NCBI GenBank assembly: GCA_021833625.1
Contig: JAKBEU010000002.1
Coordinates: forward strand, 1 to 64,000
Direction: 5' to 3'
Source of the DNA: a bacterium
Lineage (GTDB): Bacteria; Patescibacteriota; Microgenomatia; UBA1406; GWC2-37-13
DNA: 64,000 nt
This document shows, piece by piece, positions 1 to 64,000 of this stretch (position 1 is the stretch's first letter; every line of letters begins with the position of its first letter). The translations under genes and the position numbers were made by a program. Under the pieces are notes generated by a model that worked only from the letters and a program-made list of their open reading frames with translations, was not told where the DNA came from and made no database searches.

Positions 1-8060: not shown

Positions 8061-8561
8061 ATGACAGTAAAAGGAATTGATTATGTTAAATCTGCCGAAC
8101 GATGGCAGGAATATGGAAGAAACTATCACAAAGAAGGTGTCATCTATTATGCTGAAGGAAATAAAACTGCTCTAGCAATTACAACTATCTTAATAGGCTT
8201 TATTGGAGTGTCATTACAGTTTGGTGATTTATTACATGGACCCATGTATAGAAAAGTTCTTATATTTCTTGCTTTTATTTCATCTCTTGTTACAGCTATC
8301 ACGGGATTACTTCTCTTTACAAAAATGAATGAATTCTTGAATAAGGCTGGTGACTATTATGAGAGATTGTCTGAAAATTTATTTCTATGGATGTTTAAAA
8401 ATAAAACAAATTATGGAGATAAATATCCAAAGGAAATCTATAAGGGGATAAATTTGGAAGTAACAATGAACAATATATTCTCACATATCCAAACTGGATC
8501 AGTCATAATTGCCTTTATTTGTATAACGATATACGTTGCAATTATTTTTTTTGGAAGGTAA
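8061..8561 (+). CDS. Small membrane protein with three transmembrane segments
   Basis: 166 aa. Layout: an N-terminal soluble helix (about 1-34), transmembrane segments at about 36-52 and 63-88, a soluble helical stretch (about 90-138), and a C-terminal transmembrane segment (about 143-164). No signal peptide. The two closely spaced membrane helices preceded by a helical YYHKEG-type N-terminus recall the SLATT family of 2TM effectors of nucleotide-signalling conflict systems, but I see no cyclase or SLOG partner, so this is only a suggestion. It has its own leaderless-type promoter and lies just upstream of the serine recombinase, on the same strand. Confidence 0.55.
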   Translation: MTVKGIDYVKSAERWQEYGRNYHKEGVIYYAEGNKTALAITTILIGFIGVSLQFGDLLHGPMYRKVLIFLAFISSLVTAITGLLLFTKMNEFLNKAGDYYERLSENLFLWMFKNKTNYGDKYPKEIYKGINLEVTMNNIFSHIQTGSVIIAFICITIYVAIIFFGR

Positions 8562-8615
8562 AAGAACTCACTTCTTCGCTTGACTTTAACATCCATTCCG
8601 ATACCCTTGAACTGT

Positions 8616-9935
8616 ATGAAGGATTGTCATGACAACATAAAGTATTGCTTATATGCTCGCAAATCGAGTGAATCAGATGAGCGTCAGGCGATGAGCATTG
8701 ATGGACAGCTGAGTGAAATGAAGAAGATGGCTAAGAAAGAAAGACTCAATGTAACATCAATAATTACGGAGAGTCATTCTGCAAAAGAATCAGGACAACG
8801 ACCAGAGTTTAATAATCTTCTCCAAGGCATAAACGAAGAGAAGTTTAACGCAATCCTTACTTGGGCCCCCGACCGCTTAAGTAGAAATGCAGGCGATTTA
8901 GGAAGAATTGTAGACCTGATGGATCAAGGAAAATTGCAAACCATTAGGACATATTCTCAATCATTCTCGAATAATCCAAATGAAAAGTTTCTTCTCATGA
9001 TCTTGTGTAGTCAAGCAAAATTAGAAAATGATAATCGAGGAGTAAATGTTAAGCGAGGATTACGAAATAAATGTGAGTATGGTATTCGACCAGGACTTGC
9101 TCCACTTGGTTATAAAAATGTTCTGAAGGCAAATAGAATATCCACTGTTTGCGTTGATGAAGTACGAGCACCAATAGTCAGAGAGATGTTTCTTAAAGTT
9201 GCAAATCAAGGGTTCTCGGGAAGAATGGTGAAGAAATGGTTGGACGATATCGGATATAGAACAAAAAATAATTGTATGATGCCTTTGAGTAAAGTATATG
9301 TTGCCCTGCGTAACTCTTTTTACTACGGAGAATTTATGTATGGGAATAAAAGATATAAGGGCAATTACGAACCTATAATTTCAAAGCAGATATTTGAGAA
9401 AGTCCAGATTCAACTTGAGGTTGCACCGAAGCAATGGAATAGACAACTATTTCCATTTAAAAAAATATGTAAGTGTGGGTCTTGTGGAGGGAGCGTTACA
9501 GCGGAAATTAAATACAAGCATTTGGTAAATAACAGAGTTCACTCTCATATTTATTATCACTGTAATCGCAAGAAAGATTACAAATGCAAAGAACCATATA
9601 TAACGGAAACTGAGTTAATCAAACAACTCGTCGTTCATCTACCAAATATAAAACTCAAAACCTCTTTTCTCCTATCCGAATTTCAGAATGAAATCTCGAG
9701 ATTAGAGCATATAAAAAATTCTGTATTAAAAGAAAGGAACTCTAAACTTGAGCTAACAAAATATAACGATGGGAATAATATTGTAACTCAACCAAAAGAA
9801 GATCAAATTCAAATGCTTAAAGATTATCTTCTACACGTACTGCAGTATGGAACACCTGAGGAAAGAATAAAGATTCTTAGCGGAGTAACTTCAAAATTTG
9901 AATTAATTCAAAGACAGATTGCTCTCTCTAAATAG
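8616..9935 (+). CDS. Large serine recombinase (site-specific integrase)
   Basis: 439 aa from the ATG at 8616; the open frame extends to 8580 but the conserved domain starts with YCLYARKSS just after this ATG. Order: resolvase catalytic domain (about 8-150) with the nucleophile serine in ARKSSESDERQ and the arginine motif DRLSRN; a Recombinase domain (about 165-270, GIRPGLAPLGY, NSFYYGEFMYG); a zinc beta-ribbon with C-K-C-G-S-C-G-G and later C-N-R-K-K-D-Y-K-C; then a helical coiled-coil C-terminus. This is the layout of phage and ICE integrases that insert and excise circular DNA without host factors. It lies next to the arsenic operons and is the best candidate for having brought them in. Its att site is not identified. 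Confidence 0.93.
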   Translation: MKDCHDNIKYCLYARKSSESDERQAMSIDGQLSEMKKMAKKERLNVTSIITESHSAKESGQRPEFNNLLQGINEEKFNAILTWAPDRLSRNAGDLGRIVDLMDQGKLQTIRTYSQSFSNNPNEKFLLMILCSQAKLENDNRGVNVKRGLRNKCEYGIRPGLAPLGYKNVLKANRISTVCVDEVRAPIVREMFLKVANQGFSGRMVKKWLDDIGYRTKNNCMMPLSKVYVALRNSFYYGEFMYGNKRYKGNYEPIISKQIFEKVQIQLEVAPKQWNRQLFPFKKICKCGSCGGSVTAEIKYKHLVNNRVHSHIYYHCNRKKDYKCKEPYITETELIKQLVVHLPNIKLKTSFLLSEFQNEISRLEHIKNSVLKERNSKLELTKYNDGNNIVTQPKEDQIQMLKDYLLHVLQYGTPEERIKILSGVTSKFELIQRQIALSK

Positions 9936-9955
9936 AGGCTGTTTGAGAATTGTTC

Positions 9956-10002
9956 TTGACAAGTTGATGTATTATAAGTATGATATGAATGTTCATTCAT
10001 AT
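9956..10002 (+). promoter_or_regulatory. arsR1 promoter with ArsR-type operator
   Basis: TTGACA (9956-9961), a 17-nt spacer and TATGAT (9979-9984) form a near-consensus promoter. Overlapping the -10 and the transcription start lies a perfect inverted repeat, ATATGAATGTTCATTCATAT (9983-10002). This is the arm sequence expected for ArsR/SmtB-type repressors and is shared with the second arsR promoter at 14309-14330. Repressor bound here would block promoter opening and be released by As(III) or Sb(III). Confidence 0.8.
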
Positions 10003-10005
10003 CTT

Positions 10006-10332
10006 ATGGAACTAACAAAACTCTTTAAATTACTGTCAGATGAAAGCAAATACAAAATAGTGAAACATCTCATGAAAGGTGAAGAATGTGTTTGTACTAT
10101 TGCAGAGGAATTAGGGCTGGAACAATCATTGGTTTCTCATCATTTAAATAAACTTCGTGAAGCGGGGCTCATTATCGATCGCAAGGTTGGATCATGGATT
10201 CACTGTTCATTAAATAAGGACGTGTTTGACAAGCTGGAAAAAACGTTTATAAAAGAGTTCGCCATTACTAATATTAAAGACAAACCATGCTCCGAGCATG
10301 ATGTCTGTTGCGCCCTACCCAAAAAGATATGA
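10006..10332 (+). CDS. arsR: Arsenical-responsive repressor ArsR (operon A)
   Basis: 108 aa from the ATG at 10006; ATG 9985 lies within the promoter -10/operator and would precede the predicted transcription start, so it is less likely. A winged helix covers about 5-85. The metalloid-sensing motif E-C-V-C sits in the helix before the recognition helix (GEECVCTIAEELGLEQ, then SLVSHHLNKLREAG), as in the R773-type ArsR. The C-terminus adds further cysteines (KPCSEHDVCC), which could supply extra ligands. Function: homodimeric repressor that leaves the operator when As(III) binds the cysteines. Its stop overlaps the arsD start (ATGA), so it is the first gene of the operon it controls. Confidence 0.9.
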   Translation: MELTKLFKLLSDESKYKIVKHLMKGEECVCTIAEELGLEQSLVSHHLNKLREAGLIIDRKVGSWIHCSLNKDVFDKLEKTFIKEFAITNIKDKPCSEHDVCCALPKKI

Positions 10333-10631
10333 GCAAAAAAATAGTCGTATATGATCCTCCTATGTGTTGTTCTTCAGGAGTTTGTGGCCCTAACCCTGAT
10401 AAAACATTAATAGAGTTTCAGGAAATATTTACAAAATTAAAAAAATCAGGTACAGACATTGAGCGCTACGTGATAACACAGAGTCCTGAAAAATTTAAGG
10501 AGAATCCCGAAGTAATAAAGCTCATTCAACAACAACAATTGAAGGTATTGCCGGTGACTACTGTTAATGATGTGGTGGTAAAAACGGGAAGTTATCCAAC
10601 AAAAGATGAGTTTACAAGTTATTTGAAATAA
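10329..10631 (+). CDS. arsD: Arsenite metallochaperone ArsD
   Basis: 100 aa from the ATG at 10329, which overlaps the arsR stop. The N-terminus carries the diagnostic DPPMCCSSGVCGP, where the vicinal cysteine pair and the third cysteine correspond to Cys12, Cys13 and Cys18 of the R773 ArsD; these bind As(III) and pass it to the ArsA ATPase. The thioredoxin-like fold continues to the end (VLPVTTVNDVVVKTGSYPT). The C-terminal cysteine pairs of the plasmid R773 form are absent, which is the common chromosomal version. The gene is directly followed by arsA, its delivery partner, with a 2-nt gap. Confidence 0.93.
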   Translation: MSKKIVVYDPPMCCSSGVCGPNPDKTLIEFQEIFTKLKKSGTDIERYVITQSPEKFKENPEVIKLIQQQQLKVLPVTTVNDVVVKTGSYPTKDEFTSYLK

Positions 10632-10633
10632 AA

Positions 10634-12484
10634 ATGAAAACAAAATTCTATTTTTTCTCAGGAAAGGGCGGAGTAGGTAAAACTACAATGTCATGTGCCA
10701 CTGCAATCCACCTTGCAGAGCTTGGTAAAAAAACCCTTATTATCACGACCGATCCTGCATCAAACTTAGCAGATGTTTTTGAACAGTCAATTGGCCACAA
10801 AATCACCCCCATTGCCAAAGTAAATAATTTGTTTGCAATGGAGTTGGACCCTGATAAGGCTACTAATGAATATAAAGAAAAAACACTATCTCCCCTAAGA
10901 GGGCTCATTCCTGAAGAAAGCTTTAGAGTGCTTGAAGAACAATTAAGTTCCCCTTGCACTGCAGAGATGGCATCATTTGATCGATTTACTGACTTTGTTC
11001 AAGACGGGAATTTTGATATTGTTATTTTTGACACTGCGCCAACTGGTCACACGCTTCGACTATTGGAGTTGCCCGTGCAATGGAGTGGCGTTATCGAAAA
11101 AGCCGCAAAAGATGGCAGCGGAGGTCAAACATGCATCGGTCCTGCAGCCGCACTAGCCAATTCAAAAGCTAAGTTCGACCGGGCCATTGCTGCGATGAGA
11201 GATCCGGCAATAACAACCTTCATATTTGTTCTTCGTCCTGAGGCTACTCCCATATACGAAGCAAAAAGATCCATTGGAGAGCTGACAAAATTAGATATTA
11301 ATTCACAGGAGATCATTATTAATGGAGTCTATCCAATGGATGTGTGTGACAATCCATTTATGTTTGCTCGTTTCGTGAAACAACAGAAATTTTTGGAATC
11401 AATTAATGAGGAGTTCCAGGTCCCCGCAAAGATAATTGAACTAGGAGCAAGTGAGATTAAAGGAATCGATCTTTTGAGAGAAATCGGAAAAGAATTACAT
11501 ACTTCTCCACAACTCCTTTCAAATTATGTATTTAAAATATTAGCCGTTGAGAAGGCGACAATTTCAAATGTATATCCAAAACCAAACAATAAGATAAAAA
11601 AATTATTAACACCGCAAAAGAATAATAAACGACTTATCTTTTTTTCAGGAAAGGGCGGAGTAGGAAAAACATCCGTTTCAGCAGCAACAGCGTTGTGGAT
11701 TGCAAATGCAGGCTATAAGACACTTCTTTTGACCACGGACCCGGCGTCTCACTTAAAACAAGTTTTTAATCAAGAAGTAACTGATAAACCAACCCTATTG
11801 AGGGGAGAAAAAAACCTCTGGTTTACTCATATCGATGCAAAAGCAGCAACTGAGGAATATAAGGAGAATATTCTTAAGGAGGCACGAAAAAAATATGACG
11901 CAGAACGCATAATCGCAATTGAAGAGGAGCTCAATTCCCCGTGTACCGAAGAGATGGCGACGTTTGAGAAGTTCATACAGTTTGTAACACGCAAAGATTA
12001 TGAGGTTATCGTTTTTGATACTGCACCAACTGGACACACGTTGCGTTTACTCGAGCTTCCGGTTGATTGGAATAAACAACTTGAGATAAAAACATTCACT
12101 ACAACCGGGGAAACAGATGTTGATAAGAAAACCAAATCCCAATTCAAAGAGGTTATTGATTTACTTCAGGACCCAGAAAAGACGACATTTAGTTTTGTGA
12201 TGTATCCAGAATCAACGCCAATAGAGGAAGCATCTCGTGCAATGGATGAATTATTATCAATAAAGGTAAAAACAAGCCTCATAATTGCCAACCTCATTCT
12301 CCCCAAGTCATCGGTTACCAACGACTATTTGAGCCAAAGAAAGAAGATGCAGGAAAAATATCTCAAAGTAATGAAAAATCGTTTTACTGCTCCTATCGTT
12401 ACATTACCCCTATTAGTTGATGATCTCATGGGAACGGACAAGTTAAGAGAGGCTGGTTACTTATTATATGGAAAGAATTCATAA
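10634..12484 (+). CDS. arsA: Arsenite-transporting ATPase ArsA (two-domain form)
   Basis: 616 aa, the full two-domain ArsA. P-loops of the SGKGGVGKT type begin at residue 9 (A1) and residue 338 (A2); the switch motif DTAPTGHTLRLLELP occurs once in each half, and each half has a cysteine in SPCTAEMASF or SPCTEEMATF, matching metal-ligand cysteines (R773 Cys113 and Cys422). It drives ATP-dependent As(III) extrusion together with a membrane permease. No ArsB is encoded in operon A; an ACR3 or ArsB partner is not in the window, so the ATPase might couple to the ArsP-like or another permease, or the partner gene lies elsewhere. That gap is worth noting. Confidence 0.95.
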   Translation: MKTKFYFFSGKGGVGKTTMSCATAIHLAELGKKTLIITTDPASNLADVFEQSIGHKITPIAKVNNLFAMELDPDKATNEYKEKTLSPLRGLIPEESFRVLEEQLSSPCTAEMASFDRFTDFVQDGNFDIVIFDTAPTGHTLRLLELPVQWSGVIEKAAKDGSGGQTCIGPAAALANSKAKFDRAIAAMRDPAITTFIFVLRPEATPIYEAKRSIGELTKLDINSQEIIINGVYPMDVCDNPFMFARFVKQQKFLESINEEFQVPAKIIELGASEIKGIDLLREIGKELHTSPQLLSNYVFKILAVEKATISNVYPKPNNKIKKLLTPQKNNKRLIFFSGKGGVGKTSVSAATALWIANAGYKTLLLTTDPASHLKQVFNQEVTDKPTLLRGEKNLWFTHIDAKAATEEYKENILKEARKKYDAERIIAIEEELNSPCTEEMATFEKFIQFVTRKDYEVIVFDTAPTGHTLRLLELPVDWNKQLEIKTFTTTGETDVDKKTKSQFKEVIDLLQDPEKTTFSFVMYPESTPIEEASRAMDELLSIKVKTSLIIANLILPKSSVTNDYLSQRKKMQEKYLKVMKNRFTAPIVTLPLLVDDLMGTDKLREAGYLLYGKNS

Positions 12485-12493
12485 CTACTATTT

Positions 12494-12856
12494 ATGGATA
12501 CTAGAGTAACTACACTAATCCAAGAATTTTGTAACTACCTTGTCGAATACATACCTGAATTTCAGGAGTTGAAAGATGCAAAGGTAGGTCTCGAAAGCGA
12601 TTTGAATTCAAAGCAGCTCTGGGATGAAAAGGAAGAACAAAGAAACACTATTGATCTGTTGAAAAAGCAGGGATTGCCAACCAGTACGGAACAAGAAGCC
12701 AGTCTTGCCCAAAAGTTAAAGGAGATACGGGGAAATCCTATAACGATGCGATACCTTAAGGCGGTGAATGCGGCGAAAAAGGTATCTGGTCCAATAGGCA
12801 GTCAATTACAAATTAGTACAGGTGTAGATTTTAGCCCCAAAAAGGGGTGCAAATAA
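12494..12856 (+). CDS. YlbF-like helical protein, cysteine at the C-terminus (copy 1)
   Basis: 120 aa, all helical, with the long-helix pattern of the YlbF/YmcA (RicF/RicA) family: a helix about 3-25, a charged central part, and a C-terminal helix NPITMRYLKAVNAAKKV. YlbF-type proteins in Bacillus form the Ric complex acting with RNase Y; relatives elsewhere have no known role. It ends DFSPKKGCK, placing a lone cysteine at the extreme C-terminus. It stands between arsA and a second YlbF-like gene with 9-nt and 4-nt gaps, so it is clearly part of the arsenic operon. A thiol-based role in arsenic handling is inference from position and tail. Confidence 0.65.
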   Translation: MDTRVTTLIQEFCNYLVEYIPEFQELKDAKVGLESDLNSKQLWDEKEEQRNTIDLLKKQGLPTSTEQEASLAQKLKEIRGNPITMRYLKAVNAAKKVSGPIGSQLQISTGVDFSPKKGCK

Positions 12857-12860
12857 TAGT

Positions 12861-13232
12861 ATGAAAACTCAAACGATTGAAGCAAAAACAAAAGAGTACA
12901 TAGAATCATTAAAAGCGACTGAGGAAATATTGGCTTATAAAAAAGCATTGGACGATTTTGAGAATGATAATGAGGCAAAGAAATTACTCACCGACTATCA
13001 AGAAGCACAACAAACATACAACGTGTTCCGTCAAGGTGGTTTTGATGGATTGAAAGAAGTCGAGCAAAAAGCGAGAGATCTAAATTACAAACTGCAAAAG
13101 AACCAAAAAATACAGTCCTTAATTAAAACTCAACGATCTGCCCAATATCTTGTGGCAAATTTGGTAGATGACATAAGTCGGGGTATAAATATTCCCTTTG
13201 TTAAACCCCAACAGGGCGGGTGTTGCGGTTAA
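12861..13232 (+). CDS. YlbF-like helical protein with GGCCG tail (copy 2)
   Basis: 123 aa, YlbF/YmcA-like: [20 protein letters not shown], then [13 protein letters not shown] and [20 protein letters not shown] follow the usual three-helix plan. The C-terminus ends QQGGCCG, a vicinal cysteine pair on a glycine-rich flexible tail, the type of motif that binds As(III) in ArsD or mercury in merchaperones. It is paralogous to the preceding gene and lies 5 nt before arsM. A metalloid-binding or delivery role is inferred; alternatively the tail may only protect against oxidation. Confidence 0.7.
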
Positions 13233-13237
13233 CCAAT

Positions 13238-13972
13238 ATGAAAAATGTAAAGAAAACGGTAAGAAAAATGTATGGTCAAATTGCTACACAAAATACTTCC
13301 TGTTGCGGAGGTTCGTCATGTTGTGGAGGAGGTAACTTTGATGAAATGAGTAAAAAAATAGGATATTCCGATACTCAACTGGCAAATACTCCAAGTGGGG
13401 CAAATTTAGGCTTGGGATGTGGAAATCCACTTGCTATAGCATCAATAAAGCCTGGCGATATTGTATTGGACTTAGGATCAGGTGCGGGATTTGACTCGTT
13501 CTTGGCTTCTCGTAAAGTTGGTGAAACAGGAAAAGTCATTGGAGTCGATATGACCGATGAGATGATTAAAAAAGCGAGGGAAAATGCGGTCAAAGGCAAT
13601 ATAAAAAATGTTGAATTCAAAAAAGGAGATATTGAAGATCTTCCTGTAGATAGCGATTCGATTGATATTATTATCTCCAATTGCGTAATAAATCTTGCAC
13701 CAAATAAAGAAAGAGTATTTAAGGAGGCTTACCGAGTATTAAGGCCGGGTGGACGAATTATGATTTCTGACGTTGTTCTGTCAAAAGAACTTCCAGAGGA
13801 GCTAAAAAACGATGACAATCTTCTGGCTGGTTGTGTAAGCGGTGCTATCCTTAAAAAGGACTATTTAAGTATATTGAGCAAAGCTGGATTTTCAGAAGTT
13901 AAAATCACTAAGGAAATTCCTATGTTTTTGGACAAATATGCTTTAAGCATTACTTTTTCAGCGGTAAAGTAA
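13238..13972 (+). CDS. arsM: Arsenite S-adenosylmethionine methyltransferase ArsM
   Basis: 244 aa from the ATG at 13238 ([13 protein letters not shown]). Class I methyltransferase with the SAM motif [12 protein letters not shown] and post-motif [15 protein letters not shown]. The catalytic cysteines of the family are visible: GLGCGNP (Cys72 equivalent), SNCVINL (Cys174 equivalent) and LLAGCVSGA (Cys224 equivalent). The N-terminus adds [12 protein letters not shown], two vicinal pairs on a glycine linker, as in several bacterial ArsM proteins. It methylates As(III) to MAs(III) and DMAs(III), more toxic or volatile forms whose export would then fall to the permeases of operon B. The open frame upstream to 13220 overlaps the previous gene and is not needed. 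Confidence 0.95.
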
Positions 13973-13973
13973 T

Positions 13974-14138
13974 ATGAAAAAAATTATAACCTCTTTTATT
14001 AAAAGTGCGGTTTCTGGATTTAAAGAAGCATACCCTCATTTATTTCCACCAAAGAATCAAAAAGAATTTGATGCATATGTAGAGTCCTTAAGAAGGAAGG
14101 GTGGAGGTTGTAAGCCAGGAGGAGGGTGTTGTGGATAG
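13974..14138 (+). CDS. Cysteine-tailed microprotein 1 of the ars operon
   Basis: 54 aa, ATG one base after the arsM stop. The sequence starts MKKIITSFIKSAVSGFKEAY, an amphipathic helix, and ends KGGGCKPGGGCCG: three cysteines on a glycine-rich tail very like that of the YlbF copy just upstream. I know no named family. The shared GFKEA helix with the next small gene (GFKEAYPH here, GFKEAFLS there) suggests the two are paralogues. The start overlaps nothing but is coupled to arsM; the stop lies inside the next gene's start. It is probably an As(III)-binding peptide or chaperone accessory; this is inference. Confidence 0.7.
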   Translation: MKKIITSFIKSAVSGFKEAYPHLFPPKNQKEFDAYVESLRRKGGGCKPGGGCCG

Positions 14139-14265
14139 AGAAAAGCTAATGGATACATTAATGACAAAGATTAAAGATCCGTATTTTTACGTACGACTTC
14201 TTAAAAATATGTATAAAGGCTTTAAGGAGGCATTCCTCAGTTTTCTTCCTTGTTGTTTAAAGTAA
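14131..14265 (+). CDS. Cysteine-tailed microprotein 2 of the ars operon
   Basis: 44 aa from the GTG at 14131, which overlaps the preceding stop by 8 nt and has a strong purine-rich ribosome-binding site (GGAGGAGGG) in front. Helical, with KNMYKGFKEAFLSFLPCCLK at the C-terminus; the vicinal cysteine pair is two residues from the end. The GFKEA motif is shared with microprotein 1. It is the last gene of operon A: 15 nt later the second arsR promoter begins. No family is recognised; coding status rests on the tight coupling, good initiation signals and the shared motif. Confidence 0.6.
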   Translation: MDREKLMDTLMTKIKDPYFYVRLLKNMYKGFKEAFLSFLPCCLK

Positions 14266-14280
14266 GTATAGAAATCCCCA

Positions 14281-14333
14281 TTGACAGAGGGTATCCAGTG
14301 GAGTAAACTATATGAATATGAGTTCATATAGTT
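14281..14333 (+). promoter_or_regulatory. arsR2 promoter with ArsR-type operator
   Basis: TTGACA (14281-14286), exactly 17 nt, then TAAACT (14304-14309). An 11-bp perfect inverted repeat, AACTATATGAA (14306-14316) and TTCATATAGTT (14323-14333) with a 6-nt spacer, overlaps the -10 and start site. Its core ATATGAA-N6-TTCATAT is identical to that of the operator at 9983-10002, so the two ArsR proteins probably share targets and cross-regulate. Confidence 0.85.
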
Positions 14334-14620
14334 GCTGTACGTCGTTAACCAAGGAATCAAAACAAGTCACATCCTTATCATCTCTCCTAAGGCTTGTTTC
14401 TGAAGAAAGCAGGCTCAGATTACTTTGTGTTTTACAGAAAGGTGAGCATTGCGTCTGCGAGATGATGGAACATGTTAATCTTTCACAAAGCTTAATTTCT
14501 CATCACCTGAAAGACCTTAAGGATGCGGGCATTGTGGAAGATAAAAAGAAAGGCCTTCGTGTTTATTACTCGCTCACAAAAAAAGGAGAAAAAATTATTA
14601 ATTTATTATTTACTTTATGA
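14318..14620 (+). CDS. arsR: Arsenical-responsive repressor ArsR (operon B)
   Basis: 100 aa from the ATG at 14318 (an ATG two codons upstream at 14312 is also possible). The -10 box ends 8 nt before 14318, so the mRNA is probably leaderless. Winged-helix repressor with the metalloid motif H-C-V-C in GEHCVCEMMEHVNLSQ followed by the recognition helix SLISHHLKDLKDAG. An additional N-terminal pair (SSYSCC) may add a thiol ligand. It differs clearly from the operon A repressor in sequence but shares its operator. The stop overlaps the next start by 4 nt. Confidence 0.9.
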   Translation: MSSYSCCTSLTKESKQVTSLSSLLRLVSEESRLRLLCVLQKGEHCVCEMMEHVNLSQSLISHHLKDLKDAGIVEDKKKGLRVYYSLTKKGEKIINLLFTL

Positions 14621-14865
14621 AAATTCAAGTATTGGGAAGCGGATGTCCTACCTGCAAGAAGTTATATGAAATTACCCAGAAAGCCGTAATAGAAATGGGG
14701 CTAAAAGATAAGGTTGAATATCTGAGTGGCACAGAAGGTATGCAAGCATTGATAGAAAAAGGTGTTATGAGTAGCCCAGCCCTTGCCGTGGATGACAAAG
14801 TTGTTATGACAGGCTTTACACCAGATATTGAGAAGATAAAGAAATTTATTAAAAGTACAAAATAA
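14617..14865 (+). CDS. arsE: ArsE-like small thioredoxin-fold protein (CPTC)
   Basis: 82 aa, thioredoxin fold with the active site GCPTCKK at residues 9-15 and the cis-proline segment MSSPALAVDD. This is the redox-active disulfide protein 2 type. Because arsF and arsG follow in the same operon, it most likely corresponds to ArsE, which with ArsF is reported to be needed for reduction of nitroaromatic arsenicals such as roxarsone before ArsG exports the product. Without that context it would be called only a small thioredoxin. It overlaps the arsR2 stop (ATGA) and is 2 nt from the permease gene. Confidence 0.75.
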   Translation: MKIQVLGSGCPTCKKLYEITQKAVIEMGLKDKVEYLSGTEGMQALIEKGVMSSPALAVDDKVVMTGFTPDIEKIKKFIKSTK

Positions 14866-14867
14866 CA

Positions 14868-15848
14868 ATGGATATATTTAAGCCTGTTCAACTCTTTGCT
14901 GATCTTGCAACTTATCAGTGGTTCCGAATAATTCCTCATTCATATTGGGGCGATACAATCAATTTCTTTATTTATGACACGATAAAGATTGGACTGCTAC
15001 TTATTGTTATCAATTATTTTATGGCCTTTACCCGCTACTACTTTCCAATGGAGAAAGTACGGAATTTACTTCTTAAGCGTCGATGGTTTGGATTGGATTA
15101 TCTTTTTGCGGCATTTCTTGGTGTAGTCACACCCTTTTGTTCTTGTTCCTCAATCCCACTTTTTATTGGATTTGTAGGAGCAGGGATTCCGCTTGGAGTA
15201 ACTTTTGCCTTTCTTATCAGCTCACCACTTGTGAATGAATCGTCTCTTTATCTTTTCCCTGCAATGTTTGGGATGAAAGTAACTATTATCTATAATGTTG
15301 TAGGAATGCTAATTGCAATAGTAGGAGGATTTATTATCCAGAAGCTTGGAATGGAAAAGTATATCAAGCCAGAACTTCTTAAATTCAAGTCAAGAGTACA
15401 AGTAGAACAAGAAAACGGAGGAACGCCACTTCCACTAATTGAACTACTAAAGTACTTCTGGACTGATGGGATGAATATAACCAAAAGTGTCTTTCCTTAT
15501 GTGTTATTAGGAGTAGGAATCGGAGCTCTTATTCATGGCTTTGTCCCCGCTTCTTTGGTAGCAAAGTATTTGTCAAATAAATCATGGTGGGCCGTACCAG
15601 TTGCCACACTTCTTGGAGCACCGCTTTATGCAAACTCAGTGAGTGTAATTCCTGTTATGGAAGCTCTTGTCCAAAAAGGAGTTCCTTTGGGGACAGCACT
15701 CGCATTTATGACCGCAATAGTTACTGTATCTATTCCAGAATCGATGATTTTAAAGAAAGTCATGAAATGGCAACTGTTAGCTGCATTCTTTGGCATAACA
15801 ATTATTGGAATAATGATAATGGGATGGATCTTTAACGCTATTTTATAA
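14868..15848 (+). CDS. ArsP-like permease (DUF318 family)
   Basis: 326 aa with eight or so transmembrane helices. The signature TPFCSCSSIPLFIGFVGAGI (about residues 85-104) marks the DUF318 permease family and matches the TPFCSCS motif of ArsP, the exporter of trivalent methylarsenite and aromatic arsenicals; the paired cysteines are its likely substrate site. A second conserved half-motif, LGAPLYANSVSVIPVMEAL, lies near residue 250. It is placed between the ArsE-like and ArsF proteins and downstream of an operon with ArsM, so MAs(III) produced by ArsM is a natural substrate. Other members of the family export different soft-metal or thiol compounds, so the specificity is inferred. Confidence 0.75.
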   Translation: MDIFKPVQLFADLATYQWFRIIPHSYWGDTINFFIYDTIKIGLLLIVINYFMAFTRYYFPMEKVRNLLLKRRWFGLDYLFAAFLGVVTPFCSCSSIPLFIGFVGAGIPLGVTFAFLISSPLVNESSLYLFPAMFGMKVTIIYNVVGMLIAIVGGFIIQKLGMEKYIKPELLKFKSRVQVEQENGGTPLPLIELLKYFWTDGMNITKSVFPYVLLGVGIGALIHGFVPASLVAKYLSNKSWWAVPVATLLGAPLYANSVSVIPVMEALVQKGVPLGTALAFMTAIVTVSIPESMILKKVMKWQLLAAFFGITIIGIMIMGWIFNAIL

Positions 15849-15863
15849 ATTCAGTTCTTGAAT

Positions 15864-16358
15864 ATGAAATTCAGCAAACAAAATGTTTTCTTTGGGATTA
15901 TGATTCTGATTCTTGTTGGTCTTATCATAAATGAGCTTTTACCAAAAAAGGAAATAGTGTTAAAGGAAGATGTACAAAAGGTTCAAACTGTTGCTACGGG
16001 AGGAGTAGATGAGGTCCCTCAAATAAAAAAAGCAGATAAGATTATCATTGCCAACTTTCATGCAACACAAAGATGTGCTTCCTGCACTGCGCTTGGAAGA
16101 CTATCTGAAAAGACGGTGTCAGAGCAATTTGCAAATGAAATAGCGAGTGGAAAAATGGAGTTTAAATCTATCAACGTTGATCTTCCAGAAAATGAGGAGA
16201 TGATGAATCTCTATCAAGCAAGCGGGTCTTCTCTCTATATAAATGCCATTAAGGACGGAAAAGATAATATCGTTAAAAACATGAAAGTATGGCAGTATTT
16301 AACAGATGATCAGGCGTTTGTAAATTATCTCTCAACACAACTTAAGACGTTACTATAA
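15864..16358 (+). CDS. arsF: ArsF-family nitroreductase subunit, membrane anchored
   Basis: 164 aa from the ATG at 15864 (an in-frame TTG lies two codons upstream). One N-terminal membrane helix (about 7-23, NVFFGIMILILVGLIINEL), then an extracytoplasmic or cytoplasmic thioredoxin-like domain with the family motif FHATQRCASCTALG, in which the CxxC pair is conserved. This motif is characteristic of proteins annotated as the nitrophenyl compound nitroreductase subunit ArsF. ArsF acts with ArsE on nitro-substituted aromatic arsenicals. The gene ends 2 nt before arsG, the usual order in arsEFG loci. Confidence 0.85.
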   Translation: MKFSKQNVFFGIMILILVGLIINELLPKKEIVLKEDVQKVQTVATGGVDEVPQIKKADKIIIANFHATQRCASCTALGRLSEKTVSEQFANEIASGKMEFKSINVDLPENEEMMNLYQASGSSLYINAIKDGKDNIVKNMKVWQYLTDDQAFVNYLSTQLKTLL

Positions 16359-16360
16359 CA

Positions 16361-17092
16361 ATGGATATAACACGTCTTATTTATGGATTTATAGATTCAC
16401 ATAACATTCCCTTGTTATCAGCGTTTCTTATTGGTTTGCTTACCTCAATAAGCCCCTGTCCTCTTGCAACAAATATTACCGCCATTGCTTATATATCGAA
16501 AGATATAAAAAAGCCAAAGAACACCATTTTAAATGGTCTATTTTACACATCAGGGAGGGCTATAAGTTATTCACTTCTTGCGACTCTTATCTATTTTGGA
16601 CTTTCAACATTTAAGGTGTCTCGACTCTTTCAAGGATGGGGAGATAAAGTCCTTGGCCCAATCCTAATCATTCTTGGCCTGATTATGCTTGATGTAATAA
16701 AACTAAATGTAAAAACAAACAATCAGCCTATTGAGAAATTCAAAATATGGATTGCAACAAAAGGATATGTGGGAGCTCTTCTTTTAGGGATGTTGTTTGC
16801 TTTCGCCTTTTGCCCTTATAGTGGGGTGCTTTTCTTTGGAGTTCTAATTCCCCTTATTCTAAAATCAAAGGAAGCATTATTGCTCCCTCCTTTGTTCGCG
16901 ATTGGCACAGGTTTACCAGTTATTCTCTTCTCATTTCTTATTGCTTTTAGTATAAAGAAGATGAGTAAGGCATTTACTATTGTTTCTAAAATTGAAAAGA
17001 TAACACGGTATGTAGTTTCTTCAACATTCATAATTGTAGGCATATATTACACACGAATTTTAGTTTTGTATTTTATTACTTTATCTAGATGA
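16361..17092 (+). CDS. arsG: ArsG-type efflux permease of the DsbD/CcdA family
   Basis: 243 aa, six predicted membrane helices. The first repeat carries LTSISPCPLATNITAIAYIS and the second AFAFCPYSGVLFFG, the cysteine-proline motifs of the CcdA/DsbD transmembrane domain; in ArsG proteins the first reads SPCPLATN. Family knowledge: ArsG exports trivalent amino- and nitro-aromatic arsenicals formed by ArsE and ArsF. Position directly after arsF supports this over a role in cytochrome biogenesis or disulfide transfer. Its stop overlaps the chrA start by 4 nt. Confidence 0.85.
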   Translation: MDITRLIYGFIDSHNIPLLSAFLIGLLTSISPCPLATNITAIAYISKDIKKPKNTILNGLFYTSGRAISYSLLATLIYFGLSTFKVSRLFQGWGDKVLGPILIILGLIMLDVIKLNVKTNNQPIEKFKIWIATKGYVGALLLGMLFAFAFCPYSGVLFFGVLIPLILKSKEALLLPPLFAIGTGLPVILFSFLIAFSIKKMSKAFTIVSKIEKITRYVVSSTFIIVGIYYTRILVLYFITLSR

Positions 17093-18297
17093 ATAAACCA
17101 ACCTTCAAAGAATTTGCAAAGACTATTCTCTATATCGGCTTCACGGGGTATGGAGGACCAGCGGTGCTTGGTCAAATGAAGAAAAAAATAGTCCATAAGA
17201 AAGAATGGGTTACTGAGGAAGAGTTTATGAATTCTCTTAGTTTGGCAGACATCCTTCCTGGAGCAACAGGTGTGACTCTCCTTGGGTATTTGGGATACAA
17301 GGTGAAAGGAGTTGGAGGGTGGATACTTGGGGCGGGACTGTATGTACTTCCCGCATTTCTTTTCACTACGATAATTGCCCAATTCTATTTTCAGTACAAC
17401 AACATTAGTTTTGTTCAAAAAATATTCACAGGTCTTGGGGCACTCGTTGTTGCTCTGTTGATTAATGCACTTATGAATTTGAGTAAGCCAGTTTTTGGCA
17501 AAATTGGAAAACACTGGATTAAAGCAATGGTTATTGCAATACCTGCATTTCTTCTTGCTTTTTTCACTCAAATAAATGCCTCATTCATATATCTATTATC
17601 GGGGTCGCTGGGATTTATTTTGTACTATTTTATGAATGATGTGAGAGTTGAGAAAGAGACGGTAGGACAAATAAAGAAGGAGAGAAAAGAAAAAGTAATA
17701 TGGGGCAATATTTTTAAATCACACTTTACCTATTTGCTAATTGGGATAGTCTGTATTGGTTTATCACTTTGGTATTTTATTCCAACAGCAGGACTACTTA
17801 TCACTTCCTTTATCCACATGGGTACTTTTGCACTCGGCTCGGGATTTAGTGTTATACCTTTAATGAAGTCAATGACTGTTGACCAAAATCATTGGGTAAC
17901 GCTCAAACAATTCCAAGATGGATTGGCGGTGGGTCAGATAACTCCTGGACCAGTGCTTATTACTGCTGCATTTATCGGATATAAAGTAATGGGATGGGCT
18001 GGAGCAATTGTCGCTACAGTATCTATTTTCCTCCCCTCGCTTGTATTAATCGTAATCTTTGGAGGATTTCACGAACGAATCAAGCATCTCAAATCTGTTA
18101 AAGTGGTAATCAAGGGGTTTCTTGCGGGCTTTATAGGTATTATTAGTGCAATTGCTCTTCAGTTTGGAGAGAAGTCACTCGTCAATTGGCAGACATGGGT
18201 AATCTTTTTTGCATCACTTATTTTGGTTGTTAAATTCAAAAAGGATGTTCTGTGGGTTATCCTCGGAACAATTATCATTTCACTTCTTATATTTTAA
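17089..18297 (+). CDS. chrA: Chromate efflux transporter ChrA (two CHR domains)
   Basis: 402 aa with two homologous halves, the long-chain ChrA form. Each half starts with the CHR pattern: FAKTILYIGFTGYGGPAVLG with LADILPGATGVTLLGYLGYK in the first, and HMGTFALGSGFSVIPLM with GLAVGQITPGPVLITAAFIG in the second. About ten membrane helices. ChrA proteins export chromate by proton-driven exchange. The gene is coupled to arsG upstream and to the CDF exporter 2 nt downstream, so it is under ArsR2 control here; chromate and arsenate often occur together, or this transporter may handle another oxyanion. Confidence 0.9.
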   Translation: MNKPTFKEFAKTILYIGFTGYGGPAVLGQMKKKIVHKKEWVTEEEFMNSLSLADILPGATGVTLLGYLGYKVKGVGGWILGAGLYVLPAFLFTTIIAQFYFQYNNISFVQKIFTGLGALVVALLINALMNLSKPVFGKIGKHWIKAMVIAIPAFLLAFFTQINASFIYLLSGSLGFILYYFMNDVRVEKETVGQIKKERKEKVIWGNIFKSHFTYLLIGIVCIGLSLWYFIPTAGLLITSFIHMGTFALGSGFSVIPLMKSMTVDQNHWVTLKQFQDGLAVGQITPGPVLITAAFIGYKVMGWAGAIVATVSIFLPSLVLIVIFGGFHERIKHLKSVKVVIKGFLAGFIGIISAIALQFGEKSLVNWQTWVIFFASLILVVKFKKDVLWVILGTIIISLLIF

Positions 18298-18298
18298 T

Positions 18299-19180
18299 AT
18301 GAAAGAAAAAAATCTACTTATATCAATCGGGATTAATATCGTTATAACGGTAGTCGAAATCATAGTGGGATTACTTATCGGGAGTCTGGCAATCATTTCT
18401 GATGCAGTTCACAACTTCTTTGATGTGGGAGCTATGGTGATGAGCCTGTTTGGGGAACGGGCAAGCTCAAAGAAAATCGACACAAAGCATTCTTATGGTT
18501 ATAAACGAGCAGAGATCCTCGTTGCCCTTCTCAATAGTGTCTTTCTTCTTGTTTCTATAATCGTTATCGGATACGAGGCAATTCAGCGATTCATTCATCC
18601 TCAAACAGTTGAGGGAGGATGGATGCTGATAATGGCTATTGTTGCCTTTGCTGGGAATATGATAGCAACAAAATTATTACATGACCATGTTGAGGAAAGT
18701 ATGAATATAAAGTCCGCCTTTCTCCACTCTCTGCAAGATGCGTTGTTTTCTGCGGGAGTAATTATGGCAGCAATCCTGGTGTTGGTTTTTAATTGGCAAT
18801 GGGCAGATGCGGGTATTTCATTGATATTATCAGTACTACTTGCCAAAGAAGCTGTGACGTTGATTCTTGAAACTCTACACGTCCTTATGGAGGGAGTCCC
18901 AACAGACATAGACATTGAAAAATTGAAGAAAGATTTACTGTCGATTGAAGGGATCGTGTCGGTTGAGGATTTACATGTGTGGAAGACAGGATCAAAAGAT
19001 ATACTTCTCACATCGCATATCGTTTCTGATGGACTATCATCTGATATTTTATATGCGGAGAAACTTACGGCGATTAAACAGACGCTGTTATCGACATATA
19101 AAATCAATCACTCCACAATCCAACTTGTTCCAGTTGGTGTGGGAGAAAAACTAAAGGATTTATGTAAACACTGTAGTTAA
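18299..19180 (+). CDS. Cation diffusion facilitator (CzcD/ZitB type)
   Basis: 293 aa from the ATG at 18299, one base after the chrA stop. Six membrane helices and a C-terminal cytoplasmic ferredoxin-like domain (about 205-280). The transport-site motifs are present: SDAVHNFFDVG in helix 2 and HSLQDALFSAG in helix 5, both HxxxD, with HSYGYKRAEIL of the CzcD subfamily between helices 2 and 3. It exports Zn2+, Co2+ or Cd2+ by proton exchange. The protein ends in LCKHCS, a further cysteine-histidine tail. It is the last gene of operon B. Confidence 0.92.
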   Translation: MKEKNLLISIGINIVITVVEIIVGLLIGSLAIISDAVHNFFDVGAMVMSLFGERASSKKIDTKHSYGYKRAEILVALLNSVFLLVSIIVIGYEAIQRFIHPQTVEGGWMLIMAIVAFAGNMIATKLLHDHVEESMNIKSAFLHSLQDALFSAGVIMAAILVLVFNWQWADAGISLILSVLLAKEAVTLILETLHVLMEGVPTDIDIEKLKKDLLSIEGIVSVEDLHVWKTGSKDILLTSHIVSDGLSSDILYAEKLTAIKQTLLSTYKINHSTIQLVPVGVGEKLKDLCKHCS

Positions 19181-19199
19181 AGAAATATTTTATTTCTTT
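19179..19199. terminator. Possible bidirectional terminator between CDF and DUF2892 genes
   Basis: AAAGAAATA-TTT-TATTTCTTT is a perfect 9-bp inverted repeat spanning both stop codons of two convergent genes. It is A/T only, so termination strength is uncertain. Confidence 0.4.
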
Positions 19200-19393
19200 T
19201 CCATCGTTGAGATTCCAAGGACTTTATATAATCCACAGAATCCAATTGCTCCAGTTACAAGAGCTATTACTCCCACAATACCAGCAATAATTTGAGCTGC
19301 TCCAGTGAGATTAAAAAAAGCTAATCCCAATAAAATAATTCCCAACACAATACGAATTATGCGATCTGTTTTTCCTTCATTTGTTTTTAACAT
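19190..19393 (-). CDS. DUF2892 (YgaP membrane-domain-like) small membrane protein
   Basis: 67 aa from the ATG at 19393 (MLKTNEGKTDRIIRIVLGI, the canonical start of the family); an ATG three codons upstream (MCPMLK) is possible. Two membrane helices: VLGIILLGLAFFNLTGAAQI and ALVTGAIGFCGLY, each in the standard DUF2892 pattern NxGxxDRxxR followed by glycine-rich helices. DUF2892 forms the membrane part of YgaP rhodanese proteins and often accompanies sulfur or metal stress genes. It is transcribed divergently from the PadR-type regulator, with which it may share control. Confidence 0.85.
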   Translation of the reverse strand: MLKTNEGKTDRIIRIVLGIILLGLAFFNLTGAAQIIAGIVGVIALVTGAIGFCGLYKVLGISTMEKK

Positions 19394-19425
19394 AGGACAC
19401 ATAAGTAAATGTATAAAAATTGTAA

Positions 19426-19469
19426 TTGACAAAATCATTATACTATAATAAACTTACATATAGTTAAGT
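19426..19469 (+). promoter_or_regulatory. padR promoter with short inverted repeat
   Basis: TTGACA (19426-19431), 17 nt, TAAACT (19449-19454), the same -10 as the arsR2 promoter. ACTTA (19452-19456) and TAAGT (19465-19469) form a short inverted repeat with 8-nt spacing overlapping the start site, a possible operator. The divergent DUF2892 gene reads from the other side. Confidence 0.5.
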
Positions 19470-19479
19470 AAATCAATAT

Positions 19480-19821
19480 ATGAGAACCAATTGCTCACAA
19501 GTAGTCGTAGAAAACTTTTTTGAACCAGGGATGTTGTATTTACTGTTGAAAAAACCCAGTTATGGTTATGAAATACAAAAAGCTTTGAAAGAAAGCTGTA
19601 TCTGCGAGGTAAATATAGGAAACCTCTATCGTTGTCTATCAAGAATGCAAAAACAAGGGTATGTTACTCGAGAATCAATAAAGGGAACGATAGGACCAAA
19701 ACGATATAGTTATACGATCACGAAAGAAGGGAAAACATATTTATCCTCTTGGATAGAGTCATTAAAGAAACAAAAGAAAGTTATCAGTTCATTAATTAAT
19801 AATTACCAAAAAATAGTATGA
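19480..19821 (+). CDS. PadR-family regulator with cysteine-rich N-terminus
   Basis: 113 aa. The winged-helix core of PadR is clear: EPGMLYLLLKKPSYGYEIQK, the recognition region VNIGNLYRCLSRMQKQGYV and the wing GPKRYSYTITKEGK. Typical PadR proteins sense phenolics or toxins, but this one has unusual thiols: C5 near the N-terminus and C-I-C (ESCICEVNIGNLYRC) directly in front of the recognition helix, where ArsR uses C-V-C. A metalloid- or thiol-sensing version is therefore likely, by inference. The C-terminal dimerisation helix is short. The gene overlaps the glutaredoxin gene by 4 nt. Confidence 0.75.
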   Translation: MRTNCSQVVVENFFEPGMLYLLLKKPSYGYEIQKALKESCICEVNIGNLYRCLSRMQKQGYVTRESIKGTIGPKRYSYTITKEGKTYLSSWIESLKKQKKVISSLINNYQKIV

Positions 19822-20051
19822 AAACAGTAAAAGTCTTTTCAACCCCCACATGTCCCTATTGCCATATGGCGAAAGATTATCTAAAAAACAAAAAAGTACT
19901 CTTTGAAGACATTGATGTCTCACAGGATCAAAATCAAGCAAGAGCAATGGTAGAAAGATCCGGAGAAATGGGTGTTCCACAACTTTGGATAGACGACCAA
20001 ATAGTTATCGGCTTCAATAAGCCAGTAATAGATGAGCTTTTGGGACTTTAA
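19818..20051 (+). CDS. Glutaredoxin-like protein (NrdH/Grx type)
   Basis: 77 aa with the CPYC active site in TPTCPYCHMAKDYL and the glutaredoxin GSH-loop pattern MGVPQLWIDDQIVIGFNKP. Small thiol-disulfide oxidoreductase. It may reduce arsenate-type substrates, recycle the thiol regulators, or supply electrons to other enzymes. Its start overlaps the PadR-type gene stop (ATGA), so that regulator probably controls it. It is the last gene of the resistance island before the tRNA remnant. Confidence 0.88.
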   Translation: MKTVKVFSTPTCPYCHMAKDYLKNKKVLFEDIDVSQDQNQARAMVERSGEMGVPQLWIDDQIVIGFNKPVIDELLGL

Positions 20052-20296
20052 CTTAGTAGCTATTGTTAATGGAGAAGGGATTCGAACGAAACTTCACAAA
20101 CATTGGAGAAGGGTGCAACAACCCAAATAATACAAAAAGGTTAGAACCAACGACATTTCCCTTGAGGGCTTTTTAGGCTGTTTTTCATTCTACAGGACTG
20201 TATTGGGAGTATTGATGTTTCTGATTATTTTTCAGCAAGCCCCAATGGGCCAATCTGAGAGGGTTGAAGGGTCTAGTAGGACTTTCTATCAAAATG
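20052..20296. other. Non-coding stretch at the island's right edge
   Basis: No supported gene. It contains GGAGAAGGG twice (20071-20079 and about 20104-20112) and, at 20070-20088, a sequence that reads on the minus strand like a tRNA T-arm and acceptor end (see separate entry). It lies between the last island gene and an intact tRNA gene, as expected for an insertion boundary. Confidence 0.45.
20070..20088 (-). repeat. tRNA 3'-end remnant, possible attachment-site half
   Basis: Read on the minus strand, it gives GTTCGAATCCCTTCTCCA: a T-loop (TTCGAATC) followed by a plausible 3' acceptor strand and discriminator base, but no D-arm or anticodon arm follows upstream. A truncated tRNA end is a classic mark left by integration at a tRNA gene. 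The other copy is not visible in the window. Confidence 0.35.
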
Positions 20297-20383
20297 CGGA
20301 GAGGGAGGGGTTCGAACCCTCGATGACATTGCTGCCATACAGGTTTTCGAAACCTGCGCGATCAACCACTCTGCCACCTCTCC
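20297..20383 (-). tRNA. tRNA-Ser (anticodon CGA)
   Basis: The minus strand gives an 87-nt tRNA: acceptor GGAGAGG paired with CCTCTCC, discriminator G (typical of tRNA-Ser), anticodon stem CAGGT/ACCTG around loop TTCGAAA with anticodon CGA, a long variable arm as in class II tRNAs, and T-arm GAGGG-TTCGAAC-CCTC. The CCA end is not encoded. It reads UCG codons. Confidence 0.95.
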
Positions 20384-20597
20384 AAGAATAAAGTATATCA
20401 TAGCTCCCTCACCACTAATATGGTAAGAAATGGTATTGTGACAATGAAAAGCACTTATTTTGCGGCTTATAATCTATTGACAGGGGGAGAAAATGCGCCC
20501 ATCATGGAAGTGATTATAAATATGAAACAAAATCCGGCACATAAGACGCTATAATGAATGGACACTTTAAAATTTATTATTAGTTTCTTATTTACGT

Positions 20598-21068
20598 ATG
20601 GATGAGACAAAATGTCCGAAATGTGGTGCTCCGCTTGGAGAAGTCGTTACAACAAAATCAGGAAAACGCCTTCAGAGATGCTCAACTGGCAGTTGGAATC
20701 AGGAAACCCACCAAACAGAAGGGTGTGACTTCGTAAAATGGCTTCCGTTTGAACCAGAAACAATTGATGAAAAATGTCCGAAATGCGGAGCCCCGCTCGT
20801 CATGATGATGACCCGCTTTAACAAGAAGATGAAAAAATGCTCAACCTCCAAATGGGATCCGAAAACAAAAACTGCGTCCGGTTGTGACTATTTCGAATGG
20901 GTAAAACCGGTTGTCGAACAGCTTGATGAAGAATGTCCGAAGTGCGGTGCAAAATTGGTTAAGATGGAAACCGCAACAGGAAAAAAAATGAAAAAATGTT
21001 CAACCGGAGGATGGGACAAAGTCAATCGCATAGCGACAGGATGTGACTATATAGAATGGCTCAAATAA
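20598..21068 (+). CDS. Triple topoisomerase-type zinc-ribbon protein
   Basis: 156 aa made of three near-identical repeats of about 50 residues (about 5-50, 58-104, 112-156). Each has CPKCGAxL, then K-K/R-x-x-x-x-CST and a closing GCDxxxW, that is, a four-cysteine ribbon of the zf-C4_Topoisom kind found at the C-terminus of topoisomerase I, here without any catalytic domain. Such ribbons bind single-stranded DNA. The gene overlaps radC by 13 nt and is followed by two base-excision glycosylases, so a DNA-repair role is plausible. No family with this stand-alone layout is known to me. Confidence 0.75.
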   Translation: MDETKCPKCGAPLGEVVTTKSGKRLQRCSTGSWNQETHQTEGCDFVKWLPFEPETIDEKCPKCGAPLVMMMTRFNKKMKKCSTSKWDPKTKTASGCDYFEWVKPVVEQLDEECPKCGAKLVKMETATGKKMKKCSTGGWDKVNRIATGCDYIEWLK

Positions 21069-21706
21069 CCCATACAATAACGCCCCGTGAAAAACTAATT
21101 CGGCAGGGACCCGAGCAGCTTTCAGCTGTGGAGCTTCTTGTTTTGCTGCTGGGAGGAGGAGTAAAAAGGAAAAATACTGTCAGGGTTGCTCATGACGTGA
21201 ACACCTGTCTTTCTTCAACAAAACACATAGGGGTTGAAGAGCTCTCTTCAATTGCAGGAATGGGAAATAATAAAGCAGTAACTGTGCTTGCTGCTCTGGA
21301 ATTGGGGAAACGGCTCTACGGAAGCAAAAAGACGAAGCTTATTGCAAAGCCAGGTGATATTTGGCTGCTTATGCGGGATGAAGCGGCAAAAAAGAAAGAA
21401 TATTTCGTCGTTTTTTATCTGAATATGCGCAGCCAAATGATCCAGAAGGAAGTCATATCGATAGGGTCGCTCAGCGCAAGCATTGCGCATCCGCGGGAAG
21501 TGTTTGAGCCGGCAGTGCGCCATCATGCAGGACAGATAATCCTTGCGCACAACCATCCCTCAGGAGACTGTTCTCCTTCTCACGAAGACCGAGAGACGAC
21601 AAAACGTCTTGTGAAAGCAGGGGAAATACTGGGAATTGAAGTGCTTGACCACGTCGTTGTGACAAACGAATCATATATCAGTATGAAGGAAAAAAGAATG
21701 ATGTAA
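21056..21706 (+). CDS. radC: RadC-family JAB domain protein
   Basis: 216 aa. N-terminal UPF0758 helical domain (ITPREKLIRQGPEQLSAVEL, with GVEELSSIAGMGNNKAVTVL resembling a helix-hairpin-helix) and a C-terminal JAB/MPN metalloprotease-fold domain with the metal motif HNHPSGDCSPSHED. RadC is widespread; in spite of its name its role in repair is unproven. Starts 13 nt inside the zinc-ribbon gene and is 1 nt from mutY, so it is part of a repair gene run. Confidence 0.93.
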   Translation: MAQITHTITPREKLIRQGPEQLSAVELLVLLLGGGVKRKNTVRVAHDVNTCLSSTKHIGVEELSSIAGMGNNKAVTVLAALELGKRLYGSKKTKLIAKPGDIWLLMRDEAAKKKEYFVVFYLNMRSQMIQKEVISIGSLSASIAHPREVFEPAVRHHAGQIILAHNHPSGDCSPSHEDRETTKRLVKAGEILGIEVLDHVVVTNESYISMKEKRMM

Positions 21707-21707
21707 A

Positions 21708-22520
21708 ATGCACATAATGGAAAAGAAGGATATCCAATTTCAAAACATCATCTGGGAGTATTATAAAAAAAATAAGCGACCCATGATGTGGCGCGATGAT
21801 ACTTCTCCTTACAGTATTTTTGTTTCCGAAGTGATGTTGCAACAAACGCAGGTTGCCCGCGTCAAAATAAAATATCCTCAGTTTCTGCAGGCGTTTCCCG
21901 GCTTTGCGTCACTTGCGAAGGCTGATACGATCACTTTGCTCTCCGTGTGGCACGGAATGGGCTATAACAGACGCGCTTTATACTTAAAAGCCTCAGCTGA
22001 GATAATAGTTACAAAGCACAACTCCCGTCTTCCCGAAGATCCAACTGTTCTTGACGCGCTTCCCGGAATAGGGCAGGCAACGGCAAGCTCCATTGCAGCA
22101 TTTGCATACAACAAACCGGTTGTTTTTATCGAAACGAATATTCGACGGGTGTTTATACATCATTATTTTGCCGACAAAGCGGACGTAAACGACAGGGATA
22201 TTCTTCCCTTGGTGGAAAAAACGCTTGATGCAAAAAATCCGCGGGAATGGTATTGGGCTCTGATGGATTATGGGGCGTATCTTGCAACGCTGGGGAATAA
22301 CCCCAACAAAAAAAGCAGGCATTATAAAAAACAATCTGCATTCAAAGGCTCGGTGCGCGAAGTTCGCGGGGGAGTAATCGCTCTTCTTTTGAAGCGTCCC
22401 CACACAAAGAAAGAATTGGAGGATTTGTACGACAAGGATGAACGTTTGTTTACCGCCATTTCCCAACTTGAGAAGGAAGGTTTTATAATAGAGGCGCAGG
22501 GAACCTATTTGATAAAGTAA
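21708..22520 (+). CDS. mutY: Adenine DNA glycosylase MutY, without Fe-S cluster
   Basis: 270 aa. HhH-GPD fold with catalytic Glu41 in SEVMLQQTQV, the hairpin LPGIGQATASSIAAFA and the catalytic aspartate in MDYGA (Asp187). It removes adenine opposite 8-oxoguanine. The region after MDYGA, where standard MutY has four cysteines (CX6CX2CX5C), reads YLATLGNNPNKKSRHYKKQS with no cysteine, so the [4Fe-4S] cluster is lost. The C-terminal NUDIX-like 8-oxoG-recognition domain is also missing; a short winged-helix-like tail (RPHTKKELEDLYDKD) is present instead. It is much shorter than the usual 350 aa. Two start codons (21708, and ATG three codons later) are possible. Confidence 0.85.
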   Translation: MHIMEKKDIQFQNIIWEYYKKNKRPMMWRDDTSPYSIFVSEVMLQQTQVARVKIKYPQFLQAFPGFASLAKADTITLLSVWHGMGYNRRALYLKASAEIIVTKHNSRLPEDPTVLDALPGIGQATASSIAAFAYNKPVVFIETNIRRVFIHHYFADKADVNDRDILPLVEKTLDAKNPREWYWALMDYGAYLATLGNNPNKKSRHYKKQSAFKGSVREVRGGVIALLLKRPHTKKELEDLYDKDERLFTAISQLEKEGFIIEAQGTYLIK

Positions 22521-22537
22521 AATTGTTCTTTATTTCT

Positions 22538-23158
22538 ATGACAAAAAATGAACGGGTTCGGATCATCTTAAGAGAGCTCAAAAAACTGTTTCCCGATGCG
22601 AAAATAATGTTGCAGTATTCATCCACTTGGGAGCTTCTTGTTGCGGTAATACTTTCCGCTCAATGTACCGATAAAATGGTGAACAAAATTACACAGACAT
22701 TATTCAAAAAGTATCGGTCGCTTCATGATTATGCGATCGCCGACATAAAAGAATTTGAAAAAGATATTTTTTCGGCAGGATTTTATCACACGAAAGCACA
22801 GCATATTATTGCATCCGCTCAAATAATCGAAACAAAGTTTGGCGGACACGTTCCCAAAACCATGAAAGAGATGATTTCTTTACCCGGTGTGGGGAGGAAA
22901 ACGGCAAATGTAGTGTTGGGGAATGCTTATGGAATTGTCGAAGGAATAGCGGTTGATACGCACGTCATACGCCTGTCAAAAGTACTGGGTTTAACGAGAG
23001 AAATTGAGCCTGAAAAGATTGAAAAAGCACTTATGAAGCTGCTGCCAAAAAAAGAATGGCTCGGGTTTACCTATCTTTTAATAGAGTACGGAAGGAAGTA
23101 TTGTGTTGCAAAGAAACATGATCATACAAACTGTCCGCTAACTCATTTGCTGCAATGA
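22538..23158 (+). CDS. nth: Endonuclease III Nth with degenerate Fe-S motif
   Basis: 206 aa from the ATG at 22538 (the frame also has a TTG at 22523). HhH-GPD fold with LSAQCTDKMVN, the hairpin LPGVGRKTANVVLGNA carrying the catalytic lysine, and VDTHVIRLS with the catalytic aspartate. It excises oxidised pyrimidines and nicks the AP site. The C-terminal cluster motif is broken: the first and third cysteines are present (YCVAKKHDHTNC) but the second is His and the fourth is Leu (PLTHLL), so a cluster with four cysteines cannot form. It overlaps convergent dinB by 21 nt. Neighbouring MutY shows the same loss. Confidence 0.9.
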   Translation: MTKNERVRIILRELKKLFPDAKIMLQYSSTWELLVAVILSAQCTDKMVNKITQTLFKKYRSLHDYAIADIKEFEKDIFSAGFYHTKAQHIIASAQIIETKFGGHVPKTMKEMISLPGVGRKTANVVLGNAYGIVEGIAVDTHVIRLSKVLGLTREIEPEKIEKALMKLLPKKEWLGFTYLLIEYGRKYCVAKKHDHTNCPLTHLLQ

Positions 23159-24376
23159 TAAAAAAGGGATTCCAGTGATCGGTTTTTCTTTTGCAACCAT
23201 TTTCTTTTTTGGGATAAGGAGTGATGAACCAAAACGTATAGCTTCTTTTGCACTAATAACTTCATATAGTTTTTTTGTCTTATTTTGTTTTTCCTGATTT
23301 TCAAAGAGCGAAACTTGTGTTGAAGACGTATCTCCCAGATTGGTTATGATACATCCCGTGGTGCGATATACATAGAGAGGGGAATATATTTTTTCAAAAC
23401 CTTTGTAGAGCTCATCGCGAATCAGGCGCGGATATCCGGTTTTGACCGAAAGGGGAATATCAATCTGCCGGTATTCAAATTGTTGGGTTTTAAGGAACAA
23501 AGATACGCTCCCTACGACATAATGATAGGTACGTGCTTTTTCGAACGCATTCTCGACATGTTCCAGAAGATATGCCCACAGAAGTTCTTTGCTTTTTGTG
23601 GGAGGGGCGAATGTTTCGGTGTTGGAGATGGATTTGTAGGTCGTTTTGTTTTGAGTCTGCAGTTCATATACTTTTTTTCCTCTCAATTCCTGCCAGATTT
23701 CAAGATAGGGTTTTGAAAGGTGAGAGGAGACAAACTCTTGTGTAAGGAGCGTAAAATCGAGAGCGGTTTTTATATTAAATTGCCGGAGGTATGCTGCAGT
23801 ATTGGGCCCGAGACCCCAAATATCCTGAACCGGTCTGTTTTTGAGAAGGTATTCTATATGTTTTCCCCTCACCGGAGTAAATCCGGACGGTTTACGGAAC
23901 GAGGAGGCAAGCTTAGCAAGTGATTTTGTGACGGAAAGCCCGACGGATACCGTCAGGTTCAGTTTTGTTTCGATTGTCTCCTTTATCATGAGGGCAATCT
24001 CTTCGTATGACCTGTGGTACATGCGTCGTAATCCTTTAATATCCGCAAACCCTTCGTCAATGGAGTACTCTTCTACGTACGGACAGTATGAACGGATAAT
24101 GTCAAACATGCGTTTTGAGACGAGGGAAAAAAGGTCATAATCGGACTCGATATATAGACAGTCGGGACAACACTTTTTTATTTCAGAGAAAGTCATGCCC
24201 CGCTTCACGCCTTGTTTTTTTGCTACGTAGGAAATTGCCGTGGCTATACCCCGTTCTTTGCCCGTGACAACGGGTTTATCTTTGAGCGTCGGGTTGACCG
24301 ATTGCATGACTGATGCAAAGAATGCATCTCCGTCAATGTGGAGAATTGCCTCAGGCCAGGAATAATGTAAAAACAT
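23138..24376 (-). CDS. dinB: Y-family DNA polymerase (DinB/UmuC-like)
   Basis: 412 aa. Palm motif HIDGDAFFASV near residue 15 and the catalytic YSIDEGFADI near 105 identify a translesion polymerase. The thumb and little-finger region follow, with WGLGPNTAAYLRQF (helix-hairpin-helix). Near the C-terminus QVSLF is a good beta-clamp-binding motif. It is the second gene of a lexA-dinB unit with a 29-nt gap, so it is SOS-controlled through the lexA promoter. The tail overlaps nth (convergent). Confidence 0.93.
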   Translation of the reverse strand: MFLHYSWPEAILHIDGDAFFASVMQSVNPTLKDKPVVTGKERGIATAISYVAKKQGVKRGMTFSEIKKCCPDCLYIESDYDLFSLVSKRMFDIIRSYCPYVEEYSIDEGFADIKGLRRMYHRSYEEIALMIKETIETKLNLTVSVGLSVTKSLAKLASSFRKPSGFTPVRGKHIEYLLKNRPVQDIWGLGPNTAAYLRQFNIKTALDFTLLTQEFVSSHLSKPYLEIWQELRGKKVYELQTQNKTTYKSISNTETFAPPTKSKELLWAYLLEHVENAFEKARTYHYVVGSVSLFLKTQQFEYRQIDIPLSVKTGYPRLIRDELYKGFEKIYSPLYVYRTTGCIITNLGDTSSTQVSLFENQEKQNKTKKLYEVISAKEAIRFGSSLLIPKKKMVAKEKPITGIPFLSLQQMS

Positions 24377-24405
24377 AACCGTATGGCGCTCCTATAAACT
24401 AACGG

Positions 24406-24972
24406 TTAATTAAACTTTCGAACAACCGCCTTTACTGTTCCGAAAATCTGCAAATCTTCATGAGGATAAAAGTCCGGGTATTTCGGGTTTGCTGCTACAA
24501 GATAATACTTGCGCGTTGATCTGTCGCGCCGTAATATTTTGAGTGTCCACTCGCGATCAATTTGGGCAAGGACAATAGTGCCGAGTGAGGCATCCCTCTT
24601 TTTTTCGACAATGACGATATCTCCTTCAAATATCCCAACCCCTTCCATAGAGTCTCCGCTTACCTTAAGAAGAAACGAAGAGGAAGGATCTCCAATAAGA
24701 TAATCGTCAAGCGACAGATATTCTTTGTTTTCTTCGGCAAGAATAGGAAATCCTGCCTTGATTACTCCCAAATAGGGAAGTGCGAACAGTTTTTCAGCGG
24801 GGGCAAGTTTTCCCTCATCTTTTTTTAAGAACCCCTCTTCAATCCACTTGTTTATCATCTTGAATACCGCATTTTTTGACGATACGTTAAACAGTTTGAG
24901 CATTTCCGAATAGGAAGGAAGGCGGCTGTGTTTTTTATAAAAATGTTTGAGGAGCGTGATTCTATCTGTCAT
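24406..24972 (-). CDS. lexA: LexA-type SOS repressor (S24 peptidase)
   Basis: 188 aa. N-terminal winged helix of LexA type (RITLLKHFYKKHSRLPSYSE, then NVSSKNAVFKMINKWIEEG), then the autocleavage segment with Ala73-Gly74 (VIKAGFP), and the S24 peptidase domain with nucleophile Ser108 (SGDSMEGVG) and the general base Lys145 (TLKILRR). RecA-stimulated self-cleavage should relieve repression. Two operator copies overlap its own promoter, as for autoregulated lexA genes. The DNA-binding helix differs from that of E. coli, in agreement with the different operator GTAAAC-N4-GTTTAC. Confidence 0.93.
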   Translation of the reverse strand: MTDRITLLKHFYKKHSRLPSYSEMLKLFNVSSKNAVFKMINKWIEEGFLKKDEGKLAPAEKLFALPYLGVIKAGFPILAEENKEYLSLDDYLIGDPSSSFLLKVSGDSMEGVGIFEGDIVIVEKKRDASLGTIVLAQIDREWTLKILRRDRSTRKYYLVAANPKYPDFYPHEDLQIFGTVKAVVRKFN

Positions 24973-24990
24973 AGGAAAAATAATAAATAA

Positions 24991-25037
24991 GTAAACAATC
25001 GTTTACCAGTATAGTAAACAAAAGTTCACTCTGTCAA
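24991..25037 (-). promoter_or_regulatory. lexA-dinB promoter with two SOS operators
   Basis: On the minus strand: TTGACA (25032-25037), 18 nt, TATACT (25008-25013). Operator 1 is perfect, GTAAACAATCGTTTAC (24991-25006), just after the -10. Operator 2, GTAAACAAAAGTTCAC (25014-25029), has one mismatch and fills the -35/-10 spacer. Both conform to GTAAAC-N4-GTTTAC, with centres 23 bp apart, about two helix turns. Confidence 0.88.
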
Positions 25038-25057
25038 CACGTTTTTACTATGAGCAG

Positions 25058-25711
25058 TTATTTATAGTGGTTTGTGTGAAGATGCGGTCCAGATGAATCT
25101 ATTATAAGATAAGAAGCTTTTCCAAATTGAATAAATCCCGAGTTGGCAAACATGTTTTTAGAGTCAAGTTCGGCATAGTGGACGTGTCCGCACAAATACC
25201 AATAAGGGAATTGGGTGCTTTGCAGTTTTTTCTTTATTTTTTTATTTCCCTGTTTCAGGATAAAGTTATGGGGACTATTAATAAAGACGAGGAAACGTTC
25301 AATATTCTGCGAAACAACATTTATATAGAAGAGGGATTTACGGGAGAGGGCATACCTTTCATCAAGAGAAGGGTATAGAGTATGTCCATGCTCGATGTGA
25401 TATGTCGTGTTGTTCAGCACAAGCTCATGTGAGTCCTTCTGTTGAGCGGAAAAAAGGGATACGCGCCCGTCGCTGAATTTCCTCTTATCGTGGTTCCCGT
25501 AGAGATACACGGTCTTTTTTTCTTTTAAAAGAGGGAATAGCGTATTCCAATCCGAGGCAAGGAAAGCTTCAAACGTCGTTCTGTATCCGTCCCAAAAATC
25601 GCCGTTAAGGACGACATTATCGCAGGATGCAATAAGTTGCTGTAAAAAAACAGCCTTCTTCTTATCAAAGACGTGGGTAAGATGTAAATCTGATACGATA
25701 AGCGTCTTCAT
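25058..25711 (-). CDS. Calcineurin-like metallophosphoesterase
   Basis: 217 aa. The metal-binding signatures of the superfamily are visible in order: SDLHLTH (D-x-H), NGDFWD, GNHDKR, then HIEHGH and CGHVHYAEL. The size and motif spacing resemble UDP-2,3-diacylglucosamine pyrophosphatase (LpxH), but lipid A synthesis is not expected here, so the substrate is unknown (nucleic acid, nucleotide or sugar-nucleotide phosphoester). Starts 4 nt inside the end of fusA, so it rides on the ribosomal transcript. Confidence 0.85.
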   Translation of the reverse strand: MKTLIVSDLHLTHVFDKKKAVFLQQLIASCDNVVLNGDFWDGYRTTFEAFLASDWNTLFPLLKEKKTVYLYGNHDKRKFSDGRVSLFSAQQKDSHELVLNNTTYHIEHGHTLYPSLDERYALSRKSLFYINVVSQNIERFLVFINSPHNFILKQGNKKIKKKLQSTQFPYWYLCGHVHYAELDSKNMFANSGFIQFGKASYLIIDSSGPHLHTNHYK

Positions 25712-27819
25712 GAACGAGCTGAGGCATTTTTCTCCAAGAGAGTCTTCAGAGTCCCTTGTGGTACTTCTTCGTAATGAGACGGTTCAACGTACGCGACTCC
25801 TCGTCCCTCGGTAAGGGATCGAAGTACTGTCACATATCCGGAAAGTTCAGCAAGAGGCGCATTTCCTCTGATGATTGTTGACTTTCCACGTTTATCAGTC
25901 CCAAGAATTTTTCCTCTACGACTCGAAAGATCTCCGATAACAACACCCATAAAGTCATCAGGAACGGTGACTTCAATTTTCATGATAGGTTCAAGCAGTG
26001 TAAGTCCTGCTTTTTTGGAACCATCCTGAATTCCGATAGATGCTGCTATTTTAAATGCAATATCAGAAGAGTCAACTTCATGGTAACTTCCGTCAATAAG
26101 GGATACTTTCATATCCGTCATTGGGAATCCGAGAAGGACTCCCTTTTCCATTGCTTCAACAATACCTTTTTCGATAGATCCGATAAATTCTTTTGGAACT
26201 GCTCCTCCTTTTATCTTATCTTCGAATTTGTATCCTTCTCCTCTTCCTAACGGTTCAAGGATAAGTACACAGTGTCCGTATTGTCCGTGACCTCCTGATT
26301 GTTTAATATATTTTGCGTCAATTTCTGCTTTTTTGGTGATTGTTTCTTTGTAGGCAACCTGCGGTTTTCCGACATTGACATCCATGTTCATCTCGCGTTT
26401 CATGCGGTCAACAAGAATCTCCAAGTGGAGTTCTCCCATTCCTGACATGACGGTTTGTCCTGTCTCATGGTTTACTTTTACTTTAAAGGTTGGGTCTTCT
26501 TCTGCAAGTCGTTGTAGCGTATATGATAGTTTTTCCTGGTCTGCTTTTGTTTTCGGTTCAATGGCAAGAGAGATGACCGGTTCTGGGAACACGATTTGTT
26601 CAAGGAGAATCGGGCTTGATTCGTCGGCCATTGTATCTCCAGTTCTTAATTCTTTTGGTCCTACGAGTGCAATGATTTCTCCGGCATATGCCTTATCGAT
26701 TTCTTCTCTGTTGTTGGCGTGCATAAGAAGAACACGGCTGACGCGTTCTTGCTTGCGTTTATTTACGTTGTAAATATATGATCCTGATTCAAGGGTTCCC
26801 GAATAGATACGGGTATAGGTAAGTTTTCCTACGTGAGGATCAAGTTGAATTTTGAATGCAATTGCCGAAAATTTTTCATTGGAAATAAGCTTTCGTTCTT
26901 CTTCAACGCCCGTGTCAGGATTTATACCCTTTACCACCTTAAGATCAAGAGGGGATGGAAGATATTCAACAATACCGTCAAGAACAGGTTGTACGCCTTT
27001 GTTTCGAAGAGACGTACCAGCGTATACTGGGACGACTTTATAAGCGATAACGGCCCTTCTTAAAGCTGCTTTTAACTCTTCAATCGATATCTCTTCTCCT
27101 GCTAAAAATTTTTCAATAAGGACGTCGTCTGTTTCTGCAATTTTTTCTACCATTTTTGCACGCATTTCCTGCGCCTTTGTCATCAAATGTGCAGGAACAT
27201 CTGTTGTTGTGTATTCAACACCCTTTTCATCTTTGTCGTAAATAAATGCCTTCATGGTCATCAGATCGATGACTCCGGTAAATTCATGTTCTTTCCCAAT
27301 AGGGTAAGTGACTATAATAGGATGAGCTCCTAATCTGTCAGTAATTTCTTGAGTAGTACCTTCAAAGTCCGCGCCAAGCTTATCCATTTTATTAATGAAG
27401 CAGATACGGGGAATCTTATATTTGTCAGCTTGTCTCCATACTGTTTCTGATTGGCTCTGCACTCCTTCTTCTGCGTCAAACACGACAACTCCTCCGTCTA
27501 ACACACGAAGTGATCGTTCTACTTCAGCAGTAAAATCTACGTGTCCGGGAGTGTCGATGATATTTATGCGATATTCTTTCCAAAATGTTGTTGTAGCAGC
27601 TGAGACGATTGTTATTCCGCGCTCTCTTTCCTGTGGCATCCAGTCCATTTGTGTATCACCGTCATCGATGTCGCCTATTTTGTAGGTGCGTCCAGTATAA
27701 AAAAGGAGTCGTTCTGTTGTTGTTGTCTTTCCAGAATCGATATGGGCGATAACGCCGATATTTCTGATTTTATCTAGAGGAACATTGCGATTTTTTGTGA
27801 TAACACTTTGCTGAGCCAT
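25708..27819 (-). CDS. fusA: Elongation factor G
   Basis: 703 aa, full length. G-domain motifs: AHIDSGKTTTTERLL (G1), DTPGHVDFTAEV (G3) and NKMD (G4). Domains II to V follow, with GGHGQYGHC in domain IV. It catalyses GTP-driven ribosomal translocation. It sits at the end of rpoB-rpoC-rpsL-rpsG-fusA and no tuf gene follows; the next gene is a metallophosphoesterase that overlaps by 4 nt. Confidence 0.98.
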   Translation of the reverse strand: MAQQSVITKNRNVPLDKIRNIGVIAHIDSGKTTTTERLLFYTGRTYKIGDIDDGDTQMDWMPQERERGITIVSAATTTFWKEYRINIIDTPGHVDFTAEVERSLRVLDGGVVVFDAEEGVQSQSETVWRQADKYKIPRICFINKMDKLGADFEGTTQEITDRLGAHPIIVTYPIGKEHEFTGVIDLMTMKAFIYDKDEKGVEYTTTDVPAHLMTKAQEMRAKMVEKIAETDDVLIEKFLAGEEISIEELKAALRRAVIAYKVVPVYAGTSLRNKGVQPVLDGIVEYLPSPLDLKVVKGINPDTGVEEERKLISNEKFSAIAFKIQLDPHVGKLTYTRIYSGTLESGSYIYNVNKRKQERVSRVLLMHANNREEIDKAYAGEIIALVGPKELRTGDTMADESSPILLEQIVFPEPVISLAIEPKTKADQEKLSYTLQRLAEEDPTFKVKVNHETGQTVMSGMGELHLEILVDRMKREMNMDVNVGKPQVAYKETITKKAEIDAKYIKQSGGHGQYGHCVLILEPLGRGEGYKFEDKIKGGAVPKEFIGSIEKGIVEAMEKGVLLGFPMTDMKVSLIDGSYHEVDSSDIAFKIAASIGIQDGSKKAGLTLLEPIMKIEVTVPDDFMGVVIGDLSSRRGKILGTDKRGKSTIIRGNAPLAELSGYVTVLRSLTEGRGVAYVEPSHYEEVPQGTLKTLLEKNASARS

Positions 27820-27845
27820 AAATACGATATAAATTTAAATTAACA

Positions 27846-28319
27846 TTACCACTTTAAGTGGGAGAAGGCCTTGTTTGATTCTGCAAGTTTTTCGGCTTGT
27901 GCTCGTTTTGTTACCGCTTGACCTTGGTTCTGTGCAGCATCCTTAAGTTCAGTATACAATTTTTCCGCAAATGTGTGGAATTCTTTATTTGTTTTTGCCC
28001 GTGCAGCATCAACTATCCATGTTAATCCGAGGAACAGCTTTCGCTCTCTTCTTACTTCAACTGGGACAAGATAGGAAGCTCCACCAAGTCTGCGGGGTTT
28101 TGTTTCATGTTCCGGAGATACGTTAGCAAGTGCCTTGCCGAGTGTCTCGATAGGATCAAGTCCTTCTTTCTGGAATCGTTCCATGACTGTGTATACAAGT
28201 TTTTGGGAAGTTGTTTTTTTTCCACCGATCATCAAATAGTTGATGAGTTTCGCAACTTCAAAACTGTTGTACACTGGGTCGTTTTTTGTTTGGGTTCGTT
28301 TATATGAATGTCTTGGCAT
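27846..28319 (-). CDS. rpsG: Ribosomal protein S7
   Basis: 157 aa, complete S7 with the conserved beginning of the RNA-binding region VAKLINYLMIGGKKTTSQ and VEVRRERKLFLGLTWIVDAA. It nucleates assembly of the 30S head by binding the 3' major domain of 16S rRNA. A TATAAT box on the minus strand (28329-28334) lies 9 nt upstream of its start, so a secondary promoter inside the operon is possible. Confidence 0.97.
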   Translation of the reverse strand: MPRHSYKRTQTKNDPVYNSFEVAKLINYLMIGGKKTTSQKLVYTVMERFQKEGLDPIETLGKALANVSPEHETKPRRLGGASYLVPVEVRRERKLFLGLTWIVDAARAKTNKEFHTFAEKLYTELKDAAQNQGQAVTKRAQAEKLAESNKAFSHLKW

Positions 28320-28337
28320 AGAGAAATAATTATAATA

Positions 28338-28766
28338 TTAAGCCTGTGCTGCTGCTTTTTTTGGTCTCTTTGCTCCATATTTCGAGCGAGATGTGGTGCG
28401 TCCAACAACGCCAGCAGTATCAAATTTACCACGTACGATGTGATATTTCACACCTGGAAGATCCTTTACTCTTCCTCCTCGGACAAGAACGATTGAATGT
28501 TCTGCCAAGTTGTGTCCAACTCCCTGGATATAGGCCGTAACCTCCATTTTATTGGAAAGTCTGACTCTTGCTACCTTTCGGAGAGCTGAATTCGGTTTTT
28601 TCGGTGTCATCGTGCGGACGACAGTACATACTCCACGTTTAAGCGGATTTTTTGTCTCTACATACTTTCGTTTCAGTGCATTGAAGCTTGCCTTCATTGC
28701 GGCTGCACGTGATTTTTTAATTCGCTTTTGTCTCTTGTGTTTCAAGAGCTGGTTTATTGTTGGCAT
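28338..28766 (-). CDS. rpsL: Ribosomal protein S12
   Basis: 142 aa, longer than E. coli S12 (124 aa) owing to an alanine-rich N-terminal insertion ([20 protein letters not shown]) and a basic tail. The decoding-centre loops [16 protein letters not shown] and [19 protein letters not shown] are intact. Its start lies inside the end of rpoC: the coding regions overlap by 50 nt in different frames. Confidence 0.97.
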
Positions 28767-31700
28767 AAGTGTCTACAAATTTATTGTAATATTTATCAAT
28801 TAATTCTTCCGTAACAGGAATAAGTCTGCCTATTATAACATTTTCTTTGAGTCCTAGCAAGAAGTCCGTCTTGTTTTTGATTGCTGCATTGCTGAGAACC
28901 GACGTTGTCTGTTCAAAGGATGCGGCGGACAACCAAGAATCCGTATAAATAGCGGCTTTTGTGATTCCAAGAATAGACACCTTGCCGGACGCCGGTTTTC
29001 CACCGATGGCAAGCGCTTTCTTGTTTTCTTCCTCAAATCGTATTTTTGATACGACTTCATCTTTGATGAACGATGTGTCTCCTTCATCTTCGATTGTTAC
29101 TTTGTCGCTCATCTTTCGGATGATGACTTCAAAATGCTTGTCATGAATACCAATCCCTTGAGATTCATATACTTTTTGTACTTCATTCAAAAGGTACATC
29201 TGAGCTGTCTTAAGGCCTTTTACCATCAAGACATCATGGATGTTGAGGTATCCTTCAGAAAGTTGAGTTCCTTTTATTGCCATGTCTCCGTCCTTTACCT
29301 TCAGGTTTTGGCTCATTGGGACGATAAACTCTTCTTCTTTTTGCGTTGTATCTGTCGGGATGACTTTAATTGTGTACGTTTCTTTTTCAGAATCTTCCTG
29401 GACGGATATTTTTCCATCAATATCGCTGATTGGTGACACTATTTTTGGTGTGCGTGTTTCAAAGAGTTCTTCTACACGAGGAAGTCCTTGCGTAACGTCG
29501 GAAATGACAATTCCTCCAAAGTGACGGACTCTCATGGTAAGCTGTGTTCCCGGTTCTCCAATTGACTGTGCTGCCATAACTCCAACCGGAACTCCAATCT
29601 CAACGAGTCTTCCGACTGAGAGATCGATACCATAACATTTCTGACAGACGCCAAACTTTGAATGACAGTGAAGAGGGGAACGGACAATTACCTTCTTTAC
29701 TCCACCTGCAATAATTTCTTCAACTACTTGTTCATTCAAAAGTGTTCCTGCCTTGACGATGACTTTCTTGTCTTCATCAACTGCATCCTGAAGCAAGAAT
29801 CTTCCTCTGATGCGTAGTGCGAATTTGTCTCCGCGTTCATCGGTTGTTGTTATCTTGAGACCCTTATCTGTCTTACAATCTTCTTCTCTCACAATCATGT
29901 CATGTGACACGTCAACGAGTCGGCGTGTAAGGTAACCTGCGTCTGCGGTTTTAAGAGCAGAGTCGGTCAATCCTTTTCTCGCTCCTCGAGCTGAGATGAC
30001 ATATTCAAAAATAGAGAGACCTTCTCGATAGTTTGATTTTGTGGGGACCTCAATGATTTTTCCCATTGGGTCGACAACAAGACCTTTCATTGCTGAAAGC
30101 TGCTTAAGCTGTTCACGGGAAGCACGGGCTCCTCCGGACTTAATAATCATTTTTACCGGGTTCTCTTCTTCAAGAATATCCCATGTTTTGTTTGCAAGAT
30201 CTTCTGTTGTATCAATCCAAAGCTTGTTGTTGTATCTTTTCTTTTCTTCAAGAGTCAAAAAGCCCTGTTCATAATTCTTTTCCACTTTTTGTACTTCTTT
30301 TTCTGTCTTTGCAACAATTTCCTCTTTTTCATCAATGATTTTACAATCAAAGATAGATGAGGAAAGACCTCCTGCAATTGTTGCGCCCCAGAATCCGATT
30401 TCTTTCAACGAGTCAATGAGTTCTCCGATTTTTACGTTGTCATCAAATTGTTTCATGGCCTTGACGACAAGATCTTTAATATCAACGGCACGAATGTCCT
30501 TGTTGATAAATCGAAGTTCTTTTTGGATGTGTTGATTAACGATAATACGTCCCACACTCGTCTTCATCACCGCGTCTCCTATTTTTACGAGAGCCGGTTT
30601 TCGAAGTGCAATTTTGCCAAGTTCGTAGGCGCTGACCGCTTCATTTTCGGACGAGTACATCTGCATTTCATTTTCCTTAATGGCGTTATACTGAGCATCA
30701 AGAGTCGTAAGGTAATAAATGCCAAGAGCCATTTCCTTTACGGGAAGGGCAATCGGGGTACCGTCAGACGGCTTGAGCAAGTTCTGGTGAGCCATCATGC
30801 GTGTCTTTACTTCATCAATTGCTGCCTTTGACAAAGGAACGAAAATACCCATAGCATCTCCATCAAAGTCTGCATTAAATCCTGCACAGACAGCCGGGTG
30901 AAGCTTGATCACATACGAGTCGGTAAGGACAGGATAGAAAGCAAGTATCGACAACTTATGTAAGGACGGTGCTCGGTTTAACAGGACGGGATGATCCTTA
31001 ATTATCTCTTCAAGAATGTCATAAATGACGGGTTCTCTCAGTTCCAGGAAATTTTTTGCACTCTTGATATTCGGCGCAAGGCCTCGAATGATAATTTCAT
31101 GGAGCAAATGAGGCTTGAAAAGCTCAAGAGCCATTTCTTTTGGAATACCACATTGATTTATCTTGAGTTCTGGTCCGACTGCAATTGTCGAACGACCGGA
31201 ATAGTCAACGCGTTTTCCAAGAAGATTTTGTCTGAAACGTCCCTGTTTTCCACGTAAGATATCAGAAAGTGATTTCTGCACTTTTGATGCAACTCCATGT
31301 GTGCGGGCTCGTCCTCTTGATTTTTGAAGATCAAGAAGTGAGTCAACCGCTTCCTGTAACATGCGCTTTTCGTTTCTTAAGATGATCTCAGGAGCTCCAA
31401 GATCGATGAGCTGTTTAAGACGATTATTTCTATTAATTACTCTTCGGTAGAAATCATTCAAATCCGATGTTGCAAATTTTCCTCCGGGCAACTGAACAAC
31501 CGGTCGAAGATCAGGAGGAATAACGGGCAATACGGAAAGAACCATCCATGCAGGCTGAACATTTCCTTTGATGAATGATTCAAGAATGCGGACTTTCTTC
31601 AATAGTTTGTTTCTTCGTTCACCCTTTGCCTTTGCAAGTTCGGTGATTGTTTCCGAGTATATCTTTTTGTAGTCTGTTGTTGAGAGAATGTCATATACAC

Positions 31701-32508
31701 ATTCGGATCCCATGCCGACAGTCACAAAGTTAGCAAGATTCTTATCTCTCAAATACAAATAATCCTCTTCCTCAAATGTGTTGTTTACTTTGAGTGCTTT
31801 TACCGTTTTGATGACTCTGTCAAGGAATGCAGTTCTTTTTGCTTTATCTTCAATATATTTGTCGGAAAGCAATCTGAACTTTTCTCTTTCTTTTAAGTCA
31901 AGTTCCTGTACGGTTATTTCTTTTTGTTCCTTGTTCGTTATCTTTTTGACGACTGCCTCTTTTTGTTGGACGAATGATTTCTTTAATTCTTGCTTGCGAA
32001 GTTCGTATTCTTCATCAAGTTTCTTAATCTCACCTTTTGACATTGATTCAAGCTCTGTGACAGTCTTTTTCTGTTCTTCTTTGTCGATTCCGGTGACAAG
32101 ATAAAGAGCATAGTAAATGATCTTTTCAAGTGCCTGTGGAGGAACATCAAGAACAATGCTTAAAGGAGTGGATGCACCCTTGAAATACCAAATATGAGCA
32201 ATAGGAGTTGCGAGCTTTATGTGTCCCATTCGCTCTCTTCGTACTGCTGATGTGGTTACTTCTACTCCACAACGGTCACAGATAATTCCCTTGTATCTAA
32301 TGCGCTTGTATTTTCCACAGTAACATTCGTAGTCTTTTGTAGGTCCAAAAATACGCTCATCAAATAGTCCGTCTTTTTCGGCTCTAAATGTACGATAGTT
32401 AATGGTTTCCGGTTTTGTGATTTCTCCTTTTGACCACTTGAGAATATCTTCAGGGGACGCAAGTCGGATGCGCAGTCCGCTGAAATCAAGTACAAACTGT
32501 TCGTCCAT
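28717..32508 (-). CDS. rpoC: RNA polymerase beta' subunit
   Basis: 1263 aa. The N-terminal zinc ribbon [20 protein letters not shown], the catalytic NADFDGD (near residue 540) and the second zinc site ([13 protein letters not shown]) are all present. The bridge helix and trigger loop region ([18 protein letters not shown]) is conserved. The subunit is shorter than in E. coli (1407 aa). The gene starts 2 nt after rpoB ends and its last 50 nt overlap rpsL. Together with rpoB this gives a single-copy core polymerase locus. Confidence 0.98.
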
Positions 32509-32510
32509 AG

Positions 32511-35500
32511 TTATTTGATGTAATCAATTGATAATCCAAGTGCGTTCAGTTCCTTCAAAAGGACGTGGAATGACTCCGGAACATTTGACTGTGGGATATC
32601 AATTCCTTTTATGATGGACTCAAACGCTTTTGTACGTCCGCGAACATCATCACTTTTGATAGTAAGCATTTCCTGTAAGGTTGCCGGTACTCGATGTGAC
32701 TCAAGTGCCCAGACTTCCATTTCTCCAAATCTCTGTCCTCCCATTTGTGACTTTCCACCAAGAGGCTGTTGTGAGACGAGTGAGTATGGTCCGATTGATC
32801 GGGCATGGAACTTATCTTCCACCATGTGAATGAGTTTCATGATGTATCCGGTTCCTACCAATACTTTGTTGCCGAATTTTTTTCCTGTTTTTCCATCATA
32901 CAATGTAACTTTCCCATCGATTGGTAAGCCCATCTTCTTGAATTCTTTTGTGATGAATTCTTCCTCAATCTTTTCAAAGACCGGGGTAACGATGTGCCAA
33001 TTGTTGTATTTTGCGATGAATCCAAGCAATGTTTCAAACAACTGTCCCAAGTTCATTCTTGCGAGAATGGAAGGAGGGGAGATGATAACATCTACCGGTG
33101 TTCCATCTTCAAGATATGGCATGTCCCATTCCGGAAGAATTCCGGAAATAACACCTTTGTTTCCATGGCGTCCTGCAAGCTTGTCTCCAATTCTTATTTT
33201 TCTGAATTCAGCTGTGTTAACAATGATTCTTTTGATGATGCTTGGTTCGAGTTCGTTAGGATCTTTCTTGCTGTCAATGGATTCTATATTGACGACAACG
33301 CCTCTCTTGCCGTATGGCATGCGAAGGGAAGTGTCCTTAACATCTTTTGCTTTTTCACCAAAGATTGCGCGAAGTAATCGTTCCTCAGCTGTGAGTTCTT
33401 TTTCTCCCTTTGGAGCAACTTTACCAATAAGGATGTCACCGCTTTTTATTTGAGTTCCAACAACCACGAGTCCATCTTTGTCCAAATTACCAAGGACTTC
33501 TTCTCGGACATTTGGAATGTCTCTTGTTAATTCTTCAGGTCCTAATTTTGTATCAACGACATCAGCAATAAATTCTTCGCTTGTTATGGAAGATAAAAGA
33601 TCTTCCTTAACGACGCGCTCGGAGATAACGAATCCGTCTTCGTATCCGAGACCGTTAAATGACGTGTATGCAACGACGAGATTTTGTCCAAGAGCAAGCT
33701 GTCCATTTTGAGTTGCCGGTCCGTCAACGATGACTGCATCTTTTTTGACCTTCTGTCCGAGTTCAACACATGGACGCTGATCAAATACGACATCTTTGCT
33801 TGTGCGAATGTACCGTTCAAGCTCATAATCGTATTCTTTTCCGCTTTTTCCCTTAAGAGTTACGTGTTTTGCGTCAACATACTTGACGGTTGCATCTTCC
33901 TCAGCAAGGACTGTTCTTCCGAGAGACTGTGCTATTTTTCCTTCAGTTCCTGTTCCGACAAGTGGGGCAGATGGTTTAACAAGTGGAACTGCCTGACATT
34001 GCATGTGCGTTCCCATGAGGGCACGGCTTGCATCGTCGTTCTGCAGGAAAGGAATGAGTGATGCCGAAATACCGACTACTTCCTGTGGGGAAATGTCGAT
34101 ATAATCAATTTTTTCTGTTGCAACTTCAAGAAGGTCTCCCTTGTATCGTGCAACAACTGTTTCATCTTGAATTTCTTTTTTGTCGTTTACTTTTACGTTT
34201 GCTGAGGTGATGTGATATTGTTCTTCATCATCAGCCTGCAAATAGACAACTTCGTCAGAAATCTGTACTTTTGTTTTATCTCCGACTTTTGTCTTGATTA
34301 TTTTTTTGTATGGTGTTTCCAAAAATCCAAACTTATTGATTTTTGTGAACATTGCCATATAGGTAACAACACCGATGTTTGGACCCTCTGGTGATCTAAT
34401 GGGGCAAATACGTCCGTATTGAGAAGATGCGATATCTCGGATTGAAAATGATGCGCGTTCCTTTTCAATACCGCCCGGTCCACCAACGGTTATTCTTCGT
34501 AAATTGTCAAGTTCTGAAAGCGGATTTGTCTGATCGACAATTGTTGACAACTGGTTCGTTCGGTAGAACGAATTAATTGCCATCATTATCGGTTTTGAGT
34601 TAATTATCTGGGAAGGAGTCGGGAATGTGTCGGAAGGAACCAAGCTCATGCGTTCCTTGATTTCTTTTTCAGTGCGCACCATGCCGACACGTACTCCGTA
34701 CGTTCCGACAAGTTCTCCGACGGTCTTTAAACGACGGTTGCCAAGATGGTCAATATCGTCAAAAGATCCCTTGTCCATTGTTAACTGGACTAAATATTTT
34801 ATTGCTGCAATAATATCTTCTTTTGTAAGGATGTGGTGTTCTTTATCAATTGGCTGATTAAGTCCTAATTTCTTATTAATCTTGTATCGTCCGACATCAG
34901 CAAGAGAATATCTCCTGTGGTTGAAAAACAAATTGTTGAGTGTTTCGTTTGCATTCTCAAGAATAAGAGGTTCTCCCGGCTTTATCTTGCGGTAAAGTTC
35001 AAGAACTGCTTCGTCTTTATTCTTTGTTTTATCTTTTTTGAACGTAGGAAGAATATATTTATCAAGAAGTGTCTGGTCAAGATCTTTGAAATGTTCCATT
35101 ATCTGGTTTGTTGTTTCATTATCAAAGACTTTCAAAAATACTGAAGCCAAGAACTTTCTTTTTTTGTTTATTTTTCCTTCGATTGTTCCGTTTTTGCTTA
35201 TCGTGAAATCAAGCCACGAACCGATATACGGGCGGACCTCTGCGTTGTAGAGAGTGAGACCTGACGTCTTATCAATTTCTGCCGTGAAATAAACACCAGG
35301 AGACCTGACTATCTGGTTGATTATTGCGCGCTCAATTCCATTGATGATGAATGTTCCACGAGAAGTCATTTTTGGAAGGTTAAAGAAATAGACATCCTGT
35401 TTCTTTTCTGTTCCCACCTTTTTGTTTACTAAGCGTACTTTTACATAAACAGGGAAGTCGTAGGTAAGTTTTTTCTTGATGCAAAGATCTATTGAATAGC

Positions 35501-35723
35501 GAGGCTTGTCAAAGTACAAATCTTCAAAATAAAGGGAGAATTTTTTGCCTGTGTAGTCTTCAATGGGGAAAAATTCTTCTAGAATGTCGCGAACTTCTAC
35601 TTCGAGGAAGTGGTTCCATGAATCTTTTTGTATTTCGATAAGGTCTAGCTCCTTAAGTTTATTTTGTTCCTTTCCGAGGAAAATTTCTGATGGGGTGTTA
35701 GATTGAGCATTGAGGTTTCGCAT
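32511..35723 (-). CDS. rpoB: RNA polymerase beta subunit
   Basis: 1070 aa, clearly shorter than E. coli RpoB (1342 aa), lacking the lineage-specific insertions. Rifampicin-pocket region RTNQLSTIVDQTNPLSELDN is present, with leucine-serine-threonine in place of the usual FMDQ-type cluster start. The C-terminal KLAGRHGNKGV, and QPLGGKSQMGGQRFGEMEVW are as expected. It is the first gene of the minus-strand rpoBC-rpsL-rpsG-fusA run. No rplJ/rplL genes precede it. Confidence 0.98.
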   Translation of the reverse strand: MRNLNAQSNTPSEIFLGKEQNKLKELDLIEIQKDSWNHFLEVEVRDILEEFFPIEDYTGKKFSLYFEDLYFDKPRYSIDLCIKKKLTYDFPVYVKVRLVNKKVGTEKKQDVYFFNLPKMTSRGTFIINGIERAIINQIVRSPGVYFTAEIDKTSGLTLYNAEVRPYIGSWLDFTISKNGTIEGKINKKRKFLASVFLKVFDNETTNQIMEHFKDLDQTLLDKYILPTFKKDKTKNKDEAVLELYRKIKPGEPLILENANETLNNLFFNHRRYSLADVGRYKINKKLGLNQPIDKEHHILTKEDIIAAIKYLVQLTMDKGSFDDIDHLGNRRLKTVGELVGTYGVRVGMVRTEKEIKERMSLVPSDTFPTPSQIINSKPIMMAINSFYRTNQLSTIVDQTNPLSELDNLRRITVGGPGGIEKERASFSIRDIASSQYGRICPIRSPEGPNIGVVTYMAMFTKINKFGFLETPYKKIIKTKVGDKTKVQISDEVVYLQADDEEQYHITSANVKVNDKKEIQDETVVARYKGDLLEVATEKIDYIDISPQEVVGISASLIPFLQNDDASRALMGTHMQCQAVPLVKPSAPLVGTGTEGKIAQSLGRTVLAEEDATVKYVDAKHVTLKGKSGKEYDYELERYIRTSKDVVFDQRPCVELGQKVKKDAVIVDGPATQNGQLALGQNLVVAYTSFNGLGYEDGFVISERVVKEDLLSSITSEEFIADVVDTKLGPEELTRDIPNVREEVLGNLDKDGLVVVGTQIKSGDILIGKVAPKGEKELTAEERLLRAIFGEKAKDVKDTSLRMPYGKRGVVVNIESIDSKKDPNELEPSIIKRIIVNTAEFRKIRIGDKLAGRHGNKGVISGILPEWDMPYLEDGTPVDVIISPPSILARMNLGQLFETLLGFIAKYNNWHIVTPVFEKIEEEFITKEFKKMGLPIDGKVTLYDGKTGKKFGNKVLVGTGYIMKLIHMVEDKFHARSIGPYSLVSQQPLGGKSQMGGQRFGEMEVWALESHRVPATLQEMLTIKSDDVRGRTKAFESIIKGIDIPQSNVPESFHVLLKELNALGLSIDYIK

Positions 35724-35763
35724 CGATCTTAGTATTAAACAAATTTTAAGATAACAAAAACAA

Positions 35764-35785
35764 TCCCCCCAAAAAAATTGGGGGA
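35764..35785 (-). terminator. Terminator between envelope genes and rpoB
   Basis: On the minus strand CCCCC and GGGGGG arms form a stem around a T-rich loop, followed by a T-rich run. It ends the minus-strand transcript arriving from the 37.1-35.8 kb genes, just before the rpoB promoter region. Confidence 0.65.
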
Positions 35786-35823
35786 AAAAATCTTCCTAAT
35801 TGTAACGCATATGTAGGTAAAGG

Positions 35824-36102
35824 TCAAGCGCGTTTTGAAACATGTCGAATTTTCTCTAAGACGGTCGAAACAGTCTCAAAAGAGGTGAGTTTATCCTTCG
35901 ATTGTTTTTTTACCCCATTGAGTTGGGTTTGTTTAATAAGTTTGTGAATATTTGTATCTAAATTTTCTGAGAAATCAAGCAATGTTTGAAGACCGTTTCT
36001 TCCATTTTTTGTTCCGAGAACATACAAACAGGCACCAGCCACAAGAGATCCGGCTATGAACCCGTTCCAGAAGTTTTTGACATTACCCTCATTTTTTATC
36101 AT
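35824..36102 (-). CDS. Small YtxH-like membrane protein
   Basis: 92 aa. One membrane helix near the N-terminus (FWNGFIAGSLVAGACLYVLG) directly followed by TKNGRNGLQTLLDFSENLD, the GKKTRxxL-like continuation typical of YtxH-type proteins. The rest is a charged cytoplasmic helix. Function is unknown. It overlaps its upstream neighbour by 14 nt, so the pair is co-expressed. Confidence 0.6.
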   Translation of the reverse strand: MIKNEGNVKNFWNGFIAGSLVAGACLYVLGTKNGRNGLQTLLDFSENLDTNIHKLIKQTQLNGVKKQSKDKLTSFETVSTVLEKIRHVSKRA

Positions 36103-36349
36103 TTTTCTTGGAAGTTACGAGTTCAAGTAATTTAAATAATGCCTTAAATCCGTTAAAAAACCCGCTTACTTCTTCAAATCCCTTCTCAAGACCTACTCCA
36201 ATGGATTCGAATCCGAGGGTAATCTTATTTATGGTTGCAAGGGTCTTTTTCAGTTCTTTAAGAACGAGAAAAAGTTGAATACCCACTATAACTGAAAAAA
36301 CGGTAATCGTACCGAGGGTTACGATGAGAAGAATCTGCATTGTGTCCAT
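36089..36349 (-). CDS. Small membrane protein, DUF948-like
   Basis: 86 aa. An N-terminal membrane helix (LLIVTLGTITVFSVIVGIQL) and an amphipathic helix with heptad character (LVLKELKKTLATINKITLGF), then a short hydrophobic stretch. The arrangement matches DUF948/YoxC-type general-stress proteins. Function is unknown; with the YtxH-like gene downstream it forms a two-gene unit, an association also seen in Firmicutes. Confidence 0.55.
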   Translation of the reverse strand: MDTMQILLIVTLGTITVFSVIVGIQLFLVLKELKKTLATINKITLGFESIGVGLEKGFEEVSGFFNGFKALFKLLELVTSKKNDKK

Positions 36350-36352
36350 GTG

Positions 36353-37099
36353 TTAGATTTTAATATTTTTAATTGTCGGATTTTTTTTCTCCGCCCAATA
36401 TTTGTTAGCTAAGTATAGTGCGTCAAATGTTCCAGCGTCAAGCCAATATCCGTTAAGCTCCGCCCAATGCAGAGAATTCTCTTTAATATATACGTTGTTC
36501 ACATCGGTTATCTCAAGCTGGCCGCGAGCTGAGGGCTTGCACATCTTTATTTTGTCAAAAACGGTGTTGTCATACATATAAAGGCCCGTCACTGCGAAGT
36601 TTGAGGGGGGATCTTTTGGTTTTTCAATAATTTCAACAATTTTTGAAGAATCATTTGAGTCAAATCGGGGTACTCCAAAACGATGTGCATCAGGTACTTC
36701 TTTGAGGAAGATAGTGGCACCCTCTTTAAAATTTTTTACTGAATCTGAGATGTCTGCATCCGTTGTGTTGTCTCCTAAGATAACCGTTACGGGCCCGTTA
36801 TCGGCAAAATCGTGTGCTATGGCAAGCGCATCTGCAATTCCTCCATCTGCCTTTTCCTGGTAGGCAAACTCTACGTGTTCCATGCCGAATTCCTTTCCGT
36901 TTTTAATGACGGGGATAAAATGTCCGGAGTGCGGTCCAGAAACAATAATGAGTATTTCTTTTATTCCGGCACGGACCAATGTTTGAATAGGATAGTAAAT
37001 CATTGGTTTGTCATAAACGGGGAGAAGATGTTTGTTGGTTGCATGAGTAAGGGGATACAATCTACTTCCAAGTCCTCCGGCTAAAATTATTCCTTTCAT
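36353..37099 (-). CDS. Sugar-1-phosphate nucleotidyltransferase (RmlA-like)
   Basis: 248 aa. N-terminal nucleotide-binding signature GIILAGGLGSRLYPLT with the activating lysine in NKHLLPVYDKPMIYYPI; then LGDNTTD (metal/nucleotide) and the sugar-binding EIIEKPKDPPSNFAVTGLYM. This is the glucose-1-phosphate thymidylyltransferase family, but it is about 40 residues shorter than RmlA, lacking the C-terminal allosteric part. It activates hexose-1-phosphate for surface glycan synthesis, linking to the glycosyltransferase island further right. No rmlB, C or D gene lies nearby. Confidence 0.88.
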   Translation of the reverse strand: MKGIILAGGLGSRLYPLTHATNKHLLPVYDKPMIYYPIQTLVRAGIKEILIIVSGPHSGHFIPVIKNGKEFGMEHVEFAYQEKADGGIADALAIAHDFADNGPVTVILGDNTTDADISDSVKNFKEGATIFLKEVPDAHRFGVPRFDSNDSSKIVEIIEKPKDPPSNFAVTGLYMYDNTVFDKIKMCKPSARGQLEITDVNNVYIKENSLHWAELNGYWLDAGTFDALYLANKYWAEKKNPTIKNIKI

Positions 37100-37102
37100 A
37101 TC

Positions 37103-37384
37103 TTAAGGTTGAATAAGTAATAACATTAAAAACAACACGGTAAATCCGATGAGTATATATTCTACTATATGGGTTAGCCGCACGTGTTTTATTTTTGTGT
37201 GGTGATATTGCCCCCAAAATATATAAAAACCGACGAACAGGCAGATAATCATGAAACTGTACGTTTTGTACCCCTCAAAAAGGCGCAGGAAGATAAGAAA
37301 TAAAACGCCTCCCGTAATAAGAACAAGGTAGTCAAACAAGTGTGTCCCAAACTCCTTTTTTACCGAACGGATGATGTGGCTCAT
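37103..37384 (-). CDS. Small three-helix membrane protein
   Basis: 93 aa, three predicted membrane helices (about 17-35, 43-58, 72-91). Starts MSHIIRSVKKEFG. The family is not recognised with confidence. Short gaps on both sides (3 and 6 nt) place it in the operon between the CAP-domain gene and the nucleotidyltransferase. Confidence 0.55.
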   Translation of the reverse strand: MSHIIRSVKKEFGTHLFDYLVLITGGVLFLIFLRLFEGYKTYSFMIICLFVGFYIFWGQYHHTKIKHVRLTHIVEYILIGFTVLFLMLLLIQP

Positions 37385-37390
37385 AAGTGT

Positions 37391-38263
37391 TTATAAAATG
37401 GCTCCCTGTCTTAGGATAAACAAAATACCAAGTCCGATAAAGCCGATAAATATCATATGGGCAATGTGTTTTCCCCTCAGGTGGAGAATATTGAGCTTTG
37501 AAGCAAAGAAAAAGTCAACCGCAAGTGCAACAAAGATAAAAAATATGAAGAACATGTTTATGTTAAATGCAAACTTCTTTCCGTTTACCGGAACGGTATT
37601 TTTTTGATATTCACCCAATACCTTCTCTGGTGCAGCGGGTAAGCTATTTTTAATCTCTTTTGCGGAAGGAACCTCTGTTTTTTCTACGATTTTATTGATG
37701 GGGGAGCCGAACATCTGTACGACGAGAGTCGTATTTTCTCCGTTTAGCATTCCATTCACAACGGCAAATCCTACCTCTTTATATTCTTTATTCAAAAGAT
37801 TTGCCCGGTGGGTAGGAGAGTCCATCCAAGCGTCAACTACGTTTTGCGAGAACAAAAAGTTCTTTGCAAGGTTTTCACCGGCAAACTCATAAGAATAGCC
37901 CGATTGTTTAATAAAATCCCATGGACTTGTCCCGTCGGGAGCAAAATGCGACCAATAATTATTCTGGAACATGTGCGCTGCCTTTTTTTGAGCAGCCTCC
38001 GTTAATTGACTGTTTATGATAAGTGGGGCAAGATTGTTTTTTACCCGGTCCTCATTTGTGATGGTGAGTAATTTTTCAATACTGATGTCGGTTGCAACTC
38101 CCAGTACTTGAGAGAAAAATGGAGTTTTTTTGCTTACAAAAACAAGGAGAACGGCGATCATGAGATAGACCGTCAGCATGTTTGTCTGAAGCGAGTGTGA
38201 TCGAAAATTATTTTCTTCACTCGGAACAAAAAAATGAATGAATTGTTTAAAAATCGTTTTCAT
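37391..38263 (-). CDS. CAP/SCP-domain protein (YkwD-like), membrane anchored
   Basis: 290 aa. An N-terminal membrane helix (about 28-48), then a CAP (cysteine-rich secretory protein, antigen 5, PR-1) domain: LLTITNEDRVKNNLAPLI, the histidines in AAHMFQNNYWSHFAPDGTSP and in DSPTHRANLL, and the ENLA motif. Two membrane helices lie at the C-terminus (about 220-240, 255-280). The domain is presented outside the cell. CAP proteins of bacteria are surface-exposed and of unclear activity. Overlaps VanZ by 4 nt. Confidence 0.85.
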   Translation of the reverse strand: MKTIFKQFIHFFVPSEENNFRSHSLQTNMLTVYLMIAVLLVFVSKKTPFFSQVLGVATDISIEKLLTITNEDRVKNNLAPLIINSQLTEAAQKKAAHMFQNNYWSHFAPDGTSPWDFIKQSGYSYEFAGENLAKNFLFSQNVVDAWMDSPTHRANLLNKEYKEVGFAVVNGMLNGENTTLVVQMFGSPINKIVEKTEVPSAKEIKNSLPAAPEKVLGEYQKNTVPVNGKKFAFNINMFFIFFIFVALAVDFFFASKLNILHLRGKHIAHMIFIGFIGLGILFILRQGAIL

Positions 38264-38649
38264 AGCAATCTTTTTAGATAACGGACATTCCGTATAATAG
38301 TATACATAATAAGCATCCCAACAAGATCGATTACGACATCCCTCATTCTTCCTTGCCGTGTTGGGGTAAATAACTGGTGAAATTCGTCGGATGCAGAATA
38401 GCCAAGAGACGCAAAAAGGGTAAGCAGTAGTATGGGAATTTGCTTAATGGTCTTTACCGAGTTAAATGCACGATAGAAGAGAAAAAAAAGTAGGGCGTAC
38501 TCGACCATATGCAGCGTTTTAAAGGTAACAAATTCGACAACAACCTGATTCGAGATGTTTACCTTGTGTTGGGAAGACATGTAAAAAATACACGCCATCC
38601 ATACAAAAGGAGGAAGCCAATAATATACGTATCTAAGGATTTTCTGCAT
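38260..38649 (-). CDS. VanZ-like membrane protein
   Basis: 129 aa with four membrane helices and the family motif SDEFHQLFTPTRQGRMRDVV followed by the helix IDLVGMLIMYTII. VanZ-like proteins are linked to teicoplanin resistance and cell-envelope function, with unknown mechanism. Overlaps the lamin-tail gene by 17 nt upstream and the CAP gene by 4 nt downstream. Confidence 0.88.
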   Translation of the reverse strand: MQKILRYVYYWLPPFVWMACIFYMSSQHKVNISNQVVVEFVTFKTLHMVEYALLFFLFYRAFNSVKTIKQIPILLLTLFASLGYSASDEFHQLFTPTRQGRMRDVVIDLVGMLIMYTIIRNVRYLKRLL

Positions 38650-39829
38650 ACTTCATTTTAGCGAAGACAGATACAAGAGTCAAAAGCGCATACAAAGTTG
38701 CAGTAAGGGACAGACAAGGAAAAAAGGAAACCGGTTCACCAGATACCCGTGTTGATTCTCCTAACACGGACGGCGCCGTTTCCTTGACGGGGACTGTGCT
38801 TTGCACTCGTTTCGTTAGTTTCGACGGTGACGTGATAGGGGATGTCGTCATGCTGTTTGCAACTGACTGTATTTTTTTTGTTGGTGTTTGGGTCTGCACT
38901 TTTGTCGGTTGTGTTTCATAGCAGCTGTTATTTTGATTGTTTAGAGAGGGAAGCTGAAGGCAATACGTGTCGCTGTTGTTGCTTTGTCTTCCGAAACTAA
39001 ATCCTTGTTTTGCATTCGTATATTCCATACTGTCTTTCTCAATTCCGGAAAAATTCAGAAGTCTTACACTGTCTTGGTCATTATTAAAAAGAGAAGAAGA
39101 AAAAGAAACGGCCCCATACTGTTTTGCCGGAAGAGTCAGGCTAAACGCATGGGGAGAAGATCCTCCCGCCTCAATATCATCAATTTTCCAATCCGTTAAA
39201 ATGACCTCATTGTCGCCTGAGTTATAAAGTTCAATCCACTCGTGTTCATCCTTATTCGGATAAGGATATACTTCGGAAATAAAAATGGAGTCATTGTCAA
39301 CGGGCGGCACAGAGGTAGGAAGATTAATGGGCACGGTGGTTGGGATTGGGACTTCGGTTGGAACTACAATTGGAGTGAGAGTAGGAATCGGCGTTAAAGA
39401 GAGACAGGCTGTTTCGTTGGAAGCATTTTTTGTCATGAAATTAAGGCTGAACCAGTTGTTGCCTCCATCAGGACACTTTACGAAAGCTTTTGTGAAATCA
39501 AATGTTCCCGAATAGGTTGCAACTTCAAGAACATCTCCCAGATTATTTTTCAAGAGAACAGTATCCCCTGAATTATTAAGAACTGCAGATGAGGTGGAGA
39601 CAATATATCCGTACGGGGGAGCGCTGGTTGTTGCTATTTTTATTTTATGTCCGTCTGCATCAACAAGCTGATACTGAGAAATATCAACAAACTCATTCCC
39701 CGTGTTATATAGCTCAACCCATTCATATTCTCCCGACACGGGAGCAGGATATATTTCATTAAGCACCACGGATGCATGACAAAGAAAAGGATTAATAAGC
39801 AGAAGAAGCAGGATGAAAAAATAACCCAT
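38633..39829 (-). CDS. Secreted protein with two lamin-tail domains
   Basis: 398 aa from the ATG at 39829 (an in-frame GTG two codons upstream is possible). Signal peptide GYFFILLLLLINPFLCHA, then two lamin-tail (LTD) domains: VVLNEIYPAPVSGEYEWVEL and IFISEVYPYPNKDEHEWIEL each open one domain. Between them lies a long Pro/Thr linker (PIPTLTPIVVPTEVPIPTTV) likely glycosylated or extended across the wall; another Thr/Ser-rich part precedes a C-terminal membrane helix (SFFPCLSLTATLYALLTLVS). An exposed adhesive or scaffold protein is a reasonable guess. TTGACA at 39861-39866 (minus strand) may be part of its promoter. Confidence 0.85.
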   Translation of the reverse strand: MGYFFILLLLLINPFLCHASVVLNEIYPAPVSGEYEWVELYNTGNEFVDISQYQLVDADGHKIKIATTSAPPYGYIVSTSSAVLNNSGDTVLLKNNLGDVLEVATYSGTFDFTKAFVKCPDGGNNWFSLNFMTKNASNETACLSLTPIPTLTPIVVPTEVPIPTTVPINLPTSVPPVDNDSIFISEVYPYPNKDEHEWIELYNSGDNEVILTDWKIDDIEAGGSSPHAFSLTLPAKQYGAVSFSSSLFNNDQDSVRLLNFSGIEKDSMEYTNAKQGFSFGRQSNNSDTYCLQLPSLNNQNNSCYETQPTKVQTQTPTKKIQSVANSMTTSPITSPSKLTKRVQSTVPVKETAPSVLGESTRVSGEPVSFFPCLSLTATLYALLTLVSVFAKMKYAENP

Positions 39830-39943
39830 TATCACTATTTAAATAGGCAAGAGTTTTTATTGTCAACGGATTATAAGCCGCAAAATCATTTAACGGACTG
39901 TCAAAATAGGGAGAAATGAACTTTATTGGTAAGAAGTTATTAT

Positions 39944-41143
39944 TTACCAACTTACCCTGTCTATTTCCCGTATACTTCCGACAGAATATTTATCGGTAAA
40001 TGGAATATTGTGACCGTTTGGAGTGTAGGGATCATTCATTTTATAATTACCCCCCGAACCGCTAATGAGTACAAGGAAGTGGTCCGGTCTCGGGCCCCCG
40101 TCATAACTTATCCCAACTACAACGGGTCGTCCTCCGCTTAATTCATTGTCGATAATGGAAAATTCACGGGTGGAAGTTGCGCCATCCGCCGTGATTGTTT
40201 TATTAAGATATGCCGGATAATATGATGCGAAATTGGAAGGATTACTGTTTATTGTCTGAGGGGTCACTCCTCTGTGTCCATAATGCGTATACACCATTGC
40301 CATGGATGTCACCAAACATCCGTCGGATGCAATGGTATATCCGGTATTATTAAGAGCAGAACCTCCCCATTGAGAATCTCGTTGATTGTAATAGCATCCC
40401 CAATCGTCGCACACGGTTTGATTGCTCAGGAGTGAGGAGCCTCCCTGATTACTTACGAAACGGCTAAATCCGGCAAGCTGTGCTTGTGCTTCCGATAAGA
40501 GCGACTGATAAGTAGTCTCATCATTGTTTGTTTCGACAAGCAATCTTTCCTTTTGTGTTTCCTGCGTTTTTAACGATTCCTTTTGTGCATTAAGACTGGC
40601 AACGAGCTGATCCAGCTCGACCTTTTTTTGCTCGCGCAATATTTTTTGCGCCTCATAATTTACTTTCGCTTCCTGGACTTGTACGAGGAGCTTTTGGTTA
40701 TTATTTTGCGTCGTTTTTTGATATTTAATCCTGTTGGTGAGGTCTGCTATCGTTTTTGTATCGAGCAATAATTCGAATATCGAAAACTGTTGCGTCTTGT
40801 ATCCGTCAACAATCCGTTGGAGAAGCATCTTTGACAAACTACTGAGGGACGAGTCAAGATTTTCGATGCGACTCCCTAACTTCTCTATTTCGTTTTGCGT
40901 ATCAATTATTTTCTGTTCGCTCCGTTGTATCGTAAGTCCCGTCAGGTATATTTGTGTATCCATTTCTTGAATCTGTGAAGAGAGGGTATTTTTTTGTTGG
41001 CGGATATCAACAAGTTTTTGTTTATATTCTTCTATTTTCTTTGTTAGTTCAGCATCATCAGCAAGAACGGGCACAAGCGCAAAGAAACAAAAGGAAAAAA
41101 GAAGAAGAAAAATAACGCTTTTTTTGCCACGAAAAAATCTCAT
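39944..41143 (-). CDS. Coiled-coil protein with C39-like peptidase domain, FtsEX partner
   Basis: 399 aa from the ATG at 41143. Signal peptide (VIFLLLFSFCFFALVPVLA), then about 200 residues of coiled coil (EYKQKLVDIRQQKNTLSSQI onward) and a C-terminal papain-fold domain of Peptidase_C39_2 type: Cys in SDGCLVTSMAMVYTHYGH, His in RPDHFLVLISG, and NDPYT. The layout equals that of EnvC or PcsB, whose coiled coils are gated by FtsX, but the effector domain is C39-like rather than LytM or CHAP. Position right after ftsE-ftsX supports a role as the FtsEX-controlled septal hydrolase. A TATAAT 6 nt before the ATG gives a possible extra leaderless promoter. Confidence 0.8.
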   Translation of the reverse strand: MRFFRGKKSVIFLLLFSFCFFALVPVLADDAELTKKIEEYKQKLVDIRQQKNTLSSQIQEMDTQIYLTGLTIQRSEQKIIDTQNEIEKLGSRIENLDSSLSSLSKMLLQRIVDGYKTQQFSIFELLLDTKTIADLTNRIKYQKTTQNNNQKLLVQVQEAKVNYEAQKILREQKKVELDQLVASLNAQKESLKTQETQKERLLVETNNDETTYQSLLSEAQAQLAGFSRFVSNQGGSSLLSNQTVCDDWGCYYNQRDSQWGGSALNNTGYTIASDGCLVTSMAMVYTHYGHRGVTPQTINSNPSNFASYYPAYLNKTITADGATSTREFSIIDNELSGGRPVVVGISYDGGPRPDHFLVLISGSGGNYKMNDPYTPNGHNIPFTDKYSVGSIREIDRVSW

Positions 41144-41149
41144 GTGTTC

Positions 41150-41155
41150 ATTATA
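41150..41155 (-). promoter_or_regulatory. Promoter -10 of the coiled-coil peptidase gene (leaderless)
   Basis: TATAAT on the minus strand, ending 6 nt before the ATG. It sits between the ftsX stop and the gene. Confidence 0.5.
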
Positions 41156-41164
41156 CAATCCCAA

Positions 41165-42070
41165 TTATGTTCTCTCGATTGAAAGATATTTGCGGGTAGC
41201 CAAAAAGGTGGAAAGAGCTGCAATCCCGACTCCAAAAAATGCTATAACAAGATAAAGTCCGGCAGCATAAGGAATTGAAATCGGCCATACGGTGAGTTTG
41301 AATCCATACAGGTCAACAAACAGTGCCGGTATGCCGCTTAAGTATGACTGAAGCGCCGGATTGATAAGAAGGACGATGCCTATGAATACGAGATATACCA
41401 CCGTTGACGAAACAAACCCGAGGAATATCGATTCATTAAGAAATGGCTTTCTGATATAACCGGGAGATGCTCCCATAAGGCGCATGAGTTCGATTTCATC
41501 CCGTTTGAGAGCAACCTTAAAATGTGCAATTGTCATAAGGATAATAATCGTTGAAACCATGAGGAAGCTGAAAAACGAAATGGAAATAATACGGACTGCC
41601 AAGGTGAGAGAGAGAAGCTTGTCGACAATATTTTTCTGGAAATTAACTTCGTCTTTGCCGACGACGGAGTTAAGAAAACCTGCGATTTCCGGCAGATAGG
41701 TGGGCTTTTTTGCGAATATTTCCAAAGAAGCGGGAAGGATGTCGGGAGAGACCATTTCCAAAAGTAGGGGATTGTCTTTGTTTAACTGTTTATATAAATT
41801 GTAGGCATCATTTTTCGAGATGTATTTTACCGATTCAACTTTTCCGGATGACAACAACTGTTCTTTCACGTGAAGAATGTCCGACTCACTCACCTGATTT
41901 TGAAAATATATGGCAACCTGCGGACGTGATTCAACATATCCGAGAAGTCCATAAAGAAAATTAAGACAAAAGATAAGAAGTATTGAAAGGAAAAGAGTCA
42001 GGATAAGGGATGAAAAGACGGCAAATGACTGATAAGGGGTCCTTCGAATTGAGGTAAGCAGTTCTTTCAT
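41165..42070 (-). CDS. ftsX: Cell-division protein FtsX
   Basis: 301 aa with four membrane helices (about 17-40, 172-195, 225-250, 275-295) and an extracytoplasmic domain between the first two (RPQVAIYFQNQVSESDILHV at its start), the usual FtsX plan. The segment IELMRLMGASPGYIRKPFL is the conserved region in front of the third helix. It transmits FtsE ATP cycles across the membrane to a hydrolase partner. It overlaps ftsE by 4 nt; the coiled-coil peptidase follows. Confidence 0.95.
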   Translation of the reverse strand: MKELLTSIRRTPYQSFAVFSSLILTLFLSILLIFCLNFLYGLLGYVESRPQVAIYFQNQVSESDILHVKEQLLSSGKVESVKYISKNDAYNLYKQLNKDNPLLLEMVSPDILPASLEIFAKKPTYLPEIAGFLNSVVGKDEVNFQKNIVDKLLSLTLAVRIISISFFSFLMVSTIIILMTIAHFKVALKRDEIELMRLMGASPGYIRKPFLNESIFLGFVSSTVVYLVFIGIVLLINPALQSYLSGIPALFVDLYGFKLTVWPISIPYAAGLYLVIAFFGVGIAALSTFLATRKYLSIERT

Positions 42071-42744
42071 AATTCGTATCCTCCTTTTTGCATATCTTTC
42101 AAAAGCTTTCCTTGTTTTAAGACAAGTACGCGCTTTTTCATGCTGTTTACGATATCCGTATTATGCGTTGCAATAATAATCGTTCTTTCATGTTCTATTT
42201 TTTTGAAAATCTTCATAATATCCCAGGTCGTTTTCGGGTCAAGATTTCCTGTCGGTTCATCGGCAAGTATGATGCGCCGGTCACCGCACAGTGCGCGTGC
42301 TATTGCAACCCGTTGCAGTTCTCCTGCCGAAAGTTGGACGGGGAAGTGCTGTTTTTTATCCTCAAGACCAACGAGTGACAACACCTCTTTCACTTCTTCC
42401 CTTATCTTGTTTTTGGAAAGGTCCTGGATGCGAAGGCCAAGTGCGACATTTTCAAAAACATCCTTATCCTGTAAGACTTTGAAATCCTGGAATACGACAC
42501 CGATATGTTTGCGAAGTTCTTCTAATTTTGTATATTTTTTACTTGATATGTCCTGATCGTCCACGATGACGGAACCGGATGTCGGATACAAATCGCCCAA
42601 AATAAGATTGAGAATAGTCGTTTTTCCGGCGCCTGAGGTTCCCACCAAAAAGACAAACTCATTGTCCTCTATATTAAACGTCACGTCAGACAATGCTGCG
42701 TTTCCGAGGGGATATAATTTTGAAACGGTATCAAATTGAATCAT
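42067..42744 (-). CDS. ftsE: Cell-division ATP-binding protein FtsE
   Basis: 225 aa ABC ATPase with Walker A GTSGAGKTTILN, signature LSAGELQRVAIARAL, Walker B ILADEPTGNLD and the H-loop ATHN. The short form and pairing with ftsX are diagnostic. Forms the FtsEX complex at the septum, with the coiled-coil peptidase as likely target. Confidence 0.96.
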   Translation of the reverse strand: MIQFDTVSKLYPLGNAALSDVTFNIEDNEFVFLVGTSGAGKTTILNLILGDLYPTSGSVIVDDQDISSKKYTKLEELRKHIGVVFQDFKVLQDKDVFENVALGLRIQDLSKNKIREEVKEVLSLVGLEDKKQHFPVQLSAGELQRVAIARALCGDRRIILADEPTGNLDPKTTWDIMKIFKKIEHERTIIIATHNTDIVNSMKKRVLVLKQGKLLKDMQKGGYEL

Positions 42745-42749
42745 GTATA

Positions 42750-43187
42750 TTATTGAACTTCAACTAATCCGACGTCCATAAGCCATCCTGCTTTTTGACT
42801 TTGATATGTCTGTCCCCATACCTTAACTTTTTTTCCGACATATTTTGACAAATCCACGGTAGAAGAGGTGAGGTAGGCTGTTTGTGATTCACCACCGGGA
42901 CGTTCAAGATGAAAGCTTCCCTCTCCGTCCATACCCCCCACTCTCAAAATTCCCTCAGAACTGTCTTTAAAGTTTTTTTTGTCACTGACTCCCGCTGATG
43001 TGCTTGTCTGAACTTTTGCCCCGTTCGCACCGCTATTTGTTACGGAGGGATTTGATCTGTGTGCCAAATAATATCCTCCAAAGCCTCCGCCAACGGCAAA
43101 AACGACGAACAATAAAATAGAGGCAAAAAGCGGAACTGTTTTTGGTTTATTTGTATCGAGAGAGTGCATGAATCCTGTGGTTTTCAT
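42750..43187 (-). CDS. Membrane-anchored hypothetical protein, OB-fold-like
   Basis: 145 aa. One N-terminal membrane helix (VPLFASILLFVVFAVGGGFG), a Ser/Thr/Asn-rich spacer, then a small beta-domain (about 75-145) with VDLSKYVGKKVKVWGQTYQS, the pattern of an OB-fold or DUF5666-like stretch. The domain is outside the cell. It ends 6 nt before ftsE, so it may be co-expressed with the division genes. Function is unknown. Confidence 0.6.
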   Translation of the reverse strand: MKTTGFMHSLDTNKPKTVPLFASILLFVVFAVGGGFGGYYLAHRSNPSVTNSGANGAKVQTSTSAGVSDKKNFKDSSEGILRVGGMDGEGSFHLERPGGESQTAYLTSSTVDLSKYVGKKVKVWGQTYQSQKAGWLMDVGLVEVQ

Positions 43188-43221
43188 ATGTTATTAGCAT
43201 AGCACTGTTGGATAAAAAAAT

Positions 43222-43440
43222 CTAGACATCTTTCAGAAGGGAAGATATTTTTATGTGGAGTTTTCGGGCTATCTTGTATAAAGTTCGCACCGACGGGTTG
43301 GCACGACCTCTCTCAAGGCGCGTAAGGTATGTTCTGTCCATGTCGGCGATATATGCAAGATCATCCTGCGACAATTTCCTTTTTTTTCTTGCTGACGAGA
43401 TCTGTTTGCCGATTTTCGAATAAATAAAATTCCCCTTCAT
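43222..43440 (-). CDS. Small XRE-family transcriptional regulator
   Basis: 72 aa from the ATG at 43440 (MKGNFIYSKIGKQI); the open frame continues upstream as a hydrophobic stretch that is not part of this family. A complete Cro/C1-type helix-turn-helix: IGKQISSARKKRKLSQDDLA, then YIADMDRTYLTRLERGRANP and LYKIARKLHIKIS. Similar to stand-alone SinR-like regulators. The target is unknown. It lies between rpoD and ftsE transcription units. Confidence 0.85.
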   Translation of the reverse strand: MKGNFIYSKIGKQISSARKKRKLSQDDLAYIADMDRTYLTRLERGRANPSVRTLYKIARKLHIKISSLLKDV

Positions 43441-43512
43441 ACCGATATAGATGAAGGTTACAGCGCAGACAAATAAAACGCAGCGGCTTATAAACCACAA
43501 AAATTAAAAATA

Positions 43513-43554
43513 GAGCATTGCGATAAGCTAAAAAATTCATTAGCGGTATTGCTC
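43513..43554 (-). terminator. Possible rpoD terminator
   Basis: On the minus strand, GAGCA...TGCTC encloses a second stem GCTAA...TTAGC, followed by TATTTTTAATTTTT. The stem is interrupted, so strength is uncertain. Confidence 0.4.
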
Positions 43555-43567
43555 TCCAGGAAACGTT

Positions 43568-44659
43568 TTAATCGAGAAAGTCGCGGAGTTTGCGTGCGCG
43601 TGTTGGATGTTTCAGTTTTCGGATTGCTTTTGCCTCAATTTGGCGGATGCGTTCGCGAGTAACCTTAAATTCTTTTCCGACTTCTTCGAGAGTTTTTGGT
43701 TTTCCATCATCGAGTCCAAAGCGCATAATAAGAACTTTCTTTTCACGGGGAGAAAGGGTCTCCAAAACCTTGTTCATTGCTTCTTTCAGGAGTTCTTTTG
43801 AAACCTTATCATAAAGGGTCGGTTGAGACTGATCGCTTACGAACTGTTCAAGAGTTGCCTCTTTGTCGTCTCCAACGGGAGTGGAAAGCGATTTTGGCTG
43901 CTGGGAAATTTTCATTAGGTTTTCTATTTCCTCAGTCGTAAATTCCATTTCTTTGGCAATTTCCTTTACATGAGGTTCACGGCCAAGTTTTTGAGTGAGC
44001 TTTCGTTGTGTTTTGTAGAAACGGTTAATTTGATCAACCATGTGGACAGGAATACGGATGGTTCTTGACTGGTCGGCAATGGCACGTGTTATGGCTTGAC
44101 GAATCCACCATGTCGCATAAGTTGAGAACTTGTATCCTCGTCTCCAATCATATTTTTCAACTCCACGGATAAGACCTTTATTACCTTCTTGGATAAGATC
44201 AAGAAATGAAAGACGGCGCCCCAAATATTTTTTTGCAATAGAAACGACAAGACGGAGATTTGCTTTAATAAGCTTTTCTTTTGCATCTTCACTCCCTTTT
44301 TCATATGCTTTTGCAAGCTCTATTTCGTTTTCAAACTTAAGAAGGGGAGTTCGTCCGATTTCCTTGAGATATTTTTTTATCGGATCAAGAGACTCGCCGT
44401 GTTTTGCCGTGATAAGTTGTTCCAGTTCTTTTTCCACCTCTTCAGCAGATTTGTGTACCTCTTCTTCCTCGCGAGTTGAAATTGTTTCAAAAATATCTAT
44501 TCCTTTCCGCAGAGCACTATTGAAGAATTCGTCGATTTCGAGTATGTGTTTTTCCGGTTCATTACAAAAAAGAAAAATATCATCTTGTAGAATAAACCCG
44601 TCATCCTCCCCCTGTTGAAGAAGCTCTTTAAATGTTTTTGGGGTCTTTTGCTTTGTCAT
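43568..44659 (-). CDS. rpoD: RNA polymerase primary sigma factor (sigma-70)
   Basis: 363 aa. Region 1.2 ([16 protein letters not shown]), region 2 with the core-binding and -10 helix ([20 protein letters not shown], then [20 protein letters not shown]), region 3 ([20 protein letters not shown]) and region 4 ([20 protein letters not shown], then [19 protein letters not shown]). The group-1 N-terminal region 1.1 is short or divergent. This is the housekeeping sigma factor; the promoters noted in this window (TTGACA-17-TATAAT and extended -10) are of the type it should recognise. dnaG lies directly upstream, giving the ancient dnaG-rpoD pair. Confidence 0.97.
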
Positions 44660-44672
44660 AATACTGGTAATT

Positions 44673-46424
44673 TTATACTGTCGAGCTCATTTTTTCCAGT
44701 TCTTTTAAAGAAGTTTGGATTATGCGTAGTTTTTCGCCCTGTTTTTCCTCAGGAAGGGACAGAATTTCCTTCATTTTTTCTTTAAGCGATTTTTTCTTCA
44801 ATTCGTACGCGATTTTTTCAATAGAGACTTCTTCCGTCTCGTTTTTTGACGTTGCATGAAGGTATAGTTTGTCGACAACCGAGGCTAGTTCCGGGGCTAA
44901 AGACTTTATGAAAGAATTGATATCAAACGAGGTATTTTTTTCCATATATAAAGCAAGTTTCTGAAAGATTATCCCGTATGAAGGAATGGTAAAGTCTCCA
45001 ACGGAGAGAATTGAATTTGCTTTTTCGATGATTTTTTTATTGTCGGGGCAGTTGAGGAGGGACTCAAGGATATATTCCTGGAGAAGAAGTTCACGGGAAG
45101 TCTTCTCGACACGTTCTTCTTTCTTACTAAAGACAACGCGGCGTTTTTGTTTTTGGTTTCGCAGTACCTGCATGATACTGTCTTCGCTTACGTCCAGAAT
45201 ACGGCTTAGCTGTTTTATGTAGTATGACTGGACGATGGGGTTGATGATGGAGTTAATGAAGGGTGCAATTTCCTCACCTATGCGTTTTTTGTTAAACGGG
45301 TCAATGGGTGGATATTTTTTGATGAACAAATCAATTAAGAAATCGTATACGGGAACAGATTTTTTTAGTGACTGCTTAAATTGAAGCTCATTTTGTCTTA
45401 TTAATTCATCAGGGTCTTTTCCGCCTTCGTTAACGATAACCGAAAGCTCAAATCCCATCGGTTCCGCAATTTCAATTGCCCGACGTATCGCCTCTTCTCC
45501 TGCTTTATCACTGTCGAGTGCCAACATTATTTTATTCGTGTATCTCTTGATAAGCTGCAATTGCTCGGTGGTAAGCGCTGTGCCTTTAATTGCAACAATA
45601 TTGCTTATGCCGTGCTGAAAGGGCGTGATCATGTCGAATTCTCCCTCAACAATAATAATGCCGTCCTCTTTTTTTACCGCCTCTTTGGTGATATCAAGGC
45701 CAAAAAGCATTGTCCGTTTGTGGTAAAGCATCGTTTCCGGAGAATTGACGTACTTTGCCTCTTTTTCCCCCGTAAGGATACGGCCGGAGAATCCGACGGT
45801 GTTCCCCCGGTGGTCCTTAAGAGGGAACATGAGCCGACCGCGGAAGCGGTCATAAATGCGTCCGCTATCTGCCTTGTTTACCAGTCCCGCATCCATAAGT
45901 TCGCTTTTTGTATACCCTTTTTTTTGAAGGAATCGGGAAAGGGAGTCCCACGAAGAAGGGGCGTATCCTATTTGGAATGTCTCAATAATTTTGTCATGTA
46001 TTCCTCTGTTTTTAATATACTCCAAAGCATTTTTTCCAATGGGAGACTTCGTCAAAATATAGTTATAAAATTCGGCAGATTTCTTATTTAGCCCGATAAG
46101 ACGGTCTTTATAATGTGCCTGTTTATCTTGGATAGGAATATTATTAATCTCAACTCCGTATTTTTGACCGAGTTCGGAGAGTGCTTCGGGGAATGAAAGG
46201 TGTTCCCACTTCATATAAAACGCAATGGCGTCTCCTCCTACTCCGCATGCACCGAAACAATGCCATAGTTGGCGTTCCGGAGAGACGACGAAGGAAGGCG
46301 TTTTTTCCTGATGGAAAGGGCAAAGTCCTTTGAAGTTTCGTCCCATCTTTTTCAGCTTTACGACCGACCCTATCAGTTCAATGATGTCAATCTTTTCTTT
46401 TAATTGTTCTATCGAGGCTTCCAT
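44673..46424 (-). CDS. dnaG: DNA primase DnaG
   Basis: 583 aa from the ATG at 46424 ([19 protein letters not shown]); upstream codons in frame are not typical. CHC2 zinc-binding domain ([13 protein letters not shown] with [10 protein letters not shown]), catalytic core with TOPRIM motifs [10 protein letters not shown] and [12 protein letters not shown], and a helical C-terminal DnaB-interaction domain. Makes RNA primers at the fork. Followed by rpoD with a 13-nt gap. Confidence 0.96.
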
Positions 46425-46432
46425 GTGGCTTA

Positions 46433-46438
46433 ATTCTA
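46433..46438 (-). promoter_or_regulatory. Extended -10 promoter of dnaG-rpoD (leaderless)
   Basis: TGATAGAAT on the minus strand, an extended -10; TAGAAT ends 8 nt before the dnaG ATG. Confidence 0.55.
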
Positions 46439-46473
46439 TCAAATAGTACTTGCTTTTTTGCACAATTCAACCG

Positions 46474-46479
46474 TATAAT
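46474..46479 (+). promoter_or_regulatory. Promoter -10 of the PilM-LytR_C gene
   Basis: TATAAT with TTGCTT (46450-46455) 18 nt upstream; the ATG at 46501 lies 21 nt downstream. Divergent from the dnaG promoter. Confidence 0.5.
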
Positions 46480-46500
46480 GGTACTTAAGTAACAAAACTT

Positions 46501-47973
46501 ATGCTTTATATCTATATTGGACAACATACAATTAAGGCTCTGCAGGTCAACAAATCGCTCCTTGGCCAGTACAGCGTAAAACACGCGGAAAAAAAGTTCA
46601 GCGTCCAGTTATTGAAAGCAGGAAGAATATCGCATACCGACATTGTTGCTTCCGCCATAAAAGAGGTTGTCTCCCATCTGTCGGCCCAGCCGGTAAAAGA
46701 GAAGCAGGTTTATCTCATTCTTCCACAGGATGCATTTTATTTTTTCCGTTCTGAGGTTCCAAACGATATGGCGGCATCAGCTGTTACGTCATTTGTAAAA
46801 GAGAAAGCCCGCTCCATTCTTCCTCCTCATCTTGATTCCGTATTTTTTGACTTTGTCTGTACTGAAAATGAAAATAAAAAAATAATCAGTTTGTATGCGG
46901 TTGAAGAATCAGTGGTAAAGGCCTATTCAGATACGTTAAAGTTGGTAGATTTGCAGCTGGCCTCCGTTCTTCCCGATACGCTTGCGTACTATAAACTGTT
47001 TGAAAAGACGCTTCGAAAAGGAAAAATAGAGCACATCCTGTACGGGCTGTATGAAGAAGATTTAATTTCAGCATATCTGTACGACTCATTCGGACTGCTT
47101 CAGAAAGAAGCATTTGAAGAAAAATTGACGGGCGGAAAAGGAGTTGAAGAACTTTTGAAAAAAATAGGCGTCGAATTTGAAGAAAAACACCACAAAATTA
47201 ACAGACTCATTTTGTCCGGAAGCTTATCGGAAAATGTGAGGCAGGATACGTTCACGAAAGACGTAGGAATTTGGACAAATCCCTTAAAGCGGATTCTTCC
47301 CCATTTTTACAGCGAATACGTAAAGATGTTGGTTCCACAGGATAATCAGCCTTTCCCGGTGCTGCAGTTTGATATTTGCTTTGGAGCACTTATTTTTTCC
47401 ATTGAAAACAATAAGTTTTCCTTGACGAAAAACAGATTCAGTCCGTCCTTAAGTGTTATGAGCCAACAACCTTTCAAGCAAAAAAGTTTCGCTATGCCGG
47501 GTATCCGCATTCCGAAGGAATTATTTTTGTTTGTCATTTCTTTTGCCGGCTCGTTTTTGCTATTTACTTTGTTGACTCAGTCGCCGCTTGGGTTTAATAT
47601 GCGTTTTTCCTCACTTCACTTAGCAAAGCCGACGCCGACCCCAACGAAAGCACCTCTACCGACTGCGACTCCGACTCCTGCCATTAAAAAAGACACGCTC
47701 AAAATAAAAGTGTTAAACGGATCAGGTACCGTGGGAAAAGCATCTGATGTTAAGACTGCCCTCAAGGACAAAGGGTATTTGGACGTTGTTACGGGGAATG
47801 CCGATGCATTTGATTTCACGAAAACAGAGATTGCGGTTAAGAAAGGAAGCGAATACCTCTTTTCTACAATTGAGAATGACATTGTCGATTATGTTCAGGC
47901 GCCAAAACAGACGGTGCTTGATGCAAAAGAAACCGCGGATGTCGTCATAACGGTAGGAAAGGACTTCAAATGA
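46501..47973 (+). CDS. PilM-like ATPase-fold protein fused to LytR_C domain
   Basis: 490 aa. Residues 1 to about 300 have the actin/PilM-like plan (MLYIYIGQHTIKALQVNK, then VYLILPQDAFYFFRSEVPND, and DICFGALIFS near 300). A membrane helix (about 340-360), a Pro/Thr linker (PTPTPTKAPLPTATPTPA) and an extracytoplasmic C-terminal LytR_C domain (about 400-490, LKIKVLNGSGTVGKASDVKT, ending VVITVGKDF) follow. The LytR C-terminal domain normally occurs with LCP phosphotransferases that attach wall glycopolymers. The fusion would link a cytoplasmic type IV pilus-type or division ATPase fold with a wall-binding domain. Function is inferred; cell-surface or pilus assembly is the most likely area. Confidence 0.7.
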   Translation: MLYIYIGQHTIKALQVNKSLLGQYSVKHAEKKFSVQLLKAGRISHTDIVASAIKEVVSHLSAQPVKEKQVYLILPQDAFYFFRSEVPNDMAASAVTSFVKEKARSILPPHLDSVFFDFVCTENENKKIISLYAVEESVVKAYSDTLKLVDLQLASVLPDTLAYYKLFEKTLRKGKIEHILYGLYEEDLISAYLYDSFGLLQKEAFEEKLTGGKGVEELLKKIGVEFEEKHHKINRLILSGSLSENVRQDTFTKDVGIWTNPLKRILPHFYSEYVKMLVPQDNQPFPVLQFDICFGALIFSIENNKFSLTKNRFSPSLSVMSQQPFKQKSFAMPGIRIPKELFLFVISFAGSFLLFTLLTQSPLGFNMRFSSLHLAKPTPTPTKAPLPTATPTPAIKKDTLKIKVLNGSGTVGKASDVKTALKDKGYLDVVTGNADAFDFTKTEIAVKKGSEYLFSTIENDIVDYVQAPKQTVLDAKETADVVITVGKDFK

Positions 47974-47987
47974 TATAATTCTTACCT

Positions 47988-49004
47988 ATGGATAATGAAA
48001 AAGAGGAACTGCAGAGGAAGTTACAGAACATTCTCACGCGTTTAAATCTTCCCCAAAAAAAAGACGAAATTTCTTCACTTGAAAAATTAACCTACGACGG
48101 TCAGTTCTGGAGCGAACCAAAAAAAGCCTCTGATGTCTTAAAAAAAATATCCATATTAAAAAAAGAAGTAGACGACCTTGAAATGATGCAACTTCTTGTT
48201 GAAGAAGAGGATTTAGCTGCTGCTAAAAAAATGATTTCCGACTATGAGATTCTTCTTTTCTTGTCCGGGCCGTATGACAGAGGGGATGCTGTTTTTTCCA
48301 TTCATGCCGGTCAGGGAGGAACGGAAGCAATGGACTGGTCACAGATGCTCTTTAGGATGTATACGCGCTATATAGAAAAAAAAGGATGGAAATACGAACT
48401 TGTAGATAGGATGGAAGGAGAAGAGGCAGGAATAAAAAGTGTAACTATCTCGGTACACGGACAGTTCGCATACGGATACCTGAAAGCGGAAAACGGCGTG
48501 CATAGACTGGTTCGCCAATCACCGTTTAACGCTGATAAACTGCGTCAGACTTCGTTTGCGCTTGTGGAAGCACTCCCCGTTATCGAAGATAAAGAAATTG
48601 AAGTGCGGGACGAAGACATTGAATGGCAGTTTTATCGGGCAGGAGGACACGGGGGGCAAAACGTCAACAAAGTGTCAACCGCCGTACGTATCATCCACAA
48701 ACCGACCGGCATTATTGTTTCCTGTCAGACGGAAAGAGCGCAATTGCAGAACCGAGAAAACGCTCTCAAAATTCTTCGTTCAAAATTGTGGCAAATAGAA
48801 CAGGAGAAAAGGGAAAAGACGCTTGAAGGATTTAAAACGGAAAAAATCGCTTCATTCGGAAGACAGATCCGCTCCTATGTTCTGCATCCGTACAAACTCG
48901 TAAAAGATCTCCGTACGGGATACGAAGAACACAACGCGGAAAGAGTGTTGGACGGCGACCTTGACCTTCTTATCGAGAACTTTCTTAAAAAAGAGAAAAA
49001 ATAA
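47988..49004 (+). CDS. prfB: Peptide chain release factor 2
   Basis: 338 aa. The stop-codon-reading tripeptide SPF at 178-180 marks RF2 (UAA/UGA) rather than RF1 (PxT), and GGQ at 222-224 in [13 protein letters not shown] is the hydrolysis motif. The reading frame is continuous: the programmed +1 frameshift seen in many bacterial prfB genes is absent. Presence of RF2 argues that UGA is a stop, unlike in Gracilibacteria and Absconditabacteria. Confidence 0.97.
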
Positions 49005-49009
49005 ACAAT

Positions 49010-49038
49010 TTGAATTGTACACGCAGATTTTGTACAGT
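49010..49038 (+). promoter_or_regulatory. Promoter of the CPBP-like gene (leaderless)
   Basis: TTGAAT (49010-49015), 17 nt, TACAGT (49033-49038). The ATG at 49044 lies 5 nt downstream. Confidence 0.5.
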
Positions 49039-49043
49039 TAGGT

Positions 49044-49700
49044 ATGGCAAAAGGAGAAGTTTCAAAAACTCAAAGAGTGTTGAATGTATGGGCAATCATT
49101 CTCATACTATGGAGTATTTATCGGGCGACATTCAAGACGGACTTACCTGTCTGGGTTGATGAGTTTATCGCGAAGCCATTACTCTTCCTGTTTCCGATTT
49201 ATTGGTTTGTTACAAAAAGTGAAAAAAAGAATTTTCTGGCAGGGGTAGGGCTAAACAGAAAAAATATTAAGAACAATATTCTTTTTGGATTGGGAGTGGG
49301 TCTGCTATTCGTTCTTCTTGCACTTACTGTCCGCTTGATGAAAACGGGTAATTTTCCGTCCATTTCTTTATCTTTAACCTCACTTGTATGGATTTTGTCA
49401 TCCTGTGCGGCGGCATTTTCAGAACAGATCGTCTCAACCGGTTTTGTTTTTAACCGTTTGCAACATGAGTCAAAATATCTTGTAAAGCCTATTATATATT
49501 CCGCTCTCTTATTTTTTTTCCTCCACGTTCCCGTACTGTTCGGGGTAGATAAAATTGCCTCTTCAACTCTTATACAAATGATCGCACTTAACACGACGGT
49601 AAGCGTTATGACCTCTCTCATTTTTGTGATGAGGAAAGACACACTCGCGCCAATAATAATCCAGACATTGTATCTTCTGAGTCTTCCGATACTTCTTTAA
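49044..49700 (+). CDS. CPBP-like membrane protein, degenerate protease motif
   Basis: 218 aa with about six membrane helices. The layout resembles the CPBP intramembrane protease (Abi) family: the segment AAFSEQIVSTGFVFNRLQHE stands where the EExxxR motif is expected and FFFLHVPVLFG where FxxxH is expected. The second Glu is Gln and the arginine is displaced, so cleavage activity is doubtful. The stop overlaps the convergent GT39 gene by 4 nt. Function unknown. Confidence 0.6.
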   Translation: MAKGEVSKTQRVLNVWAIILILWSIYRATFKTDLPVWVDEFIAKPLLFLFPIYWFVTKSEKKNFLAGVGLNRKNIKNNILFGLGVGLLFVLLALTVRLMKTGNFPSISLSLTSLVWILSSCAAAFSEQIVSTGFVFNRLQHESKYLVKPIIYSALLFFFLHVPVLFGVDKIASSTLIQMIALNTTVSVMTSLIFVMRKDTLAPIIIQTLYLLSLPILL

Positions 49701-51301
49701 TTTCCGTATATTTCAAACATGGGCTCTCCTTGTGGCGCGATAACTGTTGGTTTGTAGTCTTTTTTTAAGCCCTCAAAGTCATTCCGCGACCCGACGACAA
49801 CGGCATTTTTTTCCAACACCTTTGGATCTTTAAAAGTGAAAATAAATTTATCAAACCCTTTTACCTGTCCGAACCCGTATTCATCAGGAGACGACAAGTG
49901 TGCCTGTTTTTGATACTTTTGCGGGGGATATTGTGTGTAAAACAGCGTAAAGATGTAGGGCATTCCAATATCTGAGGTAATGTAAAAACGGTCGTACTTA
50001 TCGTAATTCTTGTTTATGAATTCTCCTACCTCCCTGTATCCGCATTGCCATGCATGGATGGTGGTAAGTCGTTTCGGATAATGGAATAAGTAAAAGTCCC
50101 ATTGGGAAACGGCAAAGTATCCAAATGCACAGATAAGGACACCAACAAGGAAATAAAAATAAACATTCTTTTTTACGCTTTGGAATATAACAACGATTGC
50201 ATATGCTGCAAGAATTGAAACGGGAACGAGAAGAAAGAGCGTTCTCGTGAGCGATTGAGTAGCCCAAGACAGGGAGGCGGAAAGGGGAGAGAAAAAAAGA
50301 ATAAACAACAGAACAAATCGCCATTTTTCCTTTTTTTGGAATATAAGGACGATACCGGCCAAAAAGAGGAAGTACTCAATAGGCGTAATAAGTCCCATTC
50401 CCTTATATCCGAATCTGTCGTTTCCGTCTCCATTCTGGAGTAAAAATTGAGGAGAAAAATAACTTATGTGTTCAAAAAATATATCTTTTGTCCCGATAAG
50501 AAGAGGATGGTATAGGTATCTTATTCCTCCTTCGGTTTTGAGTTCCTGAACTTTTAGCTGAGTGCCGGGATTTGAAAAAAATAATAAATTTTTTAACCGC
50601 TCCGGCTTGTAGATGACATCTGACACACTAAAAAGTCCGACAACAAATACGATAAGAGCAAGAACTCCGATATTTTTTTTCAGTTGTTTTGTCTGAATAA
50701 AATATATGGCGGCTGAAACAAAAAAGAGGGCCGCAAATAACCGTCCCGGGTGATAGGAAAAAAGCATGAGGAGAAGAGAGAGACTGAACAAAAGCCCTCC
50801 CATTATATTTTTCTTTTTCAAGAAACGAAGAAGAAAGAAAAGAGTTGTTGTAGTAAGAAGGGCTGCCAAATATGCCTCATGGGTCTGGCGCGAAATAATA
50901 TGCAGCCCGAGAGACACTGCGCTAAAAAAAGCGGCAATGAGAGCAACCCTGTTTTTATTGAATAATTCCTTTGCAAGAAAAAAGACAGCCAGCGGAAAAA
51001 GGAGGGAAAGAAATGCGTTTGGACTTCGGGCGCCCATTTCATTCAGTCCAAAAAGAGCAATAAAGGGAACTGAGAGGTAGGAGAAGAGTGGCATTTTATA
51101 ATCTCCAAATGACTTCAATCGAAGAGGAAGGAATGTTCCGTATTCGTCTTTTCCGGTTTTTAGGATTGAGTACGCGTTATAGCTGAAAGCCGCCTCGTCC
51201 GAGTTAAAACATGGGGGAGAAGGGATGCGAAAATTGAGGACAGTTAAGAAAAAAGAGATAAGGGAAATAACAACAAGTGCGATTATTGTTTTTTTTGTCA
51301 T
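49697..51301 (-). CDS. GT39-family membrane glycosyltransferase
   Basis: 534 aa, about ten membrane helices. The first periplasmic loop has the acidic motif FNSDEAAFSYNAYSILKTGK expected for GT-C enzymes of the PMT/ArnT group, where the DE pair is catalytic. The C-terminal part is a soluble extracytoplasmic domain. These enzymes transfer a sugar from a polyprenyl-phosphate donor to a protein or glycolipid on the outer face of the membrane. It is the last of a minus-strand run with 4-nt overlaps. Confidence 0.82.
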   Translation of the reverse strand: MTKKTIIALVVISLISFFLTVLNFRIPSPPCFNSDEAAFSYNAYSILKTGKDEYGTFLPLRLKSFGDYKMPLFSYLSVPFIALFGLNEMGARSPNAFLSLLFPLAVFFLAKELFNKNRVALIAAFFSAVSLGLHIISRQTHEAYLAALLTTTTLFFLLRFLKKKNIMGGLLFSLSLLLMLFSYHPGRLFAALFFVSAAIYFIQTKQLKKNIGVLALIVFVVGLFSVSDVIYKPERLKNLLFFSNPGTQLKVQELKTEGGIRYLYHPLLIGTKDIFFEHISYFSPQFLLQNGDGNDRFGYKGMGLITPIEYFLFLAGIVLIFQKKEKWRFVLLFILFFSPLSASLSWATQSLTRTLFLLVPVSILAAYAIVVIFQSVKKNVYFYFLVGVLICAFGYFAVSQWDFYLFHYPKRLTTIHAWQCGYREVGEFINKNYDKYDRFYITSDIGMPYIFTLFYTQYPPQKYQKQAHLSSPDEYGFGQVKGFDKFIFTFKDPKVLEKNAVVVGSRNDFEGLKKDYKPTVIAPQGEPMFEIYGN

Positions 51302-52197
51302 ATGAATTTTTTAAATATTTCGCGATCACTTATTTTCCACATTTTTTTCTGTTCATTTCTTTTTGACAGAATTTTTGGTAATAAGAGAAACGCCATCCAA
51401 AATCCTTTTATAAACGGAGTGTCCCCTTTAAGCAAAGACACAAGAAGGTTCTTGAGAGAATACCCCACGTGTTCTGTTATCAGCTTTCCGTCCGAAATAT
51501 TTTTCCAAATGGTAATGAATTGATTGCGGTAGGCGATTGTTTTGATGCGTGACGACTGAAAATAGGTCGCAATGGTTGATTCATGGTGGTGTTCGACCGT
51601 TGTGTTGATGTCAAATTTAATCACATATCCCGCTTTCCACGCGCGGTAGGAAAGGTCGACATCTTCCCAATAAAAAGGGGAATATAGCTCATCAAATCCG
51701 TTGATGGCATTATATTTTTGTTTATCAAACAACATGCTCCCGCCCTCTGCCCATCCGTTTATGCCGCCTTTTGTTGCATCTGCTTTAGAATGCTGAAAAA
51801 AACCGCTTTCCCAATAAATGGTATTTCGTCCGACATATGATCCGTCCTTTTCCGTTTGGCGAAAGCTTACGGCAAATATATCGTTTTCCTTTTTGAAATA
51901 GCTGAGCGCGTTTTTGAAGCTATCGTCATTTAAAACAACATCGTTATTGAGAAGCAACACGTATTCTCCTTTTGTCTGTGAAATACCGCGACAGACGGCA
52001 CCTGCAAATCCAAGGTTTTTTTTATTTTCTACCACGTGCACTTGCGGGAACAACTTCTCCATTTCAGCCGTTAATGGTACTTCAGGATAATCATTTACGA
52101 CTATTATTTCGCAGTCGTTTAAAAAAGGAAGGTTGTGAATAAGGTTTGTATAGAGTTTCTCTTTGCCTTTGTATTGGGGAATAACAACGGAAATCAT
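51298..52197 (-). CDS. GT2 glycosyltransferase
   Basis: 299 aa. GT-A fold: ISVVIPQYKGKEKLYTNLIH, the UDP-sugar and metal motif LLLNNDVVLND (NND), and the acceptor motif FYWEDVDLSYRAWKAG, the ED and WEDVDL pattern of rhamnosyl- and related transferases. A C-terminal amphipathic or membrane-associated tail. Transfers a nucleotide-sugar to a lipid-linked acceptor in the cytoplasm. Linked by 4-nt overlaps on both sides. Confidence 0.92.
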   Translation of the reverse strand: MISVVIPQYKGKEKLYTNLIHNLPFLNDCEIIVVNDYPEVPLTAEMEKLFPQVHVVENKKNLGFAGAVCRGISQTKGEYVLLLNNDVVLNDDSFKNALSYFKKENDIFAVSFRQTEKDGSYVGRNTIYWESGFFQHSKADATKGGINGWAEGGSMLFDKQKYNAINGFDELYSPFYWEDVDLSYRAWKAGYVIKFDINTTVEHHHESTIATYFQSSRIKTIAYRNQFITIWKNISDGKLITEHVGYSLKNLLVSLLKGDTPFIKGFWMAFLLLPKILSKRNEQKKMWKISDREIFKKFI

Positions 52198-53264
52198 GGA
52201 AGAAGATTAAATGTTTTTATAACATGTTTTTTAAATGGCAAGTAGCTGAATTTTTCCGTTACAAAACGTTGCGCATTATTTTGTATCAATGCTTGGAGTG
52301 AAGGACGGTTGAGGAGATTGTTGACTTCGTGAAGAAGCTCGTCTTTTGTATTGAATACAAAACCGTTTCTTCCGTGCTCAATTATTTCCTTCGGCCCCCC
52401 CGCATTAAAACAGAAGGTAATACAACGTGATGCCATCGCTTCAAGCGGCGTCATCCCAAGATGCTCAACCTGTTCCGGATGTTTTGTTTCATCAACGCCA
52501 AATCCAGCAAAATGCCAAAACAGAAGCGATTCATTGTATAAATGTCGTAGCTCACTGAAGGAAACATTTGTTTTCCACTCGATACAAGACTGTGGGAATG
52601 TTTTTTTCAGTTCCTCAACATACCCCAGATCTTCCGTCTTTACTCCTCCCGCCAAAATAAGTTTAAACTGGGGATGATTGTGGTGGAAATGAAGAAATGT
52701 ACGGATAAGATCATCTTGTCTTTTGCTGTGCAGATGACGGAAAAATCTTCCAACACTTAATACATATGGTTTTTTTGATGTTGCAGGTTGGATGAATAAT
52801 TCTTCCGAAACATAGGGATATAGTACTTGAGTATGAACACCCCATTCGCTCAGCCATTTTTTTGTATAAAGAGAGTTTGAGATAAATACGCTATTTACCG
52901 TCTTTAAGGCATTAAGAGGAGTCATGTTATATAGTTTGCGGTTAGGAACCATACAAAAAATACCCGTATGTTTTGCAGGAGAGAAAAAATAACTGCCGTC
53001 CGTTACATAAAACAACCATTCTAAGGGAGAGAGTGCTCGTGCTTTTTCAAAAAAAGACATTTTTTGGATGTCCTTGGCGAAGGTCAGGTGAGTGAAGGAG
53101 AGTTGCAGTTTTTCTTTTATTTGGGAGGAAAGGTCTGCATCCCAAAAAATTTTGACATTATAGCCCAGCTCATCAAAAACCTTAAGAATGGAAAGAATGT
53201 GTTTTTCTCCGCCGCCCATGACATCAAGATAGGGGGTGTAGAGGCCGACGGTTTTTCTTCTCAT
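52194..53264 (-). CDS. GT4 glycosyltransferase (ALG11-like)
   Basis: 356 aa, GT-B fold. N-terminal GGGEKHILSILKVFDELGYN and C-terminal donor site HPEQVEHLGMTPLEAMASR with EIIEHGRNGFVF. This combination resembles eukaryotic ALG11/GT4 mannosyltransferases. Its start lies 41 nt inside the upstream GT2 gene. Likely adds mannose or a related hexose to a polyprenyl-linked oligosaccharide. Confidence 0.9.
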   Translation of the reverse strand: MRRKTVGLYTPYLDVMGGGEKHILSILKVFDELGYNVKIFWDADLSSQIKEKLQLSFTHLTFAKDIQKMSFFEKARALSPLEWLFYVTDGSYFFSPAKHTGIFCMVPNRKLYNMTPLNALKTVNSVFISNSLYTKKWLSEWGVHTQVLYPYVSEELFIQPATSKKPYVLSVGRFFRHLHSKRQDDLIRTFLHFHHNHPQFKLILAGGVKTEDLGYVEELKKTFPQSCIEWKTNVSFSELRHLYNESLLFWHFAGFGVDETKHPEQVEHLGMTPLEAMASRCITFCFNAGGPKEIIEHGRNGFVFNTKDELLHEVNNLLNRPSLQALIQNNAQRFVTEKFSYLPFKKHVIKTFNLLP

Positions 53265-53997
53265 ATAATAACAGGTATGTAATCGTTTTTGAAAACGCTT
53301 GATACACTGCTTCCATTATACCAATTGTGCCATCAAGGAATCCCGCACTTTTAAGAAGTCTCCTGTACAGTTCTCCAAAAAATTTTCTGAAAAAAGTGGG
53401 AGTTGAGACCGGTTTACTAGCTTTAAAAAGGAGGTCTGATTCGATATTCTCAAAAACAATTGTTTTGTTTACCATTTGTTCAACGTCTCCGTGGAAGTTG
53501 TGGAGAAAATGATTTTTCAAATGTCCCATTGTTCCTTCGATGAGCGGTGTTGAATGTATTTCCGTAGGCCATTTGCGGAATGAGACAAGCTTAATCAGTC
53601 TCATTTGTTCATCGGGCCACCACCCGCCATGTGTCAGCCATTTCTTTCCATCGAACATATTTTTTCGCGGCACCTTAAAATAGGAGTCCTGTGTATTTTT
53701 GATTGTTCTGTGAACTTCATCCGCAAGACTTTTTGTCATCCGTTCATCGCCGTCAAGAATGAAGACCCACTCAGAGTTTATTTGCTGCATTCCAAATGCA
53801 CGTCCCGGCTCGACGTATTTTGAATAGGGGAATAGAACAACGCGTGCGCCATTTTGCGACGCAATCTCAACTGTTTCGTCCGTACTTTCCATGTCAACGA
53901 CGGTGATGTCGCTGGTAAGCAGCTTTGCGGAGGCAATACACTCTGCAATTCTTTTCGCTTCGTTGTGGGTTTGGATGAGGACAGAAATCTTGTTCAT
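53224..53997 (-). CDS. GT2 glycosyltransferase (WaaE/KdtX-like)
   Basis: 257 aa from the ATG at 53997 (MNKISVLIQTHNEAKRIAEC); the frame is open to 54036 but this ATG follows the upstream stop by 4 nt. Contains VVDMESTDETVEIASQ, DGDERMT and the GGWWPDEQMRL motif of LPS core beta-1,4-glucosyltransferase-like GT2 enzymes. The C-terminal hydrophobic helix may attach it to the membrane. The end overlaps the GT4 start by 41 nt. Confidence 0.9.
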   Translation of the reverse strand: MNKISVLIQTHNEAKRIAECIASAKLLTSDITVVDMESTDETVEIASQNGARVVLFPYSKYVEPGRAFGMQQINSEWVFILDGDERMTKSLADEVHRTIKNTQDSYFKVPRKNMFDGKKWLTHGGWWPDEQMRLIKLVSFRKWPTEIHSTPLIEGTMGHLKNHFLHNFHGDVEQMVNKTIVFENIESDLLFKASKPVSTPTFFRKFFGELYRRLLKSAGFLDGTIGIMEAVYQAFSKTITYLLLYEKKNRRPLHPLS

Positions 53998-54001
53998 AAT
54001 T

Positions 54002-55651
54002 TTAATATTCAATAGAGCAATGGTATCGAGCTTCAACGCTGTTTACAAATTCTGCATGAAGTCTTTGTTTTTGAGACAGGTTTTGAGTATCTCTAAGTAA
54101 AGCTTTGTCAGTGGGGATAACTCTTTTTTGAATGGTTATGTCGCCAAAAGTTTTTTCTTCCACAAGTTGGGAGACCTTATCCTCTAAATATATTGTCGCT
54201 TCTCTTGCGGAATCAGGAATGCCCCCTGAAGGCTCAATAATGAGATATCTAACACTGGTTCTTTCACTGTCGTAAGGGAGATAGCTTTTATTCAGGATTT
54301 GTTGTTGTCCTGACCAGGTCGGGACATATCCATATCTGCTTTTGCCGTATGTCGTGTAGAGAAAAGACCATAACGTATTAACAAATAATGGGTTTGTAAC
54401 GGCACAAATACTAAAGGGCTTTTTTTCTGAAGCGATATAGGAATAATCAATCATTTTTTTTTCACTTTTGAGGATAAGGGGTTGTAGGGCTAAAAGTTTC
54501 GCGTTTTGAAAGTTTTCATTCGCCAATTGAAAAAGATTTGAGAATAGTATCAAAGCAACAACAAGAATCCCAACAATCTTGCCACCTTGATATTTAAAAA
54601 GATAATATATGCCGGCAGCAAAAACAATCGTCAAAGGTGCGAAGATTGAGCTATTGATAACCTGTACATTTAAAACTCCCGATTTAAAAAGAAACAGGGG
54701 AAGAGTTGAAAAAAGCCAAATATATAAGAATAATAATTTATTCTTTTCGTCCACGTTTTTTTTATTTTTCCAGACAATTCCAAGGAAAAGGAAGAGAAGT
54801 ACAAATCCGGCAAACTTTCCATACGAGAAGAGTGAATAGCCAATTGCCTCCGAAATGCGGTTGTAGTACCGCATGCCATTATCGGCCAGAGAGGTAAAAA
54901 AATGCAAATGGGAAGCATAATTCGTTGATTGATGTCCGAAGTACCCAAGGAGTGACCTTGTCATCATAAAGCGCCATTTCATTTCTGCAATAAGAAAGGT
55001 TGAGAGAAGAAGAATAAGTAATCCAATAGCAGTAAGACATGTTTTCAGCGAAGGCCTATATTTAAAGGTGATAAAAAAAATCGGATAAAAAATAAGAAGA
55101 TAAACCAAATAGAAATTAAAATGAATTGCTGCCGCGAGTCCAACGACGCTTATGATGAGTCCAATTTCCTTTTTCTTGAAGAGCGCAATTGAGAGGCCTA
55201 GAAAAAAAACAATAGTACTGGCTGACATTGGGGAGGCGTTTGAAATATATCGTGAAAAATTTATTTGCTCGTAAGAAACAGCCCACAGTAAAGCTGCAAA
55301 GAGGGATATTTTTTTATTGTTAAACAATACTTGTGATGAAAAGTAGATGAGTACAACTCCGCTCAGATTTATTAAAACAAAAAAGAGTGCGGCATAATTC
55401 ATGTTGAAGTTGGTAAGCGCGTATACGGGGGTAAGCATGTAATAAAGCAGGGGACCGTTGAAAACTCCCGGGATGTCGGTTTCTGGCCCGACAATCTTAA
55501 GTTTTTTTTGCATTATCTCCATCACTCTTTGAGCATCTCTCGCCTGGTCGTAAGCAACGAGGACATTATCTTTTAAATTTATTACGCGCAATATAAGGGC
55601 AACACAGCAGATGAGAAATAATAAAAAATAAGGATTCTTTAACAACTTCAT
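54002..55651 (-). CDS. GT39-family membrane glycosyltransferase
   Basis: 549 aa, about eleven membrane helices with a first-loop motif VAYDQARDAQRVMEIMQ, the YDQxRD variant of the GT-C acidic site also used by the next gene. A soluble extracytoplasmic domain (about 400-549) lies at the C-terminus. Polyprenyl-phosphate-sugar dependent transferase on the outer side of the membrane. It is 2 nt downstream of the related gene at 55653. Confidence 0.82.
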   Translation of the reverse strand: MKLLKNPYFLLFLICCVALILRVINLKDNVLVAYDQARDAQRVMEIMQKKLKIVGPETDIPGVFNGPLLYYMLTPVYALTNFNMNYAALFFVLINLSGVVLIYFSSQVLFNNKKISLFAALLWAVSYEQINFSRYISNASPMSASTIVFFLGLSIALFKKKEIGLIISVVGLAAAIHFNFYLVYLLIFYPIFFITFKYRPSLKTCLTAIGLLILLLSTFLIAEMKWRFMMTRSLLGYFGHQSTNYASHLHFFTSLADNGMRYYNRISEAIGYSLFSYGKFAGFVLLFLFLGIVWKNKKNVDEKNKLLFLYIWLFSTLPLFLFKSGVLNVQVINSSIFAPLTIVFAAGIYYLFKYQGGKIVGILVVALILFSNLFQLANENFQNAKLLALQPLILKSEKKMIDYSYIASEKKPFSICAVTNPLFVNTLWSFLYTTYGKSRYGYVPTWSGQQQILNKSYLPYDSERTSVRYLIIEPSGGIPDSAREATIYLEDKVSQLVEEKTFGDITIQKRVIPTDKALLRDTQNLSQKQRLHAEFVNSVEARYHCSIEY

Positions 55652-55652
55652 A

Positions 55653-57140
55653 TCATTTCGGGAGCACTTTATAATAACGGACTTCTACATCTTTTAACTT
55701 TGTTATCGATACTTCATATTTATCTTTTGGCTCATTTACCTCAAGCCAGTCATCTCTTCTTTTCTTATAACTGTCCGATTCCACGATAAACCAACAGGTT
55801 CCGTTTATCCATTCAGAAGAAGGAGCGCTGATCTTACCTTTCAGCTTGTTGTACATAAATAAATAATTGTAGGTGTGAGGGATCACCGGCGGAGTATATA
55901 TCCTGACGCAAAATTGACTATTTGCAGATTCATTTTGCATGATTACGTTCATCACATCTTCCTGTATCGCAAGACCGTCTTTTTGCGGAGACGTCTTATG
56001 TGCAAGAACAATCGTCAACAATTGGGTAATAAAAAAGGCGGAAATTATACAAATAAAGCCAACTTTAATAACTGTGGTTTTTACATTTAATTGTGAAAAA
56101 ACAGAAATCATGAAAAACATCATGATATATTGAATGCCCTCATAGTAGTTGCCCCAAAAATTATCTTTATAAACAAGAGATATGAGGAACAGAAAAAGCA
56201 CTAAATACCCGGAAAATAACGTAAACGGACTAATCTTTTTTTTCTTAGAGATGAGGAATACCACCGCGAGAAGGACGAGCACTGCAAAAGAAATTGCCCA
56301 TACGTCATTCGGAAACATCCCTTTCCAGTATCCGACAAACAAGTGGAATCTGTCAGTAAGGACATCAACGAAAGATTTGGGGTTATACAGTTTTGGTTTG
56401 GTAAAAAAAGACAGGAGAACTCTCGTTTGTTGAAACTTATTTTTTAACTCAAATAGTATGCGGGGAGCAAAAGCAATTATCAGTCCCGCGAGAGTGAATA
56501 GCAGTGACTTGATATTTTTTATAACAGCTCTTAATTGGGGAAATAGTGCGTGTGCAAGAAAATAAACGGGAATAATGAATAGTCCAAATGAAAGCTCAAA
56601 TTCGGCGACAAACCCAAGAGCCAGTCCGTTGATCAGGTACAGCACATTATTTTTTTTCTTTCCTTTTTCAAAAATAAGATAATTCGTGATGAGGAATATT
56701 ACGAGTGAAGGGAGAACCATAATATTGTTTCCGACAAAAAGGGAAGTGAAAGTGAAGTAAGGAGAGAAGGCGATGAGAAAACCAGCAAAAATCGCCAACA
56801 TGTCATTTGTTTTCATGCTTATAAACAGCATGATGGCTACAAAACAAAGAAGATGGATCGCTAAATTTGCGTAGTAATATCCGATGGGAGCCCCTTTGAA
56901 TAGAAGAAATGGGAGCGCGAGATAGTAGTACCACCATGATCCGTGGAAAAGGCCGTTTATGCCTGTTGTTGGTCCGATAAAAGGAATGTGGTGAGTGAGA
57001 ACGATGTTTGCGCCAGCCATGAAATCGCGCCCCTGATCGTAGGTATATGCGACTGAATGAGCAAGAAGGGCAGGAAAGCGTATATATAAGAAAAGAAAAA
57101 TGCTAGTAACATATCCGAGGATACTGAGTATTTTTTTCAT
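55653..57140 (-). CDS. GT39-family membrane glycosyltransferase
   Basis: 495 aa from the ATG at 57140 (an in-frame GTG lies upstream at 57161). Multi-pass membrane protein with YTYDQGRDFMAGANIVLTHH in the first loop and IGPTTGINGLFHGSWWYYYL after it; clear paralogue of the preceding entry. The C-terminus is an extracytoplasmic domain with cysteines (CVRIYTPP, GTCWFIVE). Start of the minus-strand glycosyltransferase operon. Confidence 0.82.
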   Translation of the reverse strand: MKKILSILGYVTSIFLFLYIRFPALLAHSVAYTYDQGRDFMAGANIVLTHHIPFIGPTTGINGLFHGSWWYYYLALPFLLFKGAPIGYYYANLAIHLLCFVAIMLFISMKTNDMLAIFAGFLIAFSPYFTFTSLFVGNNIMVLPSLVIFLITNYLIFEKGKKKNNVLYLINGLALGFVAEFELSFGLFIIPVYFLAHALFPQLRAVIKNIKSLLFTLAGLIIAFAPRILFELKNKFQQTRVLLSFFTKPKLYNPKSFVDVLTDRFHLFVGYWKGMFPNDVWAISFAVLVLLAVVFLISKKKKISPFTLFSGYLVLFLFLISLVYKDNFWGNYYEGIQYIMMFFMISVFSQLNVKTTVIKVGFICIISAFFITQLLTIVLAHKTSPQKDGLAIQEDVMNVIMQNESANSQFCVRIYTPPVIPHTYNYLFMYNKLKGKISAPSSEWINGTCWFIVESDSYKKRRDDWLEVNEPKDKYEVSITKLKDVEVRYYKVLPK

Positions 57141-57230
57141 ATTTATATCAAATTTTAGCACACAGGCTCATTCTTTAGGTCGCATCTGATTACTCTCCGT
57201 AATTTTCATGAAAAAATGCGACTCTGTTTA

Positions 57231-57260
57231 TTTACGGACGGGCCCTTAGTACAATATAGT
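57231..57260 (+). promoter_or_regulatory. Promoter of the 57266 gene (leaderless)
   Basis: TTTACG (57231-57236), 18 nt, TATAGT (57255-57260), then 5 nt to the ATG. The intergenic gap also serves the divergent gene at 57140. Confidence 0.45.
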
Positions 57261-57265
57261 TCTAT

Positions 57266-58357
57266 ATGATAGTTTTTCTTTATGGAATTGTTCTTTTTGC
57301 TTTAGGCATTTATTCGTACTTTCTTATTGACCCGAACATCACTTTTTTTCAAAGTAAATATTGGGTAGCATTTCGCGATTGGGCGGTGTATCTTGGCTAC
57401 TACAGACGGGATATCTCGTGGATTGTGTATCTCGTCCTTCTCATTTTGCTGTTTATTTTCCACTTTATCTTTCTCAAGAAATTTAAAGACTATTCGGTAG
57501 TGCGGATAGCCGGTATGATTGCCCTTTTCGGTTGCATTTCATATCCCTTTATTTCCCACGATCTGTTCAATTATTTATTTGATGCCCGCATCCTCACGCA
57601 CTATGGGCTCAATCCCTATACTCATACGGCACTTGATTTCCAAAAAGACTTATGGACACGTTTTATGCACTGGACGCACAGGACGTATCCATACGGTCCC
57701 ACTTTTTTGCCGCTCACCCTCATTCCTTCCTTTTTGGGTCTTGGAAAATTCTCCATAACCTTTTTTCTTTACAAGCTTATGAATGGGGCGCTTTTCTTGC
57801 TGTCAACATATCTCTTAAATAAGACAAATAAGAAAGCAGCAATGCTTTTTGCGACCAGCCCGCTTATTATTGTTGAGGGGATAATCAATACGCATAACGA
57901 TCTGATTGCAGTATCACTAGGACTGATAGGTATATATTATCTGGGGAAGAAGCATAATATTTGGGCGCGTACTTTTTTCTTATTGTCGGTGGGAATAAAA
58001 TATATTACTGTACCTATCGTTGCTTTGGGTACGTCATTAAAAATGAATCGGTACACACAACTGCTTTTTGTAGGACAGGGCCTCCTTATTCTTTATGCAT
58101 GCTATAAAATGGAAATCCAACCGTGGTATTTTCTCTCTTTTTTTGTCTTTGTTCCTTATTTTCCGGATATCCTTGAGAAATTAAATATTCTTTTTTTTGG
58201 ATTGCTTATTTCCTACTATCCCTTCATTCGTTTTGGAGATTGGACGGTAAAAACTGTCGCACTGAAACGAGAAATCGTTTTTATTGTCGCGTTTATCCAA
58301 ATTGTATATTTAATAACGTATTACTTACTGCGGAAAAGAAAGTTTTTGACAAGATGA
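57266..58357 (+). CDS. GT87-like polyprenol-dependent membrane mannosyltransferase
   Basis: 363 aa with about ten membrane helices. The motif SHDLFNYLFDARILTHYGLNPYTHTALDF is the signature of alpha-(1,6)-mannopyranosyltransferase/GT87-type proteins (split here: SHDLFNYLFDARI then LTHYGLNPYTH). Substrate is probably a polyprenyl-phosphate hexose. It lies between two divergent GT runs and overlaps the convergent GT2 gene by 37 nt. Confidence 0.75.
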   Translation: MIVFLYGIVLFALGIYSYFLIDPNITFFQSKYWVAFRDWAVYLGYYRRDISWIVYLVLLILLFIFHFIFLKKFKDYSVVRIAGMIALFGCISYPFISHDLFNYLFDARILTHYGLNPYTHTALDFQKDLWTRFMHWTHRTYPYGPTFLPLTLIPSFLGLGKFSITFFLYKLMNGALFLLSTYLLNKTNKKAAMLFATSPLIIVEGIINTHNDLIAVSLGLIGIYYLGKKHNIWARTFFLLSVGIKYITVPIVALGTSLKMNRYTQLLFVGQGLLILYACYKMEIQPWYFLSFFVFVPYFPDILEKLNILFFGLLISYYPFIRFGDWTVKTVALKREIVFIVAFIQIVYLITYYLLRKRKFLTR

Positions 58358-59136
58358 AGCTTTGTTCTAAGAGGCGCATATTTTAGTCCGAACTTCATTC
58401 TGTTTTTATCAAGATATCTTTGCTGGAATGCGGATGCTGCTCCGCTTGTTGACTGTCCGCTTTTATGCCAGATAACAATTGAAGGATCAAAGAATAGGGG
58501 AACGCGTGCATTCATTGCTCGTGCACAATAATCAGCATCTTCAAAATATAAGAAATAAGAGCTGTCCCAGTTTCCGATTTTTTCAACGACTGACTTGTCA
58601 TATGCCATAAAGCAGCCGGTAATAAATGTTGTAGGCTCAAATGTGTCGTATTGTCCTTTATCGACCTCATCAACACCCCGGTGAGTCGTGTATACGTTAT
58701 TCCAATCGGTAATTCCTCCCGCATACCATAAGACCTTACCGCGCTCGCTCTCATTGTATCGTGATTGGTGATATTCAAAGCCCGGATAATAATAAATCTT
58801 TGCCCCGATAATGGAGGTGGGGTGGGAGGTAAGGCTCTTTTTTATGTTTGCCACAAAATCAGACTTCATTGTTACGTCGTTGTTCATGGGACAAAGAAAC
58901 CTATATCCCTTATTTATTGCCTGCTGTATTCCCTGATTTAATCCATATGCATATCCTTTGTTCTCGTCATGAGAATAGGTGACGTAGGAAGGGTAGGGGT
59001 ATTCTTTTGGATCCGGCGTAAGATCAACAACAAATACATGAAAATTTTTGTCGGTTTGTTTCTCCAGTGAGGCAAAATAGTCGTCCAAAATGGTATAATT
59101 CTTGAAGATTACCGTTATTAATGCGAGTTTTTCCAT
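58321..59136 (-). CDS. GT2 glycosyltransferase
   Basis: 271 aa from the ATG at 59136 (MEKLALITVIFKNYTILDDY). GT-A fold with CPMNNDVTMKSDFV (NND) and FLYFEDADYCARAMNA (ED). The ATG is back to back with the ATG of the plus-strand gene (CATATG), and its -10 TATAAT (59144-59149, minus) lies within that gene, 7 nt upstream of the start. Substrate unknown. Confidence 0.9.
   Translation of the reverse strand: MEKLALITVIFKNYTILDDYFASLEKQTDKNFHVFVVDLTPDPKEYPYPSYVTYSHDENKGYAYGLNQGIQQAINKGYRFLCPMNNDVTMKSDFVANIKKSLTSHPTSIIGAKIYYYPGFEYHQSRYNESERGKVLWYAGGITDWNNVYTTHRGVDEVDKGQYDTFEPTTFITGCFMAYDKSVVEKIGNWDSSYFLYFEDADYCARAMNARVPLFFDPSIVIWHKSGQSTSGAASAFQQRYLDKNRMKFGLKYAPLRTKLHLVKNFLFRSK
59094..59099 (+). promoter_or_regulatory. 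Extended -10 promoter of the 59137 gene
   Basis: TGGTATAAT (extended -10) on the plus strand, inside the divergent GT2 coding region; about 37 nt upstream of the ATG at 59137. Confidence 0.5.
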
Positions 59137-60807
59137 ATGTTTAATTATATCAATAAGCTTGTGAAAAAAATTAAGCCTCTTCATGTTTTATTAGCAGTAA
59201 TCGGTATTCTTTTTGTCGTTAATTCACAATATGTTGCTTATCCTGATGAATTCGTAAACATTCTTGGAGGACAGTTCATCCTGCAAGGGAAGGTTCCTTA
59301 CCGCCAATTTTTTGATCATCATCTTCCGGGAGCATGGTATCTTTCTGCGCTTATCCTTCTTTTTTCTTTTGGTTCATTTGTCCGTTTTCGTTTATTGTGG
59401 GGAATCATACAGTTTCTCACTCTTTTTTTTGTCGGAAGATTCGTGCAGAAACGGAATAAGGAACTCTTTCCTTTTTTCATGGGATTTTTTCTTATCTATC
59501 CGTTGCTTACCATGTACTATTGGACGCATCTCTTTATAGCTGACGGCATTGCTTTTCTTTTTTTCAGTGCTCTTTTTTGGATGTTGTTTACGGAAAGCTA
59601 TCATAAAGAAACTGAATTTAAAACCGTCATTCTTCTTTCCTTGGCTAACTTTTTCTTTGTTTTTTCCTCACTCACTTATATTTATATCTCGCTCCTTTTT
59701 TATGCATGGATTGTCGTCCTTTTGTTTAAAACAAAACCGAAGTGGAACGATATTGTACGTTTCTGTTTAATAAGTGTAGCCCCTTATCTTCTGTATGGGC
59801 TTTATTTACTTATTTCAAACTCATGGAAAGAATTTTATATCTCAAACTTCGTATACAACACAACTCTTTATATTGATATCCCCAACTACACTCCCGGTCA
59901 CTTTTTCAACCCTTTTAAGTTTGCTCTGACCATTATTTACAACTTCTTCAATACCTATATCCAGCTTTTGGTGAGGATAAAGGAATTCAATCTTTATTTT
60001 CCGGTTGATCTGGTTCTTGCCCTGTCCACATTTCTTTTATTGGTATTCATGATGACGGAGTTGCCCCTTTTTGGCGGCTTATACTTTCTTATTCTGTCTT
60101 TCTCGGCTCCCCGAAGCAACCTTATGAAAATAGGGGAGACGGACTATCAATCGGGACTGTTTATTGCCTTGGGAAGTATTTCTTTTTTCATGCTCCTTTG
60201 GAGATACCGTCATATTAAATTTAGTTTCGAACCGCTTGAGTTTGTCCGTAAGTTCTTGGTGGCAATGGTCGTTATTTATGGGGTGTTTGCGGGGATATTT
60301 CTTGCTCAAAATACCTACAACAAATTTTATCTGCGATACACGCAAAAAATGCCAAGCATCTCAAATCATGCCGCAACGGCACTTTTCTTCAATGAAGTGT
60401 TACAGAAAGGCGATTATTACTGGGTCGGGCCATACGAACCGAACGAAGAGTTCTTCGTAAGGGACGCGAAACTGCCCGGCAAATTTCCAACACTTTTGCC
60501 ACAGTTTAGGGAAAGCGGATATTTCAGTAATGAATTTATTAAACAGTTTGAAGCAAATCCCCCAAAGATAATTATCTTTAAACACGAAGCGTCCATTTTC
60601 GGAACACCGGCCCTTGAGTTTGGAAAATTCTTTACCGATTGGATGGAAGGGAAATATATCTCGATTGAAAATATAAAGATGAAAGGGCTTACAGTTCTCA
60701 AAAGTCCCGAATCGTTTAACATGAGGACCGATGTCTATTTGCTAAAGACGGATGAAGCAACTCTTTTGAATAAGCTCGTCGAGAAGGAGTATATAACAAT
60801 ACATTAA
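59137..60807 (+). CDS. GT39-family membrane glycosyltransferase
   Basis: 556 aa, about eleven membrane helices. First loop: NSQYVAYPDEFVNILGGQFI followed by GKVPYRQFFDHHLPGAWYL; the PDE and FFDHHLPG pattern is frequent in bacterial GT39-like proteins. An alternative GTG start at 59161 (KKIKPLHVLL) would avoid the overlap with the divergent promoter. C-terminal soluble domain outside the membrane. Followed after 1 nt by another membrane glycosyltransferase. Confidence 0.8.
   Translation: MFNYINKLVKKIKPLHVLLAVIGILFVVNSQYVAYPDEFVNILGGQFILQGKVPYRQFFDHHLPGAWYLSALILLFSFGSFVRFRLLWGIIQFLTLFFVGRFVQKRNKELFPFFMGFFLIYPLLTMYYWTHLFIADGIAFLFFSALFWMLFTESYHKETEFKTVILLSLANFFFVFSSLTYIYISLLFYAWIVVLLFKTKPKWNDIVRFCLISVAPYLLYGLYLLISNSWKEFYISNFVYNTTLYIDIPNYTPGHFFNPFKFALTIIYNFFNTYIQLLVRIKEFNLYFPVDLVLALSTFLLLVFMMTELPLFGGLYFLILSFSAPRSNLMKIGETDYQSGLFIALGSISFFMLLWRYRHIKFSFEPLEFVRKFLVAMVVIYGVFAGIFLAQNTYNKFYLRYTQKMPSISNHAATALFFNEVLQKGDYYWVGPYEPNEEFFVRDAKLPGKFPTLLPQFRESGYFSNEFIKQFEANPPKIIIFKHEASIFGTPALEFGKFFTDWMEGKYISIENIKMKGLTVLKSPESFNMRTDVYLLKTDEATLLNKLVEKEYITIH
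59144..59149 (-). promoter_or_regulatory. Promoter -10 of the GT2 gene at 59136 (leaderless)
   Basis: TATAAT on the minus strand with 7 nt to the start codon; it lies inside the first codons of the plus-strand gene. Confidence 0.5.
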
Positions 60808-60808
60808 T

Positions 60809-62566
60809 ATGGTTATAAAAAACTATACTGTTCTTAGCGGTATTGGTTCGGCGGTAAAGAAATTTGTCGTCTTTGTTAAAGAGAATCCGTTCCTGTTTGC
60901 TCTCATCCTGATTGCCGCAATTTTGCAGATACTGGTAATTTTCCCGAGCGGCTCATCCTATTGTTTCAACGGTCATTGCGGAGATTATTTTTGGGGAGTT
61001 CACGAGCATGACGGGATATGGCACATAGCCGTTGCAGAGACTGCATTCAGGACGTTTCCTCCCAGAAACCCGATCTTTACCGGATCCCCACTCTCCGGGT
61101 ACAATTCTCTTCTTGACCTTATTTTATTCCTGTTCTCGGAGGTTGGTATTTCTTCGTTTACGATGTATTTTAAAATATTACCCGTTGTATGGTTTATTCT
61201 TTTCACTTGGAGCGCGATTGCTTTAGGTAAAAAGATTTCAAACAAAAAGATATTCCTGTTTTTATTCCTTTTTTTGTCCTATTTCGGTGCTTCGTTCAGC
61301 TTCATAATTCCGCTTATTAAAACAGGAACGATATCAGGCACCTCATCGCTTCTTGCGATGCAGCCCATATTAACGCTAACCAATGTTCAGTTGGCTTTTT
61401 CCTATATTATTTTATTTTTAATCCTTACCCTGCTGCATGAAAAACGGTTGACGAAAAAACAGATGGGAATGCTGTGTTTATATACATTCCTTCAATGGGG
61501 ATTGAAATTTTATGCAGGATTTATTTCAACCATAATCGTGTGTGTCGTGTTTCTGTTGCGATGGATGAGAGAAAAAAAACTGAACTATTTCATCTATCTC
61601 CTCTCTATATCTTTAAGCTCCGCCGTTTCTCTATTTATAAATTACAATCCTTTTGGACAACTAAAGTCCGGCAGTGCGCCCTTTGTTTTTCGACCGCTTG
61701 CTCTTGTATGGCCTCTTATTGAAGACCCCAGTATGTTCTATTCTTATTACTGGTCAAATGCAAAATATACGCTTCTTGCATCATCAAAAATTAGTCCGCG
61801 ACTAATACTGCTAATGGGGATATTGACACTCCTCTATATTGTTTTAACGCTTGGCCCGCGAATTATCGGCCTTATGTCCCTTATCAAAAAAAGTCTTTCA
61901 AGAAAAAGAACCGATATCGACGTTGGTGTGTTGGCGGGGGTTTGCCTCTCCCTCATTTTTCCCATTTTTTTTGTTCAACGTGGAGTGTGGTGGAATACCG
62001 TACAGTTTTTCTTTCCCATATTCCTTTTGTTAAATATATATACGGCAGAACTTGTCTTAAAGATTAAAAATAAAACATTAAGTATGGTTTTTATATGCAT
62101 TCTGATCGTTATTTCAATTCCTTACACGGTTGATGCATTGAAGGGATATGTAACCTTTCCCGGGGTCGTGAATGTTTCCCAAAGTGAAAAAGAAGCGCTT
62201 TCTTTTTTGAGGGCGTTACCCGATGGGGTGATATATACCCCTGTGTATAAGCCAAACAGTTTATTAAACCAAACGGGGAATATCCCGCTTTTTAACCATG
62301 TCGACTCCTCTTATGTTTCTGCATACACGGGGAAACAGACATTCTATACGAATTATGTTCAGCTACAGCTGCTGAATGTTCCATACGAAGAGAGAAAAAA
62401 GCAAATAGCGCAAGGGGAGTGTGATCTCGTAAAAGGAATTGACTATGCGTATATTAACTCTTCGCAAGTGAACGACCTGTTTATGAAGAAGTGCATATTC
62501 ATGAATAAAGATTTTGAAAAGAAATACTCCAAAGAAGGAATATCTGTTTACATAAAGATAAAATAG
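60809..62566 (+). CDS. Large membrane glycosyltransferase-like protein
   Basis: 585 aa, about twelve membrane helices. The first loop is unusual: CFNGHCGDYFWGVHEHDGIWH gives an E-H-D-G-x-W-H acidic/histidine site; it is similar in layout but not in sequence to GT39. Cysteines in the loop (SYCFNGHCGD) could form a disulfide. The C-terminal domain contains QGECDLVKGIDYAYINSS. Probably a GT-C-fold glycosyltransferase. Coupled to the preceding gene (1-nt gap) and overlapping the next convergent gene by 19 nt. Confidence 0.7.
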   Translation: MVIKNYTVLSGIGSAVKKFVVFVKENPFLFALILIAAILQILVIFPSGSSYCFNGHCGDYFWGVHEHDGIWHIAVAETAFRTFPPRNPIFTGSPLSGYNSLLDLILFLFSEVGISSFTMYFKILPVVWFILFTWSAIALGKKISNKKIFLFLFLFLSYFGASFSFIIPLIKTGTISGTSSLLAMQPILTLTNVQLAFSYIILFLILTLLHEKRLTKKQMGMLCLYTFLQWGLKFYAGFISTIIVCVVFLLRWMREKKLNYFIYLLSISLSSAVSLFINYNPFGQLKSGSAPFVFRPLALVWPLIEDPSMFYSYYWSNAKYTLLASSKISPRLILLMGILTLLYIVLTLGPRIIGLMSLIKKSLSRKRTDIDVGVLAGVCLSLIFPIFFVQRGVWWNTVQFFFPIFLLLNIYTAELVLKIKNKTLSMVFICILIVISIPYTVDALKGYVTFPGVVNVSQSEKEALSFLRALPDGVIYTPVYKPNSLLNQTGNIPLFNHVDSSYVSAYTGKQTFYTNYVQLQLLNVPYEERKKQIAQGECDLVKGIDYAYINSSQVNDLFMKKCIFMNKDFEKKYSKEGISVYIKIK

Positions 62567-64000
62567 GCCACTTTGTTTGAATAATCTGAATACCAGATTT
62601 TTTTCAGAGTTAAATTCATGATCAATTGTGCATACTTTCCTTCAGAAAAACATTCCGAAGACACTATTTGGATAACATTCGGTTCCTTCTGTTCCTTGAA
62701 TTGGATACAGTCATAAAACTGAGGAGATATTACATCTGTTTCATTGTTAAAAAAAACATAGCTTCTATATAAGTGTATTTTGTTGTTTGTATAGACTTTT
62801 TGTTGAAATAGTTTTTGGTTATTAACAATGTACTGAGAGATTTTTCTTTCGTGTTCGTTAAACAGTTCTCCTACAAGAATAGGCCGCCTGAAAAAAAATA
62901 TATAAGAGAAATACGTAAAACTAATCATTATTATAACAAAGAATGCCAACGCTGCGGAATATTTCAACGGCTTATTCTTTATCCTTAAAAAAGCATCAAG
63001 CGCAAGCGCAGTGCCTTCAGCAATGATAAACGCATATCCAACCGATGAGAATATTCCCCTTATGCCAAAGGAAACTCCATTCAGACTTAGGAGGGAAGGC
63101 GTCATTCCCAAGGGAATAAATCCTAGAATAAAAAGTGATGTCTTATCCAATTTTTTTCCAAGAGCAGCAAATCCTAAGTAATAGAGAATAATGAACGGGA
63201 GTAGAAATTGTCCGCCACTGATACTGTTGTTTATGGCACTATAGTCGCCATCCTTAAATAGATATGTAAAATCCTGCCCCTTTACGAATGCGGAAATAAC
63301 GTAATTAGCCGACTCCGTAATCTTGTTGTCAAATATGGATTTAATAAGAGGAGGGGCAGAAGAAGTGTTTCTTTTAAAGATTACCGAGCTATCAAAATAT
63401 TTTGTATTCAAAAACACCACCTGATTAAACCTTTTTTGGGTAATATCTCTATCAATCAGGCCAACAGATAGGAGCAAACAGAAAATAAATATGACATACG
63501 GCAACAGGCTTTTAAACTTTTTTATCCCTTTATCGCTATTAAAAAAGAAGAATACATAGAGGATCACGATTGGTATCAGGATCCTAAAACCCTGATATGA
63601 GAAAAAGGATAGAAAATACAGCAAGAATGATATCTTTATATCTTTCTTAAGTTGGAAAAAGATGGCAAGCAGTAAAACCGGAAATGCAATGTTTATCTCA
63701 AATGCAAGTCTGCTTATATGGAAAAGCCAAGGAGAAAAGCAGGCTATGATGCTTGTAAAAAGAGCAATCTTTCTACTTTTTGTCAACAATTCAATCAATT
63801 TATATATTATTAAAACCGAAAAGCTTGAGATGAGTACGAAAGGAAGCCGTGCAAGAAAAACGCTTTTTGCGTTCATAAAAAGCCACCAAAATGCGGAGAA
63901 GTAGATAGACACAAAAGGGGTTTCCGGGGCAATATTTTTTACGGATAATGGCAAAAATGTACCTGAAAGATCCTTACCTGTCTTTGCTATCGAATAACCG
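62548..64000 (-). CDS. GT39-family membrane glycosyltransferase (partial)
   Basis: The frame stays open to the right edge of the window, so the start lies beyond 64000; the codon at 63954 is a TTG inside the gene, since the residues before it (YSIAKTGKDLSGTFLPLS) continue the usual GT39 first-loop pattern and no stop intervenes. At least 483 aa are visible, with SVKNIAPETPFVSIYFSAFW after the loop and about ten membrane helices. The acidic D/E motif is presumably just outside the window. It converges on the gene at 60809 and overlaps its end. Confidence 0.82.
   Translation of the reverse strand, partial: GYSIAKTGKDLSGTFLPLSVKNIAPETPFVSIYFSAFWWLFMNAKSVFLARLPFVLISSFSVLIIYKLIELLTKSRKIALFTSIIACFSPWLFHISRLAFEINIAFPVLLLAIFFQLKKDIKISFLLYFLSFFSYQGFRILIPIVILYVFFFFNSDKGIKKFKSLLPYVIFIFCLLLSVGLIDRDITQKRFNQVVFLNTKYFDSSVIFKRNTSSAPPLIKSIFDNKITESANYVISAFVKGQDFTYLFKDGDYSAINNSISGGQFLLPFIILYYLGFAALGKKLDKTSLFILGFIPLGMTPSLLSLNGVSFGIRGIFSSVGYAFIIAEGTALALDAFLRIKNKPLKYSAALAFFVIIMISFTYFSYIFFFRRPILVGELFNEHERKISQYIVNNQKLFQQKVYTNNKIHLYRSYVFFNNETDVISPQFYDCIQFKEQKEPNVIQIVSSECFSEGKYAQLIMNLTLKKIWYSDYSNKVAYFIFM

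Follow-up and report, generated by a model that had tools for sequence, protein, structure and literature searches.

Arsenic resistance genes carried as cargo of a serine-integrase element at tRNA-Ser in a CPR-type genome, with an ArsA operon lacking ArsB and ACR3

The arsenic gene set described here is the cargo of a mobile element at a tRNA-Ser gene. In the window (the whole stretch of DNA that was analysed, 64,000 nucleotides long), the genes lie between a large serine recombinase gene and the attachment arm of its element. The noteworthy part of this island is its first operon, in which the absence of an arsenite permease is combined with a set of cysteine-tailed proteins. We lean towards a reading in which the island is cargo of a CPR-type integrative element and the first operon is a system of permease-less arsenite handling, with ArsA loading the cysteine tails of YlbF-family proteins.

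The element at tRNA-Ser

The left part of the element and its right border comprise the following features.

2810..3622, plus strand: protein without family assignment, preceding the methyltransferase, no PHROG match
3709..5001, plus strand: ParB-like / DNA methyltransferase (MT1), PHROG 498, 313 bits
4919..5743, plus strand: second DNA methyltransferase (MT2), PHROG 498, 215 bits
5740..6279, plus strand: terminase-small-subunit-like HTH protein, weak match to PHROG 4102 (E 1.4e-6)
7465..7998, plus strand: small membrane/lipoprotein-like element gene, PHROG 806, 117 bits
8616..9935, plus strand: large serine recombinase (integrase), PHROG 95, 201 bits
20060..20295, plus strand: element attachment arm, from an approximate left edge to the 3' end of the tRNA; homologous stretch in L075-L077 and L123-L125
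20296..20383, minus strand: intact tRNA-Ser(CGA), 3' end towards the element

An integrase together with an arm reaching the 3' end of a tRNA is the arrangement of a large serine integrase element. The preliminary description of this DNA had proposed horizontal gain beside a serine recombinase, and the position of the genes between the integrase and its arm at tRNA-Ser bears this out. The two same-genus genomes, G001 and G002, keep the right-flank genes and lack the island. The tRNA remnant reported at the right edge (20070-20087) is instead part of the element arm, which also occurs in a phage-like contig. A host origin of this stretch is rejected because it has no second copy (up to two mismatches) in the genome and because it matches, by eye, the sequence that follows the recombinase in L075.

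The recombinase is 70-71% identical to those of three IMG/VR contigs and, with its own genome counted, is present in 31 of 372 genomes of the class at E<=1e-120. The arm follows it in three IMG/VR contigs (L075, L076 and L077), which with the window seeded the arm model, and in three other genomes outside the seeds (L123, L124 and L125). The gap from recombinase to arm is 79-1063 bp in these six loci, against 10,185 bp in the window, where the arsenic genes fill it. Wherever a tRNA is readable beside the arm in the six other loci, it is a minus-strand tRNA-Ser, and the arm starts 163-176 bp from the tRNA-Ser in all five loci showing both. Among 20 further recombinase loci, a minus-strand tRNA occurs within 2.9 kb in 16 (Ser in 12 of these), and the arm model matches three, the closest ones only.

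Upstream, MT1 has counterparts with 42-46% identity in eight IMG/VR contigs, and homologs of the 7465-7998 gene precede the recombinase in L075, L130, L137 and, weakly, L139. In L080, L083 and L137, the proteins preceding the methyltransferase resemble that at 2810-3622 in size and position only. Seven of the 20 further recombinase loci have no methyltransferase or terminase gene within 12 kb upstream. The left end and left attachment site of the window's element were not found, and no large terminase subunit is present in the window. An exact-match repeat search over 14 stretches was convincing only in G725 (24 bp), with 12 bp in G009 and two repeats of 11 bp in the window's genome, and a scored comparison of 16 cores supported only G725 (29/32, with shuffled cores reaching no more than 22). 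A 14-bp inverted match lies near the end of contig 3.

The serine recombinase would insert such elements at tRNA 3' ends, chiefly those of tRNA-Ser genes, with the site between recombinase gene and arm serving for cargo. The element may still be mobile, and through it a possible transfer of resistance cargo between bacteria with very small genomes can be traced.

Gene content of the cargo

Profile searches of the window proteins agree with the genes first called from the sequence, at the same coordinates. The original count of 17 is reached when a gene missing from that account (13974-14138) is included; its product falls below the 60-residue limit of the open reading frame list. The first operon and its control region are as follows.

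9956..9984, plus strand: promoter-like TTGACA-17-TATGAT before the first operon, 11/12 matches
9983..10002, plus strand: probable ArsR operator, 9-bp arms ATATGAATG / CATTCATAT
10006..10332, plus strand: ArsR1, NF033788, 84.9 bits
10329..10631, plus strand: ArsD, NF033727, 114 bits (cut-off 90)
10634..12484, plus strand: ArsA, two ATPase halves, three metal-site Cys kept (NCBIfam/Pfam profiles and alignment)
12494..12856, plus strand: YlbF-family protein 1, tail KKGCK; PF06133, 28.9 bits (cut-off 23.9), and alignment
12861..13232, plus strand: YlbF-family protein 2 (HcsL-like), tail GGCCG; PF06133, 54.3 bits, alignment and predicted fold
13238..13972, plus strand: ArsM arsenite methyltransferase, NF008823, 357.6 bits (cut-off 263)
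13974..14138, plus strand: 54-residue protein, tail FDAYVESLRRKGGGCKPGGGCCG

The start of ArsR1 was picked by comparison with G085, and those of ArsM and of the CDF protein below by eye. The promoter scan gave 38 sites in total against 36.2 in shuffles, which is no excess. Boxes like that at 9983-10002 precede ArsR in L006 (G085), L010, L015, L016 and L023, and the palindrome at 14309-14330 is of the same type (all by eye). The right part of the cargo contains the second operon.

14309..14330, plus strand: ArsR-type palindrome at the start of ArsR2
14312..14620, plus strand: ArsR2, NF033788, 85.4 bits
14617..14865, plus strand: ArsE-type thioredoxin, TIGR00412, 74.9 bits (cut-off 62)
14868..15848, plus strand: ArsP_1-family permease, PF03773, 196.9 bits (cut-off 32.3)
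15858..16358, plus strand: ArsF, NF040494, 96.2 bits (cut-off 60)
16361..17092, plus strand: ArsG, NF040495, 290.3 bits (cut-off 200)
17089..18297, plus strand: chromate transporter ChrA, TIGR00937, 225.5 bits (cut-off 171.7)
18299..19180, plus strand: CDF cation efflux protein, TIGR01297, 269.2 bits (cut-off 82.35)
19190..19438, minus strand: YgaP-like membrane protein, PF11127, 79.7 bits
19480..19821, plus strand: PadR regulator, PF03551, 63.2 bits (cut-off 27)
19818..20051, plus strand: glutaredoxin-like protein, PF00462, 72.5 bits (cut-off 22.9)

ArsE, ArsF and ArsG all score above NCBIfam cut-offs, as expected of arsEFG-type organoarsenical genes; the cargo differs from these in carrying an ArsP_1 permease too. 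This combination is not unusual, since 18 of 60 genomes in this CPR-type family have ArsP, among them the window's own and both of the same genus. ArsR-ArsE-ArsP also has a second copy on contig 2 (94% identity for the ArsP protein, 83% for DNA), and the second operon is not exotic.

ArsA and the absent arsenite permease

The ArsA protein passes the TRC40/GET3/ArsA family profile TIGR00345 (485.5 bits, cut-off 135) and falls under the cut-offs of both the pump-ATPase equivalog (TIGR04291, 517.6 against 650) and the haloarchaeal form (NF041417, 655.3 against 800). Two PF02374 stretches mark its two nucleotide-binding halves. Three cysteines align with those of the solved ArsA 9nbl, which we take to be metal-site residues.

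ArsR, ArsD and a two-domain ArsA with metal-site cysteines are shared with the ArsRDABC arsenite pump. The difference is that neither ArsB nor ACR3 is found anywhere in the window's genome (99.56% complete), so that the lack of a permease first noted in the island extends to the whole genome; likewise, profile scans of the island genes find no ArsC, as had been observed. ACR3 and ArsB are absent from all 10 small-genome ArsA carriers searched (this one and nine others, up to 1.1 Mb, with completeness known for two), a count that leaves out L017, L019, L020 and L022 of the 16 ArsA loci. The claim that the set is as complete as in free-living bacteria therefore fails for the first operon, which has no known arsenite permease, as in the other small-genome carriers searched. 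ACR3 is present in three of three larger-genome carriers, one scoring below the cut-off, and in haloarchaea and Omnitrophota the ArsA set can adjoin an ACR3-type gene. It may be that the partner of ArsA is an unrecognised membrane protein. No YlbF protein accompanies ArsA in L009, nor did five Chloroflexota ArsA loci yield one. Seven stretches of IMG/VR viral contigs fit the ArsA pattern and none is a relative, in a search that reaches close relatives only.

CPR bacteria are not known to encode ribosomal protein L30. It is not found in the window's genome and is found in 13 of 14 controls; with a size of 1.10 Mb at 99.56% completeness, this is consistent with the CPR membership originally put forward.

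Cysteine-tailed proteins

Two YlbF-family proteins follow ArsA and the 54-residue protein follows ArsM, all three with cysteine tails. YlbF protein 2 scores 59 bits against the HcsL profile NF041416, below its cut-off of 140, and shows a YlbF domain, a terminal Cys-Cys and proximity to ArsA, the HcsL features chosen here from annotated haloarchaeal proteins. The names "HcsL" and "halo-CC-star" do not occur among the literature matches listed, which is no claim of absence from print. All 10 aligned HcsL-like rows keep the terminal Cys-Cys; they come from small-genome bacteria, haloarchaea and Omnitrophota and are 27-66% identical to the protein of the window. Loci with both YlbF proteins have one C tail and one CC tail in four of four cases. 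Across these same groups, the YlbF proteins keep the same neighbours, ArsA and often ArsM. Exceptions are G308, where an HcsL-like protein stands alone without this ArsA, and G311, where one, again without this ArsA, neighbours a P-type ATPase whose tail has a single Cys (RCGR). Of the 365 predicted proteins encoded no more than 5 kb from ArsA or ArsP, 26 have a terminal CC, against 3 of 1395 elsewhere; the count takes in homologs as well as a duplicate fragment and a reading frame that overlaps another. Bearers of a terminal CC near ArsA or ArsP also include FmdB-like proteins, ArsD and ArsE. An Alicyclobacillus plasmid gene following a split ArsA was considered as a YlbF relative and is not YlbF-like by eye.

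In haloarchaea HcsL adjoins ArsA; one of them is Halobacterium NRC-1, whose ars cluster on pNRC100 consists of arsD-arsA-hcsL-hcsS and arsR2-arsM. Shared with the window are ArsD-ArsA, then a YlbF-type Cys-Cys protein, then ArsM, and the two ArsA proteins are 42% identical. HcsL is the first of the two small genes in NRC-1 and the second in the window. The NRC-1 HcsS has 62 residues, and three haloarchaeal HcsS proteins are just 16-19% identical to YlbF protein 1 over a short alignment, a level too low to establish homology. Deletion of arsADRC is reported to raise the arsenite sensitivity of NRC-1, and loss of arsB to have no effect (PMC1447603). Reviews report ArsB without a role there and propose a novel arsenite pump (PMC3600143, PMC1447603); the knock-outs themselves left open how ArsA protects without ArsB. 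Such protection might be provided by the HcsL-type proteins, a concrete candidate given their place next to ArsA both in NRC-1 and in bacteria that lack the permease.

Proposed arsenite handling and alternatives

In the model that we favour, arsenite would be sensed by ArsR and passed from ArsD to ArsA, which with ATP would load it onto a thiolate site formed by the two YlbF tails (one Cys plus two Cys), possibly assisted by the 54-residue protein. The thiolate-bound arsenite would be kept there or handed to ArsM, not to a channel, and methylated products could exit by diffusion or via the ArsP/ArsG-type exporters of the second operon. We infer the binding by the tails, the role of ArsA as loader and the order of transfer. 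The fold predicted for YlbF protein 2 speaks for the model, since it is closest to RicA/RicF, proteins in which cysteines at the C terminus hold a metal cluster jointly with a partner. A broader and distinctly more tentative proposal is that ArsA, in haloarchaea as in these bacteria, is an ATP-driven, Get3-like loader, and not a pump motor, for a RicAF-like three-thiolate site of the YlbF pair; that Cys-Cys tails serve as an arsenite tag that can be transferred, present on small proteins of at least four unrelated families (YlbF, FmdB-like, ArsD and ArsE); and that the system has spread in CPR on tRNA-Ser serine-integrase elements.

The alternative that survives best, and a possible one, is that ArsA drives another exporter, either a P-type ATPase or a permease of the ArsP or ArsG type encoded in the second operon, with the Cys-tailed proteins as accessory chaperones. 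ArsP, ArsG and CDF are encoded in the same cargo, with an ArsR palindrome of the type that precedes the first operon. By eye, L009, L013, L014, L023 and G085 have heavy-metal P-type ATPases in the neighbourhood of ArsA, and the pump put forward for NRC-1 (PMC1447603) would fit. However, no one membrane protein is common to all small-genome ArsA loci read (by eye), and ArsP is widespread among family genomes that lack ArsA.

It is rather unlikely that the element is an ordinary prophage with an acquired resistance island. A PHROG 95 integrase, phage-type methyltransferases and a terminase-like gene are shared with serine-integrase prophages and phage satellites, and related contigs are classed as viral in IMG/VR. 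The element nevertheless differs from these in its tRNA 3' end target, its cargo slot between integrase and arm and the lack of recognised capsid genes: the PHROG scan of eight window proteins (the left end being outside the scan) shows no capsid, portal or tail gene, and the 9.6-kb unit between two arm copies in G725 has none by eye.

A role of the YlbF pair in binding an iron-sulphur cluster, or in RNA decay as in RicA/RicF, with its place in the operon incidental, appears improbable. The predicted structure of YlbF protein 2 is closest to RicA/RicF (TM 0.77/0.82 to 6prk_A, best E 0.002), and the pair would share with Bacillus RicA/RicF (YmcA/YlbF) this fold, paired paralogs and metal-ligand cysteines near the C terminus. 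The C-terminal cysteines of RicF and RicA are reported to ligate a [4Fe-4S] cluster shared with a partner protein (PMC6751060); another article treats YlbF as a biofilm gene (PMC6016940). The window pair differs in its arsenic operon context and in vicinal cysteines at the very end, and no RicT is seen beside it. The recurrence of ArsA, and often ArsM, as neighbours and the CC tails on FmdB-like proteins, ArsD and ArsE of such loci also argue against this role.

An assembly chimera is very improbable, even with a window that starts at a contig end and a first 20 kb of lower GC, because contig ends overlap exactly (91 nt between the window's left end and another contig end, 127 nt in a second pair) and other genomes show the recombinase-cargo-arm-tRNA order again. 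Since contig 2 also contains the 91-mer, a repeat, the joint is natural and other joints are possible; GC is low on both sides of it. The composition check suggested at the outset gives a lower GC for the island, with 0.370 in the cargo and 0.362 at 1-9935 against 0.401 at 20384-64000, and 0.33 against 0.39 at third positions. This is a modest difference, as among 42 right-hand two-kb segments 10 reach no higher than the top value within the island, 0.389.

The arsenic genes as probable cargo of a serine recombinase element

The arsenic gene island of the window includes operon 1 (ArsR-ArsD-ArsA-YlbF pair-ArsM) and operon 2 (ArsR-ArsE-ArsP-ArsF-ArsG), and is very probably the cargo of the element to which the neighboring serine recombinase belongs. 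The relevant features are:

8616-9935, plus strand, large serine recombinase
10006-20051, arsenic genes
12494-12856, YlbF protein 1 (tail KKGCK)
12861-13232, YlbF protein 2, HcsL-like (tail GGCCG)
13974-14138, 54-residue gene directly after ArsM
20060-20295, conserved stretch (the arm)
20296-20383, minus strand, tRNA-Ser(CGA)

Three IMG/VR contigs (L075, L076 and L077) carry recombinases with 70-71% identity to that of the window, and together with the window they seeded a model of the arm. The gap between recombinase and arm is 79 bp in L075, 782 bp in L076, 1063 bp in L077 and 10,185 bp in the window. A close recombinase occurs in 30 other genomes (372 searched, including that of the window), and twenty further recombinase loci were drawn from 18 of these; the arm model matches the three with the closest recombinases (L123, gap 927 bp; L124, 79; L125, 716), and has no match in the other 17 or in L012-L014, three ArsA loci with a related recombinase. 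The cargo slot thus lies between recombinase and arm, and it is this slot that the arsenic genes occupy.

The five loci showing both arm and tRNA (the window, L076, L123, L124 and L125) have an arm-to-tRNA distance of 163-176 bp, and in all of them the tRNA is a tRNA-Ser with its 3' end toward the element. A tRNA lies within 2.9 kb in 16 of the 20 further loci, always on the minus strand (12 Ser, two Glu, one Asp, one Lys); the remaining four show none, and two of these are cut off within 0.8 kb. Upstream of its recombinase, the window carries a terminase-small-like gene and two DNA methyltransferases. Of the 20 further loci, 11 have homologs of the ParB-like/DNA methyltransferase MT1 within 12 kb upstream of the recombinase, 12 have terminase-small-like genes there and nine have large-terminase homologs; seven have none of these within that distance. 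The left end of the element was not found for the window. In genome G725, two copies of the arm enclose one unit of about 9.6 kb, in which no capsid gene was recognised by eye. P-type ATPase genes lie upstream of the same recombinase type in L127, L128 and L141, which hints at a possible recurrence of metal cargo among elements of this kind. In L134 (genome G638), a 902-residue gene lies between recombinase and tRNA-Ser.

Genomic context

The genome has 1,095,652 bases in three contigs, is 99.56% complete, and begins its contig 1 with the window. Ribosomal protein L30, which CPR bacteria are not known to have, was not found in it and is present in 13 of 14 control genomes; the small genome and the missing L30 fit a CPR bacterium. 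The end of contig 3 and the start of contig 1 have 91 nt exactly in common, as do the end of contig 2 and the start of contig 3 (127 nt), and by eye the end of contig 1 resembles the start of contig 2. The 91-mer has a further copy inside contig 2, within a GIY-YIG gene repeat; being a repeat, it accounts for the assembly break at the start of contig 1, and it leaves the contig 3-contig 1 joint probable rather than certain. About 3 kb before this joint, GC content drops from about 0.40 to 0.33-0.37. A GIY-YIG repeat in locus L029 (contig 2, 241000-260999) shares stretches with the first 410 bases of the window. The minus-strand gene at 558-2672 encodes a 704-residue protein that weakly matches a model of the anti-phage protein ProA, with 79.8 bits against a cut-off of 1500.

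Histories of the two operons

The two operons are halves with different histories. ArsA at E<=1e-40 occurs in three of 379 genomes of the phylum, one at just 36% identity; among 96 relatives, full matches are confined to the genome itself and G085 (79%), with a 79-residue match at 37% in G053. The ArsP gene is found in 18 of 60 family genomes, this one included, and is accompanied by ArsF and ArsG in G009 and G042. A second copy of ArsR-ArsE-ArsP lies on contig 2 (L029, 241000-260999); PadR, YgaP-like and thioredoxin-glutaredoxin fusion genes are also found with it. The same-genus genomes G001 and G002 retain the right-flank genes and lack both island and tRNA at that place, where by eye a metal ABC operon stands instead; in G002 the contig breaks off about 0.6 kb from there.

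The ArsA tree joins the window to L008, L023 and G085 (94/100), and it joins L012-L014, where a related recombinase (47-49%) immediately precedes ArsR, to L011 (94/98). As recombinase-bearing loci fall into separate groups, the linkage of recombinase and arsenic genes has two or more origins, or else other loci have lost it; L008, cut at ArsA, is uninformative here. In L023, the ArsRDA operon is preceded at about 5.5 kb by a less closely related serine recombinase (203 bits; 2043-3854, minus strand), which overlaps a tRNA-Leu.

ArsA without an ArsB or ACR3 permease

Profile searches bear out the families that the preliminary description named for the island genes, and add that both small genes 3' of ArsA are YlbF-family and that the 54-residue gene follows ArsM. 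Each operon has an ATATGAA...TTCATAT palindrome and a TTGACA promoter-like site, the latter from a scan whose hits overall do not outnumber those in shuffled sequence. A box of this type also precedes ArsR, as judged by eye, in L006, L010, L015, L016 and L023, and L012-L014 have a differing one.

The lack of an ArsB or ACR3 permease for ArsA also holds genome-wide, neither having been found. ACR3 was sought in 13 genomes (12 of the 16 ArsA loci, with the genome itself and G085). The ten genomes of at most 1.1 Mb (G000, the genome itself; G085; G096-G102; G106), with completeness figures for the first two only, gave no match; each of the three larger genomes did (G103, below cut-off; G104; G105). 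The 13 genomes gave no ArsB match. Three of the ten small genomes are labelled as CPR lineages, and G085 belongs to the class of the window. The window ArsA retains three cysteines aligned with those of solved ArsA, which we take to be the metal site.

Cysteine-tailed proteins

A YlbF protein lies downstream of ArsA in ten small-genome or Omnitrophota loci (the window, G085, L008, L010, L011 in part, L013-L016 and L023), and is lacking in L009; L012 and L022 end too early to show it. Five Chloroflexota loci likewise show none, L017 among them being readable only 0.7 kb past ArsA. The HcsL-like protein of the window and its counterparts in G085, L008, L013, L014, L016, L023 and three haloarchaea, which are 27-66% identical to it, have a terminal Cys-Cys in common in an alignment. 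Their profile has two more matches in the 379 phylum genomes, both away from ArsA: one in G311 (L091 9690-10055; tail RCGR) beside a P-type ATPase, and one alone in G308 (L092 9604-9975; tail GGCCGGGCCSH). Given these tails, the terminal Cys-Cys is not universal. Loci with both YlbF proteins (the window, G085, L008 and L023) have a single Cys in the first tail and Cys-Cys in the second, three thiols together; in L010 and L015 the first type alone is seen, with a Cys-Cys tail.

Cysteine tails are also common to FmdB-like proteins (named by eye) of G085, L010, L016 and L009 and to the 54-residue protein, and CC ends the ArsD of L017, L019 and L021 and the ArsE of L052, L054 and L055. A CC end, followed by at most two residues, occurs in 26 of 365 proteins lying no more than 5 kb from ArsA or ArsP versus three of 1395 others (Fisher p 1.6e-15). 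The count takes in every distinct predicted protein of the loci compared, the four plasmid loci left out. The p value is only a guide, as the loci were chosen via ArsA, ArsP and other queries and the set contains homologs, a duplicate fragment (L001) and an overlapping frame (L040).

A possible arsenite site

The model of the HcsL-like protein has a mean pLDDT of 87.6, with the tail (118-123) under 50. The best matches in a fold search are structures of Bacillus RicA/RicF (6prk_A: probability 1.00, TM 0.77/0.82, E 0.002), none reaching E 0.001 or better. The C-terminal cysteines of RicF and RicA are reported to ligate a cluster shared with RicT (PMC6751060). The two YlbF proteins might, by analogy, hold As(III) at a thiolate site on the interface between them. 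That arsenite is handled without a permease, via ArsA, cysteine tails and ArsM, is a tentative reading; we lean slightly toward the combined statement of element cargo and permease-less handling.

The gene order on pNRC100 of Halobacterium NRC-1 is arsD-arsA-hcsL-hcsS-arsR-arsM. Deletion of arsADRC is reported to raise arsenite sensitivity and loss of arsB to have no effect, for which reason a novel pump was proposed; HcsL/HcsS are not mentioned in the portions of these accounts that were consulted (PMC3600143, PMC1447603). HcsL/HcsS are candidates to fill this gap, and HcsL-type proteins beside ArsA link the question of NRC-1 arsenite resistance without ArsB to the ArsA-YlbF set of the window. 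In the Omnitrophota locus L016 (6938-14541), two ACR3-like genes, both below cut-off, lie around ArsA, together with HcsL-like, ArsM and Cys-tailed FmdB-like proteins.
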